A stretch of 64,000 nt of DNA from Affinundibacterium nitidum (GTDB taxonomy: Bacteria > Pseudomonadota > Gammaproteobacteria > Burkholderiales > Burkholderiaceae_D): contig NZ_JACOFZ010000003.1 in the NCBI RefSeq assembly GCF_014284155.1, positions 62,001 to 126,000 of the forward strand, given 5' to 3'. The notes beneath the pieces are model-generated. The model ran no database searches. It was given only the letters and a program-made list of their open reading frames with translations, and was not told where the DNA came from. Below, one piece after another: positions 1-64,000 of the stretch. Each line of letters begins with the position of its first letter. Within the stretch, counting starts at the first letter, position 1. The position numbers and the translations under genes were made by a program.

Positions 1-52
1 CTGCTGATGCGAATGCGCTCAAAACTGCAAAAGCGATAAGTGATTTTTTCAT
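1..52 (-). CDS. Outer-membrane porin, N-terminal fragment (runs off window)
   Basis: The reverse strand from position 52 reads ATG followed by 16 codons giving MKKSLIAFAVLSAFASA, a typical secretory signal peptide: two lysines, a hydrophobic core and an ASA cleavage region. A GGAGAG ribosome-binding site lies about 8 bases upstream on that strand. This signal closely resembles the start of Burkholderiales trimeric general porins, which form diffusion channels in the outer membrane. Only the signal peptide lies in the window, so the porin assignment is an inference from that resemblance; another exported protein is possible. Confidence 0.6.
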   Translation of the reverse strand, partial: MKKSLIAFAVLSAFASA

Positions 53-398
53 TGAAAAGCTCTCCAAAGGTTAAAAAATTTCTTGAATGATTTTATTACT
101 ATATAAATATCAACTCAAAATGGTGTCCCAAGTTCCTGCCACCTAACAAACCTTGGCAGCTTTTTGCCTTGTATACTAAGTGGCATTGGAACAAATTGCA
201 CCCTTTTGGGCAAAGGGATTCACGGTTTTTGTGCAACTATCTCTTGATTATGTGGCATTGCAACAACAAAGCACTAGATCGGCACACAAAAATGTGAATT
301 ATAGCAACCTTTCTGAAAATAAGGAAATTGCGATACCACAACTCTGCCCCCTCATATAGGGCTTACAATAAGCTTTTCAAGGCCTCTCGACACTTTTT
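53..398. other. Divergent intergenic region, porin / coq7
   Basis: This 346-base AT-rich stretch separates the reverse-strand porin start from coq7 and must hold both promoters. Two similar GTGGCATT(G)GAACAA / GTGGCATTGCAACAA segments occur near 180 and 252. I could not assign a -35/-10 pair with confidence and see no gene or strong hairpin. Confidence 0.4.
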
Positions 399-1031
399 AT
401 GACCGCCCCCTCTATCGATATCCTCATTGGCAACTTTGATCGCGCATTACGTGTGATCAGTGGCCAAGCGCGCGCCTCTCGTGCCAATCCTGCTGCATCA
501 CTTGAAGAAGCAACTTTGTCCGAAAATGAACAAAAGCACGCTGCGGGCTTGATGCGCGTCAACCATGTTGGTGAAATCTGCGCCCAAGCTCTCTACGATT
601 CTCAAGCCGTGTTTTCTCGCGATCAAAAAGTGCGAGAGCAATTCAAGCATTCAGGAATCGAGGAAGAGGATCATTTAGCTTGGACTGCCGAACGACTACA
701 GCAACTCAATTCGCATACAAGCATATTAAATCCAATTTGGTACGTTGGAGCATACGCATGTGGACTCGCCGCAGGTGCATGCGGTGATGCGGTCAGCCTT
801 GGCTTTGTGGTGGAAACCGAAAAACAGGTGGAAGCACACCTTGAGAGCCACTTGGAGAAACTGCCGATGCAAGATGCAAAATCGAGAGCGATCGTCGACC
901 AAATGCGTATCGACGAAATCAATCACGGTGACGCTGCCAGCAAGTTAGGTGCACAAGATTTACCGGCTCCAGTGAAGGGCTTGATGAAAGTGATGGCGAA
1001 GGTCATGACGAGCACAGCCTATCATGTTTAA
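399..1031 (+). CDS. coq7: Coq7-type 2-polyprenyl-3-methyl-6-methoxy-1,4-benzoquinone (demethoxyubiquinone) hydroxylase
   Basis: Membrane-associated di-iron monooxygenase that adds the C6 hydroxyl late in ubiquinone synthesis. The 210-residue protein has the repeated four-helix ferritin-like pattern with all expected iron ligands: NHVGEICAQALY (E about 58), EEEDHLAW (E and H about 88-91), VETEKQVEAHL (E about 140) and RIDEINHGDAA (E and H about 172-175). The start MTAPSIDILIGNFDRALR matches the usual betaproteobacterial N-terminus. It is convergent with the helicase gene, 52 bases apart, so it is probably transcribed alone. No good ribosome-binding site precedes the ATG. The assignment is firm. 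Confidence 0.93.
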   Translation: MTAPSIDILIGNFDRALRVISGQARASRANPAASLEEATLSENEQKHAAGLMRVNHVGEICAQALYDSQAVFSRDQKVREQFKHSGIEEEDHLAWTAERLQQLNSHTSILNPIWYVGAYACGLAAGACGDAVSLGFVVETEKQVEAHLESHLEKLPMQDAKSRAIVDQMRIDEINHGDAASKLGAQDLPAPVKGLMKVMAKVMTSTAYHV

Positions 1032-1040
1032 TCCCAGGCG

Positions 1041-1076
1041 CTAAGCTGCTAGCAGTTCGACGCTGGCAGCAGCTAG
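1041..1076. terminator. Hairpin between convergent coq7 and uvrD
   Basis: CTAAGCTGCT at 1041-1050 pairs with AGCAGCTAG at 1068-1076, with one bulged A. It sits in the 52-base gap between two convergent stop codons. No T-run follows on either strand, so an intrinsic-terminator role is uncertain. Confidence 0.35.
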
Positions 1077-1083
1077 ATGCGTT

Positions 1084-3360
1084 CTACATCCGCTCTAATT
1101 TAGCGATGCCCAAATCGAGCAACTTCATGCCGAATTTGCCGAAATTAATATGGGCACGCGCATTCGTTCCGCTGCCCTCAATATTCACTATCACGCCCTC
1201 ACCAAATTTTGCGTGAGAGACATTTTCTCCAATGCGCCATGCGCTGCCAGTTTGCGTTTTAGAGAAACCTTGTGCGATCTGATTGGCGCCACTCTCAGGA
1301 GCGTCATCCCAAGCAGATTTAGTACGACCAAACCAAGTTGGCTGCACCTTAGGCGAGAGCCATTTCAATGAAGCATCGGGCATCTCATCGAAGAAACGCG
1401 AGCGTAAGTTGTAGCGCGTTTGGCCATGCAACATGCGAGTTTGCGAGAATGTCATATACAAGCGTTTGCGAGCACGAGTTATCGCCACGTACATCAGGCG
1501 GCGCTCTTCTTCTACACCAGACTCTTCCTGTGAACTATTTTCGTGTGGGAATAAACCTTCCTCCAATCCACCAATAAACACCGAATCAAATTCCAGGCCT
1601 TTTGCCGCATGCACAGTCATTAATTGCAAAGCGTCTTGTCCCGCTTGCGCTTGATTATCGCCTGCCTCTAAAGAGGCATGGGAAAGGAATGCTGACAGCG
1701 GTGACATCACGGTTGGCAACGCCGCATCAGCATCAATAATCTCGATACCTTGATCATTGGCAATCAGACTGCTTGCTGGTCGCGACGTGGGCCCAGTCAA
1801 TGCTGGCGCGTCGTGACCAAATCCTTCTTCGGAAACAAAGAGGGTCGCGGCACTCACCAATTGTTCCAAGTTTTCGATGCGATCCGCACCTTCTTTTTCG
1901 TTTTGATAGTGGGTAATCAGTGTACTCAAATCAAGCACCACTTGGACCATTTCTGGCAGGGGTAAGTTTTGGGTTTCGAAACGCGCAGCTTCAATTAATT
2001 TAACGAAGGACGCCAATGAACTACCGGCTTTACCTGCCACGTATGGAACTGCGGCATACAAGGATATATTGTATTGGCGTGCCGCATCTTGCAACTGTTC
2101 GATCGAACGCGCACCGATACCGCGCGTAGGAAAATTTACGACGCGTAAAAAGGCTGAATCGTTATGCGGATTATCCATCAACTGCAAATACGCTATCGCA
2201 TGTTTAATTTCCGCGCGCTCAAAAAAGCGCTGACCACCGTAAACACGATACGGTAATCCGGCGGTAAACAAAGCATGCTCAATCACTCGTGATTGAGCAT
2301 TGGAGCGGTAAAGAATCGCTATTTCGCTGCGAAGTGATCCGTCGCGTATCAAGTTTTTCGCTTCTTCCGTAATCCATTGCGCTTCTTGAATATCGCTACT
2401 CGCTTCAAAAATGCGTACAGGCTCACCATGCCCAGCATCGGTACGCAAGTTCTTGCCAAGACGTTTGCTATTGTGTTCGATTAAGGCATTCGCGGTATCA
2501 AGAATGTGTCCGTGAGAGCGATAGTTTTGTTCAAGCTTAATGAGATTTTCGACCTGAAATTCACGTTCGAAGGCAGACATATTGCCAACGTTAGCGCCGC
2601 GGAAGGCATAGATACTTTGGTCGTCATCACCCACCGCGAACACTGCAGCGTGGGTTCCTGCCATCAATTTCAGCCACTTGTATTGCAAGTCATTGGTATC
2701 TTGAAATTCGTCGATAAGAATGTGCTTAAAGCGCGACTGGTAGTGCTCGCGCAAGGGCTGATTACGACTCAACAATTCGTACGTACGTAACAACAACTCA
2801 GCAAAATCGACCACGCCTTCACGTTGGCATTGCAAATCGTACAGATCATACAAAGCCACCATCTTCCGATTGAAATCATCATAGGCATCGACCGCGGCGG
2901 CACGCAAACCTTGGTCTTTCGCGCTATTGATGAAGTACATCAAATTTTTCGCGGGGTATTTCTCATCATCGATATTATTCGCTTTCAACAGACGTTTAAT
3001 AAAAGAGAGTTGATCACCCGAATCAAGAATTTGGAACGTTTGTGGCAGACCCGCATCGCGATGATGCGCACGTAACAAACGATTACATAAACCGTGAAAG
3101 GTACCAATCCACATCCCGCGCGTATTGATCGGCAACATTGCTGATAATCGCGTCAGCATTTCTTTCGCAGACTTATTCGTAAAAGTCACTGCCAAAACGC
3201 CGTTTGGAGAAATTTGCCCTGTCTGAATTAACCAAGCAATGCGAGTGGTTAAGACGCGAGTTTTTCCGGAGCCCGCCCCCGCCAAAATGAGTGCGGATTG
3301 AGGTGGCAAAGTAACAGCAGCAAGCTGTTCTGGATTTAGATTATGTAAGAGATTTTGCAT
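1084..3360 (-). CDS. uvrD: UvrD/PcrA-type superfamily 1A 3'-5' DNA helicase
   Basis: ATP-dependent helicase used in nucleotide-excision and mismatch repair. The 758-residue protein carries the SF1A motifs in order: Q-motif region LNPEQLAAV (about 8-16), Walker A AGAGSGKT (about 27-34), motif Ia VTFTNKSAKEM, Walker B LIDEFQDTN, motif III GDDDQSIYAFRGA, motif IV LEQNYRS, motif V TVHAAKGLEFDSVF and motif VI EERRLMYVAITRARKRL. The tail ends in the Tudor-like segment (VSHAKFGEGVIVNIEGSG...) typical of PcrA/UvrD and absent from Rep. Length fits the family. It lies downstream of an exonuclease gene on the same strand, with an IS605-type element between them. Confidence 0.93.
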   Translation of the reverse strand: MQNLLHNLNPEQLAAVTLPPQSALILAGAGSGKTRVLTTRIAWLIQTGQISPNGVLAVTFTNKSAKEMLTRLSAMLPINTRGMWIGTFHGLCNRLLRAHHRDAGLPQTFQILDSGDQLSFIKRLLKANNIDDEKYPAKNLMYFINSAKDQGLRAAAVDAYDDFNRKMVALYDLYDLQCQREGVVDFAELLLRTYELLSRNQPLREHYQSRFKHILIDEFQDTNDLQYKWLKLMAGTHAAVFAVGDDDQSIYAFRGANVGNMSAFEREFQVENLIKLEQNYRSHGHILDTANALIEHNSKRLGKNLRTDAGHGEPVRIFEASSDIQEAQWITEEAKNLIRDGSLRSEIAILYRSNAQSRVIEHALFTAGLPYRVYGGQRFFERAEIKHAIAYLQLMDNPHNDSAFLRVVNFPTRGIGARSIEQLQDAARQYNISLYAAVPYVAGKAGSSLASFVKLIEAARFETQNLPLPEMVQVVLDLSTLITHYQNEKEGADRIENLEQLVSAATLFVSEEGFGHDAPALTGPTSRPASSLIANDQGIEIIDADAALPTVMSPLSAFLSHASLEAGDNQAQAGQDALQLMTVHAAKGLEFDSVFIGGLEEGLFPHENSSQEESGVEEERRLMYVAITRARKRLYMTFSQTRMLHGQTRYNLRSRFFDEMPDASLKWLSPKVQPTWFGRTKSAWDDAPESGANQIAQGFSKTQTGSAWRIGENVSHAKFGEGVIVNIEGSGTNARAHINFGKFGMKLLDLGIAKLERM

Positions 3361-3432
3361 CCCGTCATTATACGGGAGAGCGAGGTTCAGTAAGCGGCGA
3401 TAACTGATTTTTTATCCGATTTGCGCGTAGAA

Positions 3433-3479
3433 CCTCGCCATTCTGGGCGGGGATGTAGGCGCGGAAGGCGAAGCCTTCC
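3433..3479. repeat. Left-end hairpins of the IS605-type element
   Basis: Two stem-loops lie at the tnpA-distal end. CCTCGCC (3433-3439) pairs with GGCGGGG (3446-3452), with one T-G pair. GGAAGGC (3463-3469) pairs perfectly with GCCTTCC (3473-3479). The first is the likely hairpin recognised by TnpA. GGGCGGGGA in this hairpin is repeated in the right-end hairpin at 5180-5188. Confidence 0.65.
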
Positions 3480-3497
3480 TTGCCTTGAACTCTCAAT

Positions 3498-3917
3498 TTA
3501 ATGCGGCGTTTGCTGCTGCTCGATGTACTTGCGAATAACAGCGATAGGCGCACCGCCGCAGCTTCCCGCAAAGTAACTAGGCGACCACAAAGCGCCTGAC
3601 CATAATTTCTTTTGAATGCTCGGATATTTTTTCTTCCGAATCATCAAATTCGATATTCCCTTGAGACTGTTCACAAGCTTTGACACTGCCGCTTTCGGTG
3701 GGTAGTTCACCAGTAGATGAACGTGATCGTCCTCACCGTCAAACTCTATCAGTTCCGATTCAAAGTCATTGCAGACACTAGCAAATATGGGGCGCAAATC
3801 ATCAAGAATCTCTTTTGCAAATACGCCGCGTCGGTACTTTGTTACAAAGACCAGATGTACGTGCAAATTAAAAACGCAGTGTCTTCCAGTCCTAATATCG
3901 TTGTTGTCTTCGCTCAT
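3498..3917 (-). CDS. tnpA: IS200/IS605-family Y1 (HUH) transposase TnpA
   Basis: Single-strand DNA transposase that cuts and rejoins the element ends through a 5'-phosphotyrosine. The 139-residue protein starting MSEDNNDIRTGRH has the metal-binding HUH motif as HVHLLV in DGEDDHVHLLVNYPP, the family segment VFVTKYRRGVF, and the catalytic tyrosine in VIRKYIEQQ near the C-terminus. The start at 3917 is preferred: an upstream in-frame ATG at 3953 would overlap tnpB, and the family normally begins just before the CVFNLHVHLVF strand. It is divergent from tnpB with 21 bases between starts. All catalytic residues are present. Confidence 0.88.
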   Translation of the reverse strand: MSEDNNDIRTGRHCVFNLHVHLVFVTKYRRGVFAKEILDDLRPIFASVCNDFESELIEFDGEDDHVHLLVNYPPKAAVSKLVNSLKGISNLMIRKKKYPSIQKKLWSGALWSPSYFAGSCGGAPIAVIRKYIEQQQTPH

Positions 3918-3938
3918 AGGCCAGAGTATGATCGACTC

Positions 3939-5180
3939 ATGCAACGACTTCAAGCCTTTAAATACGAACTGATGCCAGACGGCAAACAGCAGCGCGATAT
4001 GCGTCGCTTCGCTGGATCGTGCAGGTTCGTCTATAACAAGGCTTTAGCATTGCAAAAAGAAAATCATGAAGCAAGTGGCAAGTTCATCGGCTACGTGGCA
4101 ATGGCGGCGAATCTGCCGATCTGGAAGCGTGAATCAGATACGGAATGGCTTAAAGAAACACCCTCTCAAGCATTGCAACATGCTTTAAAAGACTTGGACA
4201 AAGCCTACACAAACTTCTTTGCTAAACGTGCCGACTTCCCGCGTTTTAAAAAGAAAGGCAGTGGCGATGCTTTCCGCTATCCAGATTCAAAACAAATCAA
4301 GCTCGATCAGGCCAACGATCGCATAATGCTGCCGAAACTTGGCTGGATACGCTACCGCAACAGCCGTGATGTACTGGGCGAAGTACGCAATGTGACGGTG
4401 AGTCAATCAGGCGGCAAGTGGTTCGCCTCGATCCAGACGCAGCACGAAGTTGAACAGCCCTTACCCACGGCGACAAGCGCCATCGGCATCGATGTCGGCA
4501 TTGTACGGTTCGCTACGATGAGCGATAGTAGCTTCGTCGCGCCGCTTAACAGCTTCAAGAAGCATCAGCAACGCCTAGCTCGCTATCAACGCCGCATGAG
4601 CCGTAAGACGAAGTTCAGTAGTAACTGGAAAAAGGCGAAAGCCAAAGTTCAGAAAATTCATACGGGCATCGCTAACGCCAGAAAAGACTTCCTGCACAAA
4701 ACCACAACGACGATTAGCCAAAACCACGCGCTCGTTTGTATTGAGGATTTGCAGGTCAAAAATATGTCTAGGTCTTCCAAGGGCAATAGCGAACAGCACG
4801 GCAAAAAAGTAGCGCAGAAGTCCGGCTTAAACCGTTCTATTCTAGATCAGGGTTGGGGCGAATTCAGACGGCAACTGGCATATAAGTTGGCGTGGCAAGG
4901 CGGCATGTTGCTGGCCGTTCCGCCTCACCATACAAGCCTGACGTGTCCAGCTTGCGGCCATGTATCGAAAGAAAATCGTCTCTCACAAACAAAATTCTTG
5001 TGTGTCGATTGCAGCTATGAAAATCACGCCGATGTAGTAGGTGCGATCAATATTTTAGAGCGGGGATACCGCTTGTTAGCCTGTGGAGAGTCGGTGCAGT
5101 CAGGTCGCTCAGTGAAGCAGGAACCCACCGAAGCGACTCGCAAATCATCGCGGAGCGCCGTAGGAATCCCCGTCCTGTAG
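3939..5180 (+). CDS. tnpB: TnpB RNA-guided nuclease of the IS605-type element
   Basis: TnpB proteins are RuvC-like nucleases guided by an omega-RNA from the transposon right end; they cut targets next to a TAM and help retain the element. This 413-residue protein starts MQRLQAFKYELMPDGKQQ, the usual N-terminus; the longer in-frame extension from 3717 overlaps tnpA antisense and is not family-like. It carries the N-terminal helical domain (RRFAGSCRFVYNKAL), RuvC D in IGIDVGIV (about 184), E in CIEDLQVKNMS (about 268), a four-cysteine zinc ribbon CPAC...CVDC (about 335-355) and the last D in NHADVVGAINI (about 362). The D-E-D triad is intact. The stop codon falls inside the right-end hairpin. 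Confidence 0.9.
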   Translation: MQRLQAFKYELMPDGKQQRDMRRFAGSCRFVYNKALALQKENHEASGKFIGYVAMAANLPIWKRESDTEWLKETPSQALQHALKDLDKAYTNFFAKRADFPRFKKKGSGDAFRYPDSKQIKLDQANDRIMLPKLGWIRYRNSRDVLGEVRNVTVSQSGGKWFASIQTQHEVEQPLPTATSAIGIDVGIVRFATMSDSSFVAPLNSFKKHQQRLARYQRRMSRKTKFSSNWKKAKAKVQKIHTGIANARKDFLHKTTTTISQNHALVCIEDLQVKNMSRSSKGNSEQHGKKVAQKSGLNRSILDQGWGEFRRQLAYKLAWQGGMLLAVPPHHTSLTCPACGHVSKENRLSQTKFLCVDCSYENHADVVGAINILERGYRLLACGESVQSGRSVKQEPTEATRKSSRSAVGIPVL

Positions 5181-5197
5181 GGCGGGGAGGATGTCAA
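5100..5197 (+). ncRNA. Probable omega-RNA scaffold 3' end (5' boundary unknown)
   Basis: In this family the omega-RNA covers the end of tnpB and the transposon right end, and the flanking DNA acts as the guide. CCCCGTCC (5168-5175) and GGGCGGGG (5180-5187) form an 8-bp hairpin with a TGTA loop (one T-G pair), followed by AGGATGTCAA. The element should end at TCAA (5197), so the guide would begin ACAGTCTATGCAGTC. The 5' limit given is nominal; only the hairpin and the TCAA end are seen directly. Confidence 0.5.
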
Positions 5198-5202
5198 ACA
5201 GT

Positions 5203-5709
5203 CTATGCAGTCTGCTTGCGCGTTTCATCGTAGGTGCGCAACCAGGTCAATTGCAGCACACGAGCATCACTACTGGCACGATGCCGAGCCACGCAAAGCT
5301 CTTTTGTGATTTGTTCTTTAGTCGACTGCCAAATCGGCATTTGCTCGTCTTCAATGATTTCAAACAAATCTGTTAATTTGAATTTGGGAACGATGCCTGC
5401 GGCATCAAACAAACGCGCCATCCAGACATAATCTTGCCCCCAGCCGTCCGTGTAAACAGTGCGGCCACCAAGAAAGAAATTGAGCTGTTCGGCTACAAAA
5501 TGGGCTGTATTGCCGCGCTCAACTAAGATTTCTCTTGCGATGTTATGGACTTTAGCCGCCTCTGGATCCCAATGCGTCCAATCATTTTCAGGACGAATCA
5601 GCGAACACCAGCCCTCTCCATGTCGCCCCGAGAAGCCGACTTCTATCGGATAACTGCCTTGACCAAAGCCTGAGGCTTCAAAGTCAATAATTATGGGCAC
5701 GGTCATCAT
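5203..5709 (-). CDS. DEDD-family 3'-5' exonuclease (RNase T / DnaQ-like)
   Basis: The 168-residue protein begins with an Exo I motif IIIDFEASGFG (D9, E11), continues through an Exo II-like region (FLGGRTVYTDGWGQDYVWMARLF, D about 95) and ends with H-x4-D in ARHRASSDARVL (about 143-148), the DEDDh catalytic pattern. Such enzymes trim DNA or RNA 3' ends with two metal ions; the substrate cannot be read from sequence. It is shorter than RNase T (about 215 residues) and lacks extra domains. It is upstream of uvrD on the same strand. The IS605-type element ends about 5 bases past its stop codon, so the gene is intact but any readthrough to uvrD is interrupted. Confidence 0.75.
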   Translation of the reverse strand: MMTVPIIIDFEASGFGQGSYPIEVGFSGRHGEGWCSLIRPENDWTHWDPEAAKVHNIAREILVERGNTAHFVAEQLNFFLGGRTVYTDGWGQDYVWMARLFDAAGIVPKFKLTDLFEIIEDEQMPIWQSTKEQITKELCVARHRASSDARVLQLTWLRTYDETRKQTA

Positions 5710-5822
5710 CGGACACTCCTCTCAATCCACTACGCTGATTAGCTTATGCTGGGCGAAACATAGGGAATACGGCTGCATCCCATTGTGCCTCAATTTTGCA
5801 GCAAAGCAAGATGTTCCACGCG

Positions 5823-5838
5823 AGTTTCACGTGGAAGA
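5823..5838. promoter_or_regulatory. parS-like ParB-binding 16-mer
   Basis: Read on the minus strand, the site is TCTTCCACGTGAAACT, which agrees at 14 of 16 positions with the bacterial parS consensus TGTTCCACGTGAAACA, including the whole 13-base core. It lies in the 196-base gap upstream of the exonuclease gene. A second partial copy, TGTTCCACGCGAG, overlaps it at 5812-5824. No parA or parB is in the window, so function depends on the distance to the origin. The core is palindromic (CACGTG), so a chance E-box-like palindrome is the alternative. Confidence 0.5.
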
Positions 5839-5905
5839 GCGCAGAAGCGTGGTATTTAAGGAACGACTAAGCGGGGCACAAAAAAACGCTACAGAATTAA
5901 TATCA

Positions 5906-6367
5906 CTATGGCAAGAATTTTGCACCATGTTCGCGCTGGCGACGCAAGGTTTTTGTGGCCACAAAAATCTCGCGCAAAAAGAACATAAAGCTGCCGATTA
6001 AAGCAAACACACCCAATACAAACATCGACGCAATCAGTTTATCGAGGTGAATATCGAGCGCATCGCCCATAAACAAAGCTGCGATCACCAAGCAAATCAA
6101 CAGCGCGCAGGTTGAGCTCAGCGTAATCGCACGATTAATTAGGTGCATCCGTTGATAAAGCTCATCTAACTCCAATTGCATATTGGGCGTCAACACTTCT
6201 TGCCCTTGCGTATTGACCAAATCTTCCAAGGTCCGAGAACGATCAATAATTCGCGCCAAACGATTCGTCAACACGGTCAAGTTCGTTCCAACACCTGTCA
6301 GTAAAAATACGGGGGCAATTGCCAATTGAATAATTTGTCCAATATTTCCTAAATGCAGATTGATCAC
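5906..6367 (-). CDS. DUF2721-type integral membrane protein
   Basis: About 153 residues with three predicted membrane helices: IIQLAIAPVFLLTGVG, ALLICLVIAALFMG and ASMFVLGVFALIGSFMFF. The stretch VLTNRLARIIDRSRTLE between helices 1 and 2 matches the signature of DUF2721 proteins, whose function is unknown. The GTG start at 6367 (VINLHLGNIGQ) is chosen because the family begins shortly before the first helix. An in-frame TTG at 6415 would add 16 residues, and neither has a convincing ribosome-binding site. It is a single gene with no obvious functional partner nearby. Confidence 0.65.
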   Translation of the reverse strand: MINLHLGNIGQIIQLAIAPVFLLTGVGTNLTVLTNRLARIIDRSRTLEDLVNTQGQEVLTPNMQLELDELYQRMHLINRAITLSSTCALLICLVIAALFMGDALDIHLDKLIASMFVLGVFALIGSFMFFLREIFVATKTLRRQREHGAKFLP

Positions 6368-6570
6368 GATAAGTCTAGCGCCTGAGTGTTGGTTGAGGAT
6401 GTATTTTAGCAGCAAGTCTTTGCGCTTGAAGGCCCAGGGAGTTCTTCATTTACATTTGACGCCATGAAAAAACCATTGGCGCCAGCTGCTTACACTTCGT
6501 CGCTTTATGCTGGATATGGGCATTGATCGTCGGCATAGTGTGCCTACATTCAAACCTTCAAGAGGATCAT

Positions 6571-7089
6571 ATGTTCACACAAATCATCACACACACACCA
6601 CTTTGGGTTTGGGCGCTGTTGGCGTTCTTAGTGACGCTCGGCTGGAGTCAAACACGAGATCGTGAAGTTTCATTAAAGCGTGCGACGATTCTCCCTGTGG
6701 TCATGATCATCTTTTCTGCCAGTAGCGTATTGCAAAACAAAGGCAACCATCTTCAGCTCATCGTGACTTGGATTATTGCTTGCGTACTAGTCGCTGCTTG
6801 GGTCATGCGCCTTCCCCTCAATCAGAAAACACACTACAAACGAGACACAGGCACGCTTCAAGTAGCAGGTAGCTGGATTCCTATGGTATTGATTTTGACA
6901 ATATTCATCGGCAAATATGCATTAGCGATTTTTACAGCTTTGCAAGCAGAGCAGGCGCATAGCATTACATTCACCATTTGCAGTACGCTATTTTTCGGAT
7001 CGTTGAGTGGCATCTTCCTTGGCCGCACAGCGCGTCTATGGCGAATCGCTACTAATGCAAAACAGCAGCCACTAGCACAATCAGCCTAA
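6571..7089 (+). CDS. Four-helix integral membrane protein, DUF6622-like
   Basis: A 172-residue protein beginning MFTQIITHTPLWVWALLAFLVTLG. I see about four or five hydrophobic segments, and the opening HTPLWVWALL helix with a following LGWSQTRDREVS loop resembles DUF6622 membrane proteins of Proteobacteria. The start at 6571 is preferred over 6523 because AGAGGATCAT places a good ribosome-binding site just before this ATG and the hydrophobic N-terminus begins here. The role is unknown. It is convergent with the next gene, only 15 bases apart. Confidence 0.6.
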   Translation: MFTQIITHTPLWVWALLAFLVTLGWSQTRDREVSLKRATILPVVMIIFSASSVLQNKGNHLQLIVTWIIACVLVAAWVMRLPLNQKTHYKRDTGTLQVAGSWIPMVLILTIFIGKYALAIFTALQAEQAHSITFTICSTLFFGSLSGIFLGRTARLWRIATNAKQQPLAQSA

Positions 7090-7104
7090 TGGTAAGCTGC
7101 AGTG

Positions 7105-7950
7105 CTAGCGACGTGGATGATCGGACTCGAACATCTCTTTCATGAGGAAACGCTCGGTTTCTTCAGAGTCTTCTGGTGCCATGGAAATCATAATCACACG
7201 ACCAAGGCGATTCGATTCCCATGGTGCTTGTTTCTTAAAGCGAGTGCGGATCACTTCCATCATTTTCTTGACGATTGCCAACTCAACATTACCACCGAGA
7301 CCCGCATCAACTTCGTAAACTTGGCGATTACTACCGACCCGCACTTCCCAGCCTCGAAATGAGAACGTTGCCGTGCGCACGCCTTTATTAATAATGGTAA
7401 ATAAACCACCTTCGCCATTCTTACCATTGGCACGGTCCATGGCGCGGCGAATATTTTCTTCAGCAATCTCTTGCGAACTTCGGCCTCGATTACCTTGAGC
7501 GGGCTGATTTTCCGCTGCGGCCGCTTCGCGCGCAGCTTGGCGCCGTTCACGTGCAGCGTTTAGCATCGCCGACATATCAGGCGGAGGCATATCTTCGTAT
7601 TTTACAGGAGGCTTCTCTGCCGGCTCTTCGACAGGTTGCGGAGGCACTTCTTTAGGCTTTTGAATTGCTTTGGGATTAGGCGGTGTTTTTGTCTTAACTT
7701 CAGCCTTTTTGGCATCAGGTTCACCCTGTTTGATTTGTTTGAGCTTGTCAAAAATCATAACCATCGGGCTACTCAACGGCCGCCCATCTTTGATATCGGC
7801 TCCAATTTTGAGCAGCAGATACAAGAACAAGACGTGCAAAAGCAATACGAACAGAATCGAGACTAGACGACGTGGCCTAAATCGAATGTGGATCTGAACA
7901 ACCCCTTGCTCTTCTAATGCGCGCTCTTGTGATTCTGTATACAACTTCAT
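7105..7950 (-). CDS. Membrane-anchored proline-rich protein, TonB/TolA-like architecture
   Basis: The 281-residue protein has a cytoplasmic N-terminus (about 1-28, RFRPRR), one membrane helix (LVSILFVLLLHVLFLYLLL, about 29-48), a long Lys/Pro/Glu-rich spacer (about 75-120: PPNPKAIQKPKEVPPQPVEE...), an Ala/Arg/Glu-rich helical stretch (about 125-170) and a C-terminal globular part (about 185-281). This is the layout of energy-transducing or envelope-spanning proteins such as TonB and TolA. The C-terminal domain, with SFRGWEVRVGSNRQVYEV, does not carry a TonB motif I can recognise, and no exbB/exbD is adjacent. I therefore leave the function open. Confidence 0.5.
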   Translation of the reverse strand: MKLYTESQERALEEQGVVQIHIRFRPRRLVSILFVLLLHVLFLYLLLKIGADIKDGRPLSSPMVMIFDKLKQIKQGEPDAKKAEVKTKTPPNPKAIQKPKEVPPQPVEEPAEKPPVKYEDMPPPDMSAMLNAARERRQAAREAAAAENQPAQGNRGRSSQEIAEENIRRAMDRANGKNGEGGLFTIINKGVRTATFSFRGWEVRVGSNRQVYEVDAGLGGNVELAIVKKMMEVIRTRFKKQAPWESNRLGRVIMISMAPEDSEETERFLMKEMFESDHPRR

Positions 7951-8324
7951 GCGATCTGCTTCAAATTGCTTGGCTTACCAATAAAGCTGGCAAGGATACC
8001 TCAAATCGGGCGCTTGCCGTGTATCAAAGCATTGCAAAACCTGAATTTTTCCTACTTTTACATTTCCTATTTTTCTCGTGCAATTGTGTGTTTAAGCAAG
8101 AACTGTAACAAAATTTCTGAATGGAACACCCATTTTCCAAGCGCATTTTCACTCACATCTACTCGAGTTATTTGAGGTCATCAAACGAAACTCAATGCTC
8201 ACATTTACTTACAAATGCTGCCTTGGCACAGTGCACAGTGTTCACTACGCTAGCTTCATTGACCACGTGAAGCTGCATGCACGACCTACAGTGCGCGGCA
8301 AACCAATGAAGAAAGCGAGTGCAT
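7951..8324. other. Divergent intergenic region
   Basis: 374 bases between the divergent starts of the proline-rich protein and the DUF1800 lipoprotein. It is AT-rich at its left half (8040-8200). I see no gene, strong hairpin or clear promoter pair; a CACAGTGCACAGTG repeat at about 8227-8240 is the only ordered sequence noticed. Confidence 0.35.
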
Positions 8325-10061
8325 ATGCCTTACGATCAAAAGCCAACTAAAGAAATTCCTTTGTCGTGCCACGATGAAAACTTAGTCACAAAATCAACGA
8401 CACTGGTCGGTATCGCAAGTACTGCACTTGCCCTGAGTGCCTGTGGCGGCGAGTCGAACCCGCCTAGCAATACACCACCGCCCGTCGCGATGGCTGGAGC
8501 GCCCTTTGCCAACGCCGCAGCCGCCATCACTGACGCGGAGGCTGCACGATTTTTGCTTCAAGCTAGCATGGGAGTCACACGAGAACAGATTCAACGTGTG
8601 CAAAGTTTGGGTTATAGCGGCTGGCTAGACGAGCAATTCAATTTTGCCGGAAACGGTACGCGCTGGGATTGGCTGGTAAAGAAAGGGATGAATGCGTCCA
8701 ATTATCGCAACTCACAAGCGGGTTTTGATTCTTGTGCGTGGCGCAAACTAATTAGTTCTCCCGATACACTCAGACAGCGCGTCACTCTCGCTCTTTCAGA
8801 AATATTAGTGGCGAGCATACAAGGACTAGTCAATGGAGGCGGCTGGAAAGCCTTTGCTGCTGCCAACTATCTTGACCTATTAGAAGCAAATTGCTTTGGG
8901 AATTATCGCGATATTTTACAAAAGGTCTCGACAAGTACCACGATGAGTTTGTATCTCACCTATCGCGGCAATACTAAATACAACCCCACGACTGGTGCGC
9001 TACCCGATGAGAACTACGCCCGTGAAATCATGCAGTTGTTTAGCATCGGTCTCATCCAACTCAATCTGGACGGCTCACCAATATTAGAGCATGGGGTGCC
9101 TGTCGAGACCTATGGACTTGACGATATCACGGGACTCGCCCGCGTCTTCACTGGCTGGGACTTTGATCTCGCTGGAAGCAATACTTCGACGCCCGACTAT
9201 CACAAGCGTCCGTTACGCCAAGTGCCTAATAAGCACGAATTCGGTAGCTCAAGCTTTCTGGGTAAAACTATTCCAGCAGGTGTAAGCGGTGAGGTCGCTT
9301 TGAGTATGAGTCTTGACATCCTGTTCGCCCATGCGAATGTTGCGCCTTTCATTTCACGACAACTGATACAACGTTTTGTCACGAGTAATCCTAGCTCTGC
9401 TTATATCGCTCGCGTTGCCACCGTCTTTAATAACAATGGCGTGGGCACCAAAGGGGATATGAAGGCGGTCATCAAAGCTATCCTACTTGATACCGAAGCG
9501 CGCGACACTGTCAGCTTAAATAACCCACAGTTTGGCAAAATAAAAGAGCCCATGATGCGCTTCTTGGCATGGGCACGAAGCTTTTCCGCTATGTCGAAAA
9601 ACGATAATTGGCTCATCGGCGATACCAGTGACGCGGGAACAAAGCTTGGGCAAAGCCCCTTGCGCTCCCCTACAGTTTTCAATTACTTCCGCCCTGGCTA
9701 TGTGCCACCCAATACTGCAATCGCAAATTCGAATTTGGTCGCTCCCGAAATGCAAATCGTCAATGAATCTTCTGTGGTGGGCTACGTCAACTTCATGCAA
9801 GCAGCCATCAATGGCTCAAAGGGTGTAGGTGACCTCACTGCCAATTATCAAGGGCTGTTAGCGCTAGCCGATAACGCCAATGCTTTAGTCGCTGAACTCA
9901 ATTTGCTATTGGCCGCAAATCAAATTGGTTCGGCGTCGATCACGTTGATCGCGAACGCCATCAATAGTATGCGTAGTGGTAGCGACGTATATCGTTACCA
10001 ACGCATCTACGCGGCCTTAACGCTGGTGTTGGCCAGTCCTGAATTTATCGTCTTGAAATAG
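8325..10061 (+). CDS. DUF1800 domain lipoprotein
   Basis: A 578-residue exported protein of the DUF1800 family. The N-terminal region ends in a lipobox, LALSACGGES (cysteine about 40 residues in), followed by a Pro-rich linker. The family domain starts at ITDAEAARFLLQASMGVTREQI (about 65) and includes the characteristic W-R-KL, LPDENYAREIMQLFSIGL, GLARVFTGWDF and SPTVFNYFRPGY blocks. The ATG at 8325 is preferred to the GTG at 8319. It is directly followed, after 10 bases, by a DUF1501 gene. This pair is widely conserved in bacteria and only poorly characterised; an envelope or extracellular role is likely from the signals. Confidence 0.8.
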   Translation: MPYDQKPTKEIPLSCHDENLVTKSTTLVGIASTALALSACGGESNPPSNTPPPVAMAGAPFANAAAAITDAEAARFLLQASMGVTREQIQRVQSLGYSGWLDEQFNFAGNGTRWDWLVKKGMNASNYRNSQAGFDSCAWRKLISSPDTLRQRVTLALSEILVASIQGLVNGGGWKAFAAANYLDLLEANCFGNYRDILQKVSTSTTMSLYLTYRGNTKYNPTTGALPDENYAREIMQLFSIGLIQLNLDGSPILEHGVPVETYGLDDITGLARVFTGWDFDLAGSNTSTPDYHKRPLRQVPNKHEFGSSSFLGKTIPAGVSGEVALSMSLDILFAHANVAPFISRQLIQRFVTSNPSSAYIARVATVFNNNGVGTKGDMKAVIKAILLDTEARDTVSLNNPQFGKIKEPMMRFLAWARSFSAMSKNDNWLIGDTSDAGTKLGQSPLRSPTVFNYFRPGYVPPNTAIANSNLVAPEMQIVNESSVVGYVNFMQAAINGSKGVGDLTANYQGLLALADNANALVAELNLLLAANQIGSASITLIANAINSMRSGSDVYRYQRIYAALTLVLASPEFIVLK

Positions 10062-10071
10062 TGAGTAGATC

Positions 10072-11472
10072 ATGAAAAACAATATGAAACCGAACGCATC
10101 TCGTCGTGCTTTTTTTCAACGCGCGGCAGCACTTTCCATGTCGGGCGTTGCGGCTCCTTGGGCTCTTAATCTAGCCACTATTGCAGAGGCATCCGCTGCT
10201 GGGGCGACCGACTACAAAGCCATTGTTTGTGTATTCCTGTATGGCGGAAACGACTATGCCAACACCCTTGTCCCTTACGACACGGCTAGCTACAACGCCT
10301 ACCAACAATTGCGACCCAGCTTAGCCTATCAACGTTCAAATCTGACTGCAACCGCTCTCAAACCTATCACTGCTCCGGTGGATCGTTATGGTACAGCACA
10401 CGAATATGCACTCGCGCCAGAACTATCACCATTGCTGCCTTTATTTGATAGCGGCAAGATGGGCGTTGTCCTCAATCTTGGGACACTGATTCAACCTACA
10501 ACGAAGCTTGAATACACGAATCGTAGTGTCGCCTTGCCGCCGAAATTATTTTCACACAACGATCAACAATCAGTGTGGCAATCGTCCTCTCCTGAAGGTG
10601 CTGCATCAGGTTGGGGCGGTCGCATGGGCGATCTATTTGCTGCTGGAAATGGCAATGCCACCTTCACTTGTGTCAATGTCTCAGGCAACGCGGTTTATCT
10701 AGCAGGAAAACAGGCCGTCCAATACCAAATTACGACTAAGGGTTCGGTACCTTTTAATGGACTTAAAGCGCCTCTATTTGGTTCGACAGCATGCTCCGAT
10801 GCACTACGCCAAATCATCACACAAAGTCGAAGCCACTTGTTTGAAAATGAATACAACCGAGTCACATCGCGATCGATCGATGCCGATGCTGTACTGAGCG
10901 CTGCTTTGGCGAGTGGCCCCGAAATCAAGACTGTTTTTCCGACGGATAATAGCCTCGGTGATCAGCTCAAAATGGTGGCGCGTATGATATCGACGGCGAA
11001 TAAGGTCGGCGCTAAACGCCAAGTATTCTTTGTATCGCTTGGTGGCTTCGACAACCATGATGGGCTCCTCACAGACCACCCGGCTTTGCTCAAAACCGTT
11101 GCCGATGCTATGGCTGCCTTTTACAACAGCACGGTCGAACTGGGCGTCGCCAATCAAGTGACCACATTTACCGCCTCTGATTTCGGCCGAACCTTAAGCG
11201 GGAATAATGACGGCAGTGATCACGGCTGGGGCAGTATGCATTTCATGTTGGGCGGCGCAGTAAATGGCAAACGTTTCTATGGTACGGCGCCGATAGTCGC
11301 CAGCAACGGTGATGACGATGTGGGTCAAGGTCGCTTATTACCCACGACTTCGGTCGATCAATATGCGGCAACCTTAGGAAGCTGGTTAGGGATCTCCGAT
11401 TCTGGTTTGTTGGATCTATTACCGAACCTCCATCATTTTGACCTCGATAAGCGGAAGCTTGGTTTTCTTTAG
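10072..11472 (+). CDS. DUF1501 domain protein with twin-arginine signal
   Basis: A 466-residue protein whose N-terminus, ASRRAFFQRAAALSMSGVAA, is a twin-arginine signal (RRAFF) followed by a hydrophobic stretch and an ASA cleavage region. The mature part has the DUF1501 pattern: AIVCVFLYGGNDYANTLVPYD (about 50-70), FSHNDQQSVWQSS, SLGGFDNHDGLL, TFTASDFGRTLSGN and DHGWGSMHFMLGG, a sulfatase-like fold. It is probably exported folded. Start codon and coupling to the DUF1800 gene 10 bases upstream suggest one operon. The biochemical activity is not established. Confidence 0.82.
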   Translation: MKNNMKPNASRRAFFQRAAALSMSGVAAPWALNLATIAEASAAGATDYKAIVCVFLYGGNDYANTLVPYDTASYNAYQQLRPSLAYQRSNLTATALKPITAPVDRYGTAHEYALAPELSPLLPLFDSGKMGVVLNLGTLIQPTTKLEYTNRSVALPPKLFSHNDQQSVWQSSSPEGAASGWGGRMGDLFAAGNGNATFTCVNVSGNAVYLAGKQAVQYQITTKGSVPFNGLKAPLFGSTACSDALRQIITQSRSHLFENEYNRVTSRSIDADAVLSAALASGPEIKTVFPTDNSLGDQLKMVARMISTANKVGAKRQVFFVSLGGFDNHDGLLTDHPALLKTVADAMAAFYNSTVELGVANQVTTFTASDFGRTLSGNNDGSDHGWGSMHFMLGGAVNGKRFYGTAPIVASNGDDDVGQGRLLPTTSVDQYAATLGSWLGISDSGLLDLLPNLHHFDLDKRKLGFL

Positions 11473-11509
11473 GCACCAAACTCAATTGACCAGCGACTCA
11501 CTCAAAACT

Positions 11510-11580
11510 GCGTTAAATCCACTTGAACTTATTTTTTTACCATCGCAAAAATGGAGATTTCAAAGGATTTAACGCTTTTT
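11510..11580 (+). terminator. Long inverted repeat with T-run after the DUF1501 gene
   Basis: GCGTTAAATCC (11510-11520) is perfectly repeated in inverse orientation as GGATTTAACGC (11565-11575), followed at once by TTTTT. The arms extend inward with a bulge (ACTTGAA / TTCAAA), and a small CCAT/ATGG hairpin sits inside. It is AT-rich for a terminator, but position and T-run fit termination of the DUF1800/DUF1501 operon. Confidence 0.5.
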
Positions 11581-11688
11581 AGCGGGTTTTGAACGAATGA
11601 ATTAGCCACAAGGGGCGCGACAGAGTAAACTACGGCCTTATGCTTTTTCGCATCCTGCGAAAAACGCCCCCTCCTGTGAGCCCGTCCC

Positions 11689-14085
11689 ATGTCTGAAGCC
11701 AAACTCGTCCCCAACATTACTTTCGCTGATTTGAAACTGAGCGATGCCATCCAACGCGCGCTGAGCGACGTTGGCTATGAGTCCCCATCGCCAATTCAAG
11801 CCGCGACGATTCCCACTTTGCTGGAGAATCGCGACGTCTTAGGTCAAGCACAAACCGGCACGGGTAAGACTGCTGCGTTTGCTTTGCCAATTTTGTCTCG
11901 CATCGATATTCGTCAAACAGCACCACAAGCGTTAGTCTTAGCGCCAACGCGCGAACTCGCAATTCAAGTGGCCGAAGCCTTTCAAACCTATGCGCGTTAC
12001 ATTCCAGGTTTTCATGTATTGCCTATCTATGGTGGCCAAAGTTACGGCCCACAATTATCTGCCTTGCGCCGTGGTGTGCATGTTGTGGTTGGTACCCCTG
12101 GTCGTGTGATCGACCATTTGGATAAAGGCTCACTCGATTTATCTCAGCTCAAAACTTTGGTGCTCGATGAAGCCGATGAAATGTTGCGTATGGGCTTTAT
12201 CGATGATGTCGAGCGCATTTTGCAAGAAACGCCAGATGGCCACCAAACTGCCTTGTTCTCGGCCACCATGCCCTCCGTCATCAAGCGCATCGCACAAACT
12301 TATTTGAATAATCCTGCGGAAATTACGGTTGCAGCAAAGACCGGCACGGCTGACAATATTCGCCAACGCTATTGGTTAGTCAGCGGCATGCACAAGTTAG
12401 ATGCATTAACTCGCATTCTCGAAGCGGAAACCTTTGACGGCATGATTATTTTCGCGCGCACTAAGCTGGGCACAGAGGAACTCGCATCAAAATTAGCTGC
12501 CCGCGGTTTCTCAGTAGCAGCGATCAACGGCGACATCCAACAAGCGCAGCGCGAACGCACGATTCAGCAATTAAAAGACGGCAAGATCGATATCTTGGTA
12601 GCAACTGACGTGGCGGCTCGTGGTTTGGACGTTGAACGTATCAGCCATGTGGTCAACTACGATGTGCCATATGATCCTGAAAGCTATACACACCGCATTG
12701 GTCGTACCGGCCGTGCTGGTCGTAGCGGTGAAGCGATTTTGTTCATCACACCACGTGAGAAAAATTTGTTGAAAGCGATTGAACGCGCTACGCGTCAGCC
12801 AGTCTCACCATTAGAATTACCGACGATCCAAGCTGTGAACAATGTTCGTATCTCACGTTTTAAAGATCAAATCACTGAAACTTTAGCGCAGGGTGAACTC
12901 GAACAATTTTTGTCCGTGATCGAAGCTTACGAGCAAGAACACAATGTTCCTGCCATTGAAATCGCTGCAGCTCTCGCGAAAATGGCGCGTGGTGATGAAC
13001 CCCTGCTGCTCGACAAAAATAAACGCGAAGTCAAAACCGACGACAGCTGGCGTAATGATAGCGGCCGCGATAGTGGTCGTGACTTTGGACGCGATAGCCG
13101 CAGCGAACGTCCTGCACGCGGTGATCGTTTCGCTGAACGTGAAAGTCGTGGCCCACGCCGCGAGCATAGCCCTCGGACCGCTGAGCCTGGCATGCAAACC
13201 TTCCGTATCGCAGTCGGTCATGATCATGGCGTAAAACCAGGCAATATTGTTGGCGCGATTGCGAATGAAGCTAATATCGAATCTAAGTTTATCGGTCGCA
13301 TCGACATTTATGACGACTACACAGTCTTAGATCTACCCGATGACTTGCCAAAAGATATGCTGGCGCACCTGAAATCAGTTCGTGTTGCAGGCCAGGCCCT
13401 GAATATTCGTGCTGAGGGTGCGGGCGGCCATGACGACGCACCACGCACTGAATCCCGCGCGAAACCGACTCGCGAGCGCGCTGAGCGCACTGAGCGTAGT
13501 GATCGCGGCGAAAGAACAACGAGTGCCACGCGACTGGACCAAGTCGTGCAACGCGCTGCTAGCAGTAAAGAAGAAATCGCTGCTGAGATCGCCGCACCTG
13601 CCCGCAAAGAGAAGAAACGCGAAGAAGTTAAAGGTAAGGTCGCTATTCCGATGCAGACTTTCCGTATCGAAGTTGGCAAACAAAACGGCATCACGCCGGG
13701 CAATATCGTCGGCGCCATCGCTAACGAAGCCGGTCTCGATGCAAAGTTGATTGGTCATATTGGTTTATTTGACGATTACTCGACTGTCGATTTACCGGTC
13801 GGCATGCCGAAAGAGATTTTGACGCACTTGAAGAGTGTTTGGGTCGGTGGCAAAAAACTCGACATGAAAGAAATTGGCAGCAGCAGCTTGCTCGTGAATG
13901 CCCATTCAACTACACCATTGGCGCTGAAAGAACGCGTCACGGGTGGCAATCGCCGCGTTGCAGAGAAAGATCGTCAATCTGAGGCGCCTCGTGCCAAGAA
14001 GCCTGTCACAGCGCGCGGTGGTAGCGGAAGTCGTTTTGAGAACGTCAAAGCACCAGCCAAAGGCGGTAAAAGTAAGAAGTTCTAA
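11689..14085 (+). CDS. deaD: DEAD-box RNA helicase, DeaD/CsdA type, with two DbpA RNA-binding domains
   Basis: ATP-dependent RNA helicase expected to act in ribosome assembly and RNA turnover. The 798-residue protein has the full core: Q motif (FADLKLSDAIQRAL...SPIQAATIP), Walker A AQTGTGKT (about 55), PTRELA, DEAD (about 160-163), SAT (about 195), VATDVAARGLDVERI and HRIGRTGRAGRSG (about 345). A basic Arg/Asp/Ser-rich linker (about 445-495) leads to a DbpA-type RNA-binding domain at about 502-575. After a second charged linker, another full copy starts at about 655 (both open MQTFRI and share PGNIVGAIANEA). Ordinary DeaD has one copy. The C-terminal tail is Gly/Lys-rich. Confidence 0.9.
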   Translation: MSEAKLVPNITFADLKLSDAIQRALSDVGYESPSPIQAATIPTLLENRDVLGQAQTGTGKTAAFALPILSRIDIRQTAPQALVLAPTRELAIQVAEAFQTYARYIPGFHVLPIYGGQSYGPQLSALRRGVHVVVGTPGRVIDHLDKGSLDLSQLKTLVLDEADEMLRMGFIDDVERILQETPDGHQTALFSATMPSVIKRIAQTYLNNPAEITVAAKTGTADNIRQRYWLVSGMHKLDALTRILEAETFDGMIIFARTKLGTEELASKLAARGFSVAAINGDIQQAQRERTIQQLKDGKIDILVATDVAARGLDVERISHVVNYDVPYDPESYTHRIGRTGRAGRSGEAILFITPREKNLLKAIERATRQPVSPLELPTIQAVNNVRISRFKDQITETLAQGELEQFLSVIEAYEQEHNVPAIEIAAALAKMARGDEPLLLDKNKREVKTDDSWRNDSGRDSGRDFGRDSRSERPARGDRFAERESRGPRREHSPRTAEPGMQTFRIAVGHDHGVKPGNIVGAIANEANIESKFIGRIDIYDDYTVLDLPDDLPKDMLAHLKSVRVAGQALNIRAEGAGGHDDAPRTESRAKPTRERAERTERSDRGERTTSATRLDQVVQRAASSKEEIAAEIAAPARKEKKREEVKGKVAIPMQTFRIEVGKQNGITPGNIVGAIANEAGLDAKLIGHIGLFDDYSTVDLPVGMPKEILTHLKSVWVGGKKLDMKEIGSSSLLVNAHSTTPLALKERVTGGNRRVAEKDRQSEAPRAKKPVTARGGSGSRFENVKAPAKGGKSKKF

Positions 14086-14105
14086 TCTTCAATTGTAGCC
14101 TCTAG

Positions 14106-14147
14106 GATTGATTACATTGCCCTCCAGATGGAACAATGTAATCAATC
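14106..14147. repeat. Perfect 14-bp inverted repeat downstream of deaD
   Basis: GATTGATTACATTG (14106-14119) and CAATGTAATCAATC (14134-14147) are perfect inverse copies with a 14-base loop. A short GATTTTA follows, too weak for a classic T-run. It lies 21 bases past the deaD stop. It may terminate or stabilise the deaD transcript, or be a protein-binding palindrome. Confidence 0.55.
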
Positions 14148-14454
14148 GATTTTAGGGTAGGCAACAGCAAACTCCCTGCATTCCCCATCCATACCAGTGC
14201 CTCAGAGCAATCACCGGTCAACACTCACTTGTCTAATAGATCTTCAAAAAACTTTAAACAAAGACAATAAAATTTGGCAATTTCGGGAAAAACAACATAT
14301 TTAGAGTTAACATTCTAATTGCTGCGTTGCGGCAATTTATGACATAATTCCCGTCTGTTCGATACCAGTTATTCAACGCCATGCCCCGCAAATTAAGGCT
14401 TTCCCTCTCCAGGCACTTTGAATTGTGACATGTCGCCTGTGATAAAATCGTGGT

Positions 14455-14494
14455 CTGTCACAATAATGAAAACGCTTTGTCACCAAACTGTCAC
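14455..14494 (+). promoter_or_regulatory. Pho-box-like array upstream of the TonB-dependent receptor
   Basis: Seven-base units occur on an 11-base period: CTGTCAC (14455), a degenerate ATGAAAA (14466), TTGTCAC (14477) and CTGTCAC (14488), with 4-base AT-rich spacers (AATA, CAAA). The last two units, TTGTCAC-CAAA-CTGTCAC, fit the PhoB consensus CTGTCAT-AWAW-CTGTCAY. A weak -10-like CAAACT begins 10 bases after the array. This suggests PhoB control of the downstream receptor under phosphate limitation; it is a sequence match only. Confidence 0.6.
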
Positions 14495-14572
14495 AATCTG
14501 GCGGCAAACTCCACTGTTCTCAAAAATTTGAGCATTTAATTTTACAAAAATCACTTGGATATGGAGTGGGAA

Positions 14573-16975
14573 ATGAAACATCAATCTAAAACGGTGAGCA
14601 CAACTTACCGTCTGAGCGTCATTGCAATGGCTTGCCAATTAGCTTGCTTGAGCGGCGCAGCTTTCGCGCAATCAACTACGCAGAAGCAATCTTCTGAATC
14701 CACTGAGCCAATCAGTGCGACCCAAATTACTATTACCGGCAAAAAAGTCGGTATGGGTTTGATGGTTGAAGAAAACGCACCAAAAGCACGCAGCACGATC
14801 ACTGCGGAAGAATTAGCGAAACAACGCCCAACTGGTAACCCATACGAAGCTTTGGAATTGATGCCAGCGGTAAATAGCTTCAACTATGATGCTTCAGGTT
14901 TGTTTGGTGGTGGTTTGACATTGCGTGGCTTTAATAGCGACCAGATTGGTGCAACAATCAATGGCGTACCAGTCAATGACTCTGGTAACTTCGCAGTTTT
15001 CCCACAAGAATTCGTTGATCAAGAAAATACTTGTACGCAATTCGTGACTCAAGGTTCTACTGACGTAGACTCCCCACAAATCGGTGCAACAGGCGGTAAC
15101 TTCGGTATTACAACTTGCGATCCATCCAAAACTCAACGTACTCGTGTCATGCAAACCGTTGGTGGATTGAACTTGCGTAAAACTTTTGTACGTTACGATA
15201 CTGGCTTGTGGTCTGACGGTCGCTCCCGCTTCTTCATTTCCGTTTCCGATGCGAACGTTCGTAAGTGGAAAGGCGAAGGCCGTGCGATGCGCGACCACGT
15301 TGACATGGGCTACCGTATTGATTTCGATCGCTTCAACTCCATCAATGCAACCTTGTTGTACAACCGCGCGATCAATAATAACTTCGCAACGTTCAGCTTG
15401 GCTGACTTGAATAAATTCGGTTACTACTATGACTTCGCATCTAAGTTCCAAGGTCATGTAACACCAACTAAGGGTAAAGCAGACAATGATCCAAGCGTCG
15501 CATTCGCTGACTCTTACTTCAATTTGTCCAAAAACCCATTTGAAAATGCAATCGCGTCTGTCGTTGGTAAATTCCGTATCGGCGAAAACACCGATGTACG
15601 TATCGTTCCTTACTACTGGTTCGGTTACGGTACAGGTGGCAACCAACAACGTTTGCAAGCAGAAAACGCATTCTTGAACACTGCGACTGGCAAAAACACT
15701 GCAGCAGTTGACTTGAATGGCGACGGCGACACATTGGACCGCGTGATCGTTGCCAACAGCAGCGTGACACGCACAAACCGTCCTGGTATCACAGCATCTA
15801 TCGCTCACCAATGGGGCAACCACACTTTGCTCGGCGGTTTCTGGGGCGAACGTGCAACACACGAACAATTTGGTCCTATGGTTCCAGTTGATGCCAACGG
15901 TATCGCAGCGGACATTTGGTTGGAATCTGATCGCATCAAGCGTCCAGATGGCTCTTTGTTCCAATCTCGTAATTGGCGCACGATCAGTACTGCTTACCAA
16001 TTCTTTGCTCAAGACACCATGAGTTTCGTGGAAGACAAGCTTTTGATTAACGTTGGTGTACGTGTACCAACGATGAAGCGTGACTTTACAAACTTCGCAA
16101 ACGAAGGCGCGGGCGTTGATTATAAGATTTCTCGTAGTTACACCGAAGTGTTACCACAGTTGGGTGCACGCTACCAGATCGACTACAACAACCAATTGTT
16201 CGCAAGCGTGGCGAAAAACATGAAAGCTCCACCAAACTTCGTGTATTCCGCTTTGCCGGTTGTTAATGGTGCGCCTGTATTAGGAAATGACGTCAAGGCT
16301 GAAACTTCCTACAACCTCGACCTTGGCTATCGCTTGCAAAGCGATGCATTGACTTCACAAGTCACTTTATACTCTGTGGACTTCCGTGATCGTCAAGCAA
16401 CTGCGTATAACCCTGTGACTGATACTCGTAGCTTGATGAACGTCGGTAAGGTAAAAACACAAGGTTTCGAACTCGAGGCGGGTAACAAACCTATTAATGG
16501 ATGGTCTTTCTATGGTTCGATCGGCTATGCGAAGAGCGAATTCCGTGACAACATGCAGTTCTTGGTCACTTCTCCAAAACGTGAAGTCATCACTTTGCCT
16601 ATCACAGGCAATCAACTGACCAATACACCAAAGTGGAAATATGGCTTATCGGTCAGCTACGAACAAGCTAACTGGTACACACGCTTGAAAGCTAAATACA
16701 CTGGCGAACAACAAGCGACGATGATGAACGACGAACTCGTACCAGCCTATACGCTGGTTGGTTTAGATGCTGGTTATCAGTTCCCTCAGAGCAATTGGTA
16801 CAAGAAATTGACATTGCGTCTCAGTATTAGCAACTTGCTCAATGAGAAATATCGTAATCCATCTTCAAACTCCATTACAAACGCTAAACCTGTTGGAAGT
16901 TTTGCTGCAAGCACAGTGTTCTACTATATGGGTGCACCACGTTTGACTTCTGTAACACTCAGCGCAGACTTCTAA
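14573..16975 (+). CDS. TonB-dependent outer-membrane receptor (possible phosphate-starvation regulon)
   Basis: An 800-residue outer-membrane transporter. A signal peptide ends at GAAFAQS; the start at 14573 (MKHQSKTVSTTYR) is preferred over 14555 because GGAGTGGGA lies just before it. A plug domain follows (about 55-165: GNPYEALELMPAVNSF, GLTLRGFNSDQIGATINGVPVND), then a beta-barrel ending in the usual aromatic residue (TSVTLSADF). It is preceded by a Pho-box-like array and followed by a 5'-nucleotidase gene, which points to uptake of a phosphorus-containing substrate; this is inference. Codon choice (GGT, CGT, AAC, TTC) looks like that of a highly expressed gene. Confidence 0.85.
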   Translation: MKHQSKTVSTTYRLSVIAMACQLACLSGAAFAQSTTQKQSSESTEPISATQITITGKKVGMGLMVEENAPKARSTITAEELAKQRPTGNPYEALELMPAVNSFNYDASGLFGGGLTLRGFNSDQIGATINGVPVNDSGNFAVFPQEFVDQENTCTQFVTQGSTDVDSPQIGATGGNFGITTCDPSKTQRTRVMQTVGGLNLRKTFVRYDTGLWSDGRSRFFISVSDANVRKWKGEGRAMRDHVDMGYRIDFDRFNSINATLLYNRAINNNFATFSLADLNKFGYYYDFASKFQGHVTPTKGKADNDPSVAFADSYFNLSKNPFENAIASVVGKFRIGENTDVRIVPYYWFGYGTGGNQQRLQAENAFLNTATGKNTAAVDLNGDGDTLDRVIVANSSVTRTNRPGITASIAHQWGNHTLLGGFWGERATHEQFGPMVPVDANGIAADIWLESDRIKRPDGSLFQSRNWRTISTAYQFFAQDTMSFVEDKLLINVGVRVPTMKRDFTNFANEGAGVDYKISRSYTEVLPQLGARYQIDYNNQLFASVAKNMKAPPNFVYSALPVVNGAPVLGNDVKAETSYNLDLGYRLQSDALTSQVTLYSVDFRDRQATAYNPVTDTRSLMNVGKVKTQGFELEAGNKPINGWSFYGSIGYAKSEFRDNMQFLVTSPKREVITLPITGNQLTNTPKWKYGLSVSYEQANWYTRLKAKYTGEQQATMMNDELVPAYTLVGLDAGYQFPQSNWYKKLTLRLSISNLLNEKYRNPSSNSITNAKPVGSFAASTVFYYMGAPRLTSVTLSADF

Positions 16976-17013
16976 TCGCTTTAATATAAGCAATTAGATG
17001 CTCTAATACGAAT

Positions 17014-17047
17014 CTGCGACAGCCGCATGTGCTGTCGCAGATTTTTT
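17014..17047 (+). terminator. Intrinsic terminator after the receptor gene
   Basis: CTGCGACAGC (17014-17023) and GCTGTCGCAG (17031-17040) form a perfect 10-bp stem with a 7-base loop, followed by A and six Ts. It would end or attenuate the receptor transcript before the 5'-nucleotidase gene 18 bases further on. Confidence 0.88.
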
Positions 17048-17064
17048 CATTTTGAAGGAACGAT

Positions 17065-18765
17065 ATGAAACTGCGTTTGTTGAGCAGCATAATAATTTCT
17101 ACAGTACTACTCAACGCATGTTCGAGTACGCAAACCGTCTCGCCTGTAGCTACGGCAAAGAACCAGCAAACAACTGAAATTAGCATCTTCAGTATTAACG
17201 ACCTACACGGACATTTGCAAGCGAGCAAACCCGTGCCAATGATGATTACAGAAGATGGCAAAGACGGCGGCACCATTCCCGCTGGTGGTTATGCCTATTT
17301 GAGTAGCGCAATCAAAGCAGCGCGCCAATCCAAGCCGCACAGTATCGTGCTTGGCGCAGGCGATATGATAGGCGCCACACCGATTGGCTCCGCATTGCTG
17401 AAAGACGAGCCAGTGTTTGAAGCCTTAAACCAACTCGATTTAACCGCCACCTCGCTCGGCAATCATGAGTTCGACATTGGCAGCAAAGCGTTAATGGACA
17501 AAATTCGTGGCGTTTGCGATCCGAAAGGATGTCACTATCCGTCTTTCCGAGGAGCGAAGTTTGAATACCTAGCTGCCAATGTGATCGATAAAGACACAGG
17601 CAAACCTTGGGTAAAACCCTATATTGTTCGCCAAGTCGGTGATGTTCGTATCGCGATTATCGGCGCTTTAACAGTGGACACCACACATTTGGTTGCAGGT
17701 GATGGCGTTAAAAATCTACGCTTTGACGATGAGGCCACGGCCATCAATCGCTATGTTCCTGAAATGCAGCAACAAGGGGTTGCCGCCATCATTGTCTTAA
17801 TCCACGAAGGCGCCAATCACCGCGGTGCGGCGAACGATCCGAGCTATCAATGTGATGGCTTGCGCGGCCCTATGGTCGACATGATGCAAAAACTAGATCC
17901 CGCGATTACGATGGTAATTTCAGGTCATACGCATCAAGCCTACACATGCAAAGTTGGAGGTAGATTGTTGGTGCAAGCTCGCAGCTATGGCACTTACTTT
18001 ACCGAAACGACTCTAAAGATTGATCGTGCGCAAAATAAAGTGATCGACGCCTCGTCGGTCAACCACCTTATTAATCAAGAAAAGATCACGCCAGATCCAG
18101 AAGCACAACTCTTGGTCGATAAGGTCATTGCCCTGACTAACGAAGTACAATCCCGCCCGATCGCGCAGCTGCCAGCACCTCTGAACCGCCAATACTTGCC
18201 AAAAACATGGGACTCTTTATTGGGTAACGTCGCAGTAGATGGCCAGCTCAAATTTGCTCAAACCTTGGGGCCTGCAGACATCGCCATGATGAACTCCGGT
18301 AGCATTCGCAATGACTTACCGAGCGGTAAACGTCCGTTGCCGATCACACTCACCTACGGGGATTTATTTGCAGTTCAGCCCTTCGGCAATGGTATTGCCC
18401 GCATGAAACTCAGCGGAGAGCAAATCATCAAAGTGTTGCAACAACAATGGAGTGGTCGCACCCTGACTGATCCTAAGAAGCTCTTTGTTTCAGCAGGTTT
18501 TAGCTATCACTGGAAAGCAAGCCCGAATGAAGCGGATCGTATTAGCAATGTCAAATTAAACGGCCAAGCCTTAGTTCCAGATCGCTTATACACTGTGATT
18601 GTGAATAGTTTCCTCGCAGATGGAGGTGATGGTTTTACTTTGTTCAAAAACGGTATTGAACGTCAGGACATTGGACAGGATATCGATGCATTGGAGTTCT
18701 ATATCAAAAACTATAGCAAGGAATTGATTCGAGACTATCCACCTCGAGTTATTCGTGCTGAATAA
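17065..18765 (+). CDS. Lipoprotein bifunctional metallophosphatase / 5'-nucleotidase (UshA-like)
   Basis: Periplasmic enzyme that dephosphorylates nucleotides or related esters to scavenge phosphate. The 566-residue protein starts with a lipoprotein signal (LLNACSS). The N-terminal calcineurin-like domain has all metal-binding motifs: NDLHGH (about 44), GAGDMIG (about 98), LGNHEFD (about 131) and SGHTHQ (about 286). The C-terminal 5'-nucleotidase domain has NSGSIRND (about 410) and YGDLFAVQPFGN (about 431), which bind the substrate base. An extra Cys pair in VCDPKGCHYP may form a disulfide. Its position behind a receptor with a Pho-box-like promoter fits a phosphate-acquisition role. Confidence 0.88.
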   Translation: MKLRLLSSIIISTVLLNACSSTQTVSPVATAKNQQTTEISIFSINDLHGHLQASKPVPMMITEDGKDGGTIPAGGYAYLSSAIKAARQSKPHSIVLGAGDMIGATPIGSALLKDEPVFEALNQLDLTATSLGNHEFDIGSKALMDKIRGVCDPKGCHYPSFRGAKFEYLAANVIDKDTGKPWVKPYIVRQVGDVRIAIIGALTVDTTHLVAGDGVKNLRFDDEATAINRYVPEMQQQGVAAIIVLIHEGANHRGAANDPSYQCDGLRGPMVDMMQKLDPAITMVISGHTHQAYTCKVGGRLLVQARSYGTYFTETTLKIDRAQNKVIDASSVNHLINQEKITPDPEAQLLVDKVIALTNEVQSRPIAQLPAPLNRQYLPKTWDSLLGNVAVDGQLKFAQTLGPADIAMMNSGSIRNDLPSGKRPLPITLTYGDLFAVQPFGNGIARMKLSGEQIIKVLQQQWSGRTLTDPKKLFVSAGFSYHWKASPNEADRISNVKLNGQALVPDRLYTVIVNSFLADGGDGFTLFKNGIERQDIGQDIDALEFYIKNYSKELIRDYPPRVIRAE

Positions 18766-18781
18766 GTAAGTGACCCACAAT

Positions 18782-18818
18782 AAAAAAGCCGCCTGATGAA
18801 TGTCAGACGGCTTTTTTT
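18782..18818. terminator. Bidirectional intrinsic terminator
   Basis: AAAAAAGCCG-C-CTGA pairs with TCAG-A-CGGCTTTTTTT across a short loop, with one mismatch. It lies between convergent genes (nucleotidase stop 18765, isomerase stop 18843) and has A- and T-tracts on both sides, so it can serve both strands. Confidence 0.88.
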
Positions 18819-18842
18819 ATTGGCACGAATGCCAAACACATA

Positions 18843-19742
18843 TTAGTGTTTGTCTGCTGCAGATGCTGGTGCAACTGACATTGCTGGGGCAGAAGCAGAT
18901 ACCGCCGGAGCTGAAGCACCAACGATTTCAATCTTCGCTTTTGCTTTCAAGTCATCCAACAATTTTTTCAAGCTTTGTTGTTGGACTTGTTGTGTCAAAC
19001 GTGGTTTCACTTGTTCCAATGTTGGTACTGGTTTTGCACGTGAATCTTCCAACAAAATAACATGGAAACCAAATTGTGATTTCACTGGTGTTTCAGTGAA
19101 TTTTCCTTTTTCCAGTTTCGTTGCTGCAGCACCGAATTCAGGCACCATGCGGCTTGGATCAAACCAACCCAAATCACCACCGCGGTCTTTCGAACCTGGA
19201 TCTTTTGATTGTGCTTTAGCCAGCGCTGCGAATTGTTTTGGATCTTTCTGCAATTTAGCAATAATCGCTTTCGCGTCGTCTTCTTTCTCAACCAAGATAT
19301 GACGGGCTAAGAGCTCGTTACCACCCATAGAGATTTTGATCTTGTCGTACTCAGCAGCTAACATTGCGTCAGTCACTGGGTTGTTTTTCATATAGTCTTC
19401 AACAAAACCTTGCGCCAAAATGCTGAGTTTAGCCATTTCGATTTGGTCAGCGACTTCACCCTTTTTATCCAAACCTTTTTTGATCGCTTCTTGCGCAACC
19501 AATTGTTCCAGCGCCAGATTGTCAATGACCATCTTACGCATTTCTGGATTATCAGGCATGCCTTGTGCAGCTTGTTGCTTGATAATGAAATCAACTTTCT
19601 TTTTGCTGATTGGCTGACCATTGACGGTTGCAGCGATCACATTTTCAACGCCATCTGCAGCCTTATCGCCGCCCTTATTACACGCTGTCAATGCCAGCAA
19701 GGCGATTGCACTTCCAATCACGACACGAGATTTCATCAACAT
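18843..19742 (-). CDS. Parvulin-type peptidylprolyl isomerase lipoprotein
   Basis: Periplasmic or outer-membrane folding factor of the SurA/PrsA kind. The roughly 299-residue protein has a lipobox (ALLALTACNK), an N-terminal SurA-N-like helical region (VNGQPISKKKVDFIIKQQAAQG..., about 35-150) and one rotamase domain (LLARHILV...DPGSKDRGGDLGWFDPSRMVPEF...KSQFGFHVILLED, about 155-250). The tail is a low-complexity Ala/Ser/Pro segment. The start at 19742 is chosen because AAAGGGA lies 8 bases upstream; the ATG at 19775 has no such site. The gene is convergent with the nucleotidase and shares its terminator. In Burkholderiales such proteins assist envelope protein folding. Confidence 0.85.
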   Translation of the reverse strand: MLMKSRVVIGSAIALLALTACNKGGDKAADGVENVIAATVNGQPISKKKVDFIIKQQAAQGMPDNPEMRKMVIDNLALEQLVAQEAIKKGLDKKGEVADQIEMAKLSILAQGFVEDYMKNNPVTDAMLAAEYDKIKISMGGNELLARHILVEKEDDAKAIIAKLQKDPKQFAALAKAQSKDPGSKDRGGDLGWFDPSRMVPEFGAAATKLEKGKFTETPVKSQFGFHVILLEDSRAKPVPTLEQVKPRLTQQVQQQSLKKLLDDLKAKAKIEIVGASAPAVSASAPAMSVAPASAADKH

Positions 19743-19989
19743 CTTGGTATTCCCTTTAAGTTTCATTATGTTCATTCGCCATCGCGATATTGCATTGGCG
19801 GCTCAAATACAAAAGACAACATTAATCGTTTAAAAACCGATGGCGAATTTTACCTGTGATTTATGAATTGCACGTAAAATTCATTCAGTTTTAGCCACTT
19901 CGGAGAAGCAGCTAGCTCGCGAAGGATGAAGATCAAAAAGACTTGGCTGTGCTTGTTAGCACACTCCAATCAAGAAATTAGGAATGCAT

Positions 19990-20475
19990 ATGTTCGATTT
20001 TTCAGAAATGTTACCTGTTGGCATGGTCGCACACGGTGGGCAAGTTGCACAAATTATGGCCGATATCGCGAAACGCCAACGTGGTCTCCCCGATTGGGAA
20101 GCCTTTCACTATGAACGCATATCTGACCAAGCGGTCGAATTGACTGGTGGGATTGTGAGTACCGCTAGCGGCGCCAAGCGCTGGCTAGAGCCACATGACT
20201 GTGTGACGATACCATTGGCAGCAGTTGTGCTTGAAATGCAGAAACTGGGGATTATCCCTGCATCCAATGCTCCGAGTAATAGCGCCATCGATGCGGTATC
20301 ACTAGTTGCAGCTACACATCAAAATCGTAAGCGTGAGGTCATGCACGTAAGCTTTGCGCTTCCCTCAGATGCGATAGGGCGTCAACGACTACTAAAGACT
20401 TTCCATTTACGAGCCGATTTTTTCGGCGCCGAGGTCATCGCTTGTAGTCTGGAGCCGACAGATATAACTGATTAA
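19990..20475 (+). CDS. Conserved-looking protein of unknown function
   Basis: A 161-residue soluble protein with no signal peptide or membrane helix. Readable features are an N-terminal segment MFDFSEMLPVGMVAHGGQVAQIMADIAKRQ, a central GGIVSTASGAKRWLEPHDCVTIPL region and a C-terminal LLKTFHLRADFFGAEVIACSLEP. I do not recognise a family or catalytic motif. ATG 19990 is preferred to 19984 because AGGA then sits at normal distance. It stands alone between a divergent isomerase gene and a chemoreceptor gene on the same strand 66 bases downstream. The codon pattern looks genuinely coding. Confidence 0.6.
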   Translation: MFDFSEMLPVGMVAHGGQVAQIMADIAKRQRGLPDWEAFHYERISDQAVELTGGIVSTASGAKRWLEPHDCVTIPLAAVVLEMQKLGIIPASNAPSNSAIDAVSLVAATHQNRKREVMHVSFALPSDAIGRQRLLKTFHLRADFFGAEVIACSLEPTDITD

Positions 20476-20541
20476 CACAAGCCAAACAGCCCAAAAAGAA
20501 CTAATTCAACGGTCAAAGACTGCGTCACATTCCGGTCATAA

Positions 20542-22632
20542 ATGCTGCGTAAAGTAAAAACTTCTTTCCGCAAATCAACTATCGAGACCGCGATGCAAAC
20601 CTTACTTCAACCCGGTATCCATTGGATTCGACGTTTCCGGCTTTTACCCAAGTTCTTAATTGTGGCAGTTTTATTTGCAGGTCCTGCGAGTTTGATTACA
20701 GGCCTGTTGGTACATGAGCTCAACAAATCTATTACCCTCGTAGAACAAGAGAAAGCTGGTGTAGTGAGTTTAACTCAGGTCCAGCAATTGCAATCGAGCG
20801 TCCAAGCCTACCGGGCTTGGACGCATTTGGCCATGGCTGGCAACGGCAACGCAAAAGAGCGCAGTCAAAAACTCGCGACCGAAATCGAACAAAAAATATC
20901 TTCTTTGCAGTTAAATATAAAGCCGCTAGGTTCACCAGCCATTGAGAAACTTTTCGCTGAGGTCAACACGCTATGGGGTTCTACTCGCAATCTTGCTCCG
21001 AACTCAAAGTCTCGCGAACAATACCAATCCAGCAGCGCGTTGCTGACACAACTAGAGAAGCTCCACACGCGTATTGCCGACGACCAAAAATTAAGCTTGG
21101 ATCCTCAGGTAGACACCTACTATCTAATCAACCTCTTTAGCAAAACCATTCCGGAACTGAACGCAAATCTCCTCGATACAGCATCGAGAAGTTCCCCCTA
21201 TATTGATACCGGTTTAATGGAGGCCAACGAAGATGTCCTGATCAATGCCAACATATTACTGGCACAACGAGACTTGCCACGATTTCAAGCGCAAATACAA
21301 GCAGCAATCAATGTCGCGCCGAGCCTTCAGAATCTAAACAAAGCGAGTGCTGAAATCTATGCTCACAATCAAGTTTTTCTCGATCGCACCAAGAATGAAA
21401 TTCTCAACACTCTAAATCAAACTAGCAGCACCGCTTTTCTTGAAAGTGGGCTTGCAGTTTCCCAAGAATGGCAACAGTTAAACGAGGCGCTGGCGGTTAT
21501 TTTAAAGGACAAGTTTGAACAAAGAATGCGAGCCCATCTGTGGGACCGAAACGCCATCGTGGCGGGCATTTGTCTCATGCTCATACTTGCTAGTTATCTT
21601 CTCGCGAGTTTCTATTTCTCTTTTTCGAATCAGGTGCGAAGTCTAAGTGCTGCGGCACTCCAAATTAGCCAAGGCGACCTGAGTCAAACCCTAAGCGCGG
21701 ACGGAAAGGATGAACTTGCGCAACTCCAAGGAGAGTTCGAGCAAATGCGGCTTGTGCTTGCAAAATTGGTCGAAGAAATTCGTGACGGCACAAGTAACAT
21801 CGCGCTTGCGTCGCAAGAAATCGCCAACGGCAACAGCGACCTATCAAATCGTACAGAGCAACAAGCACACTCACTCGGTCAAACTTCAAATTCAATGGAG
21901 GAGTTAACGACGACCGTTCAACAAAATACTAACAGCGCACAAGATGCAAACAAGCAGGCTAGAAATGCGACCGAAATTGCCAAACAGGGTGGTGAAATGG
22001 TCGATCAGTTAGTGATCATGATGGAAGCCATTCAAGTCTCCTCACAAAAAATTAACGACATCATCGGCGTGATCGATGGCATTGCATTTCAAACCAATAT
22101 TCTTGCACTCAATGCGGCCGTCGAAGCAGCTCGGGCGGGTGAACAAGGGCGTGGATTTGCTGTGGTTGCGACCGAAGTCCGTAATCTAGCGCAGAGATCC
22201 GCTTCCGCCGCCAAAGAAATTAAGGAACTCATCGTTGCTTCCGTCGACCAGGTCAAGGCGGGTAATAAACAGGTACTCGCAACTGGAGAAACCATGCGGA
22301 AGATTGTCCTATCGATCGACGCTGTTTCAGGCAACATGCAAGAAATTACTCACGCGAGCGTTGAACAAGGAGAAGGCATCCAAATGGTGAATGTCACACT
22401 TGGCCAACTCGATGAGATTACCCAACAAAATGCAGCTTTGGTGGAGGAAGCTGCTGCAGCGGCAGATAGCCTACATCAACAAGCTGAAGTCTTAGCACAA
22501 GCAGTGTCGAGCTTTAAGCTGAGCAAGCTCAAAAATTCTTCAACTGAATTTTTGATTGTTGAGGGGGGCTCAAAAAGAATGCGGTCTTCAAAACAAGATC
22601 AACGGCGACCTCGGGCAATACTCTCCACTTGA
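20542..22632 (+). CDS. Methyl-accepting chemotaxis protein
   Basis: Transmembrane chemoreceptor that controls CheA. The 696-residue protein has a first membrane helix ([20 protein letters not shown], about 37-57), a periplasmic helical sensor of about 275 residues, a second helix ([20 protein letters not shown], about 337-358), a HAMP domain (about 360-415) and a signalling domain with the highly conserved hairpin tip [33 protein letters not shown] (about 513-545). It lacks a C-terminal CheR-tethering pentapeptide. No che genes are adjacent. The ligand is unknown. The start may instead be ATG 20593; neither has a strong ribosome-binding site. Confidence 0.92.
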
Positions 22633-22661
22633 ACAAAAAAATCCACCTTTGCGGTGGATTT
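22633..22661. terminator. Bidirectional intrinsic terminator
   Basis: AAAAATCCACC pairs perfectly with GGTGGATTTTT across a TTTGC loop between the convergent chemoreceptor and prepilin genes. A- and T-tracts on the two flanks let it act in both directions. Confidence 0.88.
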
Positions 22662-22682
22662 TTCACGATGGCCATTAGAAAA

Positions 22683-23201
22683 TTAACAGCTGCCCGATGT
22701 CACTGCAATCGTCGGGGCTGAGGTTGCAGACGTCGGCTCAGTGTAGCGAACGTAACAATTCAGTCCCTTGATCGTCCCAGCAACACTTGCTGGAATTAAG
22801 GCGATTTCGGTGGCAGAGGTTGATGGAGAGTTTGCAGTCGCGACCGCACTTGGTGCGACGAGAGTGTAGTCCCCAGTTGCACCAACAACAACACCTGCCG
22901 CTAGTGGCAAGTTCGCATCCGCTTTAGGGTAGCCAGAAGCAAACGCTGTCGAATAGGTCACAGTGACGCCTTCCAAAACTACTGTTGCTGGTGGTGCACT
23001 CGCAACTAAGTACTTGCCCTTAGCCAATGTAGAAACTGTTGTCAGCGATCCTTGAACTGCCTTGAGGGAGGCAATTCGTGCATTCCCACCAAAATCCGCA
23101 AACTTTGGTAGAGCAATTGCTGACAAAATTCCTAAAATTACGATAACAACGATGAGCTCAATTAATGTGAACCCTCGTTGCCGAGTTGCTTGCGCTTTCA
23201 T
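22683..23201 (-). CDS. Type IV prepilin-like protein (copy 2)
   Basis: A 172-residue prepilin starting MKAQATRQRGFTLIEL. The leader ends in G before F-T-L-I-E, the PilD cleavage site, and the conserved hydrophobic helix IVVIVILGILSAIALPKF follows with the E5 residue present. The C-terminal region has a cysteine in GLNCYVRYTEPTS and a terminal SC that could form the pilin D-loop disulfide. ATG 23201 is chosen because GGAGTGAGT lies immediately upstream, and the extension from 23222 would lengthen the leader unusually. It is a close tandem relative of the next gene, 34 bases from it. It could be a pilin, a minor pilin or a pseudopilin. Confidence 0.85.
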   Translation of the reverse strand: MKAQATRQRGFTLIELIVVIVILGILSAIALPKFADFGGNARIASLKAVQGSLTTVSTLAKGKYLVASAPPATVVLEGVTVTYSTAFASGYPKADANLPLAAGVVVGATGDYTLVAPSAVATANSPSTSATEIALIPASVAGTIKGLNCYVRYTEPTSATSAPTIAVTSGSC

Positions 23202-23235
23202 ACTCACTCCAGAACACGTCATCCGTCAATCGACA

Positions 23236-23757
23236 TTAGCAGCTAGCTGCAGATGGCGCTGCGGAGATGGAAGGTGCACCAGTCACAGAAGTTGGTTCTG
23301 TATATTTGATGAAGCACGTCAGACCTTTAGTCGTTCCTGCCACGCTATTTGGGATAATCGCAAATTCAGTTGCTGTAGTTGCTGGAGAATTGGCTGTCGC
23401 AGCTGCACCTGGAGCGATCAAGGTGTAGTCACCGCCGACAGCTGTATTGAGGCCGGAAGCTGTTGCGAAACCCGCATCCGCCTTCGGATATCCAGAAGCA
23501 ACCACAGTCGCGAAAGTGACTGTTGCGCCTTCCATCGTTGTTGTCGCTGGAGGCGGTGTTGTCACCAAATACTTACCATGTGCCATAGCAGCAGCGGCAG
23601 AAATGGAGCCGCGTGCAGCATTCAAAGAAGCAATACGCGCGTCAGAGCCAAAATCAGCAAATTTAGGCAACGCAGTCGCTGCCAAAATACCCAGGATAAC
23701 AATCACGACGATCAATTCGATCAAAGTAAAACCTTGTTGTTTGGAGCTCGTATTCAT
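23236..23757 (-). CDS. Type IV prepilin-like protein (copy 1)
   Basis: A 173-residue prepilin with leader MNTSSKQQG cut before FTLIELIVVIVILGILAATALPKF. It shares with the neighbouring copy the FADFG.[DN]ARIASL segment, GKYLV..PPAT, SGYPKAD, the YTL[IV]AP..[AV].ATANSP block and the C..YTEPTS...SC ending, so the two are tandem duplicates that have diverged mostly in the middle. GAGGAATTT is a good ribosome-binding site. No assembly ATPase, pilC or pilD lies in the immediate neighbourhood, although a GspE-type ATPase is encoded at 30464-32875. This gene is first in the pair and probably carries the promoter. Confidence 0.85.
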   Translation of the reverse strand: MNTSSKQQGFTLIELIVVIVILGILAATALPKFADFGSDARIASLNAARGSISAAAAMAHGKYLVTTPPPATTTMEGATVTFATVVASGYPKADAGFATASGLNTAVGGDYTLIAPGAAATANSPATTATEFAIIPNSVAGTTKGLTCFIKYTEPTSVTGAPSISAAPSAASC

Positions 23758-24126
23758 AATAAATTCCTCAAATGTATGCTTTTAAATAATTCAAATCATT
23801 CATTGCAACTTGTGCAAAATCACCTTGTGCAATGAAAACGGCAATTTAGGCACTTTCACTATAACAGCAAATCATTGCTGTTGTGAAATAAATGCTAGTA
23901 CTATTTTACACGTAAATAACAGTATCACATAAGCGAAACTGAGCTATTGGAAACTTTAGACCATTTCTTGCGGTTTACCAATTCTGATTCAACAGATTCG
24001 CCTTTAAATACCAGATACGAAAGTTTATTTTACATTTCCGTGATTTCACTGTCGGAATTCCACGACACCATTCAGCATTGGTAAGCCACCCGCGCTAACT
24101 ACCTTGCGCAGGGTTAGAATGATCAC
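23758..24126. other. Divergent intergenic region with repeats upstream of the prepilins
   Basis: 369 AT-rich bases between the prepilin start and the cupin gene. CTTGTGCAA is directly repeated at 23809-23817 and 23824-23832, 15 bases apart. AACAGCAA/TTGCTGTT forms a perfect 8-bp inverted repeat at 23863-23882. These are possible operators for the prepilin promoter. I see no gene here. Confidence 0.5.
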
Positions 24127-25134
24127 GTGCCACGGCAATCGTCTGAGTCCACCGAAACTTTTACTCAAATCCCTATGCGCCAAGAATTTTCAGCAATCAA
24201 AGAATACAGTGAGCTTGATGATATTGGTGTCAAACAGGTCATTAGTTCTTATCGCCCAGCGATTATTCGCGGCTTAGTCAAAGACTGGCCTGTAGTGCAG
24301 CTAGCCAAGCGGTCATCACAAGAGCTACTACAATATTTGGCCGATCACGATAGCGGCGTTGACGTTGATGCCATCATGTTGCGACCTGAACATCAGGGGC
24401 GAGTGTTTTATAACGAAGCACTCGATGGCTTTAACTTTATTAAGAACCGTCTGCCACTGACAAAAGTGCTCGAACAGTTATTTCGCTATGCCCAGTTTCC
24501 GACGCCGCCATCGGTGGCGGTGCAAAGTGCATTGATGTCAGACTGCTTACCTAGTCTATTGCCACAGCATCGCATGCCGGTGTTATCAGAAGAAATTACC
24601 CCTCGTATCTGGGTGGGTAATAAAATTACAACGCCGACCCATATCGATGGGTCAGACAACATTGCTTGTGTGGTCAGCGGGCGACGTCAGTTCGTTTTGT
24701 TCCCGCCTGAACAAATCGCCAATTTGTACATTGGTCCACTCGATTTCGCGCCTACGCCATCGCCCATTAGCATGGTGAATTTACGAGAGCCAGATGTTGA
24801 ACGCTATCCCAAATTTCAAGAAGCCTTGAAACATGCGCAAACGGCAGTTTTGGAACCTGGTGATGCGATCTTCATTCCGAATTTGTGGTGGCACCACGTC
24901 GAGTCGCTCGACCAAATCAATATCTTGATGAATTACTGGTGGGGTGGTTCGAACTTCTCAACTGAGAATAAAACCTCACCGTATGGTCTGCTGATGCAAG
25001 CTTTATTAGGATTTAGAGACTTGCCTGCCGCACAGCGTGAAGCTTGGGGCAGTATTTTCGAGCACTATGTTTTTTCTGCTGAACATCCGGCGAGCCACTT
25101 ACCGGAACGTCTGCATGGCGTACTAAAGCGTTGA
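24127..25134 (+). CDS. Cupin-like / JmjC-type Fe(II)-oxygenase-like protein
   Basis: A 335-residue cytosolic protein of the cupin_8 (FIH/JmjC-like) group. The metal-binding HxD is in TPTHIDGSDN (about 175), and the second histidine is in FIPNLWWHHVESL (about 258). The surrounding GRRQFVLFPPEQIANLYIGP and LEPGDAIFIP strands are typical. Such proteins hydroxylate amino-acid side chains with 2-oxoglutarate, and related cupin-like genes often lie close to TonB-dependent receptors; one is 1 kb downstream on the opposite strand. Substrate unknown. The start is GTG at 24127; ATG 24175 is an alternative. Confidence 0.8.
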   Translation: MPRQSSESTETFTQIPMRQEFSAIKEYSELDDIGVKQVISSYRPAIIRGLVKDWPVVQLAKRSSQELLQYLADHDSGVDVDAIMLRPEHQGRVFYNEALDGFNFIKNRLPLTKVLEQLFRYAQFPTPPSVAVQSALMSDCLPSLLPQHRMPVLSEEITPRIWVGNKITTPTHIDGSDNIACVVSGRRQFVLFPPEQIANLYIGPLDFAPTPSPISMVNLREPDVERYPKFQEALKHAQTAVLEPGDAIFIPNLWWHHVESLDQINILMNYWWGGSNFSTENKTSPYGLLMQALLGFRDLPAAQREAWGSIFEHYVFSAEHPASHLPERLHGVLKR

Positions 25135-25167
25135 GCAATCTTGACTGGGATTTAATCGAGTATGAAT

Positions 25168-25207
25168 GAAAAAGGCGACCATAACCAAGTGGTCGCCTTT
25201 CTATTTA
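25168..25207. terminator. Intrinsic terminator between convergent genes
   Basis: AAAGGCGACCA (25171-25181) and TGGTCGCCTTT (25190-25200) form a perfect 11-bp stem with an 8-base loop, flanked by A and T tracts. It serves the cupin gene and probably the opposing TPR gene. Confidence 0.88.
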
Positions 25208-25217
25208 ATTATTTGAG

Positions 25218-25976
25218 TTAGGCTAACTTCTTGGCACTAACGAAAGCTTGATCCAAACGTTGTAGATTGTCTTTGTGAAAGGCCAGATGATGCTTATTCC
25301 AATGCTTTTTAAGCTTCTCGATTTCACTGCGTTGCGCTTGCGCAGTTTCGACCTCCCCCACACTTAGCGCCCAGATCGCATATTCGACATAGGCTTCGAC
25401 ACTACCATATTGCGAAACCGCCTCCACAAACTCAATACGTGCTTCAGCTTGTTTGCCCTCGGCGCCATAGGCTTTGCCAAACAAGATATACATTGCCTCT
25501 TTACGAAAACCTGCATCTGCAGTCCGAATTTTTTGCAACAAATCTAAAGCCGCCGCACTTTGACCATTTTGCAAACGTGCGCGCGCAGCGCCGTAGAGCA
25601 TTTCTTTCTCGTTTGCGAATGGACCTTGTAAGCAAGCCTCATACAATTGGGCGGCGTGCTGTGCATCACCTGACTCTAAATAGGCAGCGGCCAAACGCAT
25701 TTGATTTTGCGCTGATGGGGTTAAATCAAATGCCTGTTGCGCCTCACGAAGTTCGCGTCCTGGATCGAGCACATTAATCGCTGCGTTGGTCACCTTACGG
25801 ACTTGACCAGGCATTCTTGAATCAGGTAGGTAAACGGCAAAGAAATAAATCACACTGCCAAACAATGGGAACAGAATCAAAATCATCACCCAGTACAATT
25901 CTTTACGATTGCGTACTGCATGAATAGCAAAAAAAATAGCCGCGAGAATATGCGAAATAGAGATGAGATAAGCCAT
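25218..25976 (-). CDS. Membrane-anchored TPR protein
   Basis: A 252-residue protein with two N-terminal membrane helices (about 4-20 and 28-48). Their WVMILILFPLFGSVIYFFAVYLP pattern matches the phospholipase-D-nuclease N-terminal (PLDc_N) membrane module. About four tetratricopeptide-like repeats follow (about 85-230, such as AQNQMRLAAAYLESGDAQHAAQLYEACL and ARLQNGQSAAALDLLQKI). TPRs mediate protein contacts, so it may hold a complex at the inner membrane. Function unknown. It is followed by the cupin terminator and stands alone. Confidence 0.7.
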   Translation of the reverse strand: MAYLISISHILAAIFFAIHAVRNRKELYWVMILILFPLFGSVIYFFAVYLPDSRMPGQVRKVTNAAINVLDPGRELREAQQAFDLTPSAQNQMRLAAAYLESGDAQHAAQLYEACLQGPFANEKEMLYGAARARLQNGQSAAALDLLQKIRTADAGFRKEAMYILFGKAYGAEGKQAEARIEFVEAVSQYGSVEAYVEYAIWALSVGEVETAQAQRSEIEKLKKHWNKHHLAFHKDNLQRLDQAFVSAKKLA

Positions 25977-26042
25977 AGATCAATTCAGAATGAGAACACG
26001 CCGCAAACATAGACAGGACGCCATTTTACACGCAAAGTGCTA

Positions 26043-26080
26043 ATAAAAAAGCGCCTTTCCCATCATGGGCAAAGGCGCTT
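26043..26080 (-). terminator. Intrinsic terminator of the second receptor gene
   Basis: On the minus strand AAGCGCCTTTGCCCAT pairs with ATGGGAAAGGCGC, with one bulged base, then TTTTTTATTA follows. It begins about 20 bases past the receptor stop codon. Confidence 0.85.
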
Positions 26081-26098
26081 CTCGTGTGGGCTTGCTGG

Positions 26099-28861
26099 CT
26101 ATTTGAACGAATACTGCGCGCTCACATAGAAGAAACGCCCACGTGGGTCGGTATAACTCGGGTCATACCCCGAAATAAAGAAATTCGCTTGATTTGAAAA
26201 CGGTGGTGTCGTGTTCAACAGATTTTGCACGCCAGCACGTACCGTTAAGGATTTGTTGTAATTATAAGCCGCAGACAAGTCCCATAGCGAGTAGGCCTTG
26301 ACCTTGTTCGCAGCGACGATGCTACCGTCGTCGATATTAATCGCGGAGTTTTGATCATCGTAGCCCGAGTAGTAAGTATTGCCAAGACTCAGCCCATAAT
26401 CACCCTGCTCCCAGCCTAAGGTCAAACGATGACGCCAACGTTGTACCACGCCATCGGTCACAAACTTCCCTAAGTTACTCACATACTTATCGCCAGGATT
26501 CGTTTGAATTTTCGAATCGAGCATCACAGTACCGAGCATACGAGCACTGAATTTGCCAAACTCGGTTTTAATCCCATGCAATTCGACCGCTAGATCCAAA
26601 CCCGTTGCAATTTGCGCGCCACGGTTTTCTTTGCGCAACTCAATGTAATCGATATCACCATCTTCATTACGATGTACCAAATTGCCGTACTTGGCGAGAT
26701 TGCCCAAGATAATGTCATCGCCAATTTCGCTAATCAAATCCGTGCGTTTGATATTCCAATAATCAGCACTGAAGGTCCATTGACGGCTCGGTTCAAAGAT
26801 CATGCCCAAAGTGTATTGACGACTACGCTCCGGTTTTAAATTTGGATTGCTGTAACGACGCGTTGTCCAATTATCAGCGCAAACTGACAAGTCATTGTCA
26901 TTGGCCGCGCAGCTCACAGGATCAGGCAAAGTCGCAGTCGAACTGACTACCAATGGGCGATACAAGTCGGACATCGATGGTGCACGGAAACCACTGCCCA
27001 CCGAAGCGCGGAACAACAAGTCTTTACTTGGTTGGTAACGCAAACCCAATTTCGGACTATTCGCACCGCCTACACCTTGATAGTGGTCATGACGTACCGC
27101 CAATTGGGCTTCCCACTGCTTGCTAAACGGCACCAGCAACTCACCAAAGATCCCGCCCACATTGCGAGCATCGTCCGTACCACGACCACCTTCTGGTGCG
27201 AAGTCATTATTGATATTGTCGCTCATCAGCAAAGCCGATGGTGTGAATACCGTACGCTCACGACGCAATTCACCGCCAATGGCGAGTGACATATCGCCGC
27301 CCTCCAACCGCGTCAAACTACGCGAGGCTTTGAAATCGAGGCTGGTCATGGTGCCGCGTGCATGGCGTACTTCATCATTGACTTGGATACTGTTTATCAA
27401 TGCCACGCCCGCTGCGCTTGATGGGCCAAAGGGATTGATCAAACCATCTGCGATCCCTTTCAACAGTTTGTCGTATAAGACATATCCATGCGTATCTTTG
27501 TCGCGCACTGTGTTCACGCTTTGGTTGAGGCCGATATCGTAATCCCAACCAGCGACATTACCATTAAAACCAGCGACCACGCGTTGTGCCTCACTGGTTA
27601 ATTCACTTGTACGATTGCCTGCTTCTTTCAAGCGCATACGCAGAGTCAGCTCACCTGGAACATCATCATCAACTAACGTATCGAGCCCCGTATTGGCCAA
27701 CTGCGGCACTTTTTTGAAATCGAGGTAGCCTGTCACGCGCGCAGAAGAACCTACGTAATACGTCTTTGCTTGGCTCCAAGAAGCTTCTGCATAGAACTGA
27801 TGATTGGGATTAATTTGAAATATCGCACGGCTCAACAAGCTACTTTTCTCAGATTTCGGGTACAGCTCCGTATCACCCATATAGTCGTAAGTACAGGCAT
27901 CAACACCGCCCGTACCAGCGGGCAAATACAAGTTGGCGGCTGGTTTGCAATTCGGCACAGAGAGATTAATCAAACGATTGGTGATTGGCTTACCGTTGAT
28001 TTTGAAACCTTGTTCCTGGAGGTAATCACGTTGATTGGAAGTTAAACGGATATTCGCAGGATCGGTGTAACTTGATAGCAGATGACCTAATCGCTGAGGA
28101 ATCTGCAAAGCAGGAATGAACTTGCGTTGCGATGTAAAGAGACTACCCGTGTGCTGGTTATCAAACACCGCAAACACGTTATAACCATCTTTTTGTAGGT
28201 CACCAACACCGCCGCCCAAAGTGAAGGTTCGCTTAGAGGCTCCACCTTCTTGTGTGCGCCCCCAATAAGTGCTGGCTTCAAACCCTTGGAAATCTTTGCG
28301 CGTGATGAAGTTGATGACGCCGCCGATCGCATCTGTTCCATACAAGGAAGAAGCGCCATCGAGCAAAACTTCAACGCGCTCGATTGCAGCGGCAGGAATG
28401 TTATTCAAATCCACACCTGCATCATCCCCTGGCGACGCGAAGTTCGCCATACGGCGACCATTGAGAAGAATCAAAGTCGATGAAGTACCAAGACCACGCA
28501 AGTTCGCGGAGTTAAAGCCTCGCTGATCCCCACCGACGTTAATGCTAATACCATCAGTCAAACCGCCGACATTGGCAGCCACTTTCGACAGCAATTCCGA
28601 TGCAGTGGTCACGCCCGCTTTTTGAATATCTTCACGGCTAATCACCTGCACTGGCAATGCCGATTCACTGTCGACACGTTTGATCGCAGAGCCAGTGATT
28701 TCGACACGGGTCACTGGTTTCGCTGGTGTGGCATCCTGCTCTTGGGCCTGCGCAAACTGCGTAGCCTGAGTCGCCACCAGAATCAAGACTGCTTGTGCGA
28801 TAGCGCGCAAAGGTGTGGCCTTAATATGAGCCAGCTCACCCAATTTCACTTGTTTTGTCAT
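26099..28861 (-). CDS. TonB-dependent outer-membrane receptor (large, 920 residues)
   Basis: A signal peptide ends near QFAQAQEQ. A short linker leads to VTRVEITGSAIKRVDSESALPVQVIS, the plug start typical of the large receptors with IN-V-RGFN-ANLRGLG and LLNGRRMANF motifs. The plug spans about 55-190 and the barrel runs to the terminal aromatic (YVSAQYSFK). The barrel carries cysteine pairs at VPNCKPAAN...VDACTYD and VSCAANDNDLSVCADN that may bridge surface loops. Receptors of this group take up peptides, carbohydrates or other large substrates; nothing adjacent fixes the ligand. It has its own terminator and appears to be transcribed alone. Confidence 0.88.
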   Translation of the reverse strand: MTKQVKLGELAHIKATPLRAIAQAVLILVATQATQFAQAQEQDATPAKPVTRVEITGSAIKRVDSESALPVQVISREDIQKAGVTTASELLSKVAANVGGLTDGISINVGGDQRGFNSANLRGLGTSSTLILLNGRRMANFASPGDDAGVDLNNIPAAAIERVEVLLDGASSLYGTDAIGGVINFITRKDFQGFEASTYWGRTQEGGASKRTFTLGGGVGDLQKDGYNVFAVFDNQHTGSLFTSQRKFIPALQIPQRLGHLLSSYTDPANIRLTSNQRDYLQEQGFKINGKPITNRLINLSVPNCKPAANLYLPAGTGGVDACTYDYMGDTELYPKSEKSSLLSRAIFQINPNHQFYAEASWSQAKTYYVGSSARVTGYLDFKKVPQLANTGLDTLVDDDVPGELTLRMRLKEAGNRTSELTSEAQRVVAGFNGNVAGWDYDIGLNQSVNTVRDKDTHGYVLYDKLLKGIADGLINPFGPSSAAGVALINSIQVNDEVRHARGTMTSLDFKASRSLTRLEGGDMSLAIGGELRRERTVFTPSALLMSDNINNDFAPEGGRGTDDARNVGGIFGELLVPFSKQWEAQLAVRHDHYQGVGGANSPKLGLRYQPSKDLLFRASVGSGFRAPSMSDLYRPLVVSSTATLPDPVSCAANDNDLSVCADNWTTRRYSNPNLKPERSRQYTLGMIFEPSRQWTFSADYWNIKRTDLISEIGDDIILGNLAKYGNLVHRNEDGDIDYIELRKENRGAQIATGLDLAVELHGIKTEFGKFSARMLGTVMLDSKIQTNPGDKYVSNLGKFVTDGVVQRWRHRLTLGWEQGDYGLSLGNTYYSGYDDQNSAINIDDGSIVAANKVKAYSLWDLSAAYNYNKSLTVRAGVQNLLNTTPPFSNQANFFISGYDPSYTDPRGRFFYVSAQYSFK

Positions 28862-29086
28862 CTGTATTCTCTTTCTCGTTAATTGTTATTCGTCGAATTA
28901 CTGAAGCAGGTTCAATCATAGATCAACATAAGATACGAATTGCCAATGCTGCTTTTGGCAACGTCTTGGTAGTTGATTTGGTTGACGTTTTGACCAAAAA
29001 ATTATATTTTTTAATGCCGCTCAATAGAAACGAGGTCAATCGAGCGTACCGAGATCCATGAGAAGACAACGATGTGCCAACGCAAA

Positions 29087-30334
29087 TCACAGCCCAGCTT
29101 TTTCTATCGCACTAAAAATGGCATTCTTTGAACTTCCATCGTTACGCCACCCATAGAGCAGCTCTTGAACTTTTCCGTTTTTCAGGAACACGAATTGCGG
29201 CCAGCCGCCGGCATCGATTGTTTTCCATTGTTCATCTTTACCGGGCATATACATAGGGAGGCTCGGATTTTTCTCATTCCAAGCACGCACAAAATTCATT
29301 GGCAAACCATTTTCAAGCGAGGAGATGAGAATCATATGAGCCTCTGAAAACCGAGCATAAAGTTGCCTATCTCGTTCTAAATCTGCGAACAACTTCCGAC
29401 AGAATCCACAGTTCTCGGACACCAAAAGTAATACTTGAATTTTCCCTTTGACTGTCGGCATAGGTTGACGATAAAGTTGGCCACGCTTTTCGACCATCAG
29501 ACTTAAATCCGAGGTTTTAAAGTGACCTTCCTCATTTAGCTTTGGAATGGCTACATTCGATAAGTGAGGGCGACTCGCCACCAATGCCCGGGCCGCGTCT
29601 AGATCTCGCTGAACCAACATATGCTTTAAGAGGCGCTCATCCAAACTTCTTCGGGTATCAATACCACGTTGATTCAACACAAGGTGAAGCCGTTTTAAAT
29701 CACTAAATGCTCTCGAACTTGCGGTCATGAGATTGACCTCATCAACGATCTTAAACAGCAATAACAAATTACCTTTACTGGTCGAAGCGAGGGTTGAAGG
29801 TTGCAAAAGTGCAGACAATTGTGTTCGATAAAACGACTCAGTTTCTCTCCACACCGCCGTAGAGTTCTCATCCTTCTCACGTGCGGTGTCTTGATCCAAA
29901 GATTTCCTTAAACTTTCTGTTAGGCTTGCGTAATCAGGGCTCACATTTTCATAACGAAGAGGTGCGCCAATCGGAAAATTTTGAGGAAAAAAACGCTCGA
30001 CTCCGAACAATTTATAGACCTGAAAGGCTTGATCGCGCTCCAACTCCTCAATCGGCACAGCAAAATCAAACCGAATCACTTGACCATCTCGCCACTCGAC
30101 ATTTCGCAGAATTTTCTCACGAGAGTATGGGGTTAGTTGATCCAAGGGGTTTGGGCCCTGCGCCAACATTTGTTCAAGGTCTGTGAAATTTCTTAGCACT
30201 TGCGTAGTGGTATTTGATTCCGTTAATTGAGCAGGTGGAGCCCGATCAATAACTTGTGCACCACTGATCGTGCTAAATACCAAAAGTAGTGGAACGAGGA
30301 AAAAAGAAAGGATTTTCAATTGAGAACGCATCAA
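29087..30334 (-). CDS. Exported thioredoxin-fold protein
   Basis: A 415-residue protein with a signal peptide (ILSFFLVPLLLVFSTISGAQ). The N-terminal 280 residues are an unrecognised helical region. The C-terminal 120 residues form a thioredoxin-like domain: VLLLVSENCGFCRKLFADLERD with a CGFC redox motif (about 313-316), and a cis-proline region GGWPQFVFLKNGK (about 380). A periplasmic thiol-disulfide role is likely. The large N-terminal domain, rich in charged residues, may bind a partner. It is 130 bases downstream of the ATPase gene on the same strand and could share its transcript. Confidence 0.65.
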   Translation of the reverse strand: MMRSQLKILSFFLVPLLLVFSTISGAQVIDRAPPAQLTESNTTTQVLRNFTDLEQMLAQGPNPLDQLTPYSREKILRNVEWRDGQVIRFDFAVPIEELERDQAFQVYKLFGVERFFPQNFPIGAPLRYENVSPDYASLTESLRKSLDQDTAREKDENSTAVWRETESFYRTQLSALLQPSTLASTSKGNLLLLFKIVDEVNLMTASSRAFSDLKRLHLVLNQRGIDTRRSLDERLLKHMLVQRDLDAARALVASRPHLSNVAIPKLNEEGHFKTSDLSLMVEKRGQLYRQPMPTVKGKIQVLLLVSENCGFCRKLFADLERDRQLYARFSEAHMILISSLENGLPMNFVRAWNEKNPSLPMYMPGKDEQWKTIDAGGWPQFVFLKNGKVQELLYGWRNDGSSKNAIFSAIEKAGL

Positions 30335-30463
30335 AATTCAAAAAAACATATCAGAAGAAAGCAATAATGCCAACGCATTAAGAGTTGCGTCAGCAACCGA
30401 GGAATAATCTTCACCGTCTACCCGAGTTAATTTGTGAAGAAAAGCTTTAACGCACTTTGATCA

Positions 30464-32875
30464 TCATTTGATACAGACAACTCGCACTTGTTTCATGTCC
30501 GTAATTCCAGACAAAACTTTCTCAATACCGTCCATCTTTAACGTAAGCATGCCGTCTTCTAAGGCTGCGGTAAACAACTGTGATACACGTGCATGTTCCT
30601 GGATCAGTTTTTTGACAGGATCAGTTCCTACCATCAATTCGTGTAAACCGACACGACCTTTATAACCGCCGCTGCATTTGTCACAGCCTTGGGCACGATA
30701 CAGTTTGAGTTGACCTTTTTCGTCGCCATACGTGCGCATCCAGTGCTTGAGCACTTTGAGTTTTGCGGCATCTGGTCCCTGTTGGAATTCCGTCGTCGGT
30801 AAAAGCTCTGCACAATACTCATTGAGTAAGCTGGCGATTTCTTCTTTGCCTGGTTGGTAGGCGACTTTGCAGTTGCTGCATAAACGCTTAGCTAAACGCT
30901 GCGCCAAAATACCGAGTAAAGCATCGGCAAAATTGAAGGGGTCCATGCCCATATCGAGCAAACGGATGATCGATTCCGGCGCACTATTCGTATGTAAAGT
31001 CGCGAACACTAAATGACCTGTGAGTGAAGCCTCCAGACCAATCGATACCGTTTCTTTATCGCGCATTTCACCGACCATGATGACGTCAGGATCCGCACGC
31101 AAGAAAGCGCGCATCACTGTCGCAAAATCCATCCCTGCTTTGCGATTCACTTGAACTTGGCGTAGGCCTTTTTGTGTGATCTCGACTGGATCTTCAGCCG
31201 TCCAAATCTTGGTTTCAGGGCGATTGAGATAATTCAACACCGAGTGCAAGGTCGTGGTTTTACCCGAGCCTGTCGGTCCGCATACAAAGAAAATCCCATA
31301 AGGCTTATCGACCACATCTTTGAGACGCTTCAAGTTGTGCGGCAAGATGCCTAATTTATCGAGCGGAATAGGTTCACCCGCGGCCAAAATACGCATAACC
31401 ACGTCTTCCATACCACCAGCTGAGGGAATCGTTGCTACACGTAATTCAATATCGAGTGGGCCGTATTTCTTAAACTTGATTTTGCCATCTTGTGGCTTGC
31501 GCTTCTCGGAAATATCGAGGTCACACATGATCTTGATACGCGCCAGTAGTGCATTGCGATAGCTGGCTGGAATCTCAATATAGGGCGTCAGCGAACCATC
31601 TTTACGGAAGCGTATCAGTGTTTTTTCTTTGCCGGGGCGTGGCTCAATATGAATATCGGAAGCGCCTTGTTGATGCGCATCGATGATAATCTTGTTGAGC
31701 AACTTGACCAACTCATTTTCTACTGCAGCAGAAACATCATTACTGCTGGTACCGCTGCTCTCTTCATCGTCTTCTTCTAAGCCCGAAAGCAGTTCATCGA
31801 CCGATCCTGAATTCGCTGTTTGACCAAAAAATTGATCTACCGTTTGCTTGAACTCGCGTCTAGTCGTCACCTTAAAATGCAATGGCAGGCCGGGGAAAAT
31901 CATACTCACTACTCGAGTTGCTTTCACCTGCTCGGGGTCTAATGCCAAGACAGTCATGCCACCCTTTTCATCGGCAATTGGCAACCAACCGGTCTCGTCC
32001 ACGTATTGACGTTTTAAGCGCTTGACCAACTCGATATCAACCACCCGGTCGGCACGATAGCTCTCGTATTCAACGTTAAAAAACTTGGCTAAAGCATGAC
32101 CCATCTGTTCTGGATGCACTTGAAACTCATCAATCAACACGTCTTCTAGATCAAGTTGTTTTTGTCGCGCGTTGGCGATCGCTGTCTCAAACTCGGCAAT
32201 CGACACTATGCCTTCCGTGACCAAATAATTGAGTTTTGAGGGCGGTATTTGAACGTTTTTACTTTTTTGCGAAAACGCAATCGATAAGGTTTCGCATAAC
32301 TCTTTCACGCCTTCTTGGGCAATGATCGTAAATGGGTCGCCATGTCGGCTGTTAATGAATTGAATAATACCGAGCAGCTGTCCTGTCTTAGCTTCGATGA
32401 TTGGCGCTACTAGCATTTCACGCGTGCGATACCCTGTTTTTTGATCGATCGCTTTTTGGAAATGCAGTTGTGGAGAAACCTGTAATAACTCATTTTCATC
32501 GTAGACGTCGCGAATACATAGAGTTTCACGGTGCCCAGCAACGTAACCAGCAATACTCTGATCAGAAATCGGCAAGCGAATGTCCTTGAACGAGTTAAGA
32601 CCTTTCTTCACTTTTGAAATCAAATTTTTGCCATCGGGCGCTACCGCGTATATGGTCAAGCGATCACAATCAAACAAATCACAAATATCTGCTGTGAGAT
32701 CCAGCATGATCTGATCCACCGCATTCGTCGCATGGATCTTATTCGTTAAAGTTTGCAGACGCTTAAAGAAAATTAAACGCTGTGCCGAAGTCAGCGGTTT
32801 ATCCATTCCCGTTACAAAAGCTTGCTTCACCTGCATTTTGTTTGTCTCTCGCATTTCTAATTGGGGATCACTCAA
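30464..32875 (-). CDS. GspE/PulE-family ATPase with N-terminal GAF domain
   Basis: An 803-residue secretion or pilus-type ATPase. An N-terminal GAF domain (about 45-200: DLTADICDLFDCDRLTIYAV...LGIIQFINSRHG) precedes an MshEN-type domain (about 210-350), which in several such ATPases binds c-di-GMP. The type II secretion ATPase core follows: Walker A GPTGSGKTTTLHS (about 533), Asp box, Walker B VGEMRDKET and the His box ATLHTNSAPESIIRLLDMG. A zinc-binding C...C / C..C pair (CSNC and CDKC) lies in the C-terminal part. The GAF domain is an uncommon addition. No platform, secretin or prepilin peptidase gene adjoins it. TTG 32875 has an AGGA 8 bases upstream; ATG 32854 or 32836 are alternatives. 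Confidence 0.88.
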   Translation of the reverse strand: MSDPQLEMRETNKMQVKQAFVTGMDKPLTSAQRLIFFKRLQTLTNKIHATNAVDQIMLDLTADICDLFDCDRLTIYAVAPDGKNLISKVKKGLNSFKDIRLPISDQSIAGYVAGHRETLCIRDVYDENELLQVSPQLHFQKAIDQKTGYRTREMLVAPIIEAKTGQLLGIIQFINSRHGDPFTIIAQEGVKELCETLSIAFSQKSKNVQIPPSKLNYLVTEGIVSIAEFETAIANARQKQLDLEDVLIDEFQVHPEQMGHALAKFFNVEYESYRADRVVDIELVKRLKRQYVDETGWLPIADEKGGMTVLALDPEQVKATRVVSMIFPGLPLHFKVTTRREFKQTVDQFFGQTANSGSVDELLSGLEEDDEESSGTSSNDVSAAVENELVKLLNKIIIDAHQQGASDIHIEPRPGKEKTLIRFRKDGSLTPYIEIPASYRNALLARIKIMCDLDISEKRKPQDGKIKFKKYGPLDIELRVATIPSAGGMEDVVMRILAAGEPIPLDKLGILPHNLKRLKDVVDKPYGIFFVCGPTGSGKTTTLHSVLNYLNRPETKIWTAEDPVEITQKGLRQVQVNRKAGMDFATVMRAFLRADPDVIMVGEMRDKETVSIGLEASLTGHLVFATLHTNSAPESIIRLLDMGMDPFNFADALLGILAQRLAKRLCSNCKVAYQPGKEEIASLLNEYCAELLPTTEFQQGPDAAKLKVLKHWMRTYGDEKGQLKLYRAQGCDKCSGGYKGRVGLHELMVGTDPVKKLIQEHARVSQLFTAALEDGMLTLKMDGIEKVLSGITDMKQVRVVCIK

Positions 32876-33433
32876 ATCGAGGTCCTCAGATTCTCACTCA
32901 AAGCCATGGCAAAAAAATCCATGTTTATTGCCTGATTTTCTACTGCCTATTATCACTCAAAGCAGCAAGAAATCGCGCTTTAGAGAGTATCGCTAGGGTC
33001 AGATCGCAACAAAAAAGCATTAATTCAGCACTTTTCAATTAGTGCCTTATCTAAAACTACAGATTTTTTGCGCGGCACTCCCTTAGAGAATAGCTTTTTT
33101 CGCATCGCACGCAATTATTTTTAAAAAAGATTAGGTGATTTTCGCAAAGGCATGTATATTCCGCCCTGTACTTGTATCAGGTCGTAATCTTGTTGGTCCC
33201 AATTCCGCATGGCTGTTCTCTTCTAGTCGTTCTGTTTGTTCTCCTTCGGTTTCATCTCTTGGTTCTCAGTGCCACCGGACAATTTCGTCCAACGGCAAAC
33301 TGAAGTTCGTACGCACATACTTTGTGCGAAACGTTTTTCATCTTTGCTTCAAGAAAATAGATCTCAACTTGTTTCTATCCCGATTCGATCGGTGAGGAAA
33401 TCGAGTTAGATCAGACAACACGAAGGAAATAAC
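32876..33433. other. Intergenic region with long cold-shock leader
   Basis: 558 bases between the ATPase start and the cold-shock gene. The last 270 bases look like a long structured 5' leader, as in cspA-type genes. Features include a -10-like TATATT at 33155, a CGGAC...GTCC hairpin near 33277 and CGCACATACTTTGTGCG near 33312. No coding sequence is convincing. The 32950-33120 part is AT-rich and unremarkable. Confidence 0.5.
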
Positions 33434-33643
33434 ATGAGTCAGCAAACAGGCATCGTCAAATGGTTCAATGACGCAAAAGGTTTTGGTTTTATTACACCGG
33501 ATACAGGTGGTGCGGATCTGTTCGCCCATTTCCAGGACATTCAATCCAATGGTTTCAAAAGCCTTTCAGAAAATCAGCGCGTCTCTTTTGAACGCACTGC
33601 CAGCCCAAAAGGCGACAAAGCCAGCAATATTCAGGTTTTGTAA
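33434..33643 (+). CDS. Cold-shock protein, CspA family
   Basis: A 69-residue single-stranded nucleic-acid-binding protein with one cold-shock domain: RNP1 KGFGFI (about 15-20) and an RNP2-like LFAHF (about 29-33, where VFVHF is usual). It opens [24 protein letters not shown] lies 7 bases upstream of the ATG. The leader is long and structured, which in this family supports temperature-dependent control of translation. It is followed by a roughly 400-base non-coding stretch with repeated hairpin motifs. Confidence 0.9.
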
Positions 33644-33696
33644 TCAATTTTTAATTGAGACAGAGATTCGCCATTGCATCTCGCACTCGCGTTAAC

Positions 33697-33972
33697 CACT
33701 CCGCAGATAGCGTTGGGAAGACAATAGTTCGTAGATCGCAATCAAAGAAAAAGTGATTGAGGCTTTGCCTCATCGTTCTCACCGGCGTGTAGCACCACAC
33801 AGATAGTGTGGGCAAGCGAAAATGGTGTAACGGTATGCCGTACCGGATGCGGCAGACTCACCCAACACAGAATAAGAACAGCGGAACGAACCCGCCGCAA
33901 TCAACTTTTGTAAGAGCACCATGCAGATAGCACGGGCTTGAGATCACATGACACACTTCGCAGATAGCATCG
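33697..33972 (+). repeat. Four degenerate ~20-base GCAGATAGC repeats
   Basis: Copies start at 33697 (CACTCCGCAGATAGCGTTGG), 33793 (CACCACACAGATAGTGTGGG), 33917 (CACCATGCAGATAGCACGGG) and 33954 (CACTTCGCAGATAGCATCGG). The shared CAC-N3-(G/A)CAGATAG core places AGATA in a hairpin loop. In copies 2 and 3 the arms covary in part (CAC/GTG, TGC/GCA). Spacing is irregular, so this is not a CRISPR array. Confidence 0.6.
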
Positions 33973-34021
33973 GTGTTATGGAAAGTTGATGCATGCTTTT
34001 TTATACTAATTGTTGTTCACG

Positions 34022-34046
34022 AAGCCCGCCATTTGGTGGGCTTTTT
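34022..34046 (+). terminator. Intrinsic terminator before the amidohydrolase gene
   Basis: AGCCCGCC (34023-34030) pairs with GGTGGGCT (34035-34042), one G-T pair and a 4-base loop, followed by TTTTTG. It separates the csp transcript or small RNA from the amidohydrolase gene. Confidence 0.85.
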
Positions 34047-34188
34047 GCTTTTCAATTTACTCATTTACGATGAGAATGTTGGTAGCACACGTCAATTTAG
34101 CTGCGATGGTTTGACCATACTTCACACACACGCGATACTGGGCGGCGTTCAGCATTTGCTGAGTTTTTCCTAATCACTGGAGTTTTCT

Positions 34189-35466
34189 ATGAAGTTTGCT
34201 TTTTCCTTGACGGCGGTTGCCGCAGCTTTGAGTTTTTCAGCTTTCGCACAAGCGGCCGATGTGCTGATTTCAGCGAGCCAAATGCTCGATGTTCGCACTG
34301 GAAAAATGATCGCTAATCCGCAGATTCTCGTGCGTGATGGTCGCATCGTCAGCGTTAAACAGGGTGCCCAAAGCGTCAGTGCTGAGACCAAGAAGATCGA
34401 CCTCGCTGGTATGACCTTGGTCCCTGGTTTGATTGACATGCACGTGCATCTTGATAGTGACCCAACTTATGGCGGTTACAACACGCTACAGTTCAATGAT
34501 CGTTTCTGGTCAATCATCACTGTTCCACACGCAAGCCGCACTCTAGATGCAGGTTTCACCACAGTGCGCAATGTGGGTTCAGACGCTTGGAATGACGTGG
34601 GCCTACGTGAAGCAATTGATGAAGGTAAAGTACGCGGACCGCGTATTGTCACTGCAGCTTATTCGTTCGGCGCTACAGGTGGCCATTGCGACTCGACGTT
34701 TTTCCCGCCTTCGATGAATCAACGTAGTCCTTACAATGCAGATAGCCCAGAGGAAGGCCGCAAACGCGTACGTGAATTGCGTAAGTACGGCGCGCAAGTC
34801 ATTAAGATTTGTGCGACTGGTGGCGTGTTCTCACACAATACGGAACCTGGTCAACAGCAATTAAGTTTGACCGAGATGAAGGCAATTGCCGAAGAAGCAC
34901 ATCAATGGGACTTGCGTGTAGCAGCGCATGCTCACGGCAGTTCCGGAATTAAGGATGCGATTCGTGCGGGTGTCGACACTATTGAACACGCAAGTTTGAT
35001 CGATGACGAAGGTATTGCCCTCGCCAAAAAGCACGGCGCTTATTTGTCGATGGATATCTACAACACGGACTACACGCAATCAGAAGGCAAAAAGAACGGC
35101 GTGTTGGAAGACAATTTGCGTAAAGACCGCGAAGTTGCCGACATTCAGCGCGAAGGCTTCCGCAAAGCCCACGCTGCTGGTGTGAAAATGGTGTACGGCA
35201 CCGATGCCGGCATTTATCCTCACGGTGACAATGCGAAACAGTTCGCGACCATGGTCAAATATGGCATGACGCCGGTTCAAGCGATTCAAGCTGCTACCAT
35301 CAACGCAGCAGAAGCATTGGCTAGCAAAGATGTCGGCATTATCGAGGCGGGCCGTTTTGCTGACATGGTTGCTGTCAAAGGTGACCCAAGTAAAGACGTG
35401 CGTCTGTTAGAAAATGTCGCCGTCGTAATAAAAGCTGGCGAAGTGGTTAAGGGCGGTGGCAAGTAA
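34189..35466 (+). CDS. Exported metal-dependent amidohydrolase (Xaa-Pro dipeptidase / imidazolonepropionase-like)
   Basis: A 425-residue protein with a signal peptide cut after AQA, so it acts in the periplasm. The TIM-barrel amidohydrolase motifs are complete: VPGLIDMHVH (H about 85 and 87), a lysine in VIKICATGG (about 205), histidines in AAHAHGS (about 248) and TIEHASLID (about 266), and the aspartate in MVYGTDAGIYPHG (about 338). The closing GIIEAGRFADMVAVKGDP is typical of the subgroup that hydrolyses prolyl dipeptides or related amides. GGAG lies 8 bases before the ATG. It has its own terminators on both sides, so it is probably a single-gene unit. Confidence 0.88.
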   Translation: MKFAFSLTAVAAALSFSAFAQAADVLISASQMLDVRTGKMIANPQILVRDGRIVSVKQGAQSVSAETKKIDLAGMTLVPGLIDMHVHLDSDPTYGGYNTLQFNDRFWSIITVPHASRTLDAGFTTVRNVGSDAWNDVGLREAIDEGKVRGPRIVTAAYSFGATGGHCDSTFFPPSMNQRSPYNADSPEEGRKRVRELRKYGAQVIKICATGGVFSHNTEPGQQQLSLTEMKAIAEEAHQWDLRVAAHAHGSSGIKDAIRAGVDTIEHASLIDDEGIALAKKHGAYLSMDIYNTDYTQSEGKKNGVLEDNLRKDREVADIQREGFRKAHAAGVKMVYGTDAGIYPHGDNAKQFATMVKYGMTPVQAIQAATINAAEALASKDVGIIEAGRFADMVAVKGDPSKDVRLLENVAVVIKAGEVVKGGGK

Positions 35467-35493
35467 GAATTGCAATAGCTCTAACTAGCTAGG

Positions 35494-35525
35494 AAGCGCG
35501 AACCTAAAAAGTTCGCGCTTTTTTA
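35494..35525. terminator. Intrinsic terminator of the amidohydrolase gene
   Basis: AAGCGCGAAC (35494-35503) and GTTCGCGCTT (35511-35520) form a perfect 10-bp stem with a 7-base loop and a T-run. It lies between convergent stop codons. Confidence 0.88.
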
Positions 35526-35533
35526 TTGGATAG

Positions 35534-36334
35534 TTAGCTTGATTTTTTGGTGAGTTTCAACTCACTCATAATCTGCGCAGCACGAGCAGCAGCGGCTTGT
35601 TTTATTTGTGGCGTCGCTTGTTGGGCCATGTCGGTTCGACGAAACCAATTGGCGCTGATGTCATCGCCCAATTGATCTGAGATCAAATGCCAAGCATAAG
35701 CTTCGGTCGAATTTTTCTCCTGAAAGTAGAGCTCAGCGATAATGCCCGCTGAACGCACATTGCCTGCGACTAGGGCATCTTTAAACGACTGCTTGGCGGC
35801 CGCTGGGTAATCAACACCCTGCTCAAATTCGGGATTATTCGTCTGTCCATTCAACTCAAAATAGTATTTTTCGCCGAGATGTACCATGGCATAGGCATCC
35901 CCCGACTTCGCCAACTGCTTCAATGTTTTAAGATCCTTGGTGTAATAATCGGTTGGCACCATGTACCCCAGATCCGACATTTTCTTGCGCCGTGCAAGTT
36001 CCTCTGCTGAAACCACTTCTCTTTCTGGTTCTGGCACTTTCGTTGGATCGAGCTTCGCTATGGGCCCGAAATCAGGGACTTTTACCTGGTCGCCAGAAAG
36101 CTGAAAGGGCGATGCCTGCCATGGGTTCGCCAAATTTCCCTGTGAGTGAGAATGATTTCCCGCTTCATGCATAAGGCTACTCGGCGATTCAATTTTATCT
36201 TTCCCAGTAGCGGCGTTCCGGCTGGCGACAGCAAGCTCTTGTTGTTCCTGGGCATTCAACGACTGCCAAAACACATAGCTTGAACCGGCCAAGAGCACGC
36301 CCACCGCCGCGAGTGCTATGTTCAGTTTATTCAT
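35534..36334 (-). CDS. Membrane-anchored Sel1/TPR-like protein
   Basis: A 266-residue protein with one N-terminal hydrophobic segment (IALAAVGVLLAGSSYVFW), then a low-complexity linker with His-rich HEAGNHSHSQG, and Sel1-like helical repeats (about 140-235: SGDAYAMVHLGEKYYF, DYPAAAKQSFKDALVAGNVRSAGIIAELYF, STEAYAWHLISDQLGD). Sel1 repeats act as protein-binding scaffolds, so it may be periplasmic and tethered. Function unknown; it resembles many uncharacterised envelope proteins. Confidence 0.6.
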   Translation of the reverse strand: MNKLNIALAAVGVLLAGSSYVFWQSLNAQEQQELAVASRNAATGKDKIESPSSLMHEAGNHSHSQGNLANPWQASPFQLSGDQVKVPDFGPIAKLDPTKVPEPEREVVSAEELARRKKMSDLGYMVPTDYYTKDLKTLKQLAKSGDAYAMVHLGEKYYFELNGQTNNPEFEQGVDYPAAAKQSFKDALVAGNVRSAGIIAELYFQEKNSTEAYAWHLISDQLGDDISANWFRRTDMAQQATPQIKQAAAARAAQIMSELKLTKKSS

Positions 36335-36450
36335 GTCATGCTCCTCGTTTTTCGATTTCTTTATTCTTCTTAATTTTCTACTTGAGCAAGAACCGAAGGC
36401 CTGGTGAGTCAGCGGTTCTCGCCATCTACCTACATCGTCTATTTGAAGAC

Positions 36451-37008
36451 TTAAACTCGCGGTAAATTATTGAGGCATTTAGAAATGCCGTTCGTGTAGC
36501 CCCATCGCGTGTAGTAATCCCGTTGAGCTGGGGTGCCATGATCGCCACCCGCATACGCGCGCGCCGTACTGACTGCTGTTGCTAGGAAATTAGGATAACG
36601 CAAGCTATCAACTGCATAGCGGATGAAAGAGCCGCCAGCGCAGTCTGCTTGTAACTCCATATAGGGCTGACCTGGATTAATGTTGTAAGTAAATTGAATC
36701 GTGTGCCCCCACTCATGGCCCAAGATTGCTTTCGCTGCGTAGTTGCCGTAGTTATTCTCTGCATTTTGCAAAAAGGAACTTCCTACACTGATGGTATAAG
36801 GTCCACATGCAAATGCAGACAGCTGAGATTCCCCACAAGCTCTACGATCCACGTAAATCGTTGGATTGGAATAACGCCCAAAAATTCCTCGGATCTCATT
36901 TCCCGTATTGTTGATGTAGGTTGAATTGACGGTCATCGCATAAGCAATTTGAGCGGCACTAGTCAAACCAAAGACTAACGCCAATGCTACTTTCAGCTTC
37001 TTATTCAT
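36451..37008 (-). CDS. Secreted zinc metalloprotease-like protein (HExxH)
   Basis: A 185-residue protein starting MNKKLKVALALVFGLTSAAQIAYA, a signal peptide. The mature part has the zinc motif HEWGH in AAKAILGHEWGHTIQF and a downstream ELQADCAGG, the second-ligand motif of neutral zinc metallopeptidases related to the YpfJ/M48-like group. Cysteines (ACGESQLSAFACG, ADCAGG, SKCLNN) may form disulfides. ATG 37008 is chosen because GGAGGAAGT lies just upstream and the signal peptide begins here; the longer frame to 37182 has no signal. The substrate is unknown. Confidence 0.75.
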   Translation of the reverse strand: MNKKLKVALALVFGLTSAAQIAYAMTVNSTYINNTGNEIRGIFGRYSNPTIYVDRRACGESQLSAFACGPYTISVGSSFLQNAENNYGNYAAKAILGHEWGHTIQFTYNINPGQPYMELQADCAGGSFIRYAVDSLRYPNFLATAVSTARAYAGGDHGTPAQRDYYTRWGYTNGISKCLNNLPRV

Positions 37009-37480
37009 GTTACTTCCTCCTAGATTCGGACCCATTCTTACGTAGGCCCTGAAGAATAAAGATACTGGAGAGAAGGACAATTTTTTCCGTCTCACAGCAT
37101 CACGTATTGGCTCGAGAATTCGCACCAACGGAGCTTGAGTAGAATCGAAATGAGATGAATTGAAAAGCTGTTCATCGCACATGAAACTGCGAAGACATCG
37201 TTAAGAAGCTTGCCGCATTTCAAGGTACGGGTATTTACACCGAAAAAGAGAGAGAAGATTTATCCAGCTGGGTTAGGCGATGAATTTTATTATGGACTTA
37301 TCCTGTTTTCATCAAAGATATAATGATAAAAACAAGTGTAGTTAAATGACAACTGATTTGCTTGTTAATATGAATTTTATTTAGCGAGCACTCTATCTTA
37401 TCAAAGTAATTCGAACTAAATTTTAACGAATTCGCTTTCAGCAAATTAAATTTAATGAGTGCCGGTTAAATTGCCAAGAG
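37009..37480. other. Intergenic region, AT-rich
   Basis: 472 bases between the metalloprotease start and the end of the ten-gene operon, both on the minus strand. 37280-37480 is strikingly AT-rich (TTTATTATGG, AAAGATATAATGATAAAAAC, TTAATATGAATTTTATTTAG) compared with the rest of the window. The protease promoter should be at 37010-37250. I see no gene, and no clear operon terminator. Confidence 0.4.
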
Positions 37481-39148
37481 CTAGGTACGGCGCGTATCGC
37501 GCCTCCAGAGTGCCAACAAGAGTAATGCAGTCAGTAAATACAAAGGCCATAGTGGAACCTGTGGCATAGTCGATGCCGCATTTGCAGGCAGGCGCTGCGC
37601 AAATGTCCGTGTGGCTTGTACTTTCAATTGCCGCTGCCAACTTGGCCAAGCCTCATTTGGATAAACATAGAATGCATTATGTTTGGCTTCCTTCAATTCT
37701 GGTGCTGATAGACTGAAGTCCTGCCAGCCTGCTTGGCTCGGTCGCCATGCTGCGCACAATTGATCTATCGCTCCATCGTAGATTTTGAGAGCAAGCTTTT
37801 CAGTCTCGGCTGTTGCCACTGTTCCTTGGCTAACTCCCTGCACACAAACGACTTGTCGTTCACCGGCGATCGGCATTTTTTCATGCAATGCCCACCGCAC
37901 TTGCTCGTCTTCACTTTGATGAACTTGGTCAAGAACCTGCTGCCACCAAGCTGTCAATTTTTGGGGTGTCGCGATAGCGTGACGATGCCAATCACTAACG
38001 GCGATCCAAGCAATGCGCCCTCGCAGCCATGAACGCTGCCATAGCCAAGCTGAGCTTCCCTTTGTTTGCGGATATGCCTGCCACATAGCGCGCTTGCTTG
38101 CCGCACTTGGCGTTACCGCAAAAGCGTTCGGGCTTAAGCTCATACTGCCAAACCCACTCACATCGACCACGACCTCAGCATCCTTTGTTTGATTTACCGC
38201 TTGCAAGGCTAGCTCAAAACGCTGGTTCCAAAAGCTAGTCTGATTCGCATTGGCGCCCAACACTATCAAGGTCTTTCCTTGTGCGACTTGCGCCAATATT
38301 TTCTGCAGCGATGCTCCACTTTGCTGCTCAAGAAACGCAGCATCAGTAATCATCAAGTCCATCTTGGTGACATCAGCGATAGGTGCTTCTATGTGTTGAA
38401 TGTCTTTACCCAAACGCGTTTGCCAGTCGAGTACGGCTTGGCTTTGCCGCAGTAAATTTTGTAGCGATCGAGCATCAAATGACGATGCATCAAAACGGCC
38501 CCATACTTGCAAAGCATCAAGCGCCTTAACTTCGACAGGAATTGGCCCAGAGTCGATCAGTTGGTCGTTCTCATCAAACACCTTGGCTTGCAGAACCATA
38601 CGCTCCGCAACGGGCGCCAACCATCTTAAGCTCACGCTCGATTCTCGGCTTTTTTCCTCAACTAAGAGTACTCCATTTTCTGCCAAAAGTTGCGCACGCC
38701 AAGTACCCGTTGGTTTCATGCTTGCTGTCTCACGTTTGATACGCAATTCGAATTCGCGGCCTAGAGCCACACGAGGGTCGGAATCCAATTGCAATGCTGG
38801 TTTATTGGTGGGCACTTGCCATTGCAAACGCTTCGCCGGAATGTCATGCCACTGACTTTGACGATAGCCCTCACCTTTCAGTTGAATTTGCTGAGCGTGT
38901 TCGATTTGCAATAGCAAATTCGGGGTTACTTCCGATACTTTATCGCTATCGAGAATCAAGGTGGTAGACGCACTTTGTGGCAATTGCTTCTGTATCCACG
39001 GCTCCCATTGCTCTTGCCACAATATCGCAAGTAAACACAGAGTTGCTGACAAGACTAATGCCCTATCCAATGAGTGCACATAGCGCCTCATCGACCACCC
39101 AGTGAGCACAAGCAGAATGATACTCAGCATGCCGTTGAGCCAATTCAT
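37481..39148 (-). CDS. Membrane protein of the MoxR/DUF58 operon, last gene
   Basis: A 555-residue protein with two N-terminal membrane helices (about 5-18 and 29-46), a large periplasmic part and one C-terminal helix (VPLWPLYLLTALLLLALW). The central part includes an Ig-like region and a Rossmann-like domain (VTKMDLMITDAAFLEQQ, GKTLIVLGANANQTSFW) like the glutamine-amidotransferase-like domains of proteins seen in such operons, without recognisable catalytic residues. It overlaps the preceding gene by 4 bases, so translation is probably coupled. The exact family is not recognised; the role is inferred from context. Confidence 0.55.
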   Translation of the reverse strand: MNWLNGMLSIILLVLTGWSMRRYVHSLDRALVLSATLCLLAILWQEQWEPWIQKQLPQSASTTLILDSDKVSEVTPNLLLQIEHAQQIQLKGEGYRQSQWHDIPAKRLQWQVPTNKPALQLDSDPRVALGREFELRIKRETASMKPTGTWRAQLLAENGVLLVEEKSRESSVSLRWLAPVAERMVLQAKVFDENDQLIDSGPIPVEVKALDALQVWGRFDASSFDARSLQNLLRQSQAVLDWQTRLGKDIQHIEAPIADVTKMDLMITDAAFLEQQSGASLQKILAQVAQGKTLIVLGANANQTSFWNQRFELALQAVNQTKDAEVVVDVSGFGSMSLSPNAFAVTPSAASKRAMWQAYPQTKGSSAWLWQRSWLRGRIAWIAVSDWHRHAIATPQKLTAWWQQVLDQVHQSEDEQVRWALHEKMPIAGERQVVCVQGVSQGTVATAETEKLALKIYDGAIDQLCAAWRPSQAGWQDFSLSAPELKEAKHNAFYVYPNEAWPSWQRQLKVQATRTFAQRLPANAASTMPQVPLWPLYLLTALLLLALWRRDTRRT

Positions 39149-41256
39149 TTGCTCGCTCCTACGTTTGATTCAAGCAATAAGCCTGAGTCTTTCCATGCCT
39201 TTTGCATGCGACTTTTGTTCGCAGATTGCTCATCGAGTACACGCAGGGTCTCTGGGGCTTGCAAGAGCAAGCGCCCTTCGCCTAAAGACAAACGTAGCCA
39301 AGCCCGTAGCGGTGCGCGGCACGGCTCACATCCATCGAGTACATCTTGTACAGCGGCTTGTGCGGCCAATCTTTGCTCTTCATCTTTTAATGTTTGAGCA
39401 AACCAAGATCTTGTCGTTTTACTCCAAAGAGCTGGCAACGGTTTAGCTTGTGACAGGTCTTGTATCAATTCGCGAATCTCTAATGGAATATGATCCACAA
39501 GATTCGATGGCTTAGATTTCCAATTTCTCGCTTCCAGCACATCTCCGGTCAACCGTTTTTCTTCCTTAATTACTGGTGGCGTAAAAGCTGCTTTATGTAG
39601 ATAGATGCGGTCCGCTTGCTGTAATTGCTTAATGCCTTCTAAAGCTTTATTCTCAGGCGCTAAGGCTGTTGTGGGGTTTAAGGAGCGTAGAGATTTTTCA
39701 GCGTCCCACATGGCTGCCAGCACTTTCCGTAAAATCTTTTTAGTCGCTTCATCAAACAAGGTCGCGTTTTCCGCTTGATCATGCGCATGACCATAAGCAG
39801 CTGCCATATCGACCGGTTTATATTCACCCGCATTATGTTGATCGCCATGTTCCTCGTGTTCACTTTCAGCTTCTTCGCCAAACAAAGTTGACTCTTCGCC
39901 TAAGAATCGGCCATAACGACGACGCAAGGCCGCCTGATCATTTGCAATGGTTTCACTACGAGCACGAATGGCATCAGGATTTATCTTTGAATTAGCTTTC
40001 ATATCGGCCACCAATTGCTCAGTGTCGATAATAATTTGTCGCTGGCTGCGCAGTGATTCTGGCTTCACCAAGATCGGCAAGACCGAGGTCTGCTCTTCTT
40101 TCGCTTCCGGTGAAGGTAAGCGCACTGTGTAAGTTGCGGAAGTGGTGATATGCGGCGCGGGCATCGCATTGTCGCTGGCTCGCACAAAGAAATACAATTC
40201 ATCGCCAGCTTCCATGCCAAGTTCGTTCAGTGTCCACTGCTTCTGCCAAATTCGAACGCGCGGATCAGTCCCTTGCGGCAAGGCGACTTCTTTATCACTA
40301 AAGCGAATATTCTCGCCACTTCCACGGGCTAATGTTAAATGCAAAGTAGCGTTACTGATTTTATAGTCATCGGCTACGCGCACGGCGATGGTGAATTGTT
40401 TAGTGTCGACACTCAGCACTTGCAGCATCTCGACTGGCTTTTGTATCTCAACTATAGGCGCCTGATCCAACTTCACTTTCAAGTTCCAACGTTGCGCCTT
40501 AGGGTCTCCGCTCCACGTCCAAAATACGCTCTCGCTCGCCTCCCAACTGACACAGTGATTTCCGCTCTTCTCTTTTGCTTCCGGATAAAGGCTGAGCGTT
40601 TGTCCATCACTCAAACGAATTTCTTGGCTCATGCTTGATGTATTTCCAAGTTGCGATTGCTGTACGCACCATGTGATTAGACTGTGTTCAGGAATATTCA
40701 ACTCTTTCGCTTCGGATTCGAAAGCAGCTATGCCGGTGTAGGCTGGCGGCACGACTTTCAGACGCAAATCTGACGGGGCAATTGCGACACTCGACCGCAC
40801 TGGAGTCGAAGTCTTTGAAAATACTGGCGTGTGGAAAAACTGCATCCAGACAATTCCGGCCAACAATAAATTAAACACTAAGGCTATGCGCCACGTCCAT
40901 CCGAATTGGTGCAATTGCTGCGCCATGAGCCGAATACGTTCTTTATTCAAAACCTTCTCTAGGCGTTGCCATAAACGTTGCTGCTGCAGACGTGCGATGC
41001 TAGTCTCCGCCTGCCATAGTAATTGGCTACTATCTTCAAGCTCTGCACACGAGGCATTCAGAAAACTTACCAAATGGTGTTCGACATGTCTATGCCATCG
41101 CCACCCATCAATAGCAAAACCAACCAGCAAGGCAACGAGCACAGGCCAGTATTGGGCCACTACCCAAGGAGCTGCAAACGCGATGTACAGTAAGGCACGC
41201 TGACGCAGCACAGCAAAAAATAGCGATGAACGGAGATGCTTAAGTGCGTCGTGCAT
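39145..41256 (-). CDS. DUF4175-like large membrane protein
   Basis: A 703-residue protein with membrane helices near residues 20-50 and at about 120-140 (WRIALVFNLLLAGIVWMQFF), and a long periplasmic remainder. The central stretch contains an immunoglobulin-like segment (LKVVPPAYTGI, FTIAVRVADDYKISNATLHLTL), a region with Glu-rich helices (SESEHEEHGDQHNAGEY, His/Glu-rich) and a C-terminal helical part. The layout matches DUF4175 proteins found next to MoxR and DUF58 genes. It overlaps the preceding gene by 17 bases. The role is unknown; it probably forms part of a membrane complex with the neighbouring gene products. Confidence 0.6.
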   Translation of the reverse strand: MHDALKHLRSSLFFAVLRQRALLYIAFAAPWVVAQYWPVLVALLVGFAIDGWRWHRHVEHHLVSFLNASCAELEDSSQLLWQAETSIARLQQQRLWQRLEKVLNKERIRLMAQQLHQFGWTWRIALVFNLLLAGIVWMQFFHTPVFSKTSTPVRSSVAIAPSDLRLKVVPPAYTGIAAFESEAKELNIPEHSLITWCVQQSQLGNTSSMSQEIRLSDGQTLSLYPEAKEKSGNHCVSWEASESVFWTWSGDPKAQRWNLKVKLDQAPIVEIQKPVEMLQVLSVDTKQFTIAVRVADDYKISNATLHLTLARGSGENIRFSDKEVALPQGTDPRVRIWQKQWTLNELGMEAGDELYFFVRASDNAMPAPHITTSATYTVRLPSPEAKEEQTSVLPILVKPESLRSQRQIIIDTEQLVADMKANSKINPDAIRARSETIANDQAALRRRYGRFLGEESTLFGEEAESEHEEHGDQHNAGEYKPVDMAAAYGHAHDQAENATLFDEATKKILRKVLAAMWDAEKSLRSLNPTTALAPENKALEGIKQLQQADRIYLHKAAFTPPVIKEEKRLTGDVLEARNWKSKPSNLVDHIPLEIRELIQDLSQAKPLPALWSKTTRSWFAQTLKDEEQRLAAQAAVQDVLDGCEPCRAPLRAWLRLSLGEGRLLLQAPETLRVLDEQSANKSRMQKAWKDSGLLLESNVGASK

Positions 41257-42358
41257 GATTCACTATCCGTTCTAAGCAAAACAAACTCAGCAAGGCAAAA
41301 ATCCAATAACGATCTAAATTCGCTTTCTTTTCAACTGGAAAGTCGCTCACACTACTGATTTCTGCGGTCGATGCAGGCACCGACATCGCTTGCAGGGGAA
41401 ACCCTTGAGGTCGGTTTTGCAAACTGCGCCAAGCTTCAAATAACCGTTTGGCCCCAGCCATGTCATACAGTGGCCAATCGACCTTTGTCGACTTCAGCCA
41501 CACTCGCCCTTGAGAACTATCGAAAGTTTGAAGTCCTAGCTCACTCAACACTTCCGTCTCTTTCGCCTCTTTGCTAGATGACGAGAATGCTGAAGCCTCA
41601 CTGACCCACCACAAAGGCGCTCGCCATTCCGATGTGGGTGCCAAGGCGCTTTCCCAAATCACTAGGCTTGCAGGTATATTCCTATCCCATTGCTCTCGCA
41701 CCTCGAAATGCAATTGGCCGTCGAGCGTTTGTTCAAATACTTTGAACCATGCCTGCCAATCAGAGAAGCGCGCACTCTTTACGACGATAGGAATAGTGAC
41801 TTGGGCGGATTTATCTTGTCGCGAACTTGGTGCAACTCTCAGCTCAAGTGCATGTTCAAACTTTGGTAAAGACGCACTCATTTGGCCATCTTTTGCGCTC
41901 GCCAACACCAGCCAACGACTGCCGATCTTCCACTCGTGCTGATGCAGCGCAAGCCACGAAAGTATCTGATCGGTTTGAACCGAACAGCTAGGCGAGGAAC
42001 AAACATTCTCAATTGTGGCCGATGACCATTTTGTGCCTTCCTCCTTTGCTAACTGGGTCAATTGCTGTTGCACCCAATTCTTATCTGCGTTCTGTGAAAT
42101 AAAAATCGTATCGCTACGACCACGGTAAAAAATACCTGCAACCAGCGCTAACAAACATACCAGGATCAGCAGTCGCACTGCTAATAACAGCAGCTGACGC
42201 CAACGCCATACAGTTTGTAGACGCGGATCTGTCTGTGCCAAAAAGCGTGCTGTCGCCAAGAACTTCGCCGACAGTTGTTGTCGACGCTGTCTATGCCACC
42301 AAACGGGCAAAGCCAATAAGGGAAGACCTACCCACCACCAAGTAAATAGCAGACTCAT
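41240..42358 (-). CDS. BatA-like N-terminal-domain membrane protein
   Basis: A 372-residue protein with the BatA N-terminal two-helix module: LLFTWWWVGLPLLALPVWWHRQRRQ (about 1-25) and LLLLAVRLLILVCLLALVAGIF (about 55-77). A periplasmic domain follows and a final membrane helix (YWIFALLSLFCLERIV). The middle has no MIDAS-type von Willebrand motif that I can see. BatA-domain proteins typically accompany MoxR and DUF58 genes, as here. It overlaps the DUF58 gene by 4 bases. Confidence 0.65.
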   Translation of the reverse strand: MSLLFTWWWVGLPLLALPVWWHRQRRQQLSAKFLATARFLAQTDPRLQTVWRWRQLLLLAVRLLILVCLLALVAGIFYRGRSDTIFISQNADKNWVQQQLTQLAKEEGTKWSSATIENVCSSPSCSVQTDQILSWLALHQHEWKIGSRWLVLASAKDGQMSASLPKFEHALELRVAPSSRQDKSAQVTIPIVVKSARFSDWQAWFKVFEQTLDGQLHFEVREQWDRNIPASLVIWESALAPTSEWRAPLWWVSEASAFSSSSKEAKETEVLSELGLQTFDSSQGRVWLKSTKVDWPLYDMAGAKRLFEAWRSLQNRPQGFPLQAMSVPASTAEISSVSDFPVEKKANLDRYWIFALLSLFCLERIVNHARRT

Positions 42359-43239
42359 ACGCGTCCCGCCCGACGTAAGAAGGCACGTATGGTCTTCGCT
42401 GGATCATCTTCAATGCAGGCTTCTAAATAGGGAATGTCTGTGCTACGGCAGCTCGCGCGCAATTGATCAAAGTGAGCTTGAGACCTTTGCAAATACGCGT
42501 CTTTTGCATTACGGTCAAAGGCGACCCAATGCGCTGGCGCCTCAGGATCACAATAACTGATATCCCCTGAAAAATCGGCCTTAACTTCGGCTTCGGTACG
42601 CAAGCACAAGGCTCTCACATCATGCTGCATCCGGCGCAAACGCATTAGTGCTTCGGTGGTCGCCGAAGCCGCATCGATAAAATCACCAATAGCAAATACT
42701 ACGCTCGGTGCTCGTGCAAAATGCAGATGTGAACGTATCGTATCGCTATCGGGTAATTCACCGCCCGCTTCGATCAGATTCAAACGTGACATCAAGCGCT
42801 GCAACTGGCGTGGACCACGCGAGGCAGGAGTGTAATCAATACGCCCATGATGAGCGATTAATAAACCGAAGGCATCACCTTGTCGTTGGGCCACTGCGGC
42901 AAGACAAGCTATTACAGCACGCGCATAGGCTAACTTGGAAACATGAGGAAAGCGCTGGCTTAATTCATTCATCGACGCACTAGCATCTAACCAAAACCAC
43001 ACCGCCACGTGGCTGTCGCGCTCAGCTTCACGCACATAGTATCGATCGTTACGTGCTAGCAGCTTCCAATCGACTCGACGCCATTCGTCGCCCGGCGCAT
43101 AGGCACGGTACTCCGAAAACTCGACACCTGCACCGCGTTCGCGACCTGCTTGCAGACCATGACCCAAACCCGCCAAGACATGACGGACGATGAGTTCAAG
43201 ATCTTTACTGTGAGCCAGGAGGGTGGCGATATCAAGCAT
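42355..43239 (-). CDS. DUF58 domain protein
   Basis: A 294-residue soluble protein with the DUF58 signature VEFSEYRAYAPGDEWRRVDWKLLARNDRYYVREAERD (about 41-77), then a von Willebrand-like stretch VAVWFWLDASASMNE (about 79-93) in which D-x-S-x-S provides a metal-binding site. DUF58 proteins are the usual partner of MoxR ATPases, in a chaperone or metal-insertion role. It follows the MoxR gene with a 43-base gap. ATG 43239 is well placed. Confidence 0.82.
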   Translation of the reverse strand: MLDIATLLAHSKDLELIVRHVLAGLGHGLQAGRERGAGVEFSEYRAYAPGDEWRRVDWKLLARNDRYYVREAERDSHVAVWFWLDASASMNELSQRFPHVSKLAYARAVIACLAAVAQRQGDAFGLLIAHHGRIDYTPASRGPRQLQRLMSRLNLIEAGGELPDSDTIRSHLHFARAPSVVFAIGDFIDAASATTEALMRLRRMQHDVRALCLRTEAEVKADFSGDISYCDPEAPAHWVAFDRNAKDAYLQRSQAHFDQLRASCRSTDIPYLEACIEDDPAKTIRAFLRRAGRV

Positions 43240-43282
43240 AATGGGATGAGGCTATCAGCTGCGATTTCAGCGGTTAAAGACT

Positions 43283-44281
43283 TTAAGCAACTTGAATCTG
43301 TTCACGAATCGCCAGCAAAATGTCGGCTATTGCAACGCCATCTGCCTCTGCTTCAAAATTGCGTAATACTCGATGCGCTAATACCGGCAAAAGCATGGCG
43401 CCAATGTCATCACGCGTTACCGCCAAACGCCCTTGCATAAAGGCTCTGGCTTTTGCAGCCAACACCAATGCTTGCCCAGCGCGTGGCCCCGCACCCCAGC
43501 CTACCTGCTGGCGTACACGCTCCACCTGAGTTTCTTGTGGACGTGTCGCTCGAATCAAGCGCGTGGCATAACGCAAGAGATGTTCGCCAATTTCGATTTC
43601 GCGTACAAGCTTCTGTAAACGCACGAGGCTCGCGACATCCATCGCAGCCGTCGCTTCGCCGATACCCGCGTTGGTGGTACGCGAGACCATGGCAATCTCT
43701 TCTTCCTCAGTGGGATATCCTACATCGATGCGTAAAAGAAATCGATCTAGCTGCGCCTCTGGCAATGGATAGGTGCCAGCTTGCTCGATCGGATTTTGTG
43801 TGGCTAACACAAAGAAGGGCTGCGGTAGACGATGCGTCTGTCCTGCAAATGTCACCGAACGCTCTTGCATCGCCTCAAGCAAAGCTGATTGTGTTTTCGG
43901 CGGAGCTCGATTAATTTCGTCTGCCAACAACACTTGGGTGAATACAGGCCCAGGCTGAAAACGAAACACGCGTTGGCGTGTCGTCGTATCTTCTTCTAAT
44001 ATCTCCGTACCAACAATGTCAGAAGGCATGAGGTCGGGCGTGAATTGAACGCGTCGAAATTGTAAGTCAGTTGCCTGCGCCAAAGATTTCACCAATAAAG
44101 TTTTACCGAGTCCAGGTACCCCTTCAAGCAAAGCATGGCCACCCGCAATCAGGCAAATGACTAAGGAATCAATCACATCTTTCTGACCGACGATCACCTG
44201 AGACATGCTGGCCGTAAGGCCAGAAAGTTTTTGACCTAGGTCGGCAATTTCTTGTTCATTCCAACTGGCTTGCACGTTCAT
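43283..44281 (-). CDS. MoxR-family AAA+ ATPase
   Basis: A 332-residue AAA+ ATPase with Walker A EGVPGLGKTLL (about 56-65), Walker B VLLADEINRAPPKTQSALLEAMQE (about 118-141), sensor 1 ATQNPIEQAGTYPLPEAQLDRF (about 165-186) and a C-terminal lid. MoxR ATPases act as chaperones that help assemble or activate protein complexes, usually with DUF58 and BatA-type proteins; that cluster is complete here. The start codon ATG overlaps the stop of the DUF4159 gene by 4 bases. Confidence 0.92.
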   Translation of the reverse strand: MNVQASWNEQEIADLGQKLSGLTASMSQVIVGQKDVIDSLVICLIAGGHALLEGVPGLGKTLLVKSLAQATDLQFRRVQFTPDLMPSDIVGTEILEEDTTTRQRVFRFQPGPVFTQVLLADEINRAPPKTQSALLEAMQERSVTFAGQTHRLPQPFFVLATQNPIEQAGTYPLPEAQLDRFLLRIDVGYPTEEEEIAMVSRTTNAGIGEATAAMDVASLVRLQKLVREIEIGEHLLRYATRLIRATRPQETQVERVRQQVGWGAGPRAGQALVLAAKARAFMQGRLAVTRDDIGAMLLPVLAHRVLRNFEAEADGVAIADILLAIREQIQVA

Positions 44282-44898
44282 GCTCCTAATGCGTACTGAA
44301 TAATATTGACGGCGAAACGGGTGTTATCAATCGCCAAAAATCGTTTATTGCGAAAGTCATAGTCCCATTCGCAACCGTAGTCCTTATTGCTATACAAGAC
44401 ACGAATACGGCCATCGATTTCGATAGCTTTTAAATAGTCGTGAACCAAATCATCACCCCAACCGTTAAGCTCAACGCTGGTATTCGGTGGGCCGTCAAAT
44501 TTAAAGAAACAAGAATACAAAGGATGATTGTTAGGAATTTTCTTGAGTGCTTTGATCCCAAAAATCTTGATCATCTCGGCTTCAAACGATTTTGCAAACA
44601 GACCATCGATATCATGATTACAGTCGTCCACAAACAAGAAACCACCGCCCTTCACATAGCGTTCCAAATTTTTACGTTCTTGTGAATTGAACTGCACAAG
44701 CTTGTGTCCCGCCAAATAACAGAACGGCGACTCCAGCATTTTGGGATCGGACAGGGCGATCACACGCTCAACCGTATCCACGCGTAAAGTCGTGTACTCC
44801 ACTAAGGAGTTCAGCACATTACTGGGCATACGGATGTCCACATCCCAGTCACCTGAGTCGTACATCAAACGCGTGAAATAAAAATCGTATCGGCTCAT
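44278..44898 (-). CDS. DUF4159 domain protein
   Basis: A 206-residue soluble protein matching DUF4159: it opens YDFYFTRLMYDSGDWDVDIRMPSNVLNSLVEYTTL and contains a Rossmann-like region with CYLAGHKLVQFNSQERKNLERYVKGGGFLFVDDCNHD, the glutamine-amidotransferase-like fold of this family. No signal peptide or membrane segment is present, so it is predicted to be cytosolic. Function unknown; its position between the tldE and moxR genes ties the two halves of the operon. Confidence 0.78.
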   Translation of the reverse strand: MSRYDFYFTRLMYDSGDWDVDIRMPSNVLNSLVEYTTLRVDTVERVIALSDPKMLESPFCYLAGHKLVQFNSQERKNLERYVKGGGFLFVDDCNHDIDGLFAKSFEAEMIKIFGIKALKKIPNNHPLYSCFFKFDGPPNTSVELNGWGDDLVHDYLKAIEIDGRIRVLYSNKDYGCEWDYDFRNKRFLAIDNTRFAVNIIQYALGA

Positions 44899-44911
44899 GC
44901 TTACATTTTTG

Positions 44912-44938
44912 CGACAGGCAGATAAAGTCTGCCTGTCG
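44912..44938. repeat. Perfect 11-bp stem-loop between tldE (copy 2) and the DUF4159 gene
   Basis: CGACAGGCAGA (44912-44922) pairs with TCTGCCTGTCG (44928-44938) across a 5-base loop. It is inside the operon, 7 bases after the tldE stop in the transcript. On the minus strand it is followed by CAAAAA, not Ts, so it is not a classical terminator; it may be an RNA-stability or processing element. Confidence 0.7.
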
Positions 44939-44945
44939 ACTTGGA

Positions 44946-46274
44946 TTACACTGCGTCAGACAAAGAAGTGAAGTTGAAATCACGTAGTTTCATTGCTGGA
45001 ACAACCATCTTACGGCCGTCACCAAAGACTTGGGTCTTGCCCAGGTCTTCAATATTATTCAACATCGTTACTGGGCTTTCATTGAAACGGAAGTTCTTCA
45101 CTGGATGTTTCACTTTGCCATTCTCAATATAGAAGGTGCCGTCGCGTGTCAAACCGGTTACCAATAAAGACTGTGGGTCAACCGAGCGGATATACCAAGT
45201 GCGTGTCACCAAGATGCCTTTTTTGGTCGAAGCGATCAGCTCTTCCGTTGACTTATCGCCACCCGACATGATGGTATTCCCCGCACGACCGCGGGCAGCA
45301 ACGCCCTGTTTTTTGGCCCAGAAGTTGGAATACTGCAGAGTTTCAATCTTACCGTTCTTGACCATGGACATTTTTTCACGGGGCAGCATAGAACCAGCGT
45401 CCCATGGCGCCACTGGTGCATCTTTATCCCACGGATCAGTCCAAATATTGACTTGTTCATCAAACATTTTCTCGCCGAGACGATTGCCACCACCTTTTTT
45501 GGACAAGAAACTACGACCTTCATCAGCAGAACGCGCATCGAAAGCATTGAACATGAAACTGAGAATGTCGGAAGAAGCGGCTGGCTCCAACACCACAGTA
45601 TAGCGACCTGGCTCTAATGCTTTTGCATCGACAGAGCGCAATGCTTTTTCGATTGCCACTTCAGACGCTTCACGAGGATCAAACAAACGCGCATCATTCG
45701 CAGAACGCGTTACCCAACCAGAACCGCGACCATCTTCGGTACGCGCGGTGCAACTGAAGCTCAGATTCGTCGATTCTTGATATCCAAACACGCCATTCGA
45801 ATTCGCAATCACTTCAAAGCCCACGGTATCAAGGAAGAATCCTGCTGTAATGAGCTTATTCTTTTTCGCTAAACTGATACTTTGCGCGGCAACCTCTGCG
45901 CGATACTCAGGGTCAATCGCCGCGGTTTCTTTGAAGTAGGTCTGCGATGCTTTGAATTCCTGCTTACCCACCGCTGGCATAAACTCTGGGTTTTCCGGCG
46001 CCAAGCGTGCAATATCTTCGGCGCGACGGACTGCACGTTCCAAAGACTTATCGTCAAATTCATTGATGGTGGCTGTACCTTGGCGCTTTCCAAAAGCAAC
46101 ACTTACTGATAACTGCGTATCTTGATTCAAACCCGCAGTCGAGACACTGTTTTGCGCAGTACGAATATTGCCAGCACGTGTACCTTGAATCGACACCCGA
46201 CACTCATCCGCACGCGACAACGCCATCACGCGATCGCAGATACGTTTTGCTTCTTCTTGACTCATTTGTTTCAT
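44946..46274 (-). CDS. TldE/PmbA-family protein, copy 2
   Basis: A 442-residue protein of the TldE/PmbA family, the non-catalytic partner of TldD in a heterodimeric protease. It has the family fold (TINEFDDKSLERAVRRAEDIARLAPENPEFMP, ANSNGVFGYQESTNLSFSC, LEPGRYTVVLEPAASSDIL) and lacks the HExxxH zinc motif. No signal peptide is visible. It is closely similar to the other TldE copy across its whole length, for example in FIENGK-type GTFYIENGK and KNFRFNESPVTMLNNIE. It follows tldD copy 2 by 78 bases, so the pair should be made together. Confidence 0.85.
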   Translation of the reverse strand: MKQMSQEEAKRICDRVMALSRADECRVSIQGTRAGNIRTAQNSVSTAGLNQDTQLSVSVAFGKRQGTATINEFDDKSLERAVRRAEDIARLAPENPEFMPAVGKQEFKASQTYFKETAAIDPEYRAEVAAQSISLAKKNKLITAGFFLDTVGFEVIANSNGVFGYQESTNLSFSCTARTEDGRGSGWVTRSANDARLFDPREASEVAIEKALRSVDAKALEPGRYTVVLEPAASSDILSFMFNAFDARSADEGRSFLSKKGGGNRLGEKMFDEQVNIWTDPWDKDAPVAPWDAGSMLPREKMSMVKNGKIETLQYSNFWAKKQGVAARGRAGNTIMSGGDKSTEELIASTKKGILVTRTWYIRSVDPQSLLVTGLTRDGTFYIENGKVKHPVKNFRFNESPVTMLNNIEDLGKTQVFGDGRKMVVPAMKLRDFNFTSLSDAV

Positions 46275-46352
46275 CTTATTTTCCTTCTATTATTCGACAC
46301 AGGAAAAACTCATATGTATTCGCCCAAGATCAACTCAGATGACCAAAGACCA

Positions 46353-47990
46353 TCATCCAATCTTACGCGCCGTATTAATCACATTGATGCCATTGAAGCG
46401 AGCTGTGCTCGATCCATGGGAAACTGCGCTGACCTGACTTGGCTGACCTTTACCGTCAAAGAATGAACCACCCATGCGCCAATCTTTGTCATCACAAATT
46501 GCGCTACAGCTATTCCAGAATTCCTGGGTATTCGATTGATATGCGACGTCTTCGACCGGACCAATAATCTTGCCGTTCTTGATTTCATAGAACAGTTGGC
46601 CACCAAACTGGAAGTTGTAACGTTGTTGGTCAATGGAGTAAGAGCCGCGTCCAAGGATGTAAATACCCTTCTTCACATCCTTAATCATCTCGTCTGGACT
46701 CAGTGGCGCTTTACCAGCAGCCAAAGACACATTCGGCATACGTTGAAATTGCACACTACTCCAACTATCAGCGTAGGAGCAGCCATGCGATTCTTTTTCA
46801 TCAATCAAATGTGCTTGATCGCGCGTCGCTTGGTAGTTGACCAAAACACCGTCTTTAATAATGTCCCAACGCTTGCTAGGAACCCCTTCATCGTCATAAC
46901 CAACCGCGCCCAAGGAACCTGTCGTGGTTTTATCAGCGAAGAAATTAACGCGATCTGACCCAAATTTAAAGTTCTTAGAACGCCATTTGTCGAGCGTTGC
47001 AAAACTCGTTCCCGCATAGTTCGCCTCGTAGCCGAGTACGCGATCCAATTCTGTCGGATGGCCAACCGATTCATGGATTGTCAAGAACAAATGCTCTGGG
47101 CTCAAGACTAAATCATACTTGCCAGGTTCGACTGATTTCGCGCTCAACTTTTCACGCGCTTGACGCCCACTTTCACGCGCTTCTTCAATCAAATCAACCG
47201 AGCGGTTGTACAAGGTCGTGACGCCACCTGCCGCAGCAACTTTATCTTTGGGATTTGCATCGAAGAATTCAAAGCCCATGCCGACCGGTGAGGATAAGCT
47301 TTCACGACTGCGGAACTTATTAGTCGCCTTATCGACCGCTGTCGCCGTCATTGGCGCCCACAGACGATGGATATCTTGATCGATGTACGAACCATCGGTA
47401 GAAGCAAAATATTTTTCTTGATTCACTTGGAACAAGTTTGACTGCATGAAGCTGGCACCGGCCTCTAAACCTGCACGATTGGCAGCGATCAACATATCCG
47501 CTTTTTCTTTGACTGGAATTTTGCGCCAATCTTTGGTGAACGGTGTAGTCCAGCTCACCTCACCTAAAGCTTTTACTGGTGCCAAGATCAAGGGTTCGGT
47601 TTGCAACTTGGCATTTGCTTTAGCGATCGCCACTGCTTGTTTAGCGATATTTGCCACGGCATCGACTGTCATATCGTTGGTCGAAGCGAAACCATAGGCA
47701 CCGCCTGCAATCACGCGGACACCGACTCCCATCGATTCAGAATTGACGATGTTCTCAACCCGCGTATCACGTGTGGTGATGAATTGGTTGATATAGCGAC
47801 CAATGCGCACGTCACAATAGCTCGCTCCCGCTTTGGTCGCAGCGTTCATTGCGGCATCTGCTAAAGATTTCTTAAAAGCTTTAGCGACCGGATTCATCAA
47901 TTCCTCAGCGGCAATTGCATTACCAAATACTGGCACTAACAAGGTGCCTGCCGCATAGCTACTGATCTTTAAAAAGTCACGTCTTTCCAT
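46353..47990 (-). CDS. TldD-family metalloprotease with twin-arginine signal, copy 2
   Basis: A 545-residue TldD-family zinc protease. The start at 47990 begins MERRDFLKISSYAAGTLLVPVFG, with the twin-arginine motif RRDFLK and an AIAAEE cleavage region, so it is probably exported folded; AGGAG lies just upstream. The zinc motif HESVGH (HExxxH) is present in FLTIHESVGHPTELDRVLGYEANYAGTSF. The core also includes DDEGVPSKRWDIIKDGVLVNYQATRDQ, SHGCSYADSWSSVQFQRMPN and GGQLFYEIKNGKI. TldD/TldE cleaves peptides and processes some ribosomal antimicrobial peptides, but the usual TldD is cytosolic. The longer frame from 48062 has no signal and is less likely. Confidence 0.88.
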   Translation of the reverse strand: MERRDFLKISSYAAGTLLVPVFGNAIAAEELMNPVAKAFKKSLADAAMNAATKAGASYCDVRIGRYINQFITTRDTRVENIVNSESMGVGVRVIAGGAYGFASTNDMTVDAVANIAKQAVAIAKANAKLQTEPLILAPVKALGEVSWTTPFTKDWRKIPVKEKADMLIAANRAGLEAGASFMQSNLFQVNQEKYFASTDGSYIDQDIHRLWAPMTATAVDKATNKFRSRESLSSPVGMGFEFFDANPKDKVAAAGGVTTLYNRSVDLIEEARESGRQAREKLSAKSVEPGKYDLVLSPEHLFLTIHESVGHPTELDRVLGYEANYAGTSFATLDKWRSKNFKFGSDRVNFFADKTTTGSLGAVGYDDEGVPSKRWDIIKDGVLVNYQATRDQAHLIDEKESHGCSYADSWSSVQFQRMPNVSLAAGKAPLSPDEMIKDVKKGIYILGRGSYSIDQQRYNFQFGGQLFYEIKNGKIIGPVEDVAYQSNTQEFWNSCSAICDDKDWRMGGSFFDGKGQPSQVSAVSHGSSTARFNGINVINTARKIG

Positions 47991-48045
47991 CTTTGCTCCT
48001 GATTTTGCTTTACACGGTAAGGCCCATCTCATTTCAAGGTCGAGT

Positions 48046-48080
48046 AATTCAGCAAACATCATGAAGATATTTGCTGAATT
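48046..48080. repeat. 11-bp stem-loop after tldE (copy 1)
   Basis: AATTCAGCAAA (48046-48056) pairs with TTTGCTGAATT (48070-48080), loop of 13 bases. It lies about 12 bases past the stop of tldE copy 1 and upstream of tldD copy 2. It mirrors the stem-loop after tldE copy 2, though with unrelated sequence and lower GC. Confidence 0.6.
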
Positions 48081-48091
48081 ATTTTCTTCGA

Positions 48092-49426
48092 TTAAACAGC
48101 GTCCGACAGTGAGGTGAAATTGAAATCTCTGACCTTCATTGGCGGAATCAACATTTGATAAGGGACTTCATCACCAGCGATGACCACAGGCTTACCAATT
48201 TCTTCAATATTATTGAGCATGGTTACAGGGCTTTCGTTGAAACGGAAGTTCTTCACCGGATACATGATTTTGCCGTTCTCGATATAGAACGTGCCGTCAC
48301 GCGTTAAACCCGTCAATAAGACAGACTGTGGATCGACCATACGAATGTACCAAGTTCGCGTCACCAAAATCCCTTTTTTGGTATTGGCGATCAGCTCAGC
48401 GGTAGTCTTATCAGTACCGCCCATGATCATGTTGCCATGTCCAGCGCGCATAGCGACTTTCTGCTTCTGCGCCCAGTAACGAGAATATTCGAGGGAATTG
48501 ACTCGTCCATTCTTAATCACTTCGGTACGCTCACGTGGCAACATCGAGCCGTCCCATGGCAACACCGCTACATCTGGATTCCAAGGATCTGCCCAGATAT
48601 TCACTTGTTCATCAAAAAGCTTTTCGCCCAAACGATTACCGCCACCTTTTTTCGATAAAAAGCTACGGCCTTCATCTGCTGAGCGTGCATCGAAACCACC
48701 GAGCATATTACCGATCAAATCAGAAGTGGCCGCGGGTTCTAAGATGACGGTATAACGACCCGGCTCGAGAGCTTTCGCTTCCATTGAACGCAAGGCTTTT
48801 TCAATTGCGACGTCGGCCGCTTCCCGTGCATCAAAACGATTTGCATCGCCGATGGAGCGTTTCACCCAACCTGAACCACGGCCATCTTCGGTACGCACGG
48901 TGCAGGTAAAGTCCAAGCCAGTTTCGCGTTGATAACCAAATACACCGTTAGAGTTGGCGATAGTCGAGAACGAGGTCACATCTGTGAAAAAACCTGCAGC
49001 CACCAAGTTTTTCTTACGGCAGGCTTCAATCGAATATGCCGCCACTTGTGCACGGAATTCTGGATCGATGTCAGCGGTCTTTTGGATAAAAGTTGGCGTT
49101 TCTTTGTAGCTCTGTTTGCCCACTGCTGGCATGAACTCAGGGTTTTCTGGCGCCAATCGTGCCAAATCCTCAGCACGTCGCACTACCTTTTCCAAGGATT
49201 TATCGTCAAATTCATTGATGGTGGCAATCCCTTGTTTCTTGCCGAAAGCAACCGCCACTACCATTTGCGTATCGGCGACCACACCTGAAGTCGACACCGC
49301 ATTTCGAGCGAAACGAATATTGCCTGTACGACTACCACCGATTTGGACGTTACACTCATCTGCTTTTGAGAACGACATCACTTTATCGCAGATGCTCTTT
49401 GCTTCTTCTTGCGTTAAATGTTTCAT
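48092..49426 (-). CDS. TldE/PmbA-family protein, copy 1
   Basis: A 444-residue TldE-type protein, a close paralogue of the copy at 44946-46274 (same TINEFDDKSLE..VRRAED.ARLAPENPEFMPAVGKQ block and the same C-terminal KVRDFNFTSLSDAV). It has no HExxxH and no signal peptide. It lies 11 bases after tldD copy 1, indicating co-translation and a heterodimer. The main differences from copy 2 are in the middle region (FFTDVTSFSTIANSNG) and around residue 415 (AGDEVPYQML). Substrate unknown. Confidence 0.85.
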   Translation of the reverse strand: MKHLTQEEAKSICDKVMSFSKADECNVQIGGSRTGNIRFARNAVSTSGVVADTQMVVAVAFGKKQGIATINEFDDKSLEKVVRRAEDLARLAPENPEFMPAVGKQSYKETPTFIQKTADIDPEFRAQVAAYSIEACRKKNLVAAGFFTDVTSFSTIANSNGVFGYQRETGLDFTCTVRTEDGRGSGWVKRSIGDANRFDAREAADVAIEKALRSMEAKALEPGRYTVILEPAATSDLIGNMLGGFDARSADEGRSFLSKKGGGNRLGEKLFDEQVNIWADPWNPDVAVLPWDGSMLPRERTEVIKNGRVNSLEYSRYWAQKQKVAMRAGHGNMIMGGTDKTTAELIANTKKGILVTRTWYIRMVDPQSVLLTGLTRDGTFYIENGKIMYPVKNFRFNESPVTMLNNIEEIGKPVVIAGDEVPYQMLIPPMKVRDFNFTSLSDAV

Positions 49427-49437
49427 GATGGATTTCC

Positions 49438-51075
49438 TTAGCCGATTTTACGTGCAGTGTTGATCACATTAATACCGTTAAAGCGCGTGGTACTAGAACC
49501 ATGCGAAACGGCGCTCGATTGAGAAGGTTGGCCCTTACCATCAAAGAAGGAACCACCCATGCGCCAATCACGCTCGTCACAAGTTGCGCTGCAAGCATTC
49601 CAGAATTCTTGTGTATTTGATTGGTAAGCAACGTCTTCCAACTGTTCACCAATTTTGCCGTTCTTAATTTCAAAGAACATTTGGCCACCAAACTGGAAGT
49701 TGTAGCGTTGTTGATCGATAGAGAAAGAACCCTCACCGACGATGTAAATACCCTTCTTCACATCTTTGACTAATTCGTCTGGTGTCAAAGGCTTTTTACC
49801 TGCGGCCAAAGAGATATTCGGCATGCGCTGAAATTGCACACTGCTCCAGTTATCGGCGTAAGAACAACCGTGCGATTCATTTTGACCGATCATATGCACT
49901 TGATCGCGGGTCGCCTGGTAATTGACCAAAATACCATCTTTAATGATGTCCCATTGTTTGGTCTTAACGCCTTCATCGTCATAGCCTACGGCACCCAAGG
50001 AACCTGGTACGACTTTATCCGCGATGATGTTCACCTTGTCGGAACCGTACTTGAATTTTTTGGATTCCCATTTATCAATCGTGGCGAAACTAGTGCCCGC
50101 GAAATTCGCTTCGTATCCCAAAACACGATCAAGCTCAGTTGGATGCCCAACCGATTCGTGAATCGTCAACCACATATGCTCTGGACTTAAAACCAAATCA
50201 TACTTCCCAGGGACAACAGATTTGGCAGTTAATTTTTGCTTAGCACTCTTACCGCAAGCGCGAGCGTCTTCAATCAAGTCGTAGGAATTTTTGTAGAGTG
50301 TAGCAACACCACCTGCCGCTTTGACTTTATCCTCAGGACGCGCATCCAGATATTCATAGCCACGACCTACTGGTGCGGATAAACCTTGGCGGGTGCGGAA
50401 CTTATTAGTCTTCTTATCAACCGCAGTGGCGGCGATTGGCATCCATAAACGATGCACATCTTGGTCAATATAGGAGCCATCAGTGGAAGCGAAGTATTTC
50501 TGTTGATTGACTTGGAACATGACGGACTGCATGAAGTTCGCGCCGCCTTCCATGCCAGCATTATTGGCCGCGATCAACAAGTCGACTTTCTCTTTGATCG
50601 GTACTGTACGCCAGTCTTTCTTAATCGGTGTCACCCAGCTTACTTCACCTACGCCTTTAACGGGCGCCAAGCGGACCGGCTCCGTTTGCAACTTAGCATT
50701 CGCCATCGCAATCGCCACAGCTTGGCGCGCGGCCGCTGCCACGCCATCAGGAGACATATCATTGGTCGCGGAAAAACCGTAAGCGCCCTTGGCGATAACA
50801 CGAATACCGACACCCGCCGATTCTGTGTTAGCGACATTTTCCACGTTCAAATCACGTGTAGAAATGAATTGATTCAAATAGCGACCAATACGAACGTCAC
50901 AATAGCTCGCACCAGCACTGGTGGCAGCATTCAATGCGGTATCTGCAAGTGCTTTACGAAACTGGTTAGAAACCGGTTTCAATAGCTCATCTGCCGTAAT
51001 TGCACGCGCATATGCTGGCAATAGGAAAGTGCCTAATGCGGCACCGCTCAAATTAAGAAAGTCACGTCGTTCCAT
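49438..51075 (-). CDS. TldD-family metalloprotease with twin-arginine signal, copy 1
   Basis: A 545-residue TldD-type zinc protease, first gene of the operon and a close paralogue of copy 2. It starts MERRDFLNLSGAALGTFLLPAYARA with the twin-arginine RRDFLN and a hydrophobic stretch; the AGGAGAC upstream favours 51075 (spacing 5) over ATG 51078. HExxxH is intact (LTIHESVGHPTELDRVLGYEANFAGTSF). Conserved blocks shared with copy 2 include YDVRIGR-type CDVRIGRY, YADNWSSVQFQRMPNIS and AYQSNTQEFWNACSATCDERDWRMGGSFFDGKGQPSQ. Export to the periplasm is inferred from the signal. Confidence 0.88.
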   Translation of the reverse strand: MERRDFLNLSGAALGTFLLPAYARAITADELLKPVSNQFRKALADTALNAATSAGASYCDVRIGRYLNQFISTRDLNVENVANTESAGVGIRVIAKGAYGFSATNDMSPDGVAAAARQAVAIAMANAKLQTEPVRLAPVKGVGEVSWVTPIKKDWRTVPIKEKVDLLIAANNAGMEGGANFMQSVMFQVNQQKYFASTDGSYIDQDVHRLWMPIAATAVDKKTNKFRTRQGLSAPVGRGYEYLDARPEDKVKAAGGVATLYKNSYDLIEDARACGKSAKQKLTAKSVVPGKYDLVLSPEHMWLTIHESVGHPTELDRVLGYEANFAGTSFATIDKWESKKFKYGSDKVNIIADKVVPGSLGAVGYDDEGVKTKQWDIIKDGILVNYQATRDQVHMIGQNESHGCSYADNWSSVQFQRMPNISLAAGKKPLTPDELVKDVKKGIYIVGEGSFSIDQQRYNFQFGGQMFFEIKNGKIGEQLEDVAYQSNTQEFWNACSATCDERDWRMGGSFFDGKGQPSQSSAVSHGSSTTRFNGINVINTARKIG

Positions 51076-51346
51076 CATGTCTCCTGATTTGGCCGAAAAA
51101 GCCACCGTAATGTGAGAGATTCCGTAAGACTACCGGCCAGATCCAGCCAAACACTGAAATCTCAACCTCAGCCTTACGCAAACCCTTGATATGAAACTCA
51201 CCAATCAAACCGCCATAGGATATTAAACCGCGGCCTAAGTTCTTAGGACTAATGTCAGGGAAATAAGTTCAATTCTCAGAACACATCTCAAAATAGAGAC
51301 AGTGAATAACAAAATTGAATGGAAACTCGGAAAGTGTGGAGATGGA

Positions 51347-54300
51347 TTAGGCGCGACCGTGATAGACATCGCGCGCAAATTGCTCAAATTGTGCCAGTGG
51401 CAATGGCTTACTGTACAGATAGCCTTGATAGGCGTGACATCCTTGCTCTGCGAGGAAGACTTGCTGCTCGGGAGTTTCAACTCCCTCAGCAATAACGGCG
51501 AGGCCCAAACTCTCAGCCAACACAATCACCATTTTGGAAATCGCCGCATCATTCGGATCGACCAAAATATCGCGCACAAAGCTTTGATCAATCTTCAGCT
51601 GATCGAGTGGGAGTCGCTTCAAATAGGATAATGAAGAATAACCAGTGCCAAAATCATCGAGTGAAAAACCAACACCAACCTCTTTCAGTCGACTCATTTT
51701 TTTGATGACATCCTCAATGTTTGCAATCGAGAAACCTTCTGTTAACTCAAGCTTCAAACGCAAAGGATTGGCCTGAGTCAAATCAAGTATGTCGGTCACC
51801 TGTTCGACAAAATTCTTTTGATGAAACTGGCTCGGGCTCACATTTACCGCAATCACCAGATCTTTAAACTCATCTTGCTCTTTCCAGGTGGCGATTTGGT
51901 TGGTGGCGGTATGCAAAACCCAATACCCTAAAATGGTAATTAAGCCGGTCTCTTCAGCCAAGGGAATAAACTCAGCAGGAGATATCATGCCGCGACTTGG
52001 ATGATTCCAGCGAATCAACACCTCAGCACCAAATAATTTTCCATCGTCAGTCAGCTGCGCCTGGTAATACAGTTCAAACTGATCACTTAACATCGCATCG
52101 CGCAAATCTTCTTCGAGCGCAACACGCTGTGACACTAAAATCTGCATTTTGGGATCGAAGAAACGTATCGTATTGCGTCCCGCCGCTTTGGCTTGGTACA
52201 TCGCCAAATCCGCCCGTTTAAGGGGTTCAGCAATGGTCTCAACTTTCTCACCAAACAGAGTAACGCCAATACTAGGCGAACTATGATGTTCATTGACGCC
52301 AAGCCAATAGGTTTGGTTTAACTCAGACAAAATTTTGATGGCAACCACTTCAGCTTGATTTGCAGCATCAAATGGATTTTCTTCTAAATCTTCCAACATC
52401 ACCACAAACTCATCACCGCCTAGACGCGCTACGGTATCTCCCTCGCGAGTGCAACGCGAAATACGCTCGGCAACCTGTTGCAATAAGAGATCGCCATGAT
52501 CATGGCCCAAGGTATCATTGAGCGTCTTAAAGTTATCGAGATCGATAAATAGAAGCGCACCTTTCCGCTTATGCCTATTACCGGCAGCAAGCGCTTGTTC
52601 CAATCTATCTAACAATAATCGTCGATTTGGTAATTGCGTAAGCGGGTCATAAAAAGCGAGGTTACGAATCTCATCTTCGGCTGCTTTCCGTAGTGTGATG
52701 TCATTAAACGTACCGACAAAATGGGTGGTCGACCCCGCCTCATCTTTGACGCTAGAAATATTAATCCAGGCGTGAAATTCCCCTCCGCCTTTCCTGCTAT
52801 CCATCACTTCGCCTTGCCATGCACCACGATCAGAGATACTGAGTAACATCTCTTCAAACAGAGCATCTTGACGGAAATCTGCGTTCAAGAAATGAGGTGG
52901 CTTACCCACCAACTCTTCTGATGAGTAGCCCGTAATCAAATTAAAAGACTGATTAGTGCGAAGGATATTCCAATCTGCGTCGGTAACGAACATTCCCTCT
53001 TGCGACTCAAACGCAGTCGCTGCAATCCGGCGCGATTCCTCGCTGCGTTTAAACTCGGTGACATCCCGCCACGCAATGTAGATCGATGGAGCGCCATCGA
53101 ATTCGATCAAGGTTCCCTGGCCAATGACATCAATGGCTGAGCCATCCAATTTTACAAATTTCAACTCATAGCTTTGATCCGGCGCGCCCAACTCTCCGAT
53201 GCTCGGCACACGATTCTTCAAAATGTACTGATAGTCAGGGTGAATCACTTCTGTGATCGGTTTACCGACCAGTTGGTCTGCTGAGGTCGCACCTAACATA
53301 CGAATGGCGGCCGCATTAACGTAAATGAAACGGCCTTTGCGATGCACATTAATGCCTTCAGGAGACCATTCAACTAAAGTACGATGACGTTCTTCACTCG
53401 CATGCAGCGCTGCCTCCACTCGTTTTCTCTCGGAAATGTCGCGCATTGTGCCTTGCAAAAACTGCCGGCCATCAAGTTCAACTCGGTTTAGCAAAATCTC
53501 CGCGTCAAAAATCTCCCCAGTATGCAATCGCAGGTGCAACCACTCGAATGATACTTCGCCCTGCTCTTGCGCAATTTGGATCTTGTTATCCAAGGCGACA
53601 AACGAGTCCTCACCATTTCTTTGCATGGGTGGAGACAACTCAGCGGGGTGCCGACCGATCAAATCTTCTCTGTCTCGAGCACCAAAGATCGCCACCGCAG
53701 CGGGATTACAATCAATTACCCGATTTGGATCGAGGACGATCACCGCACTGGCGGTAGCGTTAAATAGTGTAAGGTGTTGAACCTCAGAGCGGCGCAGTTC
53801 TTCGGTACGTTGAGCGACGGTCTCTTCAAGAGTTTTTTGCGAATTTTGAAGGGCTTCAATCATCGCGTTAAAAGCGGAAGTTAAGACTCGAATTTCACGC
53901 GGCTCACTCGCATCTACATTGGCCCTAACGTTTCGCTGCCCGTCCTTTAATTGTTGCGCGACGACTTCGAGCGCATGCAAACTCGCGGTTAAGCGTCGCG
54001 ACGCGAAATGGATCAGGACCAAAGCAAGAAAGGTAATTAAAACGCCAGCCGCAAGCAAAATATTGGCTTGCTCATTTAAATTTTCAAGGACTGCTGATTT
54101 TTTCGAATAGTTCACCATGGTCCAAGTTTGTTCTGGCCCGAGTTGAACATTGCGATAGACGACAATCAGTTTTTCACCAAGTTGATTGGTTTGCTCTAGT
54201 GTGCCTTGAAATCCAGCTAGAACGCGCTGGTTCGGCGTAAAGAAATATTGCTTAGCATCGACCTTAGGAAAACTCGTAATCAACACGCCGTTTTGATCAA

Positions 54301-54952
54301 ACAATAGTGTGGTATCACTGCCATTGGTAGAAACTAATTCAGATTGAAACCCTTCATCCAGAAACAGTTGGATATCAAGAATGACAAACAAGATGGCGAC
54401 CGGCGTATTAGACTTTTTAGGATCAACAATAGGACTCGATATCGCCAAAACACGTGACCCATCCGTAGTGGTCCAATTTTCAAGAGTACGCTCGGAGTGA
54501 TGATGGCTGATGCGTTGCAGTATCTCCTGATCGCTAACTTTGGAGCCAGTTTCAGACGCATGAGTGCTGACAAGAATTCGTTGAGAATCTAGGCCAACGA
54601 TGAATAATTTCTTAAACCGTTGAGGATGGGTCTTTTGTAGACTTTCAAACTGTTTTTGCAGTGCAGTTTGTTGATCCGTACTTTTACTTAATTCGCTGAT
54701 TAAGAGCTGTGCATTTTCAGCGATGAAGGCGGTGTCCTCATTTCTCTCCTTCAACTCTGTTCCGATCAGTCGGCTTTGCAAATCAGCACGTGTCTCTAAA
54801 ACGCGCAACGCCGCTTCTAATCGTTGCGTACGAGCACCGGTTAGGCCAAGACTGGGGACACCTAAATACCAAAGCACGAACAACAGCCCCAATGCGGACA
54901 CCAGCAAGGCCGCAAAGTAACTTGTCATTCGGTTTGAAAATGAAGAGAACAT
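51347..54952 (-). CDS. Cache/HAMP-PAS-PAS-PAS-GGDEF-EAL c-di-GMP signalling protein
   Basis: A 1201-residue membrane sensor. N-terminal helix (about 12-30), periplasmic Cache-like sensor (about 40-285), second helix (about 290-312), HAMP-like region (about 315-370), a coiled coil and three PAS domains (about 395-510, 530-650, 655-775). The GGDEF domain has LGGDEFVVML (about 848), so cyclase activity is possible. The EAL domain has an EVLIRW variant of EALLRW (about 977), the catalytic ELTEG and DDFGTGYSSLSYLK, so phosphodiesterase activity is likely. It is the only gene of its transcript; ATG is followed by a basic region and helix. The signal sensed is unknown. Confidence 0.9.
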   Translation of the reverse strand: MFSSFSNRMTSYFAALLVSALGLLFVLWYLGVPSLGLTGARTQRLEAALRVLETRADLQSRLIGTELKERNEDTAFIAENAQLLISELSKSTDQQTALQKQFESLQKTHPQRFKKLFIVGLDSQRILVSTHASETGSKVSDQEILQRISHHHSERTLENWTTTDGSRVLAISSPIVDPKKSNTPVAILFVILDIQLFLDEGFQSELVSTNGSDTTLLFDQNGVLITSFPKVDAKQYFFTPNQRVLAGFQGTLEQTNQLGEKLIVVYRNVQLGPEQTWTMVNYSKKSAVLENLNEQANILLAAGVLITFLALVLIHFASRRLTASLHALEVVAQQLKDGQRNVRANVDASEPREIRVLTSAFNAMIEALQNSQKTLEETVAQRTEELRRSEVQHLTLFNATASAVIVLDPNRVIDCNPAAVAIFGARDREDLIGRHPAELSPPMQRNGEDSFVALDNKIQIAQEQGEVSFEWLHLRLHTGEIFDAEILLNRVELDGRQFLQGTMRDISERKRVEAALHASEERHRTLVEWSPEGINVHRKGRFIYVNAAAIRMLGATSADQLVGKPITEVIHPDYQYILKNRVPSIGELGAPDQSYELKFVKLDGSAIDVIGQGTLIEFDGAPSIYIAWRDVTEFKRSEESRRIAATAFESQEGMFVTDADWNILRTNQSFNLITGYSSEELVGKPPHFLNADFRQDALFEEMLLSISDRGAWQGEVMDSRKGGGEFHAWINISSVKDEAGSTTHFVGTFNDITLRKAAEDEIRNLAFYDPLTQLPNRRLLLDRLEQALAAGNRHKRKGALLFIDLDNFKTLNDTLGHDHGDLLLQQVAERISRCTREGDTVARLGGDEFVVMLEDLEENPFDAANQAEVVAIKILSELNQTYWLGVNEHHSSPSIGVTLFGEKVETIAEPLKRADLAMYQAKAAGRNTIRFFDPKMQILVSQRVALEEDLRDAMLSDQFELYYQAQLTDDGKLFGAEVLIRWNHPSRGMISPAEFIPLAEETGLITILGYWVLHTATNQIATWKEQDEFKDLVIAVNVSPSQFHQKNFVEQVTDILDLTQANPLRLKLELTEGFSIANIEDVIKKMSRLKEVGVGFSLDDFGTGYSSLSYLKRLPLDQLKIDQSFVRDILVDPNDAAISKMVIVLAESLGLAVIAEGVETPEQQVFLAEQGCHAYQGYLYSKPLPLAQFEQFARDVYHGRA

Positions 54953-54997
54953 GTTTTTGGGTACTTACTCTCCGGCTAATTTACACAAAATGAGCGA

Positions 54998-55996
54998 TCA
55001 AAAAAATCCGCGCTTCAATTCTTCATATTGTTCTGGTCTCAGACGTGGTCCATATTGAGTGACCACTTTTGCTGCAGCATTAGCGGCAAAGCGGCCAGCG
55101 AACTCAAAACTCAAACCCTGGGTCAAGCCATACATAAACGCACCCGCAAACATGTCGCCGGCACCATTAGTATCAATTGCGGAGACAGTTGGTGCATCAA
55201 CTTGACTCAATTTCTGACCATCAAAAACCACAGCGCCATCGGGTCCGCAGGTGATGGCAAAGGTTTTCGCATATTTTTGTAGCTCGTTACAGGCATCATC
55301 AATGGTGGAGGCACCTGCAAATTGCATCGCTTCTTCGCGGTTACAGAAGATCAAGTCCACACCATCACCAATCATTTCAAGCAAACCATCGCGGAAGAAC
55401 TGCACCATCGCGGGGTCAGACAAGCTAATGGCAACGCGGGTACCCACACGTCGCGCTTGCTCACGCATCTTTATCGCTGCTGCTCGGCCACTTGGTGAAG
55501 TAACGAGGTAGCCTTCGATATACACCATTTCCGCTTTAGCAATTGCCTCAAAATCAATTTCAGTTTCCGACAGGCTCCCACTAATTCCCAAGTAGGTATT
55601 CATGGTGCGTTCTGCATCAGGCGTAATCATCACTAAACATTTACCGGTGATGCCTTCGGCAGCGGCCAAATGCGCTGGCGTCATCACGCCCGCGGCAGCG
55701 ATATCGTTTAAATAAAACCGACCATTATCATCATCAGCGACTTTACATGAATAGAAATTACGACATCCGAAATAACCAGCGCCGATGATTGAATTTGCAG
55801 CGGAACCACCACTCGCACGCTTCGAAGCGACCAGATGTTCCTTGAGGTGCTCGATCAGGACATGTTGACGCTCTTCATCAACCAAGGTCATCACTCCTTT
55901 TTCGACTTGCATCCGATGCAAGTCTGCATCATCTAAAGTGATTTCCGTGTCGACCAGAGCCGCGCCCAAGCCATAAATATCGAATTCTCGTTTCAT
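54998..55996 (-). CDS. PfkB-family adenosine kinase-like carbohydrate kinase
   Basis: A 332-residue ribokinase-family enzyme. The start at 55996 (MKREFDIYGLGAALVDTEITL) matches the family N-terminus; the in-frame extension to 56137 overlaps the divergent kinase gene and is not family-like. It has the first signature GGSAANSIIGAGYFG (about 65-80), a substrate and lid region, and the second signature DTNGAGDMFAGAF (about 280-292) with the catalytic aspartate. Adenosine kinase activity (AMP from adenosine) is the nearest match; other sugars are possible. No pathway genes are adjacent. Confidence 0.85.
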   Translation of the reverse strand: MKREFDIYGLGAALVDTEITLDDADLHRMQVEKGVMTLVDEERQHVLIEHLKEHLVASKRASGGSAANSIIGAGYFGCRNFYSCKVADDDNGRFYLNDIAAAGVMTPAHLAAAEGITGKCLVMITPDAERTMNTYLGISGSLSETEIDFEAIAKAEMVYIEGYLVTSPSGRAAAIKMREQARRVGTRVAISLSDPAMVQFFRDGLLEMIGDGVDLIFCNREEAMQFAGASTIDDACNELQKYAKTFAITCGPDGAVVFDGQKLSQVDAPTVSAIDTNGAGDMFAGAFMYGLTQGLSFEFAGRFAANAAAKVVTQYGPRLRPEQYEELKRGFF

Positions 55997-56224
55997 AAAA
56001 GCTTTATTTAGTATTAAGGATGACGCCCGTGCTGAAGTAGCAGGGGTTTTGACGTGCGTGTAAAGGACATCGCTGTGGGCAGGATTATACCGTTCAGGCT
56101 GCCTCAAAAGTGCCGTGTCTGTTGCATTTTGACGCACAACAAAGCTTCTTTTGGGAAATATTTTATTGACGGCAATCCTGAAAGCCCGCGATACTTAAAT
56201 TCCTATAGCGAAGGCGACACTTTT

Positions 56225-59200
56225 GTGAAGAATTCTTGGACGCATCGAGATTGGCGGTTTCCTAAGTATTTGCCGATCGCGATTTTCCTTTTTAGCATGT
56301 GCTTGGCAATTGTCGGCACGTGGTGGTTAAACTTTAACCTACAAAACAAACGTGAAATCGACTTCCGCAATAAAGCGGATCGGGTGGCCGTCGAAATTGA
56401 ACGTCGACTTACGACGCCCCTCTACGCCTTAAATGGTGCAAAAAGTCTTTTTGGCTTAAACGAAGAATTGAGCCAAGAACAATTTGAACATGCATTGCAA
56501 ACCCGAGATATGGCGAACGAGTTTCGCGGTATGCGTGGCATTGGCTTGCTAGACGCCGTTGAACATAACGATCTTGATACCTATGTTAAGTCGCAACGGA
56601 AGAAAATATCGCCCGATTTCAAAGTCCAAACCTTTGATGAAGATTCACAAAAGACGCACTACATAGCGAAGTACTTCATCTCATCAAACAATAGTCACAC
56701 CGTGCTTGGCACAGATCTGGGCTCGGACCCGCGTCGCCGAACGGCGATCGAGTATGCAGTCTCCTCAGGAAAACCTGGTATGACTGATCTTATTTATGCG
56801 CCGCCGAAAGAGGCAAAAAAAGCAAGCGTGATCTTGTTTATTCCTGTGTTCAGGGGCAATGCCTCGCCGAATAATATTGCTGAACGTCGCCAACACCTCT
56901 TAGGGCTACTCTATTCTCCAATCATGATTGGCGATCTACTCACCAATATCAACGAGGTAGATAACGGCCAACTGCAATTTAGATTAAGTAACATTACCCA
57001 TAATGCGCAAAATGAAATTGCCGTTTTTGACTCGGGTTCTAGTAAAGATTTTAGTCAACTACGATCAAGTGCCCAGTTCCAATTAAACCGTGTATTGAAT
57101 GTCTACGGTAAAGACATGCAATTTGAAGTACTGAGTACGCCTACTTTCGAGATGGCAGGGAATCGCTCTATACCGGTACTGTTCTTTATCGCTGCCACCT
57201 TAATTAGTGGATTAATTACGGCACTTCTACGACTGCAGCTTACCTGGAGCGAACAGACGCAGGAGAAGCTCGATGCCGCAGTGCGTGACAATGAAGCGCT
57301 GCTCAGCACCCTGAATATGCATGCCATTGTCTCAGTGACTGACGCTCACGGCATCATCCTTGATGTCAACGATGCGTTCTGCCGTATTAGCGGCTATCAA
57401 CGTGAAGAACTCATCGGTGAAAACCATAGGATCAGTCGATCTGGCATTCAAGACAATGAGTTTTGGCAAGAGATGTGGAACAGCATTTCTCAAGGTACAC
57501 CTTGGCGCGGTGAAGTATGTAACAGAGCAAAAGATGGATCTTTATACTGGGTCGATACCTTCGTCGCCCCCTTCAAAAATAGTGATGGCGTAATCGAGAA
57601 GTATATTGCGATCCGCACCGACATTTCAGAAAGTAAAAGCGCTGAAGAGAAGCTGCAAGCTGCGTTACGCGACAGCGATGCACTGCTGAGTACGCTCAAT
57701 ATGCATGCGATCGTTTCGATTGCAGATAGCTCGGGAAGAATTATCGACGTCAACCAAGCATATTGCCGAATCAGCGGATATACGCGAGAGGAAATTCTCG
57801 ACGGCAACCATCGCATTGTCGCTGCCGGCATTCAGTCACCCGATTTCCTCGCCAACATGTGGCGTACGATTTCTTCGGGCACACCATGGCGCGGTGAAGT
57901 ATGTAATAAAAATAAAGCAGGCAATTTGTATTGGGTTGATACGTTTATTGCTCCGTTCAAAAATGCGCAGGGTCAAATCGAAAAATTCATTTCCATACGC
58001 ACTGACATTTCCGCCAGCAAAAAAGCTGCTAGTCGCCTAGCCAGCCAACGATCAGCGCTTGCAAATATCATCGAGGGTACGAATGTCGGTACATGGGAAT
58101 GGAATGTACAAACCGGTGAAATGCGTATTAATGAACGTTGGGCAGAGCAGGCGGGCTATGAAGCCAATGAGCTGACACCGGTCACAGTGCAAACATGGGA
58201 TGCACTTACTCATCCGGATGATTTGGCCAAAGCCAAGACCTTAATGCAAAGACACTTCAAGCATGAGCTTCCTTACTACGAGTGCGAAACGCGTCTCAAA
58301 CACAAAAATGGTCATTGGATCTGGGTGCTAACCCGGGGCCGCCTGTCGTCAATGACCGAACGAGGTAGGCCCGAGTGGATTTCGGGTACTCAAATGGACA
58401 TCACTGAGCGAAAAAACGCGGATGCCGAAATCCAACGAAGTAACCAAATGCTGCTCGCTGTCAGAGACCAATTGACTAAGGCGGCAGAGGTTGCCGAGTT
58501 AGGAATCTGGACATGGGATTTGAACAATAATGAATTCCGCGTCAACCAGCGTATGTTTGAAATCTACGCGGTTCCGGAGCACCTGCAACGAGATAAGTTA
58601 CCCTACCAATTTTGGCGCTCCCGAATTCATCCCGATGACTTGCAAGAAATCGAAGAGCGTTTAGCCGCAGCAATCAAAGGAGCACAATCATATGCGCCTA
58701 TTTTTCGAATCGTAATCAACGACGACGATATACGCTATATCCAAGCGGCGGGCGGGATCGAACGCGATGGTGACGGCAGAGCAATTCTAATGACCGGTAT
58801 TAATCGCGACATTACCTTGCAATATCGCGCTGAAGAAGCACTGCGCCAGGCAAAACAAGCTGCGGATGATGCTAACGAAGCCAAGTCTGCATTCCTGGCA
58901 AATATGAGCCATGAAATTCGAACACCGATGAATGCCATCCTCGGCATGCTAAGCCTGTTGCGCAGAACCGAGCTGAGCGAACAGCAGTCAGACTACGCGA
59001 TTAAAACAGAAGGGGCTGCGCGCTCACTACTTAGTTTGCTCAATAATATTCTCGATATTTCGAAAGTCGAATCTGGCAAAATGTATCTCGATATTCACCC
59101 CTTCCGCTTGGGCGGCTTGATCGATGATCTTGGGGTTATTCTTGGCGTCGACAAGCTGAAAGCGGGACTAGCCTTCAAATTTAACGTTGATCCACGCATT

Positions 59201-60697
59201 CCTGAACATCTCATTGGCGATGAAATGCGCATCCGACAGGTACTCACTAATCTAGGTAGTAATGCAATTAAGTTTACTGAACACGGTCATGTATCGATGT
59301 CGCTTACCTTGATCGAGCGTCAGGGCCAATATTTGACCGTACAATTTTCAGTTAGAGACACAGGGATCGGTATCGCCCCAGAAAACCATCAGCGTATTTT
59401 CAGTGGTTTTACCCAGGCCGAGGCATCTACCACGCGACGCTATGGAGGTACTGGTCTCGGTATTTCGATTAGTCATGCCTTAGTCGACATGATGGGTGGT
59501 GAACTCCAGCTCGAAAGTTCACTTGGTCATGGCTCGCACTTCTTCTTTGCACTAAGTTTAAAGTGTTCGATCGATGGATTTATTGATCAAGAATCTGCCG
59601 AGATTCAATTACAAAATCGACTTCAACAAACGCGCCTACAAGGCATGCATATCTTATTGGTTGAAGATAACTTAAACAATCAGCAAGTCGCCACCGAGCT
59701 GCTAAGAGCCGAAGGGGCGACAGTACAACTGGCTAATAATGGATTGGAAGCACTGAACGCCATTGCCGCTGATGTACATCAGTTCCATGTCGTTCTAATG
59801 GATTTACAAATGCCCGTCATGGATGGCTACACAGCCACACAAAAAATACGTCAAGAATTAGGTCGTAAGTCTTTGCCTATCATTGCGATGACGGCCAACG
59901 CGATGGAATCCGACAAGGAAGCATGTCTCAAAGCGGGCTTAAATGATCATATTGGCAAACCGTTTGACCTACAAAATTTGATTAACACCATTCTCAGCAA
60001 TTGTGAGGGCTATACAGCGAAAGGAGACTTACGCCAAACCAGTGAAGAAATCCAAGTGCCGGACTATCTTATCGGTCTTGGTGATAAATATGATATTGAC
60101 ATCGTTGCGGCCTTAAATCGTTTGGGTGGAAAGCTACCTTTGTATCAACGTATGTTGCAGATGTTTATCAGAGACCTTGAAGAAGTCGCGCCGAAAATGC
60201 AAAATGCTTTAGAGCGCCAACAAACAAGCACTTTATTTCGCCACCTCCATACCATCAAAGGTTTGGCTGGGACACTAGGGGCGGCACATCTTGCCACTGA
60301 ACTCGCTCACCGAGAAAAAGAATTACAAGATCCAAAACAAGAGCCCGCACGAGCAGAGCAAGTTGATGAAACCTGTGCATTACTAGGTTTGCACCGACGA
60401 AAGCTTGAGCTGCTATATCAAGACCTTGTCCAAGAATCACATGACCGCCAAGGGGAAATAGGTACATCTAGCAGAGCCGAATTCGACCCAATCAAAATGC
60501 AACACATGCTAAGCTTGTTAAAAGAGCAGTTAGGGAATGCAGATATGGAAGCAACGGCGACGATGGGGACGCTGCATGAACAGTTCAATCTGCACTTCGG
60601 AGATCGCCTCCAAAAACTAGAGACATTGGTGAGCCAATTAGATTTTGAAACAGCACAAATTTATTGCGATGAGTTGTTGGAAAGCATAAAAAATTGA
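56225..60697 (+). CDS. Hybrid histidine kinase: CHASE-PAS(x4)-HisKA-HATPase-REC-Hpt
   Basis: A roughly 1490-residue membrane sensor kinase. The GTG start at 56225 puts a short cytosolic N-terminus before the first helix (LPIAIFLFSMCLAIVGTWWL); an upstream GTG at 56054 would add 57 unconserved-looking residues. A periplasmic CHASE domain is followed by a second helix and four PAS/PAC modules; the first two are near-duplicates (both STLNMHAIVS...TPWRGEVCN...LYWVDTF). HisKA has NMSHEIRTPMN, HATPase has DTGIGIAP and GGTGLGIS, REC has LVEDN and LMDLQMPVMDG (phospho-Asp), and Hpt has LHTIKGLAGT. A full phosphorelay is therefore contained in one protein. Signal unknown. Confidence 0.9.
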   Translation: MKNSWTHRDWRFPKYLPIAIFLFSMCLAIVGTWWLNFNLQNKREIDFRNKADRVAVEIERRLTTPLYALNGAKSLFGLNEELSQEQFEHALQTRDMANEFRGMRGIGLLDAVEHNDLDTYVKSQRKKISPDFKVQTFDEDSQKTHYIAKYFISSNNSHTVLGTDLGSDPRRRTAIEYAVSSGKPGMTDLIYAPPKEAKKASVILFIPVFRGNASPNNIAERRQHLLGLLYSPIMIGDLLTNINEVDNGQLQFRLSNITHNAQNEIAVFDSGSSKDFSQLRSSAQFQLNRVLNVYGKDMQFEVLSTPTFEMAGNRSIPVLFFIAATLISGLITALLRLQLTWSEQTQEKLDAAVRDNEALLSTLNMHAIVSVTDAHGIILDVNDAFCRISGYQREELIGENHRISRSGIQDNEFWQEMWNSISQGTPWRGEVCNRAKDGSLYWVDTFVAPFKNSDGVIEKYIAIRTDISESKSAEEKLQAALRDSDALLSTLNMHAIVSIADSSGRIIDVNQAYCRISGYTREEILDGNHRIVAAGIQSPDFLANMWRTISSGTPWRGEVCNKNKAGNLYWVDTFIAPFKNAQGQIEKFISIRTDISASKKAASRLASQRSALANIIEGTNVGTWEWNVQTGEMRINERWAEQAGYEANELTPVTVQTWDALTHPDDLAKAKTLMQRHFKHELPYYECETRLKHKNGHWIWVLTRGRLSSMTERGRPEWISGTQMDITERKNADAEIQRSNQMLLAVRDQLTKAAEVAELGIWTWDLNNNEFRVNQRMFEIYAVPEHLQRDKLPYQFWRSRIHPDDLQEIEERLAAAIKGAQSYAPIFRIVINDDDIRYIQAAGGIERDGDGRAILMTGINRDITLQYRAEEALRQAKQAADDANEAKSAFLANMSHEIRTPMNAILGMLSLLRRTELSEQQSDYAIKTEGAARSLLSLLNNILDISKVESGKMYLDIHPFRLGGLIDDLGVILGVDKLKAGLAFKFNVDPRIPEHLIGDEMRIRQVLTNLGSNAIKFTEHGHVSMSLTLIERQGQYLTVQFSVRDTGIGIAPENHQRIFSGFTQAEASTTRRYGGTGLGISISHALVDMMGGELQLESSLGHGSHFFFALSLKCSIDGFIDQESAEIQLQNRLQQTRLQGMHILLVEDNLNNQQVATELLRAEGATVQLANNGLEALNAIAADVHQFHVVLMDLQMPVMDGYTATQKIRQELGRKSLPIIAMTANAMESDKEACLKAGLNDHIGKPFDLQNLINTILSNCEGYTAKGDLRQTSEEIQVPDYLIGLGDKYDIDIVAALNRLGGKLPLYQRMLQMFIRDLEEVAPKMQNALERQQTSTLFRHLHTIKGLAGTLGAAHLATELAHREKELQDPKQEPARAEQVDETCALLGLHRRKLELLYQDLVQESHDRQGEIGTSSRAEFDPIKMQHMLSLLKEQLGNADMEATATMGTLHEQFNLHFGDRLQKLETLVSQLDFETAQIYCDELLESIKN

Positions 60698-61671
60698 AGA
60701 CCTTGCCCGCATTTGAATCGATTATTGGCAACGATGGTAACTTCGTTACCCAGGCAAGGCCACGTCTATTGGTGGTGGATGATCAGCCGACGAATATTCA
60801 AGTGCTTTATCAAATACTTGCCAACGATTATCAAGTATTGATGGCAACAAGTGGCAAGCAGGCTTTAGCACTGTGTGAAAACAAACAGCCAGACTTAATT
60901 TTGCTCGACCTTATCATGCCCGATATGGATGGTTACGAGGTCTGTCAACGTTTGAAAAAAAATACCGCGACAAAAGATATTCCGATCATTTTCATTACGG
61001 CTCAAACCGATGAGTCGGCTGAGGAGAAAGGTTTAGATTTGGGCGCTGTAGATTTCATTTCAAAACCAATCAACCCCCGTATTGTGCGCGCTCGCGTCAA
61101 AACCCACCTGATGCTCAAGGCACAATCCGATCTACTTCGCAGTTGGGCCTATTTGGATGGCCTGACCGGCGTCCACAATCGACGTTACTTTGACGAACAC
61201 CTCAATGTAGAAATGGGACGCGCCATCCGCAATAATTCGGCGATGAGCTTGGTCATGCTCGACGTTGACTTCTTCAAGCGCTACAACGATCGATATGGTC
61301 ATCAAGCAGGAGATGATTGCCTAAGACGTGTGGCAAATAGCCTTAAAAATAGTTTGATGCGTCCTGGCGACCACATCGCGCGCTATGGTGGTGAAGAATT
61401 TGTCTGCTTACTACCGGAAACGGGTTTTGCCGGAGCGATGCAATTAGCAGAACAGATTCGCAAAGAAATCATCGGCCAACAAATTGAACATGCAGACTCC
61501 TCTGTTGCACCTTTTGTCACAGTAAGTTTGGGAATCGGTACCAAGCCCGAAAACATTGCGGGTAACGCCAGCGCACTAATGCACTTGGCTGATACGCAAC
61601 TCTACAAAGCCAAAGAATTTGGCAGGCACCGTATTTTCGGCGCCGAACTCAACACGAGTGGCAAATCCTGA
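60694..61671 (+). CDS. REC-GGDEF response-regulator diguanylate cyclase
   Basis: A 325-residue PleD/WspR-like regulator. The receiver domain (about 20-140) has the acidic pair LVVDDQ, the phosphorylated aspartate in LILLDLIMPDMDGYEV and the conserved lysine in ISKPINPR. The GGDEF domain (about 165-320) has an active GGEEF in IARYGGEEFVCLLPE and a DVDFFKRYNDRYGHQAGD region; an RxxD inhibitory site is not obvious. The start is TTG at 60694, overlapping the kinase stop codon by 4 bases (TTGA), so translation is probably coupled to the kinase that likely phosphorylates it. Output would be c-di-GMP synthesis. Confidence 0.9.
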   Translation: MKTLPAFESIIGNDGNFVTQARPRLLVVDDQPTNIQVLYQILANDYQVLMATSGKQALALCENKQPDLILLDLIMPDMDGYEVCQRLKKNTATKDIPIIFITAQTDESAEEKGLDLGAVDFISKPINPRIVRARVKTHLMLKAQSDLLRSWAYLDGLTGVHNRRYFDEHLNVEMGRAIRNNSAMSLVMLDVDFFKRYNDRYGHQAGDDCLRRVANSLKNSLMRPGDHIARYGGEEFVCLLPETGFAGAMQLAEQIRKEIIGQQIEHADSSVAPFVTVSLGIGTKPENIAGNASALMHLADTQLYKAKEFGRHRIFGAELNTSGKS

Positions 61672-61900
61672 TAGGGCAAACTTGATTTCCTTATTGTAAA
61701 AATCAAAAAATTCTTAGCGCAAGCTTATCGTTGCAAAAACTTTTTGATTTTGACACTACCAATATCAGACAGGAAGCTCAACGCAAATTGCTATTGTGGC
61801 GTGACACCGGCGTTCGCTCCCTGCTTTGCATATGTATTGTGCGGTTTTCATTTTTCTTCATACGATACTCTTCTGGTCAACAACTCAAGACTACGAAACA

Positions 61901-62182
61901 TTATTTACTTTGAGCGGCTTGCCATTGGCGGTCTTGTTGATCTATCGCGGCTTTCTGCTCGGCAGTCAATCGTTTAGCGCTAATCACCACTGTTTGAAAG
62001 CCACTGCTTTGCAAATCAAATGCACGTTTCTCTTCTAAGCTCATTTTCTTTGCGCTGATCGTTACTGTTTGTGTAGCGGCTTTCACTTGAGCATCCGCAG
62101 ATGTTTGCACTGCATTTGCAGAACCAGTTAGCGCCAACAAAGCGATAAAGCTAGCAGCTGTGATAACAGATAATTTTTTCAT
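61901..62182 (-). CDS. Small exported protein with internal duplication
   Basis: A 93-residue protein with a clear signal peptide (MKKLSVITAASFIALLALTGSANA). The mature 69 residues contain two copies of one motif: QTVTISAKKMSLEEKRAFD and QTVVISAKRLTAEQKAAID. Each looks like a short strand followed by a charged helix. AAGGAGAATTAAAATG supplies a strong ribosome-binding site. No family is recognised. It has its own promoter region and is divergent from the radical SAM gene. Confidence 0.7.
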   Translation of the reverse strand: MKKLSVITAASFIALLALTGSANAVQTSADAQVKAATQTVTISAKKMSLEEKRAFDLQSSGFQTVVISAKRLTAEQKAAIDQQDRQWQAAQSK

Positions 62183-62476
62183 TTTAATTCTCCTTGAGAT
62201 TTAAGTTCGTTACGATTAATTTTGTTCAGTTTGGCTCTTTTGCGAGCCCTCGACGTCTGTCGATGGTTGAACTATATCCAAGCAAATTATCAAGCGACAG
62301 CGCTATGCGACGAAATGCAGAAAGGGGGGAATCAAGCACCAAAAAAGCAAGACTAACGTCGCCACGCAATCGCCTCGTACACATACGGAAGAGTACTTTC
62401 CGCGGGCTATCGCAGTACTTTCATCTGCTAGAAAGCGTACAATACGCAATTAACCGTTTCACGCTGGCCTCGCTCT

Positions 62477-64000
62477 ATGACAATCGTATTATCGACACTG
62501 AACGCACGTTTCTCCCACGCATCACTTGGCCTACGTTATCTCTACGCCAATATGGGGGAATTGCAATCACAAACACATATACAAGAGTTTGTCATTGGTG
62601 CTCGCACAACTGATCTTGTAGAACGCTTATTACAGTGGCAAAAAGATGGTGAAAAACTGATCATTGGTTTCGGCGTGTATATTTGGAATGTTGAAGAAAC
62701 GACTAAGTTAGTCGCCCAACTCAAACGCGTTGCGCCTGAAATTATCATCGTGCTTGGTGGTCCCGAAGTTTCCTATGAAACGCAAGAACAAAGCATCGTC
62801 GGTTTGGCGGATTACGTCATCACCGGTTGGGGTGATATCAGCTTCGCGGATCTATGCCAACAAATCATTCATGGCCCAAAGCCAATTATGAAAATCCATG
62901 CGGGCGTACAAGCGACATTAGATCAACTTCAATTACCATACAGCTACTATAGTGATGCCGATATTCAGAATCGAACTCTGTACGTTGAGGCCTCACGCGG
63001 CTGCCCGTTTAAATGTGAATTTTGCCTGTCTGCGCTTGATAAGACGGCGTGGCCCTTTGATATCGATCGCTTTCTGCAAGAAATGGAAATTCTCTACACT
63101 CGTGGAGCGCGCTTGTTCAAATTTGTCGATCGCACCTTCAATTTGAACATCAAAACAAGTTTGAAGATTATGCAGTTTTTCCTCGATAAATTAGCTGCAC
63201 ATCCTGACGATCCCGTGTTTGCGCATTTCGAGGTTGTGCCTGACCATCTTCCCGAAGCTCTAAAAGAAGGCATTCGCGCCTTCCCTGACGGCAGCTTGCA
63301 GTTCGAAATAGGCATCCAGAGCTTCAACCCAGTTGTGCAGGAGCGCATTAGCCGCAAACAGAATAATCAAAAAGCCGCAGACAATATTCGTTGGCTGGTC
63401 GAACATTCCAACGCGCATTTGCACGTAGATCTTATCGCAGGCTTACCTGGTGAAACTATCGAAAGTTTCGCAGCTGGTTTTAATCAGCTATATGCCCTCG
63501 GTCCACATGAAATTCAATTTGGTATTCTCAAACGACTACGCGGCACACCGATCATTCGTCATACAGATGAATATGGCATGCGTTACGATCCCTATCCGCC
63601 GTACACAATTTTGGCAAACAAAGAGATCAACTTTACTCAAATGCAGCGCTTAGTGCGCTTTGCACGTTTTTGGGACTTGATCGCGAACTCAGGCCGCTTC
63701 ACAAACAGCCTAAAAGTGATCGTTGGTGATCAGCCGTTTGAAAACTTCATGGCATTGTCAGATTGGATCTTCGAACAGTCCGGCGTCACCCATAAGATCG
63801 CATTAGATCGACTGGCGAATTTGGTCACGCGTTGGTTAGTTGAAGTACGCGGCATGGATAAGTCTAGTGTCTTGATCATGCTTGGCAAAGATTACGCTGG
63901 CGACGCCAAGCATATCCAGAGTCCGGAACTCATGAAAAACGAACAAAAACTTGCGAATAAAACTCCAAAATCCACTGGTGCTGCAACCACAAAAGCACAA
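62477..64000 (+). CDS. B12-binding radical SAM protein (DUF4080-like), C-terminus beyond window
   Basis: From ATG 62477 an open frame runs to the window end (508 codons). Residues about 1-150 form a cobalamin-binding-like Rossmann domain (MTIVLSTLNARFSHASLGLRYL..., LIIGFGVYIWN, IIIVLGGPEVSYE). The radical SAM CxxxCxxC motif is in EASRGCPFKCEFCLSALDK (about 174-184), followed by the TIM-barrel strands (FKFVDRTFNLN, LQFEIGIQSFNP, DLIAGLPGETIESF). The C-terminal part (from about 380) resembles DUF4080. Such enzymes use 5'-deoxyadenosyl radical chemistry for methylation or other modification; the substrate is unknown. The last residues read KTPKSTGAATTKAQ, a Lys/Thr-rich tail. Confidence 0.85.
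   Translation, partial: MTIVLSTLNARFSHASLGLRYLYANMGELQSQTHIQEFVIGARTTDLVERLLQWQKDGEKLIIGFGVYIWNVEETTKLVAQLKRVAPEIIIVLGGPEVSYETQEQSIVGLADYVITGWGDISFADLCQQIIHGPKPIMKIHAGVQATLDQLQLPYSYYSDADIQNRTLYVEASRGCPFKCEFCLSALDKTAWPFDIDRFLQEMEILYTRGARLFKFVDRTFNLNIKTSLKIMQFFLDKLAAHPDDPVFAHFEVVPDHLPEALKEGIRAFPDGSLQFEIGIQSFNPVVQERISRKQNNQKAADNIRWLVEHSNAHLHVDLIAGLPGETIESFAAGFNQLYALGPHEIQFGILKRLRGTPIIRHTDEYGMRYDPYPPYTILANKEINFTQMQRLVRFARFWDLIANSGRFTNSLKVIVGDQPFENFMALSDWIFEQSGVTHKIALDRLANLVTRWLVEVRGMDKSSVLIMLGKDYAGDAKHIQSPELMKNEQKLANKTPKSTGAATTKAQ

Follow-up and report, generated by a model that had tools for sequence, protein, structure and literature searches.

A conserved operon joining Tat-signal TldD and signal-less TldE proteins to a MoxR-DUF58 membrane module

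Ten contiguous genes in the 64-kb window (the whole stretch of DNA analysed here) unite two TldD/TldE pairs with a DUF4159 protein and a MoxR-DUF58 membrane module, and we give about even chances to the view that they encode an exported TldD-TldE metalloprotease together with a machine that readies it, likeliest by final assembly or metal loading of TldD. TldD/TldE is otherwise known as a cytosolic peptidase, and most MoxR-DUF58 membrane modules are not known to have a settled role; the operon joins the two in one unit across several proteobacterial orders. The observations new here are the Tat signal of the operon TldD, the signal-less TldE, the loss of the DUF4159 signal, and the HxH and CxxC motifs of a membrane protein that we call D4175-like.

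Results

Organization of the locus

All ten open reading frames lie on the minus strand within positions 37481..51075 (Table 1), and their coordinates bear out the order and the short gaps or overlaps given in a preliminary description of this DNA. The gaps are 11 nt (tldD1-tldE1), 29 nt (tldE1-tldD2, or 101 nt if tldD2 starts at 47990), 78 nt (tldD2-tldE2), 47 nt (tldE2-DUF4159) and 43 nt (moxR-DUF58); DUF4159/moxR, DUF58/BatA and D4175-like/amt each overlap by 4 nt, and BatA/D4175-like by 17 nt. The tldD1 frame is open from a GTG at 51105; the better predicted start is the ATG at 51075, the end previously assigned, which opens MERRDFL and has AGGAG 5 nt before it. The tldD2 frame is open from 48062, and its MERRDF start at 47990 matches that of relatives.

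Table 1. Features of the operon, in window coordinates.
Feature	Position	Strand	Evidence
tldD1, Tat-signal TldD metalloprotease (predicted), first pair	49438..51075	-	Pfam, three PmbA/TldD domains; alignment A1; PDB relative 5nj5 TldD
tldE1, TldE/PmbA-type partner without signal peptide or HExxxH	48092..49426	-	Pfam; operon TldE counts
tldD2, second Tat-signal TldD	46353..47990 (ORF from 48062)	-	Pfam; alignment A1; tree, second-position TldD clade
tldE2, second TldE-type partner	44946..46274	-	Pfam; tree
Strong hairpin, tldE2-DUF4159 gap	44911..44940	-	Fold -20 kcal/mol, z -5.49
DUF4159 protein, stand-alone, without signal peptide here	44278..44898	-	Pfam PF13709, 168.8 bits; solved relative 4i66
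MoxR AAA+ ATPase, Walker A GVPGLGKT	43283..44281	-	Pfam AAA_3, 218 bits; PDB relative 2r44
DUF58 protein, MIDAS-like DASAS	42355..43239	-	Pfam DUF58, 106 bits
BatA-like membrane protein	41240..42358	-	NCBIfam TIGR02226; alignment A6; hydropathy
D4175-like membrane protein, His-rich loop (HxH) and CxxC	39145..41256	-	Alignments; motif counts
amt, membrane-anchored protein, putative amidotransferase-like fold	37481..39148	-	No Pfam match at E<=0.001

In a scan compared with shuffled sequences, neither promoter-like sites (13 found, 22.7 expected) nor terminator-like sites (22 found, 21.5 expected) were in excess. A strong promoter and terminator between tldE2 and DUF4159 had been named as grounds for doubting that description; the coding strand there carries no intrinsic terminator, and the sole promoter-like site, within tldE2 (45082-45054, 9 of 12), is at chance level. 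The gap does hold a strong hairpin (Table 1), which was ruled out as an intrinsic terminator because it has no U tract. At the same place locus L007 has a different inverted repeat, as read from its sequence. Script-chosen starts leave 0-20 nt between the two genes in 22 of 46 Burkholderiales loci. An Rfam search of the window returned no match and a tRNA search returned none.

Conservation of the gene order

Every related locus flanked by 4 kb or more upstream (74 of 74) or by 5.5 kb or more downstream (71 of 71) keeps the order tldD-tldE-DUF4159-moxR-DUF58-BatA-D4175-amt, and its strand, on that side. BatA was detected in 62 of the 71 downstream-flanked loci and missed in nine, and a cluster from seven Alteromonas/Colwellia-type loci looks, by its N-terminus, like the missing BatA; moxR was overlooked by the automatic filter in five (L024, L034, L035, L038 and L039) and is present there on separate reading. 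Some genomes are probably counted twice in the locus set (L071 and L154 have contigs of equal length), the trees cover 30 of 80 loci plus the window, and assignment to Burkholderiales follows the labels of database records, or the family code for L121.

In a survey of 299 Pseudomonadota genomes, the operon-type TldD, the operon type of DUF4159 and the D4175-like protein occur in exactly the same 11, from seven families. With the linkage conserved and presence and absence shared across the phylum, the earlier concern that tldD/tldE might not be linked elsewhere to DUF4159, moxR, DUF58 and the D4175-like gene falls away. The TldD-DUF4159-MoxR unit spans several proteobacterial orders, and the tandem TldD/TldE pairs occur in Burkholderiales. 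One candidate counter-example, a TldD of genome G166 (459 bits), was set aside: it belongs to a pair without a signal and unlinked to the module, no other operon gene lying within the 17 kb read. Plasmid records gave only distant matches, two for DUF4159 (28.7% identity at most) and two at E<=1e-60 for the operon TldD (39.4% at most), and as such there is no sign of plasmid spread.

Export signals and catalytic motifs of TldD and TldE

All four TldD/TldE proteins of the window match three PmbA/TldD models above the Pfam cut-off. In this family HExxxH and a C-terminal Cys serve the function of TldD, while HExxxH is absent from TldE. Both features are retained here: HEx[VI]GH is present in all 146 operon TldD proteins, and HExxxH, R-R-x-F and the C-terminal C505 are invariant in the 19 rows of alignment A1. 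The wider FWxxC around the Cys is found in 143 of 146, being absent from one L065 and two L035 frames. An RR (Tat) signal precedes each of the 143 operon TldD proteins whose start falls within the locus, those of L015, L050 and L073 being cut at the locus end. This figure is a recount (the anchor motif gave 138 of 139, to which come five with HExIGH instead of HExVGH); an earlier count gave 126 of 140, its misses being cut starts or the product of a strict hydropathy threshold. An AxA-like site after the hydrophobic stretch was seen by eye and is uncounted. The operon TldE, for its part, has no signal peptide in any of 129 proteins, all of which read to the domain start, and HE(2-3)H occurs in none of them.

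The genome also encodes TatC, and the operon TldD is probably a Tat export substrate. As TldE never carries a signal while TldD always does, TldE probably rides out on TldD, leaving the cell interior as its passenger. The earlier wording of two exported pairs is thus right only on condition that TldE accompanies TldD, the sole bearer of an export signal in each pair. Together the two would form a heterodimeric peptidase, predicted to be a metalloprotease.

The DUF4159 protein

The match to PF13709 (Table 1) stands against a cut-off of 25.9 bits. Outside Burkholderiales an N-terminal hydrophobic signal segment is present in 41 of 42 DUF4159 proteins, and among 48 from Burkholderiales there is one doubtful case; the predicted signal is lost in that order, the window included. 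Five short loci were left out of this count, four being present as longer versions and the fifth, L137, being the window itself. The DUF4159 of L015 has an open hydrophobic stretch upstream, unlike a signal joined to the protein; those of L031 and L120 lack the anchor motif, and of these two L120 alone shows a signal-like segment. In long-frame DUF4159 proteins the helix before the domain runs in-to-out in 19 of 22, with two ties and one opposite (L123, one of 23 long-frame loci, was left out because a wrong frame had been picked, and of the 19 the helix of L164 is very weak).

Among solved structures the sole sequence relative found is 4i66 (Hoch_4089; E 3.5e-12 with profile A2). The stretches DDCNHDIDG and ELNGWGDDLVH are invariant in operon-type DUF4159. 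The Cys of DDCNHDIDG was considered as a catalytic nucleophile and rejected, since it is absent from 4i66, and for this reason we claim no enzyme activity for DUF4159.

The MoxR-DUF58 module and its membrane proteins

Pfam agrees with the identities first given to MoxR, DUF58, DUF4159 and the four TldD/TldE proteins, and NCBIfam with that of the BatA-like protein, which falls below the Pfam cut-off (23.0 against 25.9 bits) and passes the NCBIfam two_anch model (28.8 against 23.05). The motifs of the window MoxR and DUF58 (Table 1) recur in part of the relatives only: of their reading frames, not individually checked, 68 of 79 for MoxR carry Walker A and 44 of 76 for DUF58 carry DxSxS. By the family model the BatA-like protein has two N-terminal anchors, and by hydropathy its relatives have a C-terminal helix; DxSxS occurs in none of 65.

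The former labels of the last two proteins, DUF4175-like and amidotransferase-like, find no support in the window, where neither protein matches any model of Pfam or NCBIfam at E<=0.001, and relatives lend them little. PF13779 has no match in the window's own genome; 3 of 19 D4175-like relatives match it when E values to 0.1 are admitted, the best at 1.2e-15, and the operon protein passes its cut-off in two of the eight operon genomes searched (G121 and G024, 31 bits). Relatives of amt give weak Ig-like, DUF7408 and ThuA matches (ThuA in 1 of 21, E 0.0049) and a BatD match in 1 of 21 (E 0.04); the amt profile found nothing significant in the PDB.

What the D4175-like family does carry is a His-rich loop, with 12.8% His against 1.3% elsewhere (a modest 5 His in 43 residues in the window), HxH in 83 of 83 and CxxC in 79 of 83. 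In a DUF4175-like relative from a TldD-free module, represented by one genome, both motifs are absent. Charge predicts the loop domain to be periplasmic, and hydropathy together with charge suggests that the BatA-like, D4175-like and amt proteins all place large domains in the periplasm.

Discussion

From the linkage and the signals, which are read directly, we infer export, assembly, metal delivery and a substrate for the protease, and by extension that the products of all ten genes may make one physical machine. TldD would fold in the cytoplasm, bind the signal-less TldE and exit via Tat with TldE as a presumed passenger. DUF4159 would act with TldD-TldE on the periplasmic side; in Burkholderiales it probably rides along too, or may have shifted to the cytoplasm. 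The BatA-like, D4175-like and amt proteins would sit in the inner membrane, while MoxR and DUF58 would act from the cytoplasm. The likeliest service of this machine would be to finish the assembly of TldD and load it with metal. In such a scheme the D4175-like protein would offer its His-rich loop, HxH and CxxC as a site for zinc or a different metal, with the MoxR-DUF58 ATPase powering a conformational change, much as in metal insertion by other MoxR/VWA pairs; NorQD supplies such a precedent (PMC13036017). TldD-TldE would then cleave periplasmic peptides or proteins, and the tandem pair would provide two such proteases in Burkholderiales. Several points weigh against this reading: Tat substrates usually acquire their metal ahead of export, which fits poorly with loading in the periplasm; MoxR-DUF58 has a basic job that does not need TldD; Walker A and DxSxS are missing from part of the frames and FWxxC from three TldD proteins; and the His-loop contrast comes from a single TldD-free genome, the loop of the window itself being modest. 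Thanks to the asymmetry of the signals (always on TldD, never on TldE, lost from DUF4159 in one order), co-export is open to direct test, and metal delivery is specifically worth testing on account of the His-rich loop.

The proposal made at the outset, that the membrane module assembles or activates the exported protease, fits the conserved linkage and the TldD signals; however, MoxR and DUF58 also adjoin a long-frame DUF4159 without TldD in all 23 loci read, and therefore MoxR-DUF58 was not made for TldD alone. It is thus conceivable, if somewhat unlikely, that the module is an independent envelope-maintenance machine whose MoxR side passes envelope proteins or peptides that are damaged or wrongly assembled to a periplasmic TldD-TldE for destruction. 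The apparent export of TldD would suit such a role, as would Rhizobium leguminosarum RL3499-RL3502, which reportedly show morphology and envelope defects (so the title of a 2011 study by Vanderlinde) and which we take to encode MoxR, DUF58 and a BatA-DUF4159 fusion. Neither the His-rich loop nor CxxC, however, would be needed for this purpose. A narrower form of the assembly reading, with TldD, TldE and DUF4159 leaving as one Tat cargo on the TldD signal and the MoxR-DUF58 complex loading metal periplasmically through the His-rich protein, strikes us as unlikely. Were it true, cytoplasmic ATP would control protease activation across the membrane.

The links between the genes consist of genomic context and one RNA-seq remark (PMC7688217), as would be expected were they merely co-regulated for envelope state with no single machine involved. 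Against this stand an order kept across seven families, the exact co-occurrence, the pattern of export signals and the contrast in the His loop, and we judge co-regulation of this kind quite improbable.

Cytosolic TldD/E matures microcin B17, and given this family activity the operon TldD-TldE might mature one particular peptide or small protein destined for secretion, the duplicated pairs perhaps serving two. A partner gene might then be sought in the flanks, yet no family there is widely shared across orders. Flanking ORFs of at least 110 aa, a limit that misses smaller peptides, fall into 197 clusters, of which nine mix Burkholderiales with others, each in at most five loci, and the 14 largest are Burkholderiales only. 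We regard such a role as very improbable. A cytoplasmic action of TldD on DNA gyrase, which a remark on Stenotrophomonas maltophilia implies and for which the historical E. coli tldD/pmbA phenotype speaks (cited in PMC7688217), is scarcely credible for proteins with an RR signal wherever the start is in view, in a genome with two separate, signal-less PmbA/TldD-domain proteins elsewhere.

Comparison with known systems

E. coli TldD/TldE (PmbA; PDB 5nj5) has the same PmbA/TldD domains, HExxxH and Cys in TldD, and a TldE without HExxxH; it differs from the proteins described here in that the latter have a Tat signal on TldD, a MoxR operon, and additional signal-less PmbA/TldD-domain proteins in the genome. 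In RL3499-RL3502 (with the gene content given above) and in the long-frame loci MoxR and DUF58 adjoin DUF4159, as here, but in the long-frame loci DUF4159 lies within a long membrane protein (mostly at least 880 aa) and none of the 23 has a TldD/TldE or D4175-like match. Hoch_4089 is related to DUF4159 in sequence but does not retain the DDCNHDIDG and ELNGWGDDLVH stretches. In the Bat (BatABCDE) operon, BatA and BatB carry a VWA MIDAS and BatC, BatD and BatE are present, whereas the BatA-like proteins here lack DxSxS and neither BatD nor BatE turned up when the ten proteins were matched against Pfam and NCBIfam. Metal-insertion pairs such as NorQ-NorD, and likewise Mg-chelatase I/D, combine a MoxR AAA+ protein with a VWA-type partner, comparable to the DASAS of DUF58, and share a possible metal target; the target here would instead be an exported protease, additional membrane proteins with predicted periplasmic domains are involved, and the metal role is putative.

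Passages in two papers that name both TldD and MoxR give them as separate items of a protein or transcript list, without an operon. The nearest described case is S. maltophilia NIPOLPBK_01784-01792, matched by description rather than by sequence and very likely the Lysobacteraceae version of the operon: besides two TldD and a MoxR-like ATPase, the paper lists a putative protease, a membrane protein and three hypotheticals, calls the operon not yet characterised, reports some of its genes lowered together in biofilms, and reads TldD as a gyrase inhibitor (PMC7688217). Our results caution against calling the operon TldD genes gyrase modulators.

Results

The linkage of these genes in one operon, proposed in the preliminary description from the window's sequence, is very well supported by related genomes, where their order is conserved. 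A DUF4159 search of genome contigs returned at least 594 relatives, and the best 80 loci were kept, all of them Pseudomonadota by record title bar one doubtful Bacillus label. Among these, 74 loci extend 4 kb or more upstream, and in 74/74 DUF4159 is preceded by tldD and tldE, all on one strand; 71 extend 5.5 kb or more downstream, and in 71/71 moxR, DUF58 and the DUF4175-like (D4175-like) gene come after it. The moxR count combines two readings, five loci missed by the automated filter alone being visible in the other. In the same downstream set the amidotransferase-like gene (amt) is present in 71/71, and BatA, which is fast-diverging, was detected in 62/71. Flanking genes showed no further family that is widely common: of 197 clusters, 9 contain both Burkholderiales and other orders, each in at most five loci. 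The operon genes named here are therefore taken as the unit. One locus (L079), labelled Bacillus subtilis SK7B5 in its record, has an operon resembling that of Stenotrophomonas and probably reflects contamination or a wrong label. Two Brevundimonas loci (L060 and L083) have an extra operon-type tldD on the opposite strand just past the operon end, the L083 copy with an RR signal.

In the window, the ten one-strand genes with short gaps or overlaps were all seen by ORF reading where they had been described, with junctions of 11 to 78 nt (gaps) or 4 to 17 nt (overlaps), and a 101-nt gap before tldD2 if that gene starts at 47990. Pfam and NCBIfam confirmed two TldD, two TldE, DUF4159, a MoxR AAA+ ATPase, DUF58 and a BatA-type two-anchor protein, and gave no family match at E<=0.001 for the last two products, D4175-like and amt. 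The nearest relative (L007) has a like-sized inverted repeat of other sequence at the same tldE2-DUF4159 position as the window's hairpin, and this gap is nearly nil in about half of the Burkholderiales loci. Related sequences place the organism near Oxalobacteraceae: among the matches listed, the DUF4159 of an Oxalobacteraceae metagenome-assembled genome is 97% identical to the window's, and the nearest TldDs in the tree are those of Undibacterium.

Features of the operon region in the window
Feature	Position	Strand	Remarks
Ten-ORF run	51105 (better 51075) to 37481	minus	ORF reading
Hairpin	44911-44940		strong, 11 bp; separates tldE2 from DUF4159
Upstream neighbours		same as operon	EAL/GGDEF sensor, PfkB kinase
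Upstream signalling cluster	51347-61671		dCache-HAMP-PAS-GGDEF-EAL protein, PfkB kinase, large CHASE-PAS hybrid histidine kinase, GGDEF response regulator
Downstream neighbours			two proteins without Pfam matches, one amidohydrolase

Across 299 Pseudomonadota genomes, each at least 90% complete, DUF4159 was found in 90, as a short form (open frame 225-299 aa) in 11 and within a longer frame (>=578 aa) in 79. The operon-TldD profile (A1, E<=1e-100) matched 17 genes at more than 980 bits in exactly the 11 short-DUF4159 genomes, each gene sharing a contig with DUF4159 at a distance of at most about 8 kb; the profile's only other match (G166, 459 bits) is unlinked to the module and without a signal. 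That TldD, the best non-operon match, belongs to a signal-less TldD/TldE pair at G166:C6:4061379-4064171 (L167). The D4175-like profile (A5, E<=1e-10) exceeded 500 bits in the same 11 genomes, with one weak partial match elsewhere in the set (G079, 46 bits). These 11 genomes represent seven families by the survey's family codes, two outside the window's class; two genomes of the window's own family (G157 and G262) are without operon TldD, short DUF4159 and D4175-like protein. In the 23 of 79 long-frame genomes whose surroundings were read, moxR and DUF58 adjoin DUF4159 in 23/23, and tldD/tldE in 0/23. In a class-wide draw of 276 genomes of the window's class, eight match DUF4159, seven over the cut-off and one below it; three are of the operon type, and G372, G477, G513 and G527 hold more distant short DUF4159s with no tldD in the stretches read. 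G513 has three such distant forms and G527 two, tldD not being nearby (L140, L141, L143-L145, L148-L152).

The pattern of export signals is strong. In alignment A1, R-R-x-F is invariant (19/19 TldDs), and the hydrophobic stretch after it mostly closes with an AxA-like site. Over all fetched loci, the RR motif occurs in all 143 operon TldDs whose start lies inside the locus, HEx[VI]GH in 146/146 and FWxxC in 143/146. Operon TldE has neither an export signal (0/129) nor HE(2-3)H (0/129), all 129 having been read to the domain start, 128 with Met there. Of the "exported pairs" of the preliminary description, only TldD carries an export signal, and the term would apply to TldE only if it left the cell interior with TldD. 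TatC is encoded in the genome, as are two PmbA/TldD-domain proteins outside the operon in which no signal was visible. TldD is expected to need TldE, as in E. coli, so the simplest reading is that the signal-less operon TldE would be carried out of the cytoplasm by TldD.

Of the operon DUF4159s from orders other than Burkholderiales, 41 of 42 carry a hydrophobic segment at the N-terminus, several together with RR. In long-frame proteins, charge orients the helix that precedes the domain in-to-out in 19/22, mostly with an AxA-like end. On this basis the domain looks generally periplasmic, and its own signal looks to have been lost in the Burkholderiales lineage, where the 48 proteins show a single upstream hydrophobic stretch (L015), not signal-like, and 34 have an open frame of <20 aa upstream. 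The Burkholderiales protein may ride with TldD-TldE, or it may have moved to the cytoplasm. Identity to the window's DUF4159 between orders is 73-78%, compared with 22-30% for the D4175-like protein.

In TldD and TldE trees, built from the window and 30 of the 80 loci, Burkholderiales first-position copies cluster together, as do second-position copies (tldD1 93/92, tldD2 98/85, tldE1 94/72, tldE2 99/96); because both trees group the copies by position, a single tandem duplication of the tldD-tldE pair fits. In Lysobacteraceae, according to loci and trees, only tldD was duplicated, in an independent event.

Membrane helices in the N-terminal region of the D4175-like protein lead into a large domain that its charge places in the periplasm. 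In an alignment of 83 such proteins, window included, the stretch aligned to window residues 456-498 holds 12.8% His versus 1.3% elsewhere and is enriched in 83/83, with 3 to 18 His per loop (five in 43 residues in the window); H490 and H492 are invariant (83/83), and 79/83 retain C643 and C646. The densest 45-aa stretch averages 6.5 His, versus 1.3 to 3.8 in other operon families. The DUF4175-like protein of a module without TldD, in one genome (G477), has no His-rich loop and no CxxC. A search of 13 long-frame genomes placed DUF4175 proper elsewhere in the genome.

Discussion

It is likely that the operon products form one physical machine. Given the His-rich loop, HxH and CxxC of the D4175-like protein, and the G477 relative without them, our preferred reading is that the module would serve the metalloprotease through assembly or the delivery of metal; metal loading is a reasoned guess. 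PMC13036017 presents NorQD as a MoxR/VWA system for metal insertion.

In the literature searched, DUF4159 was not found together with TldD, TldD with twin-arginine retrieved unrelated work only, and passages of other papers naming TldD and MoxR have them as separate list items. The operon is a new variation on known parts, barely described in that literature. A very likely counterpart there, matched by description to PMC7688217, is an operon of S. maltophilia isolates (NIPOLPBK_01784-01792), which fits the Lysobacteraceae version with two tldD and one tldE.
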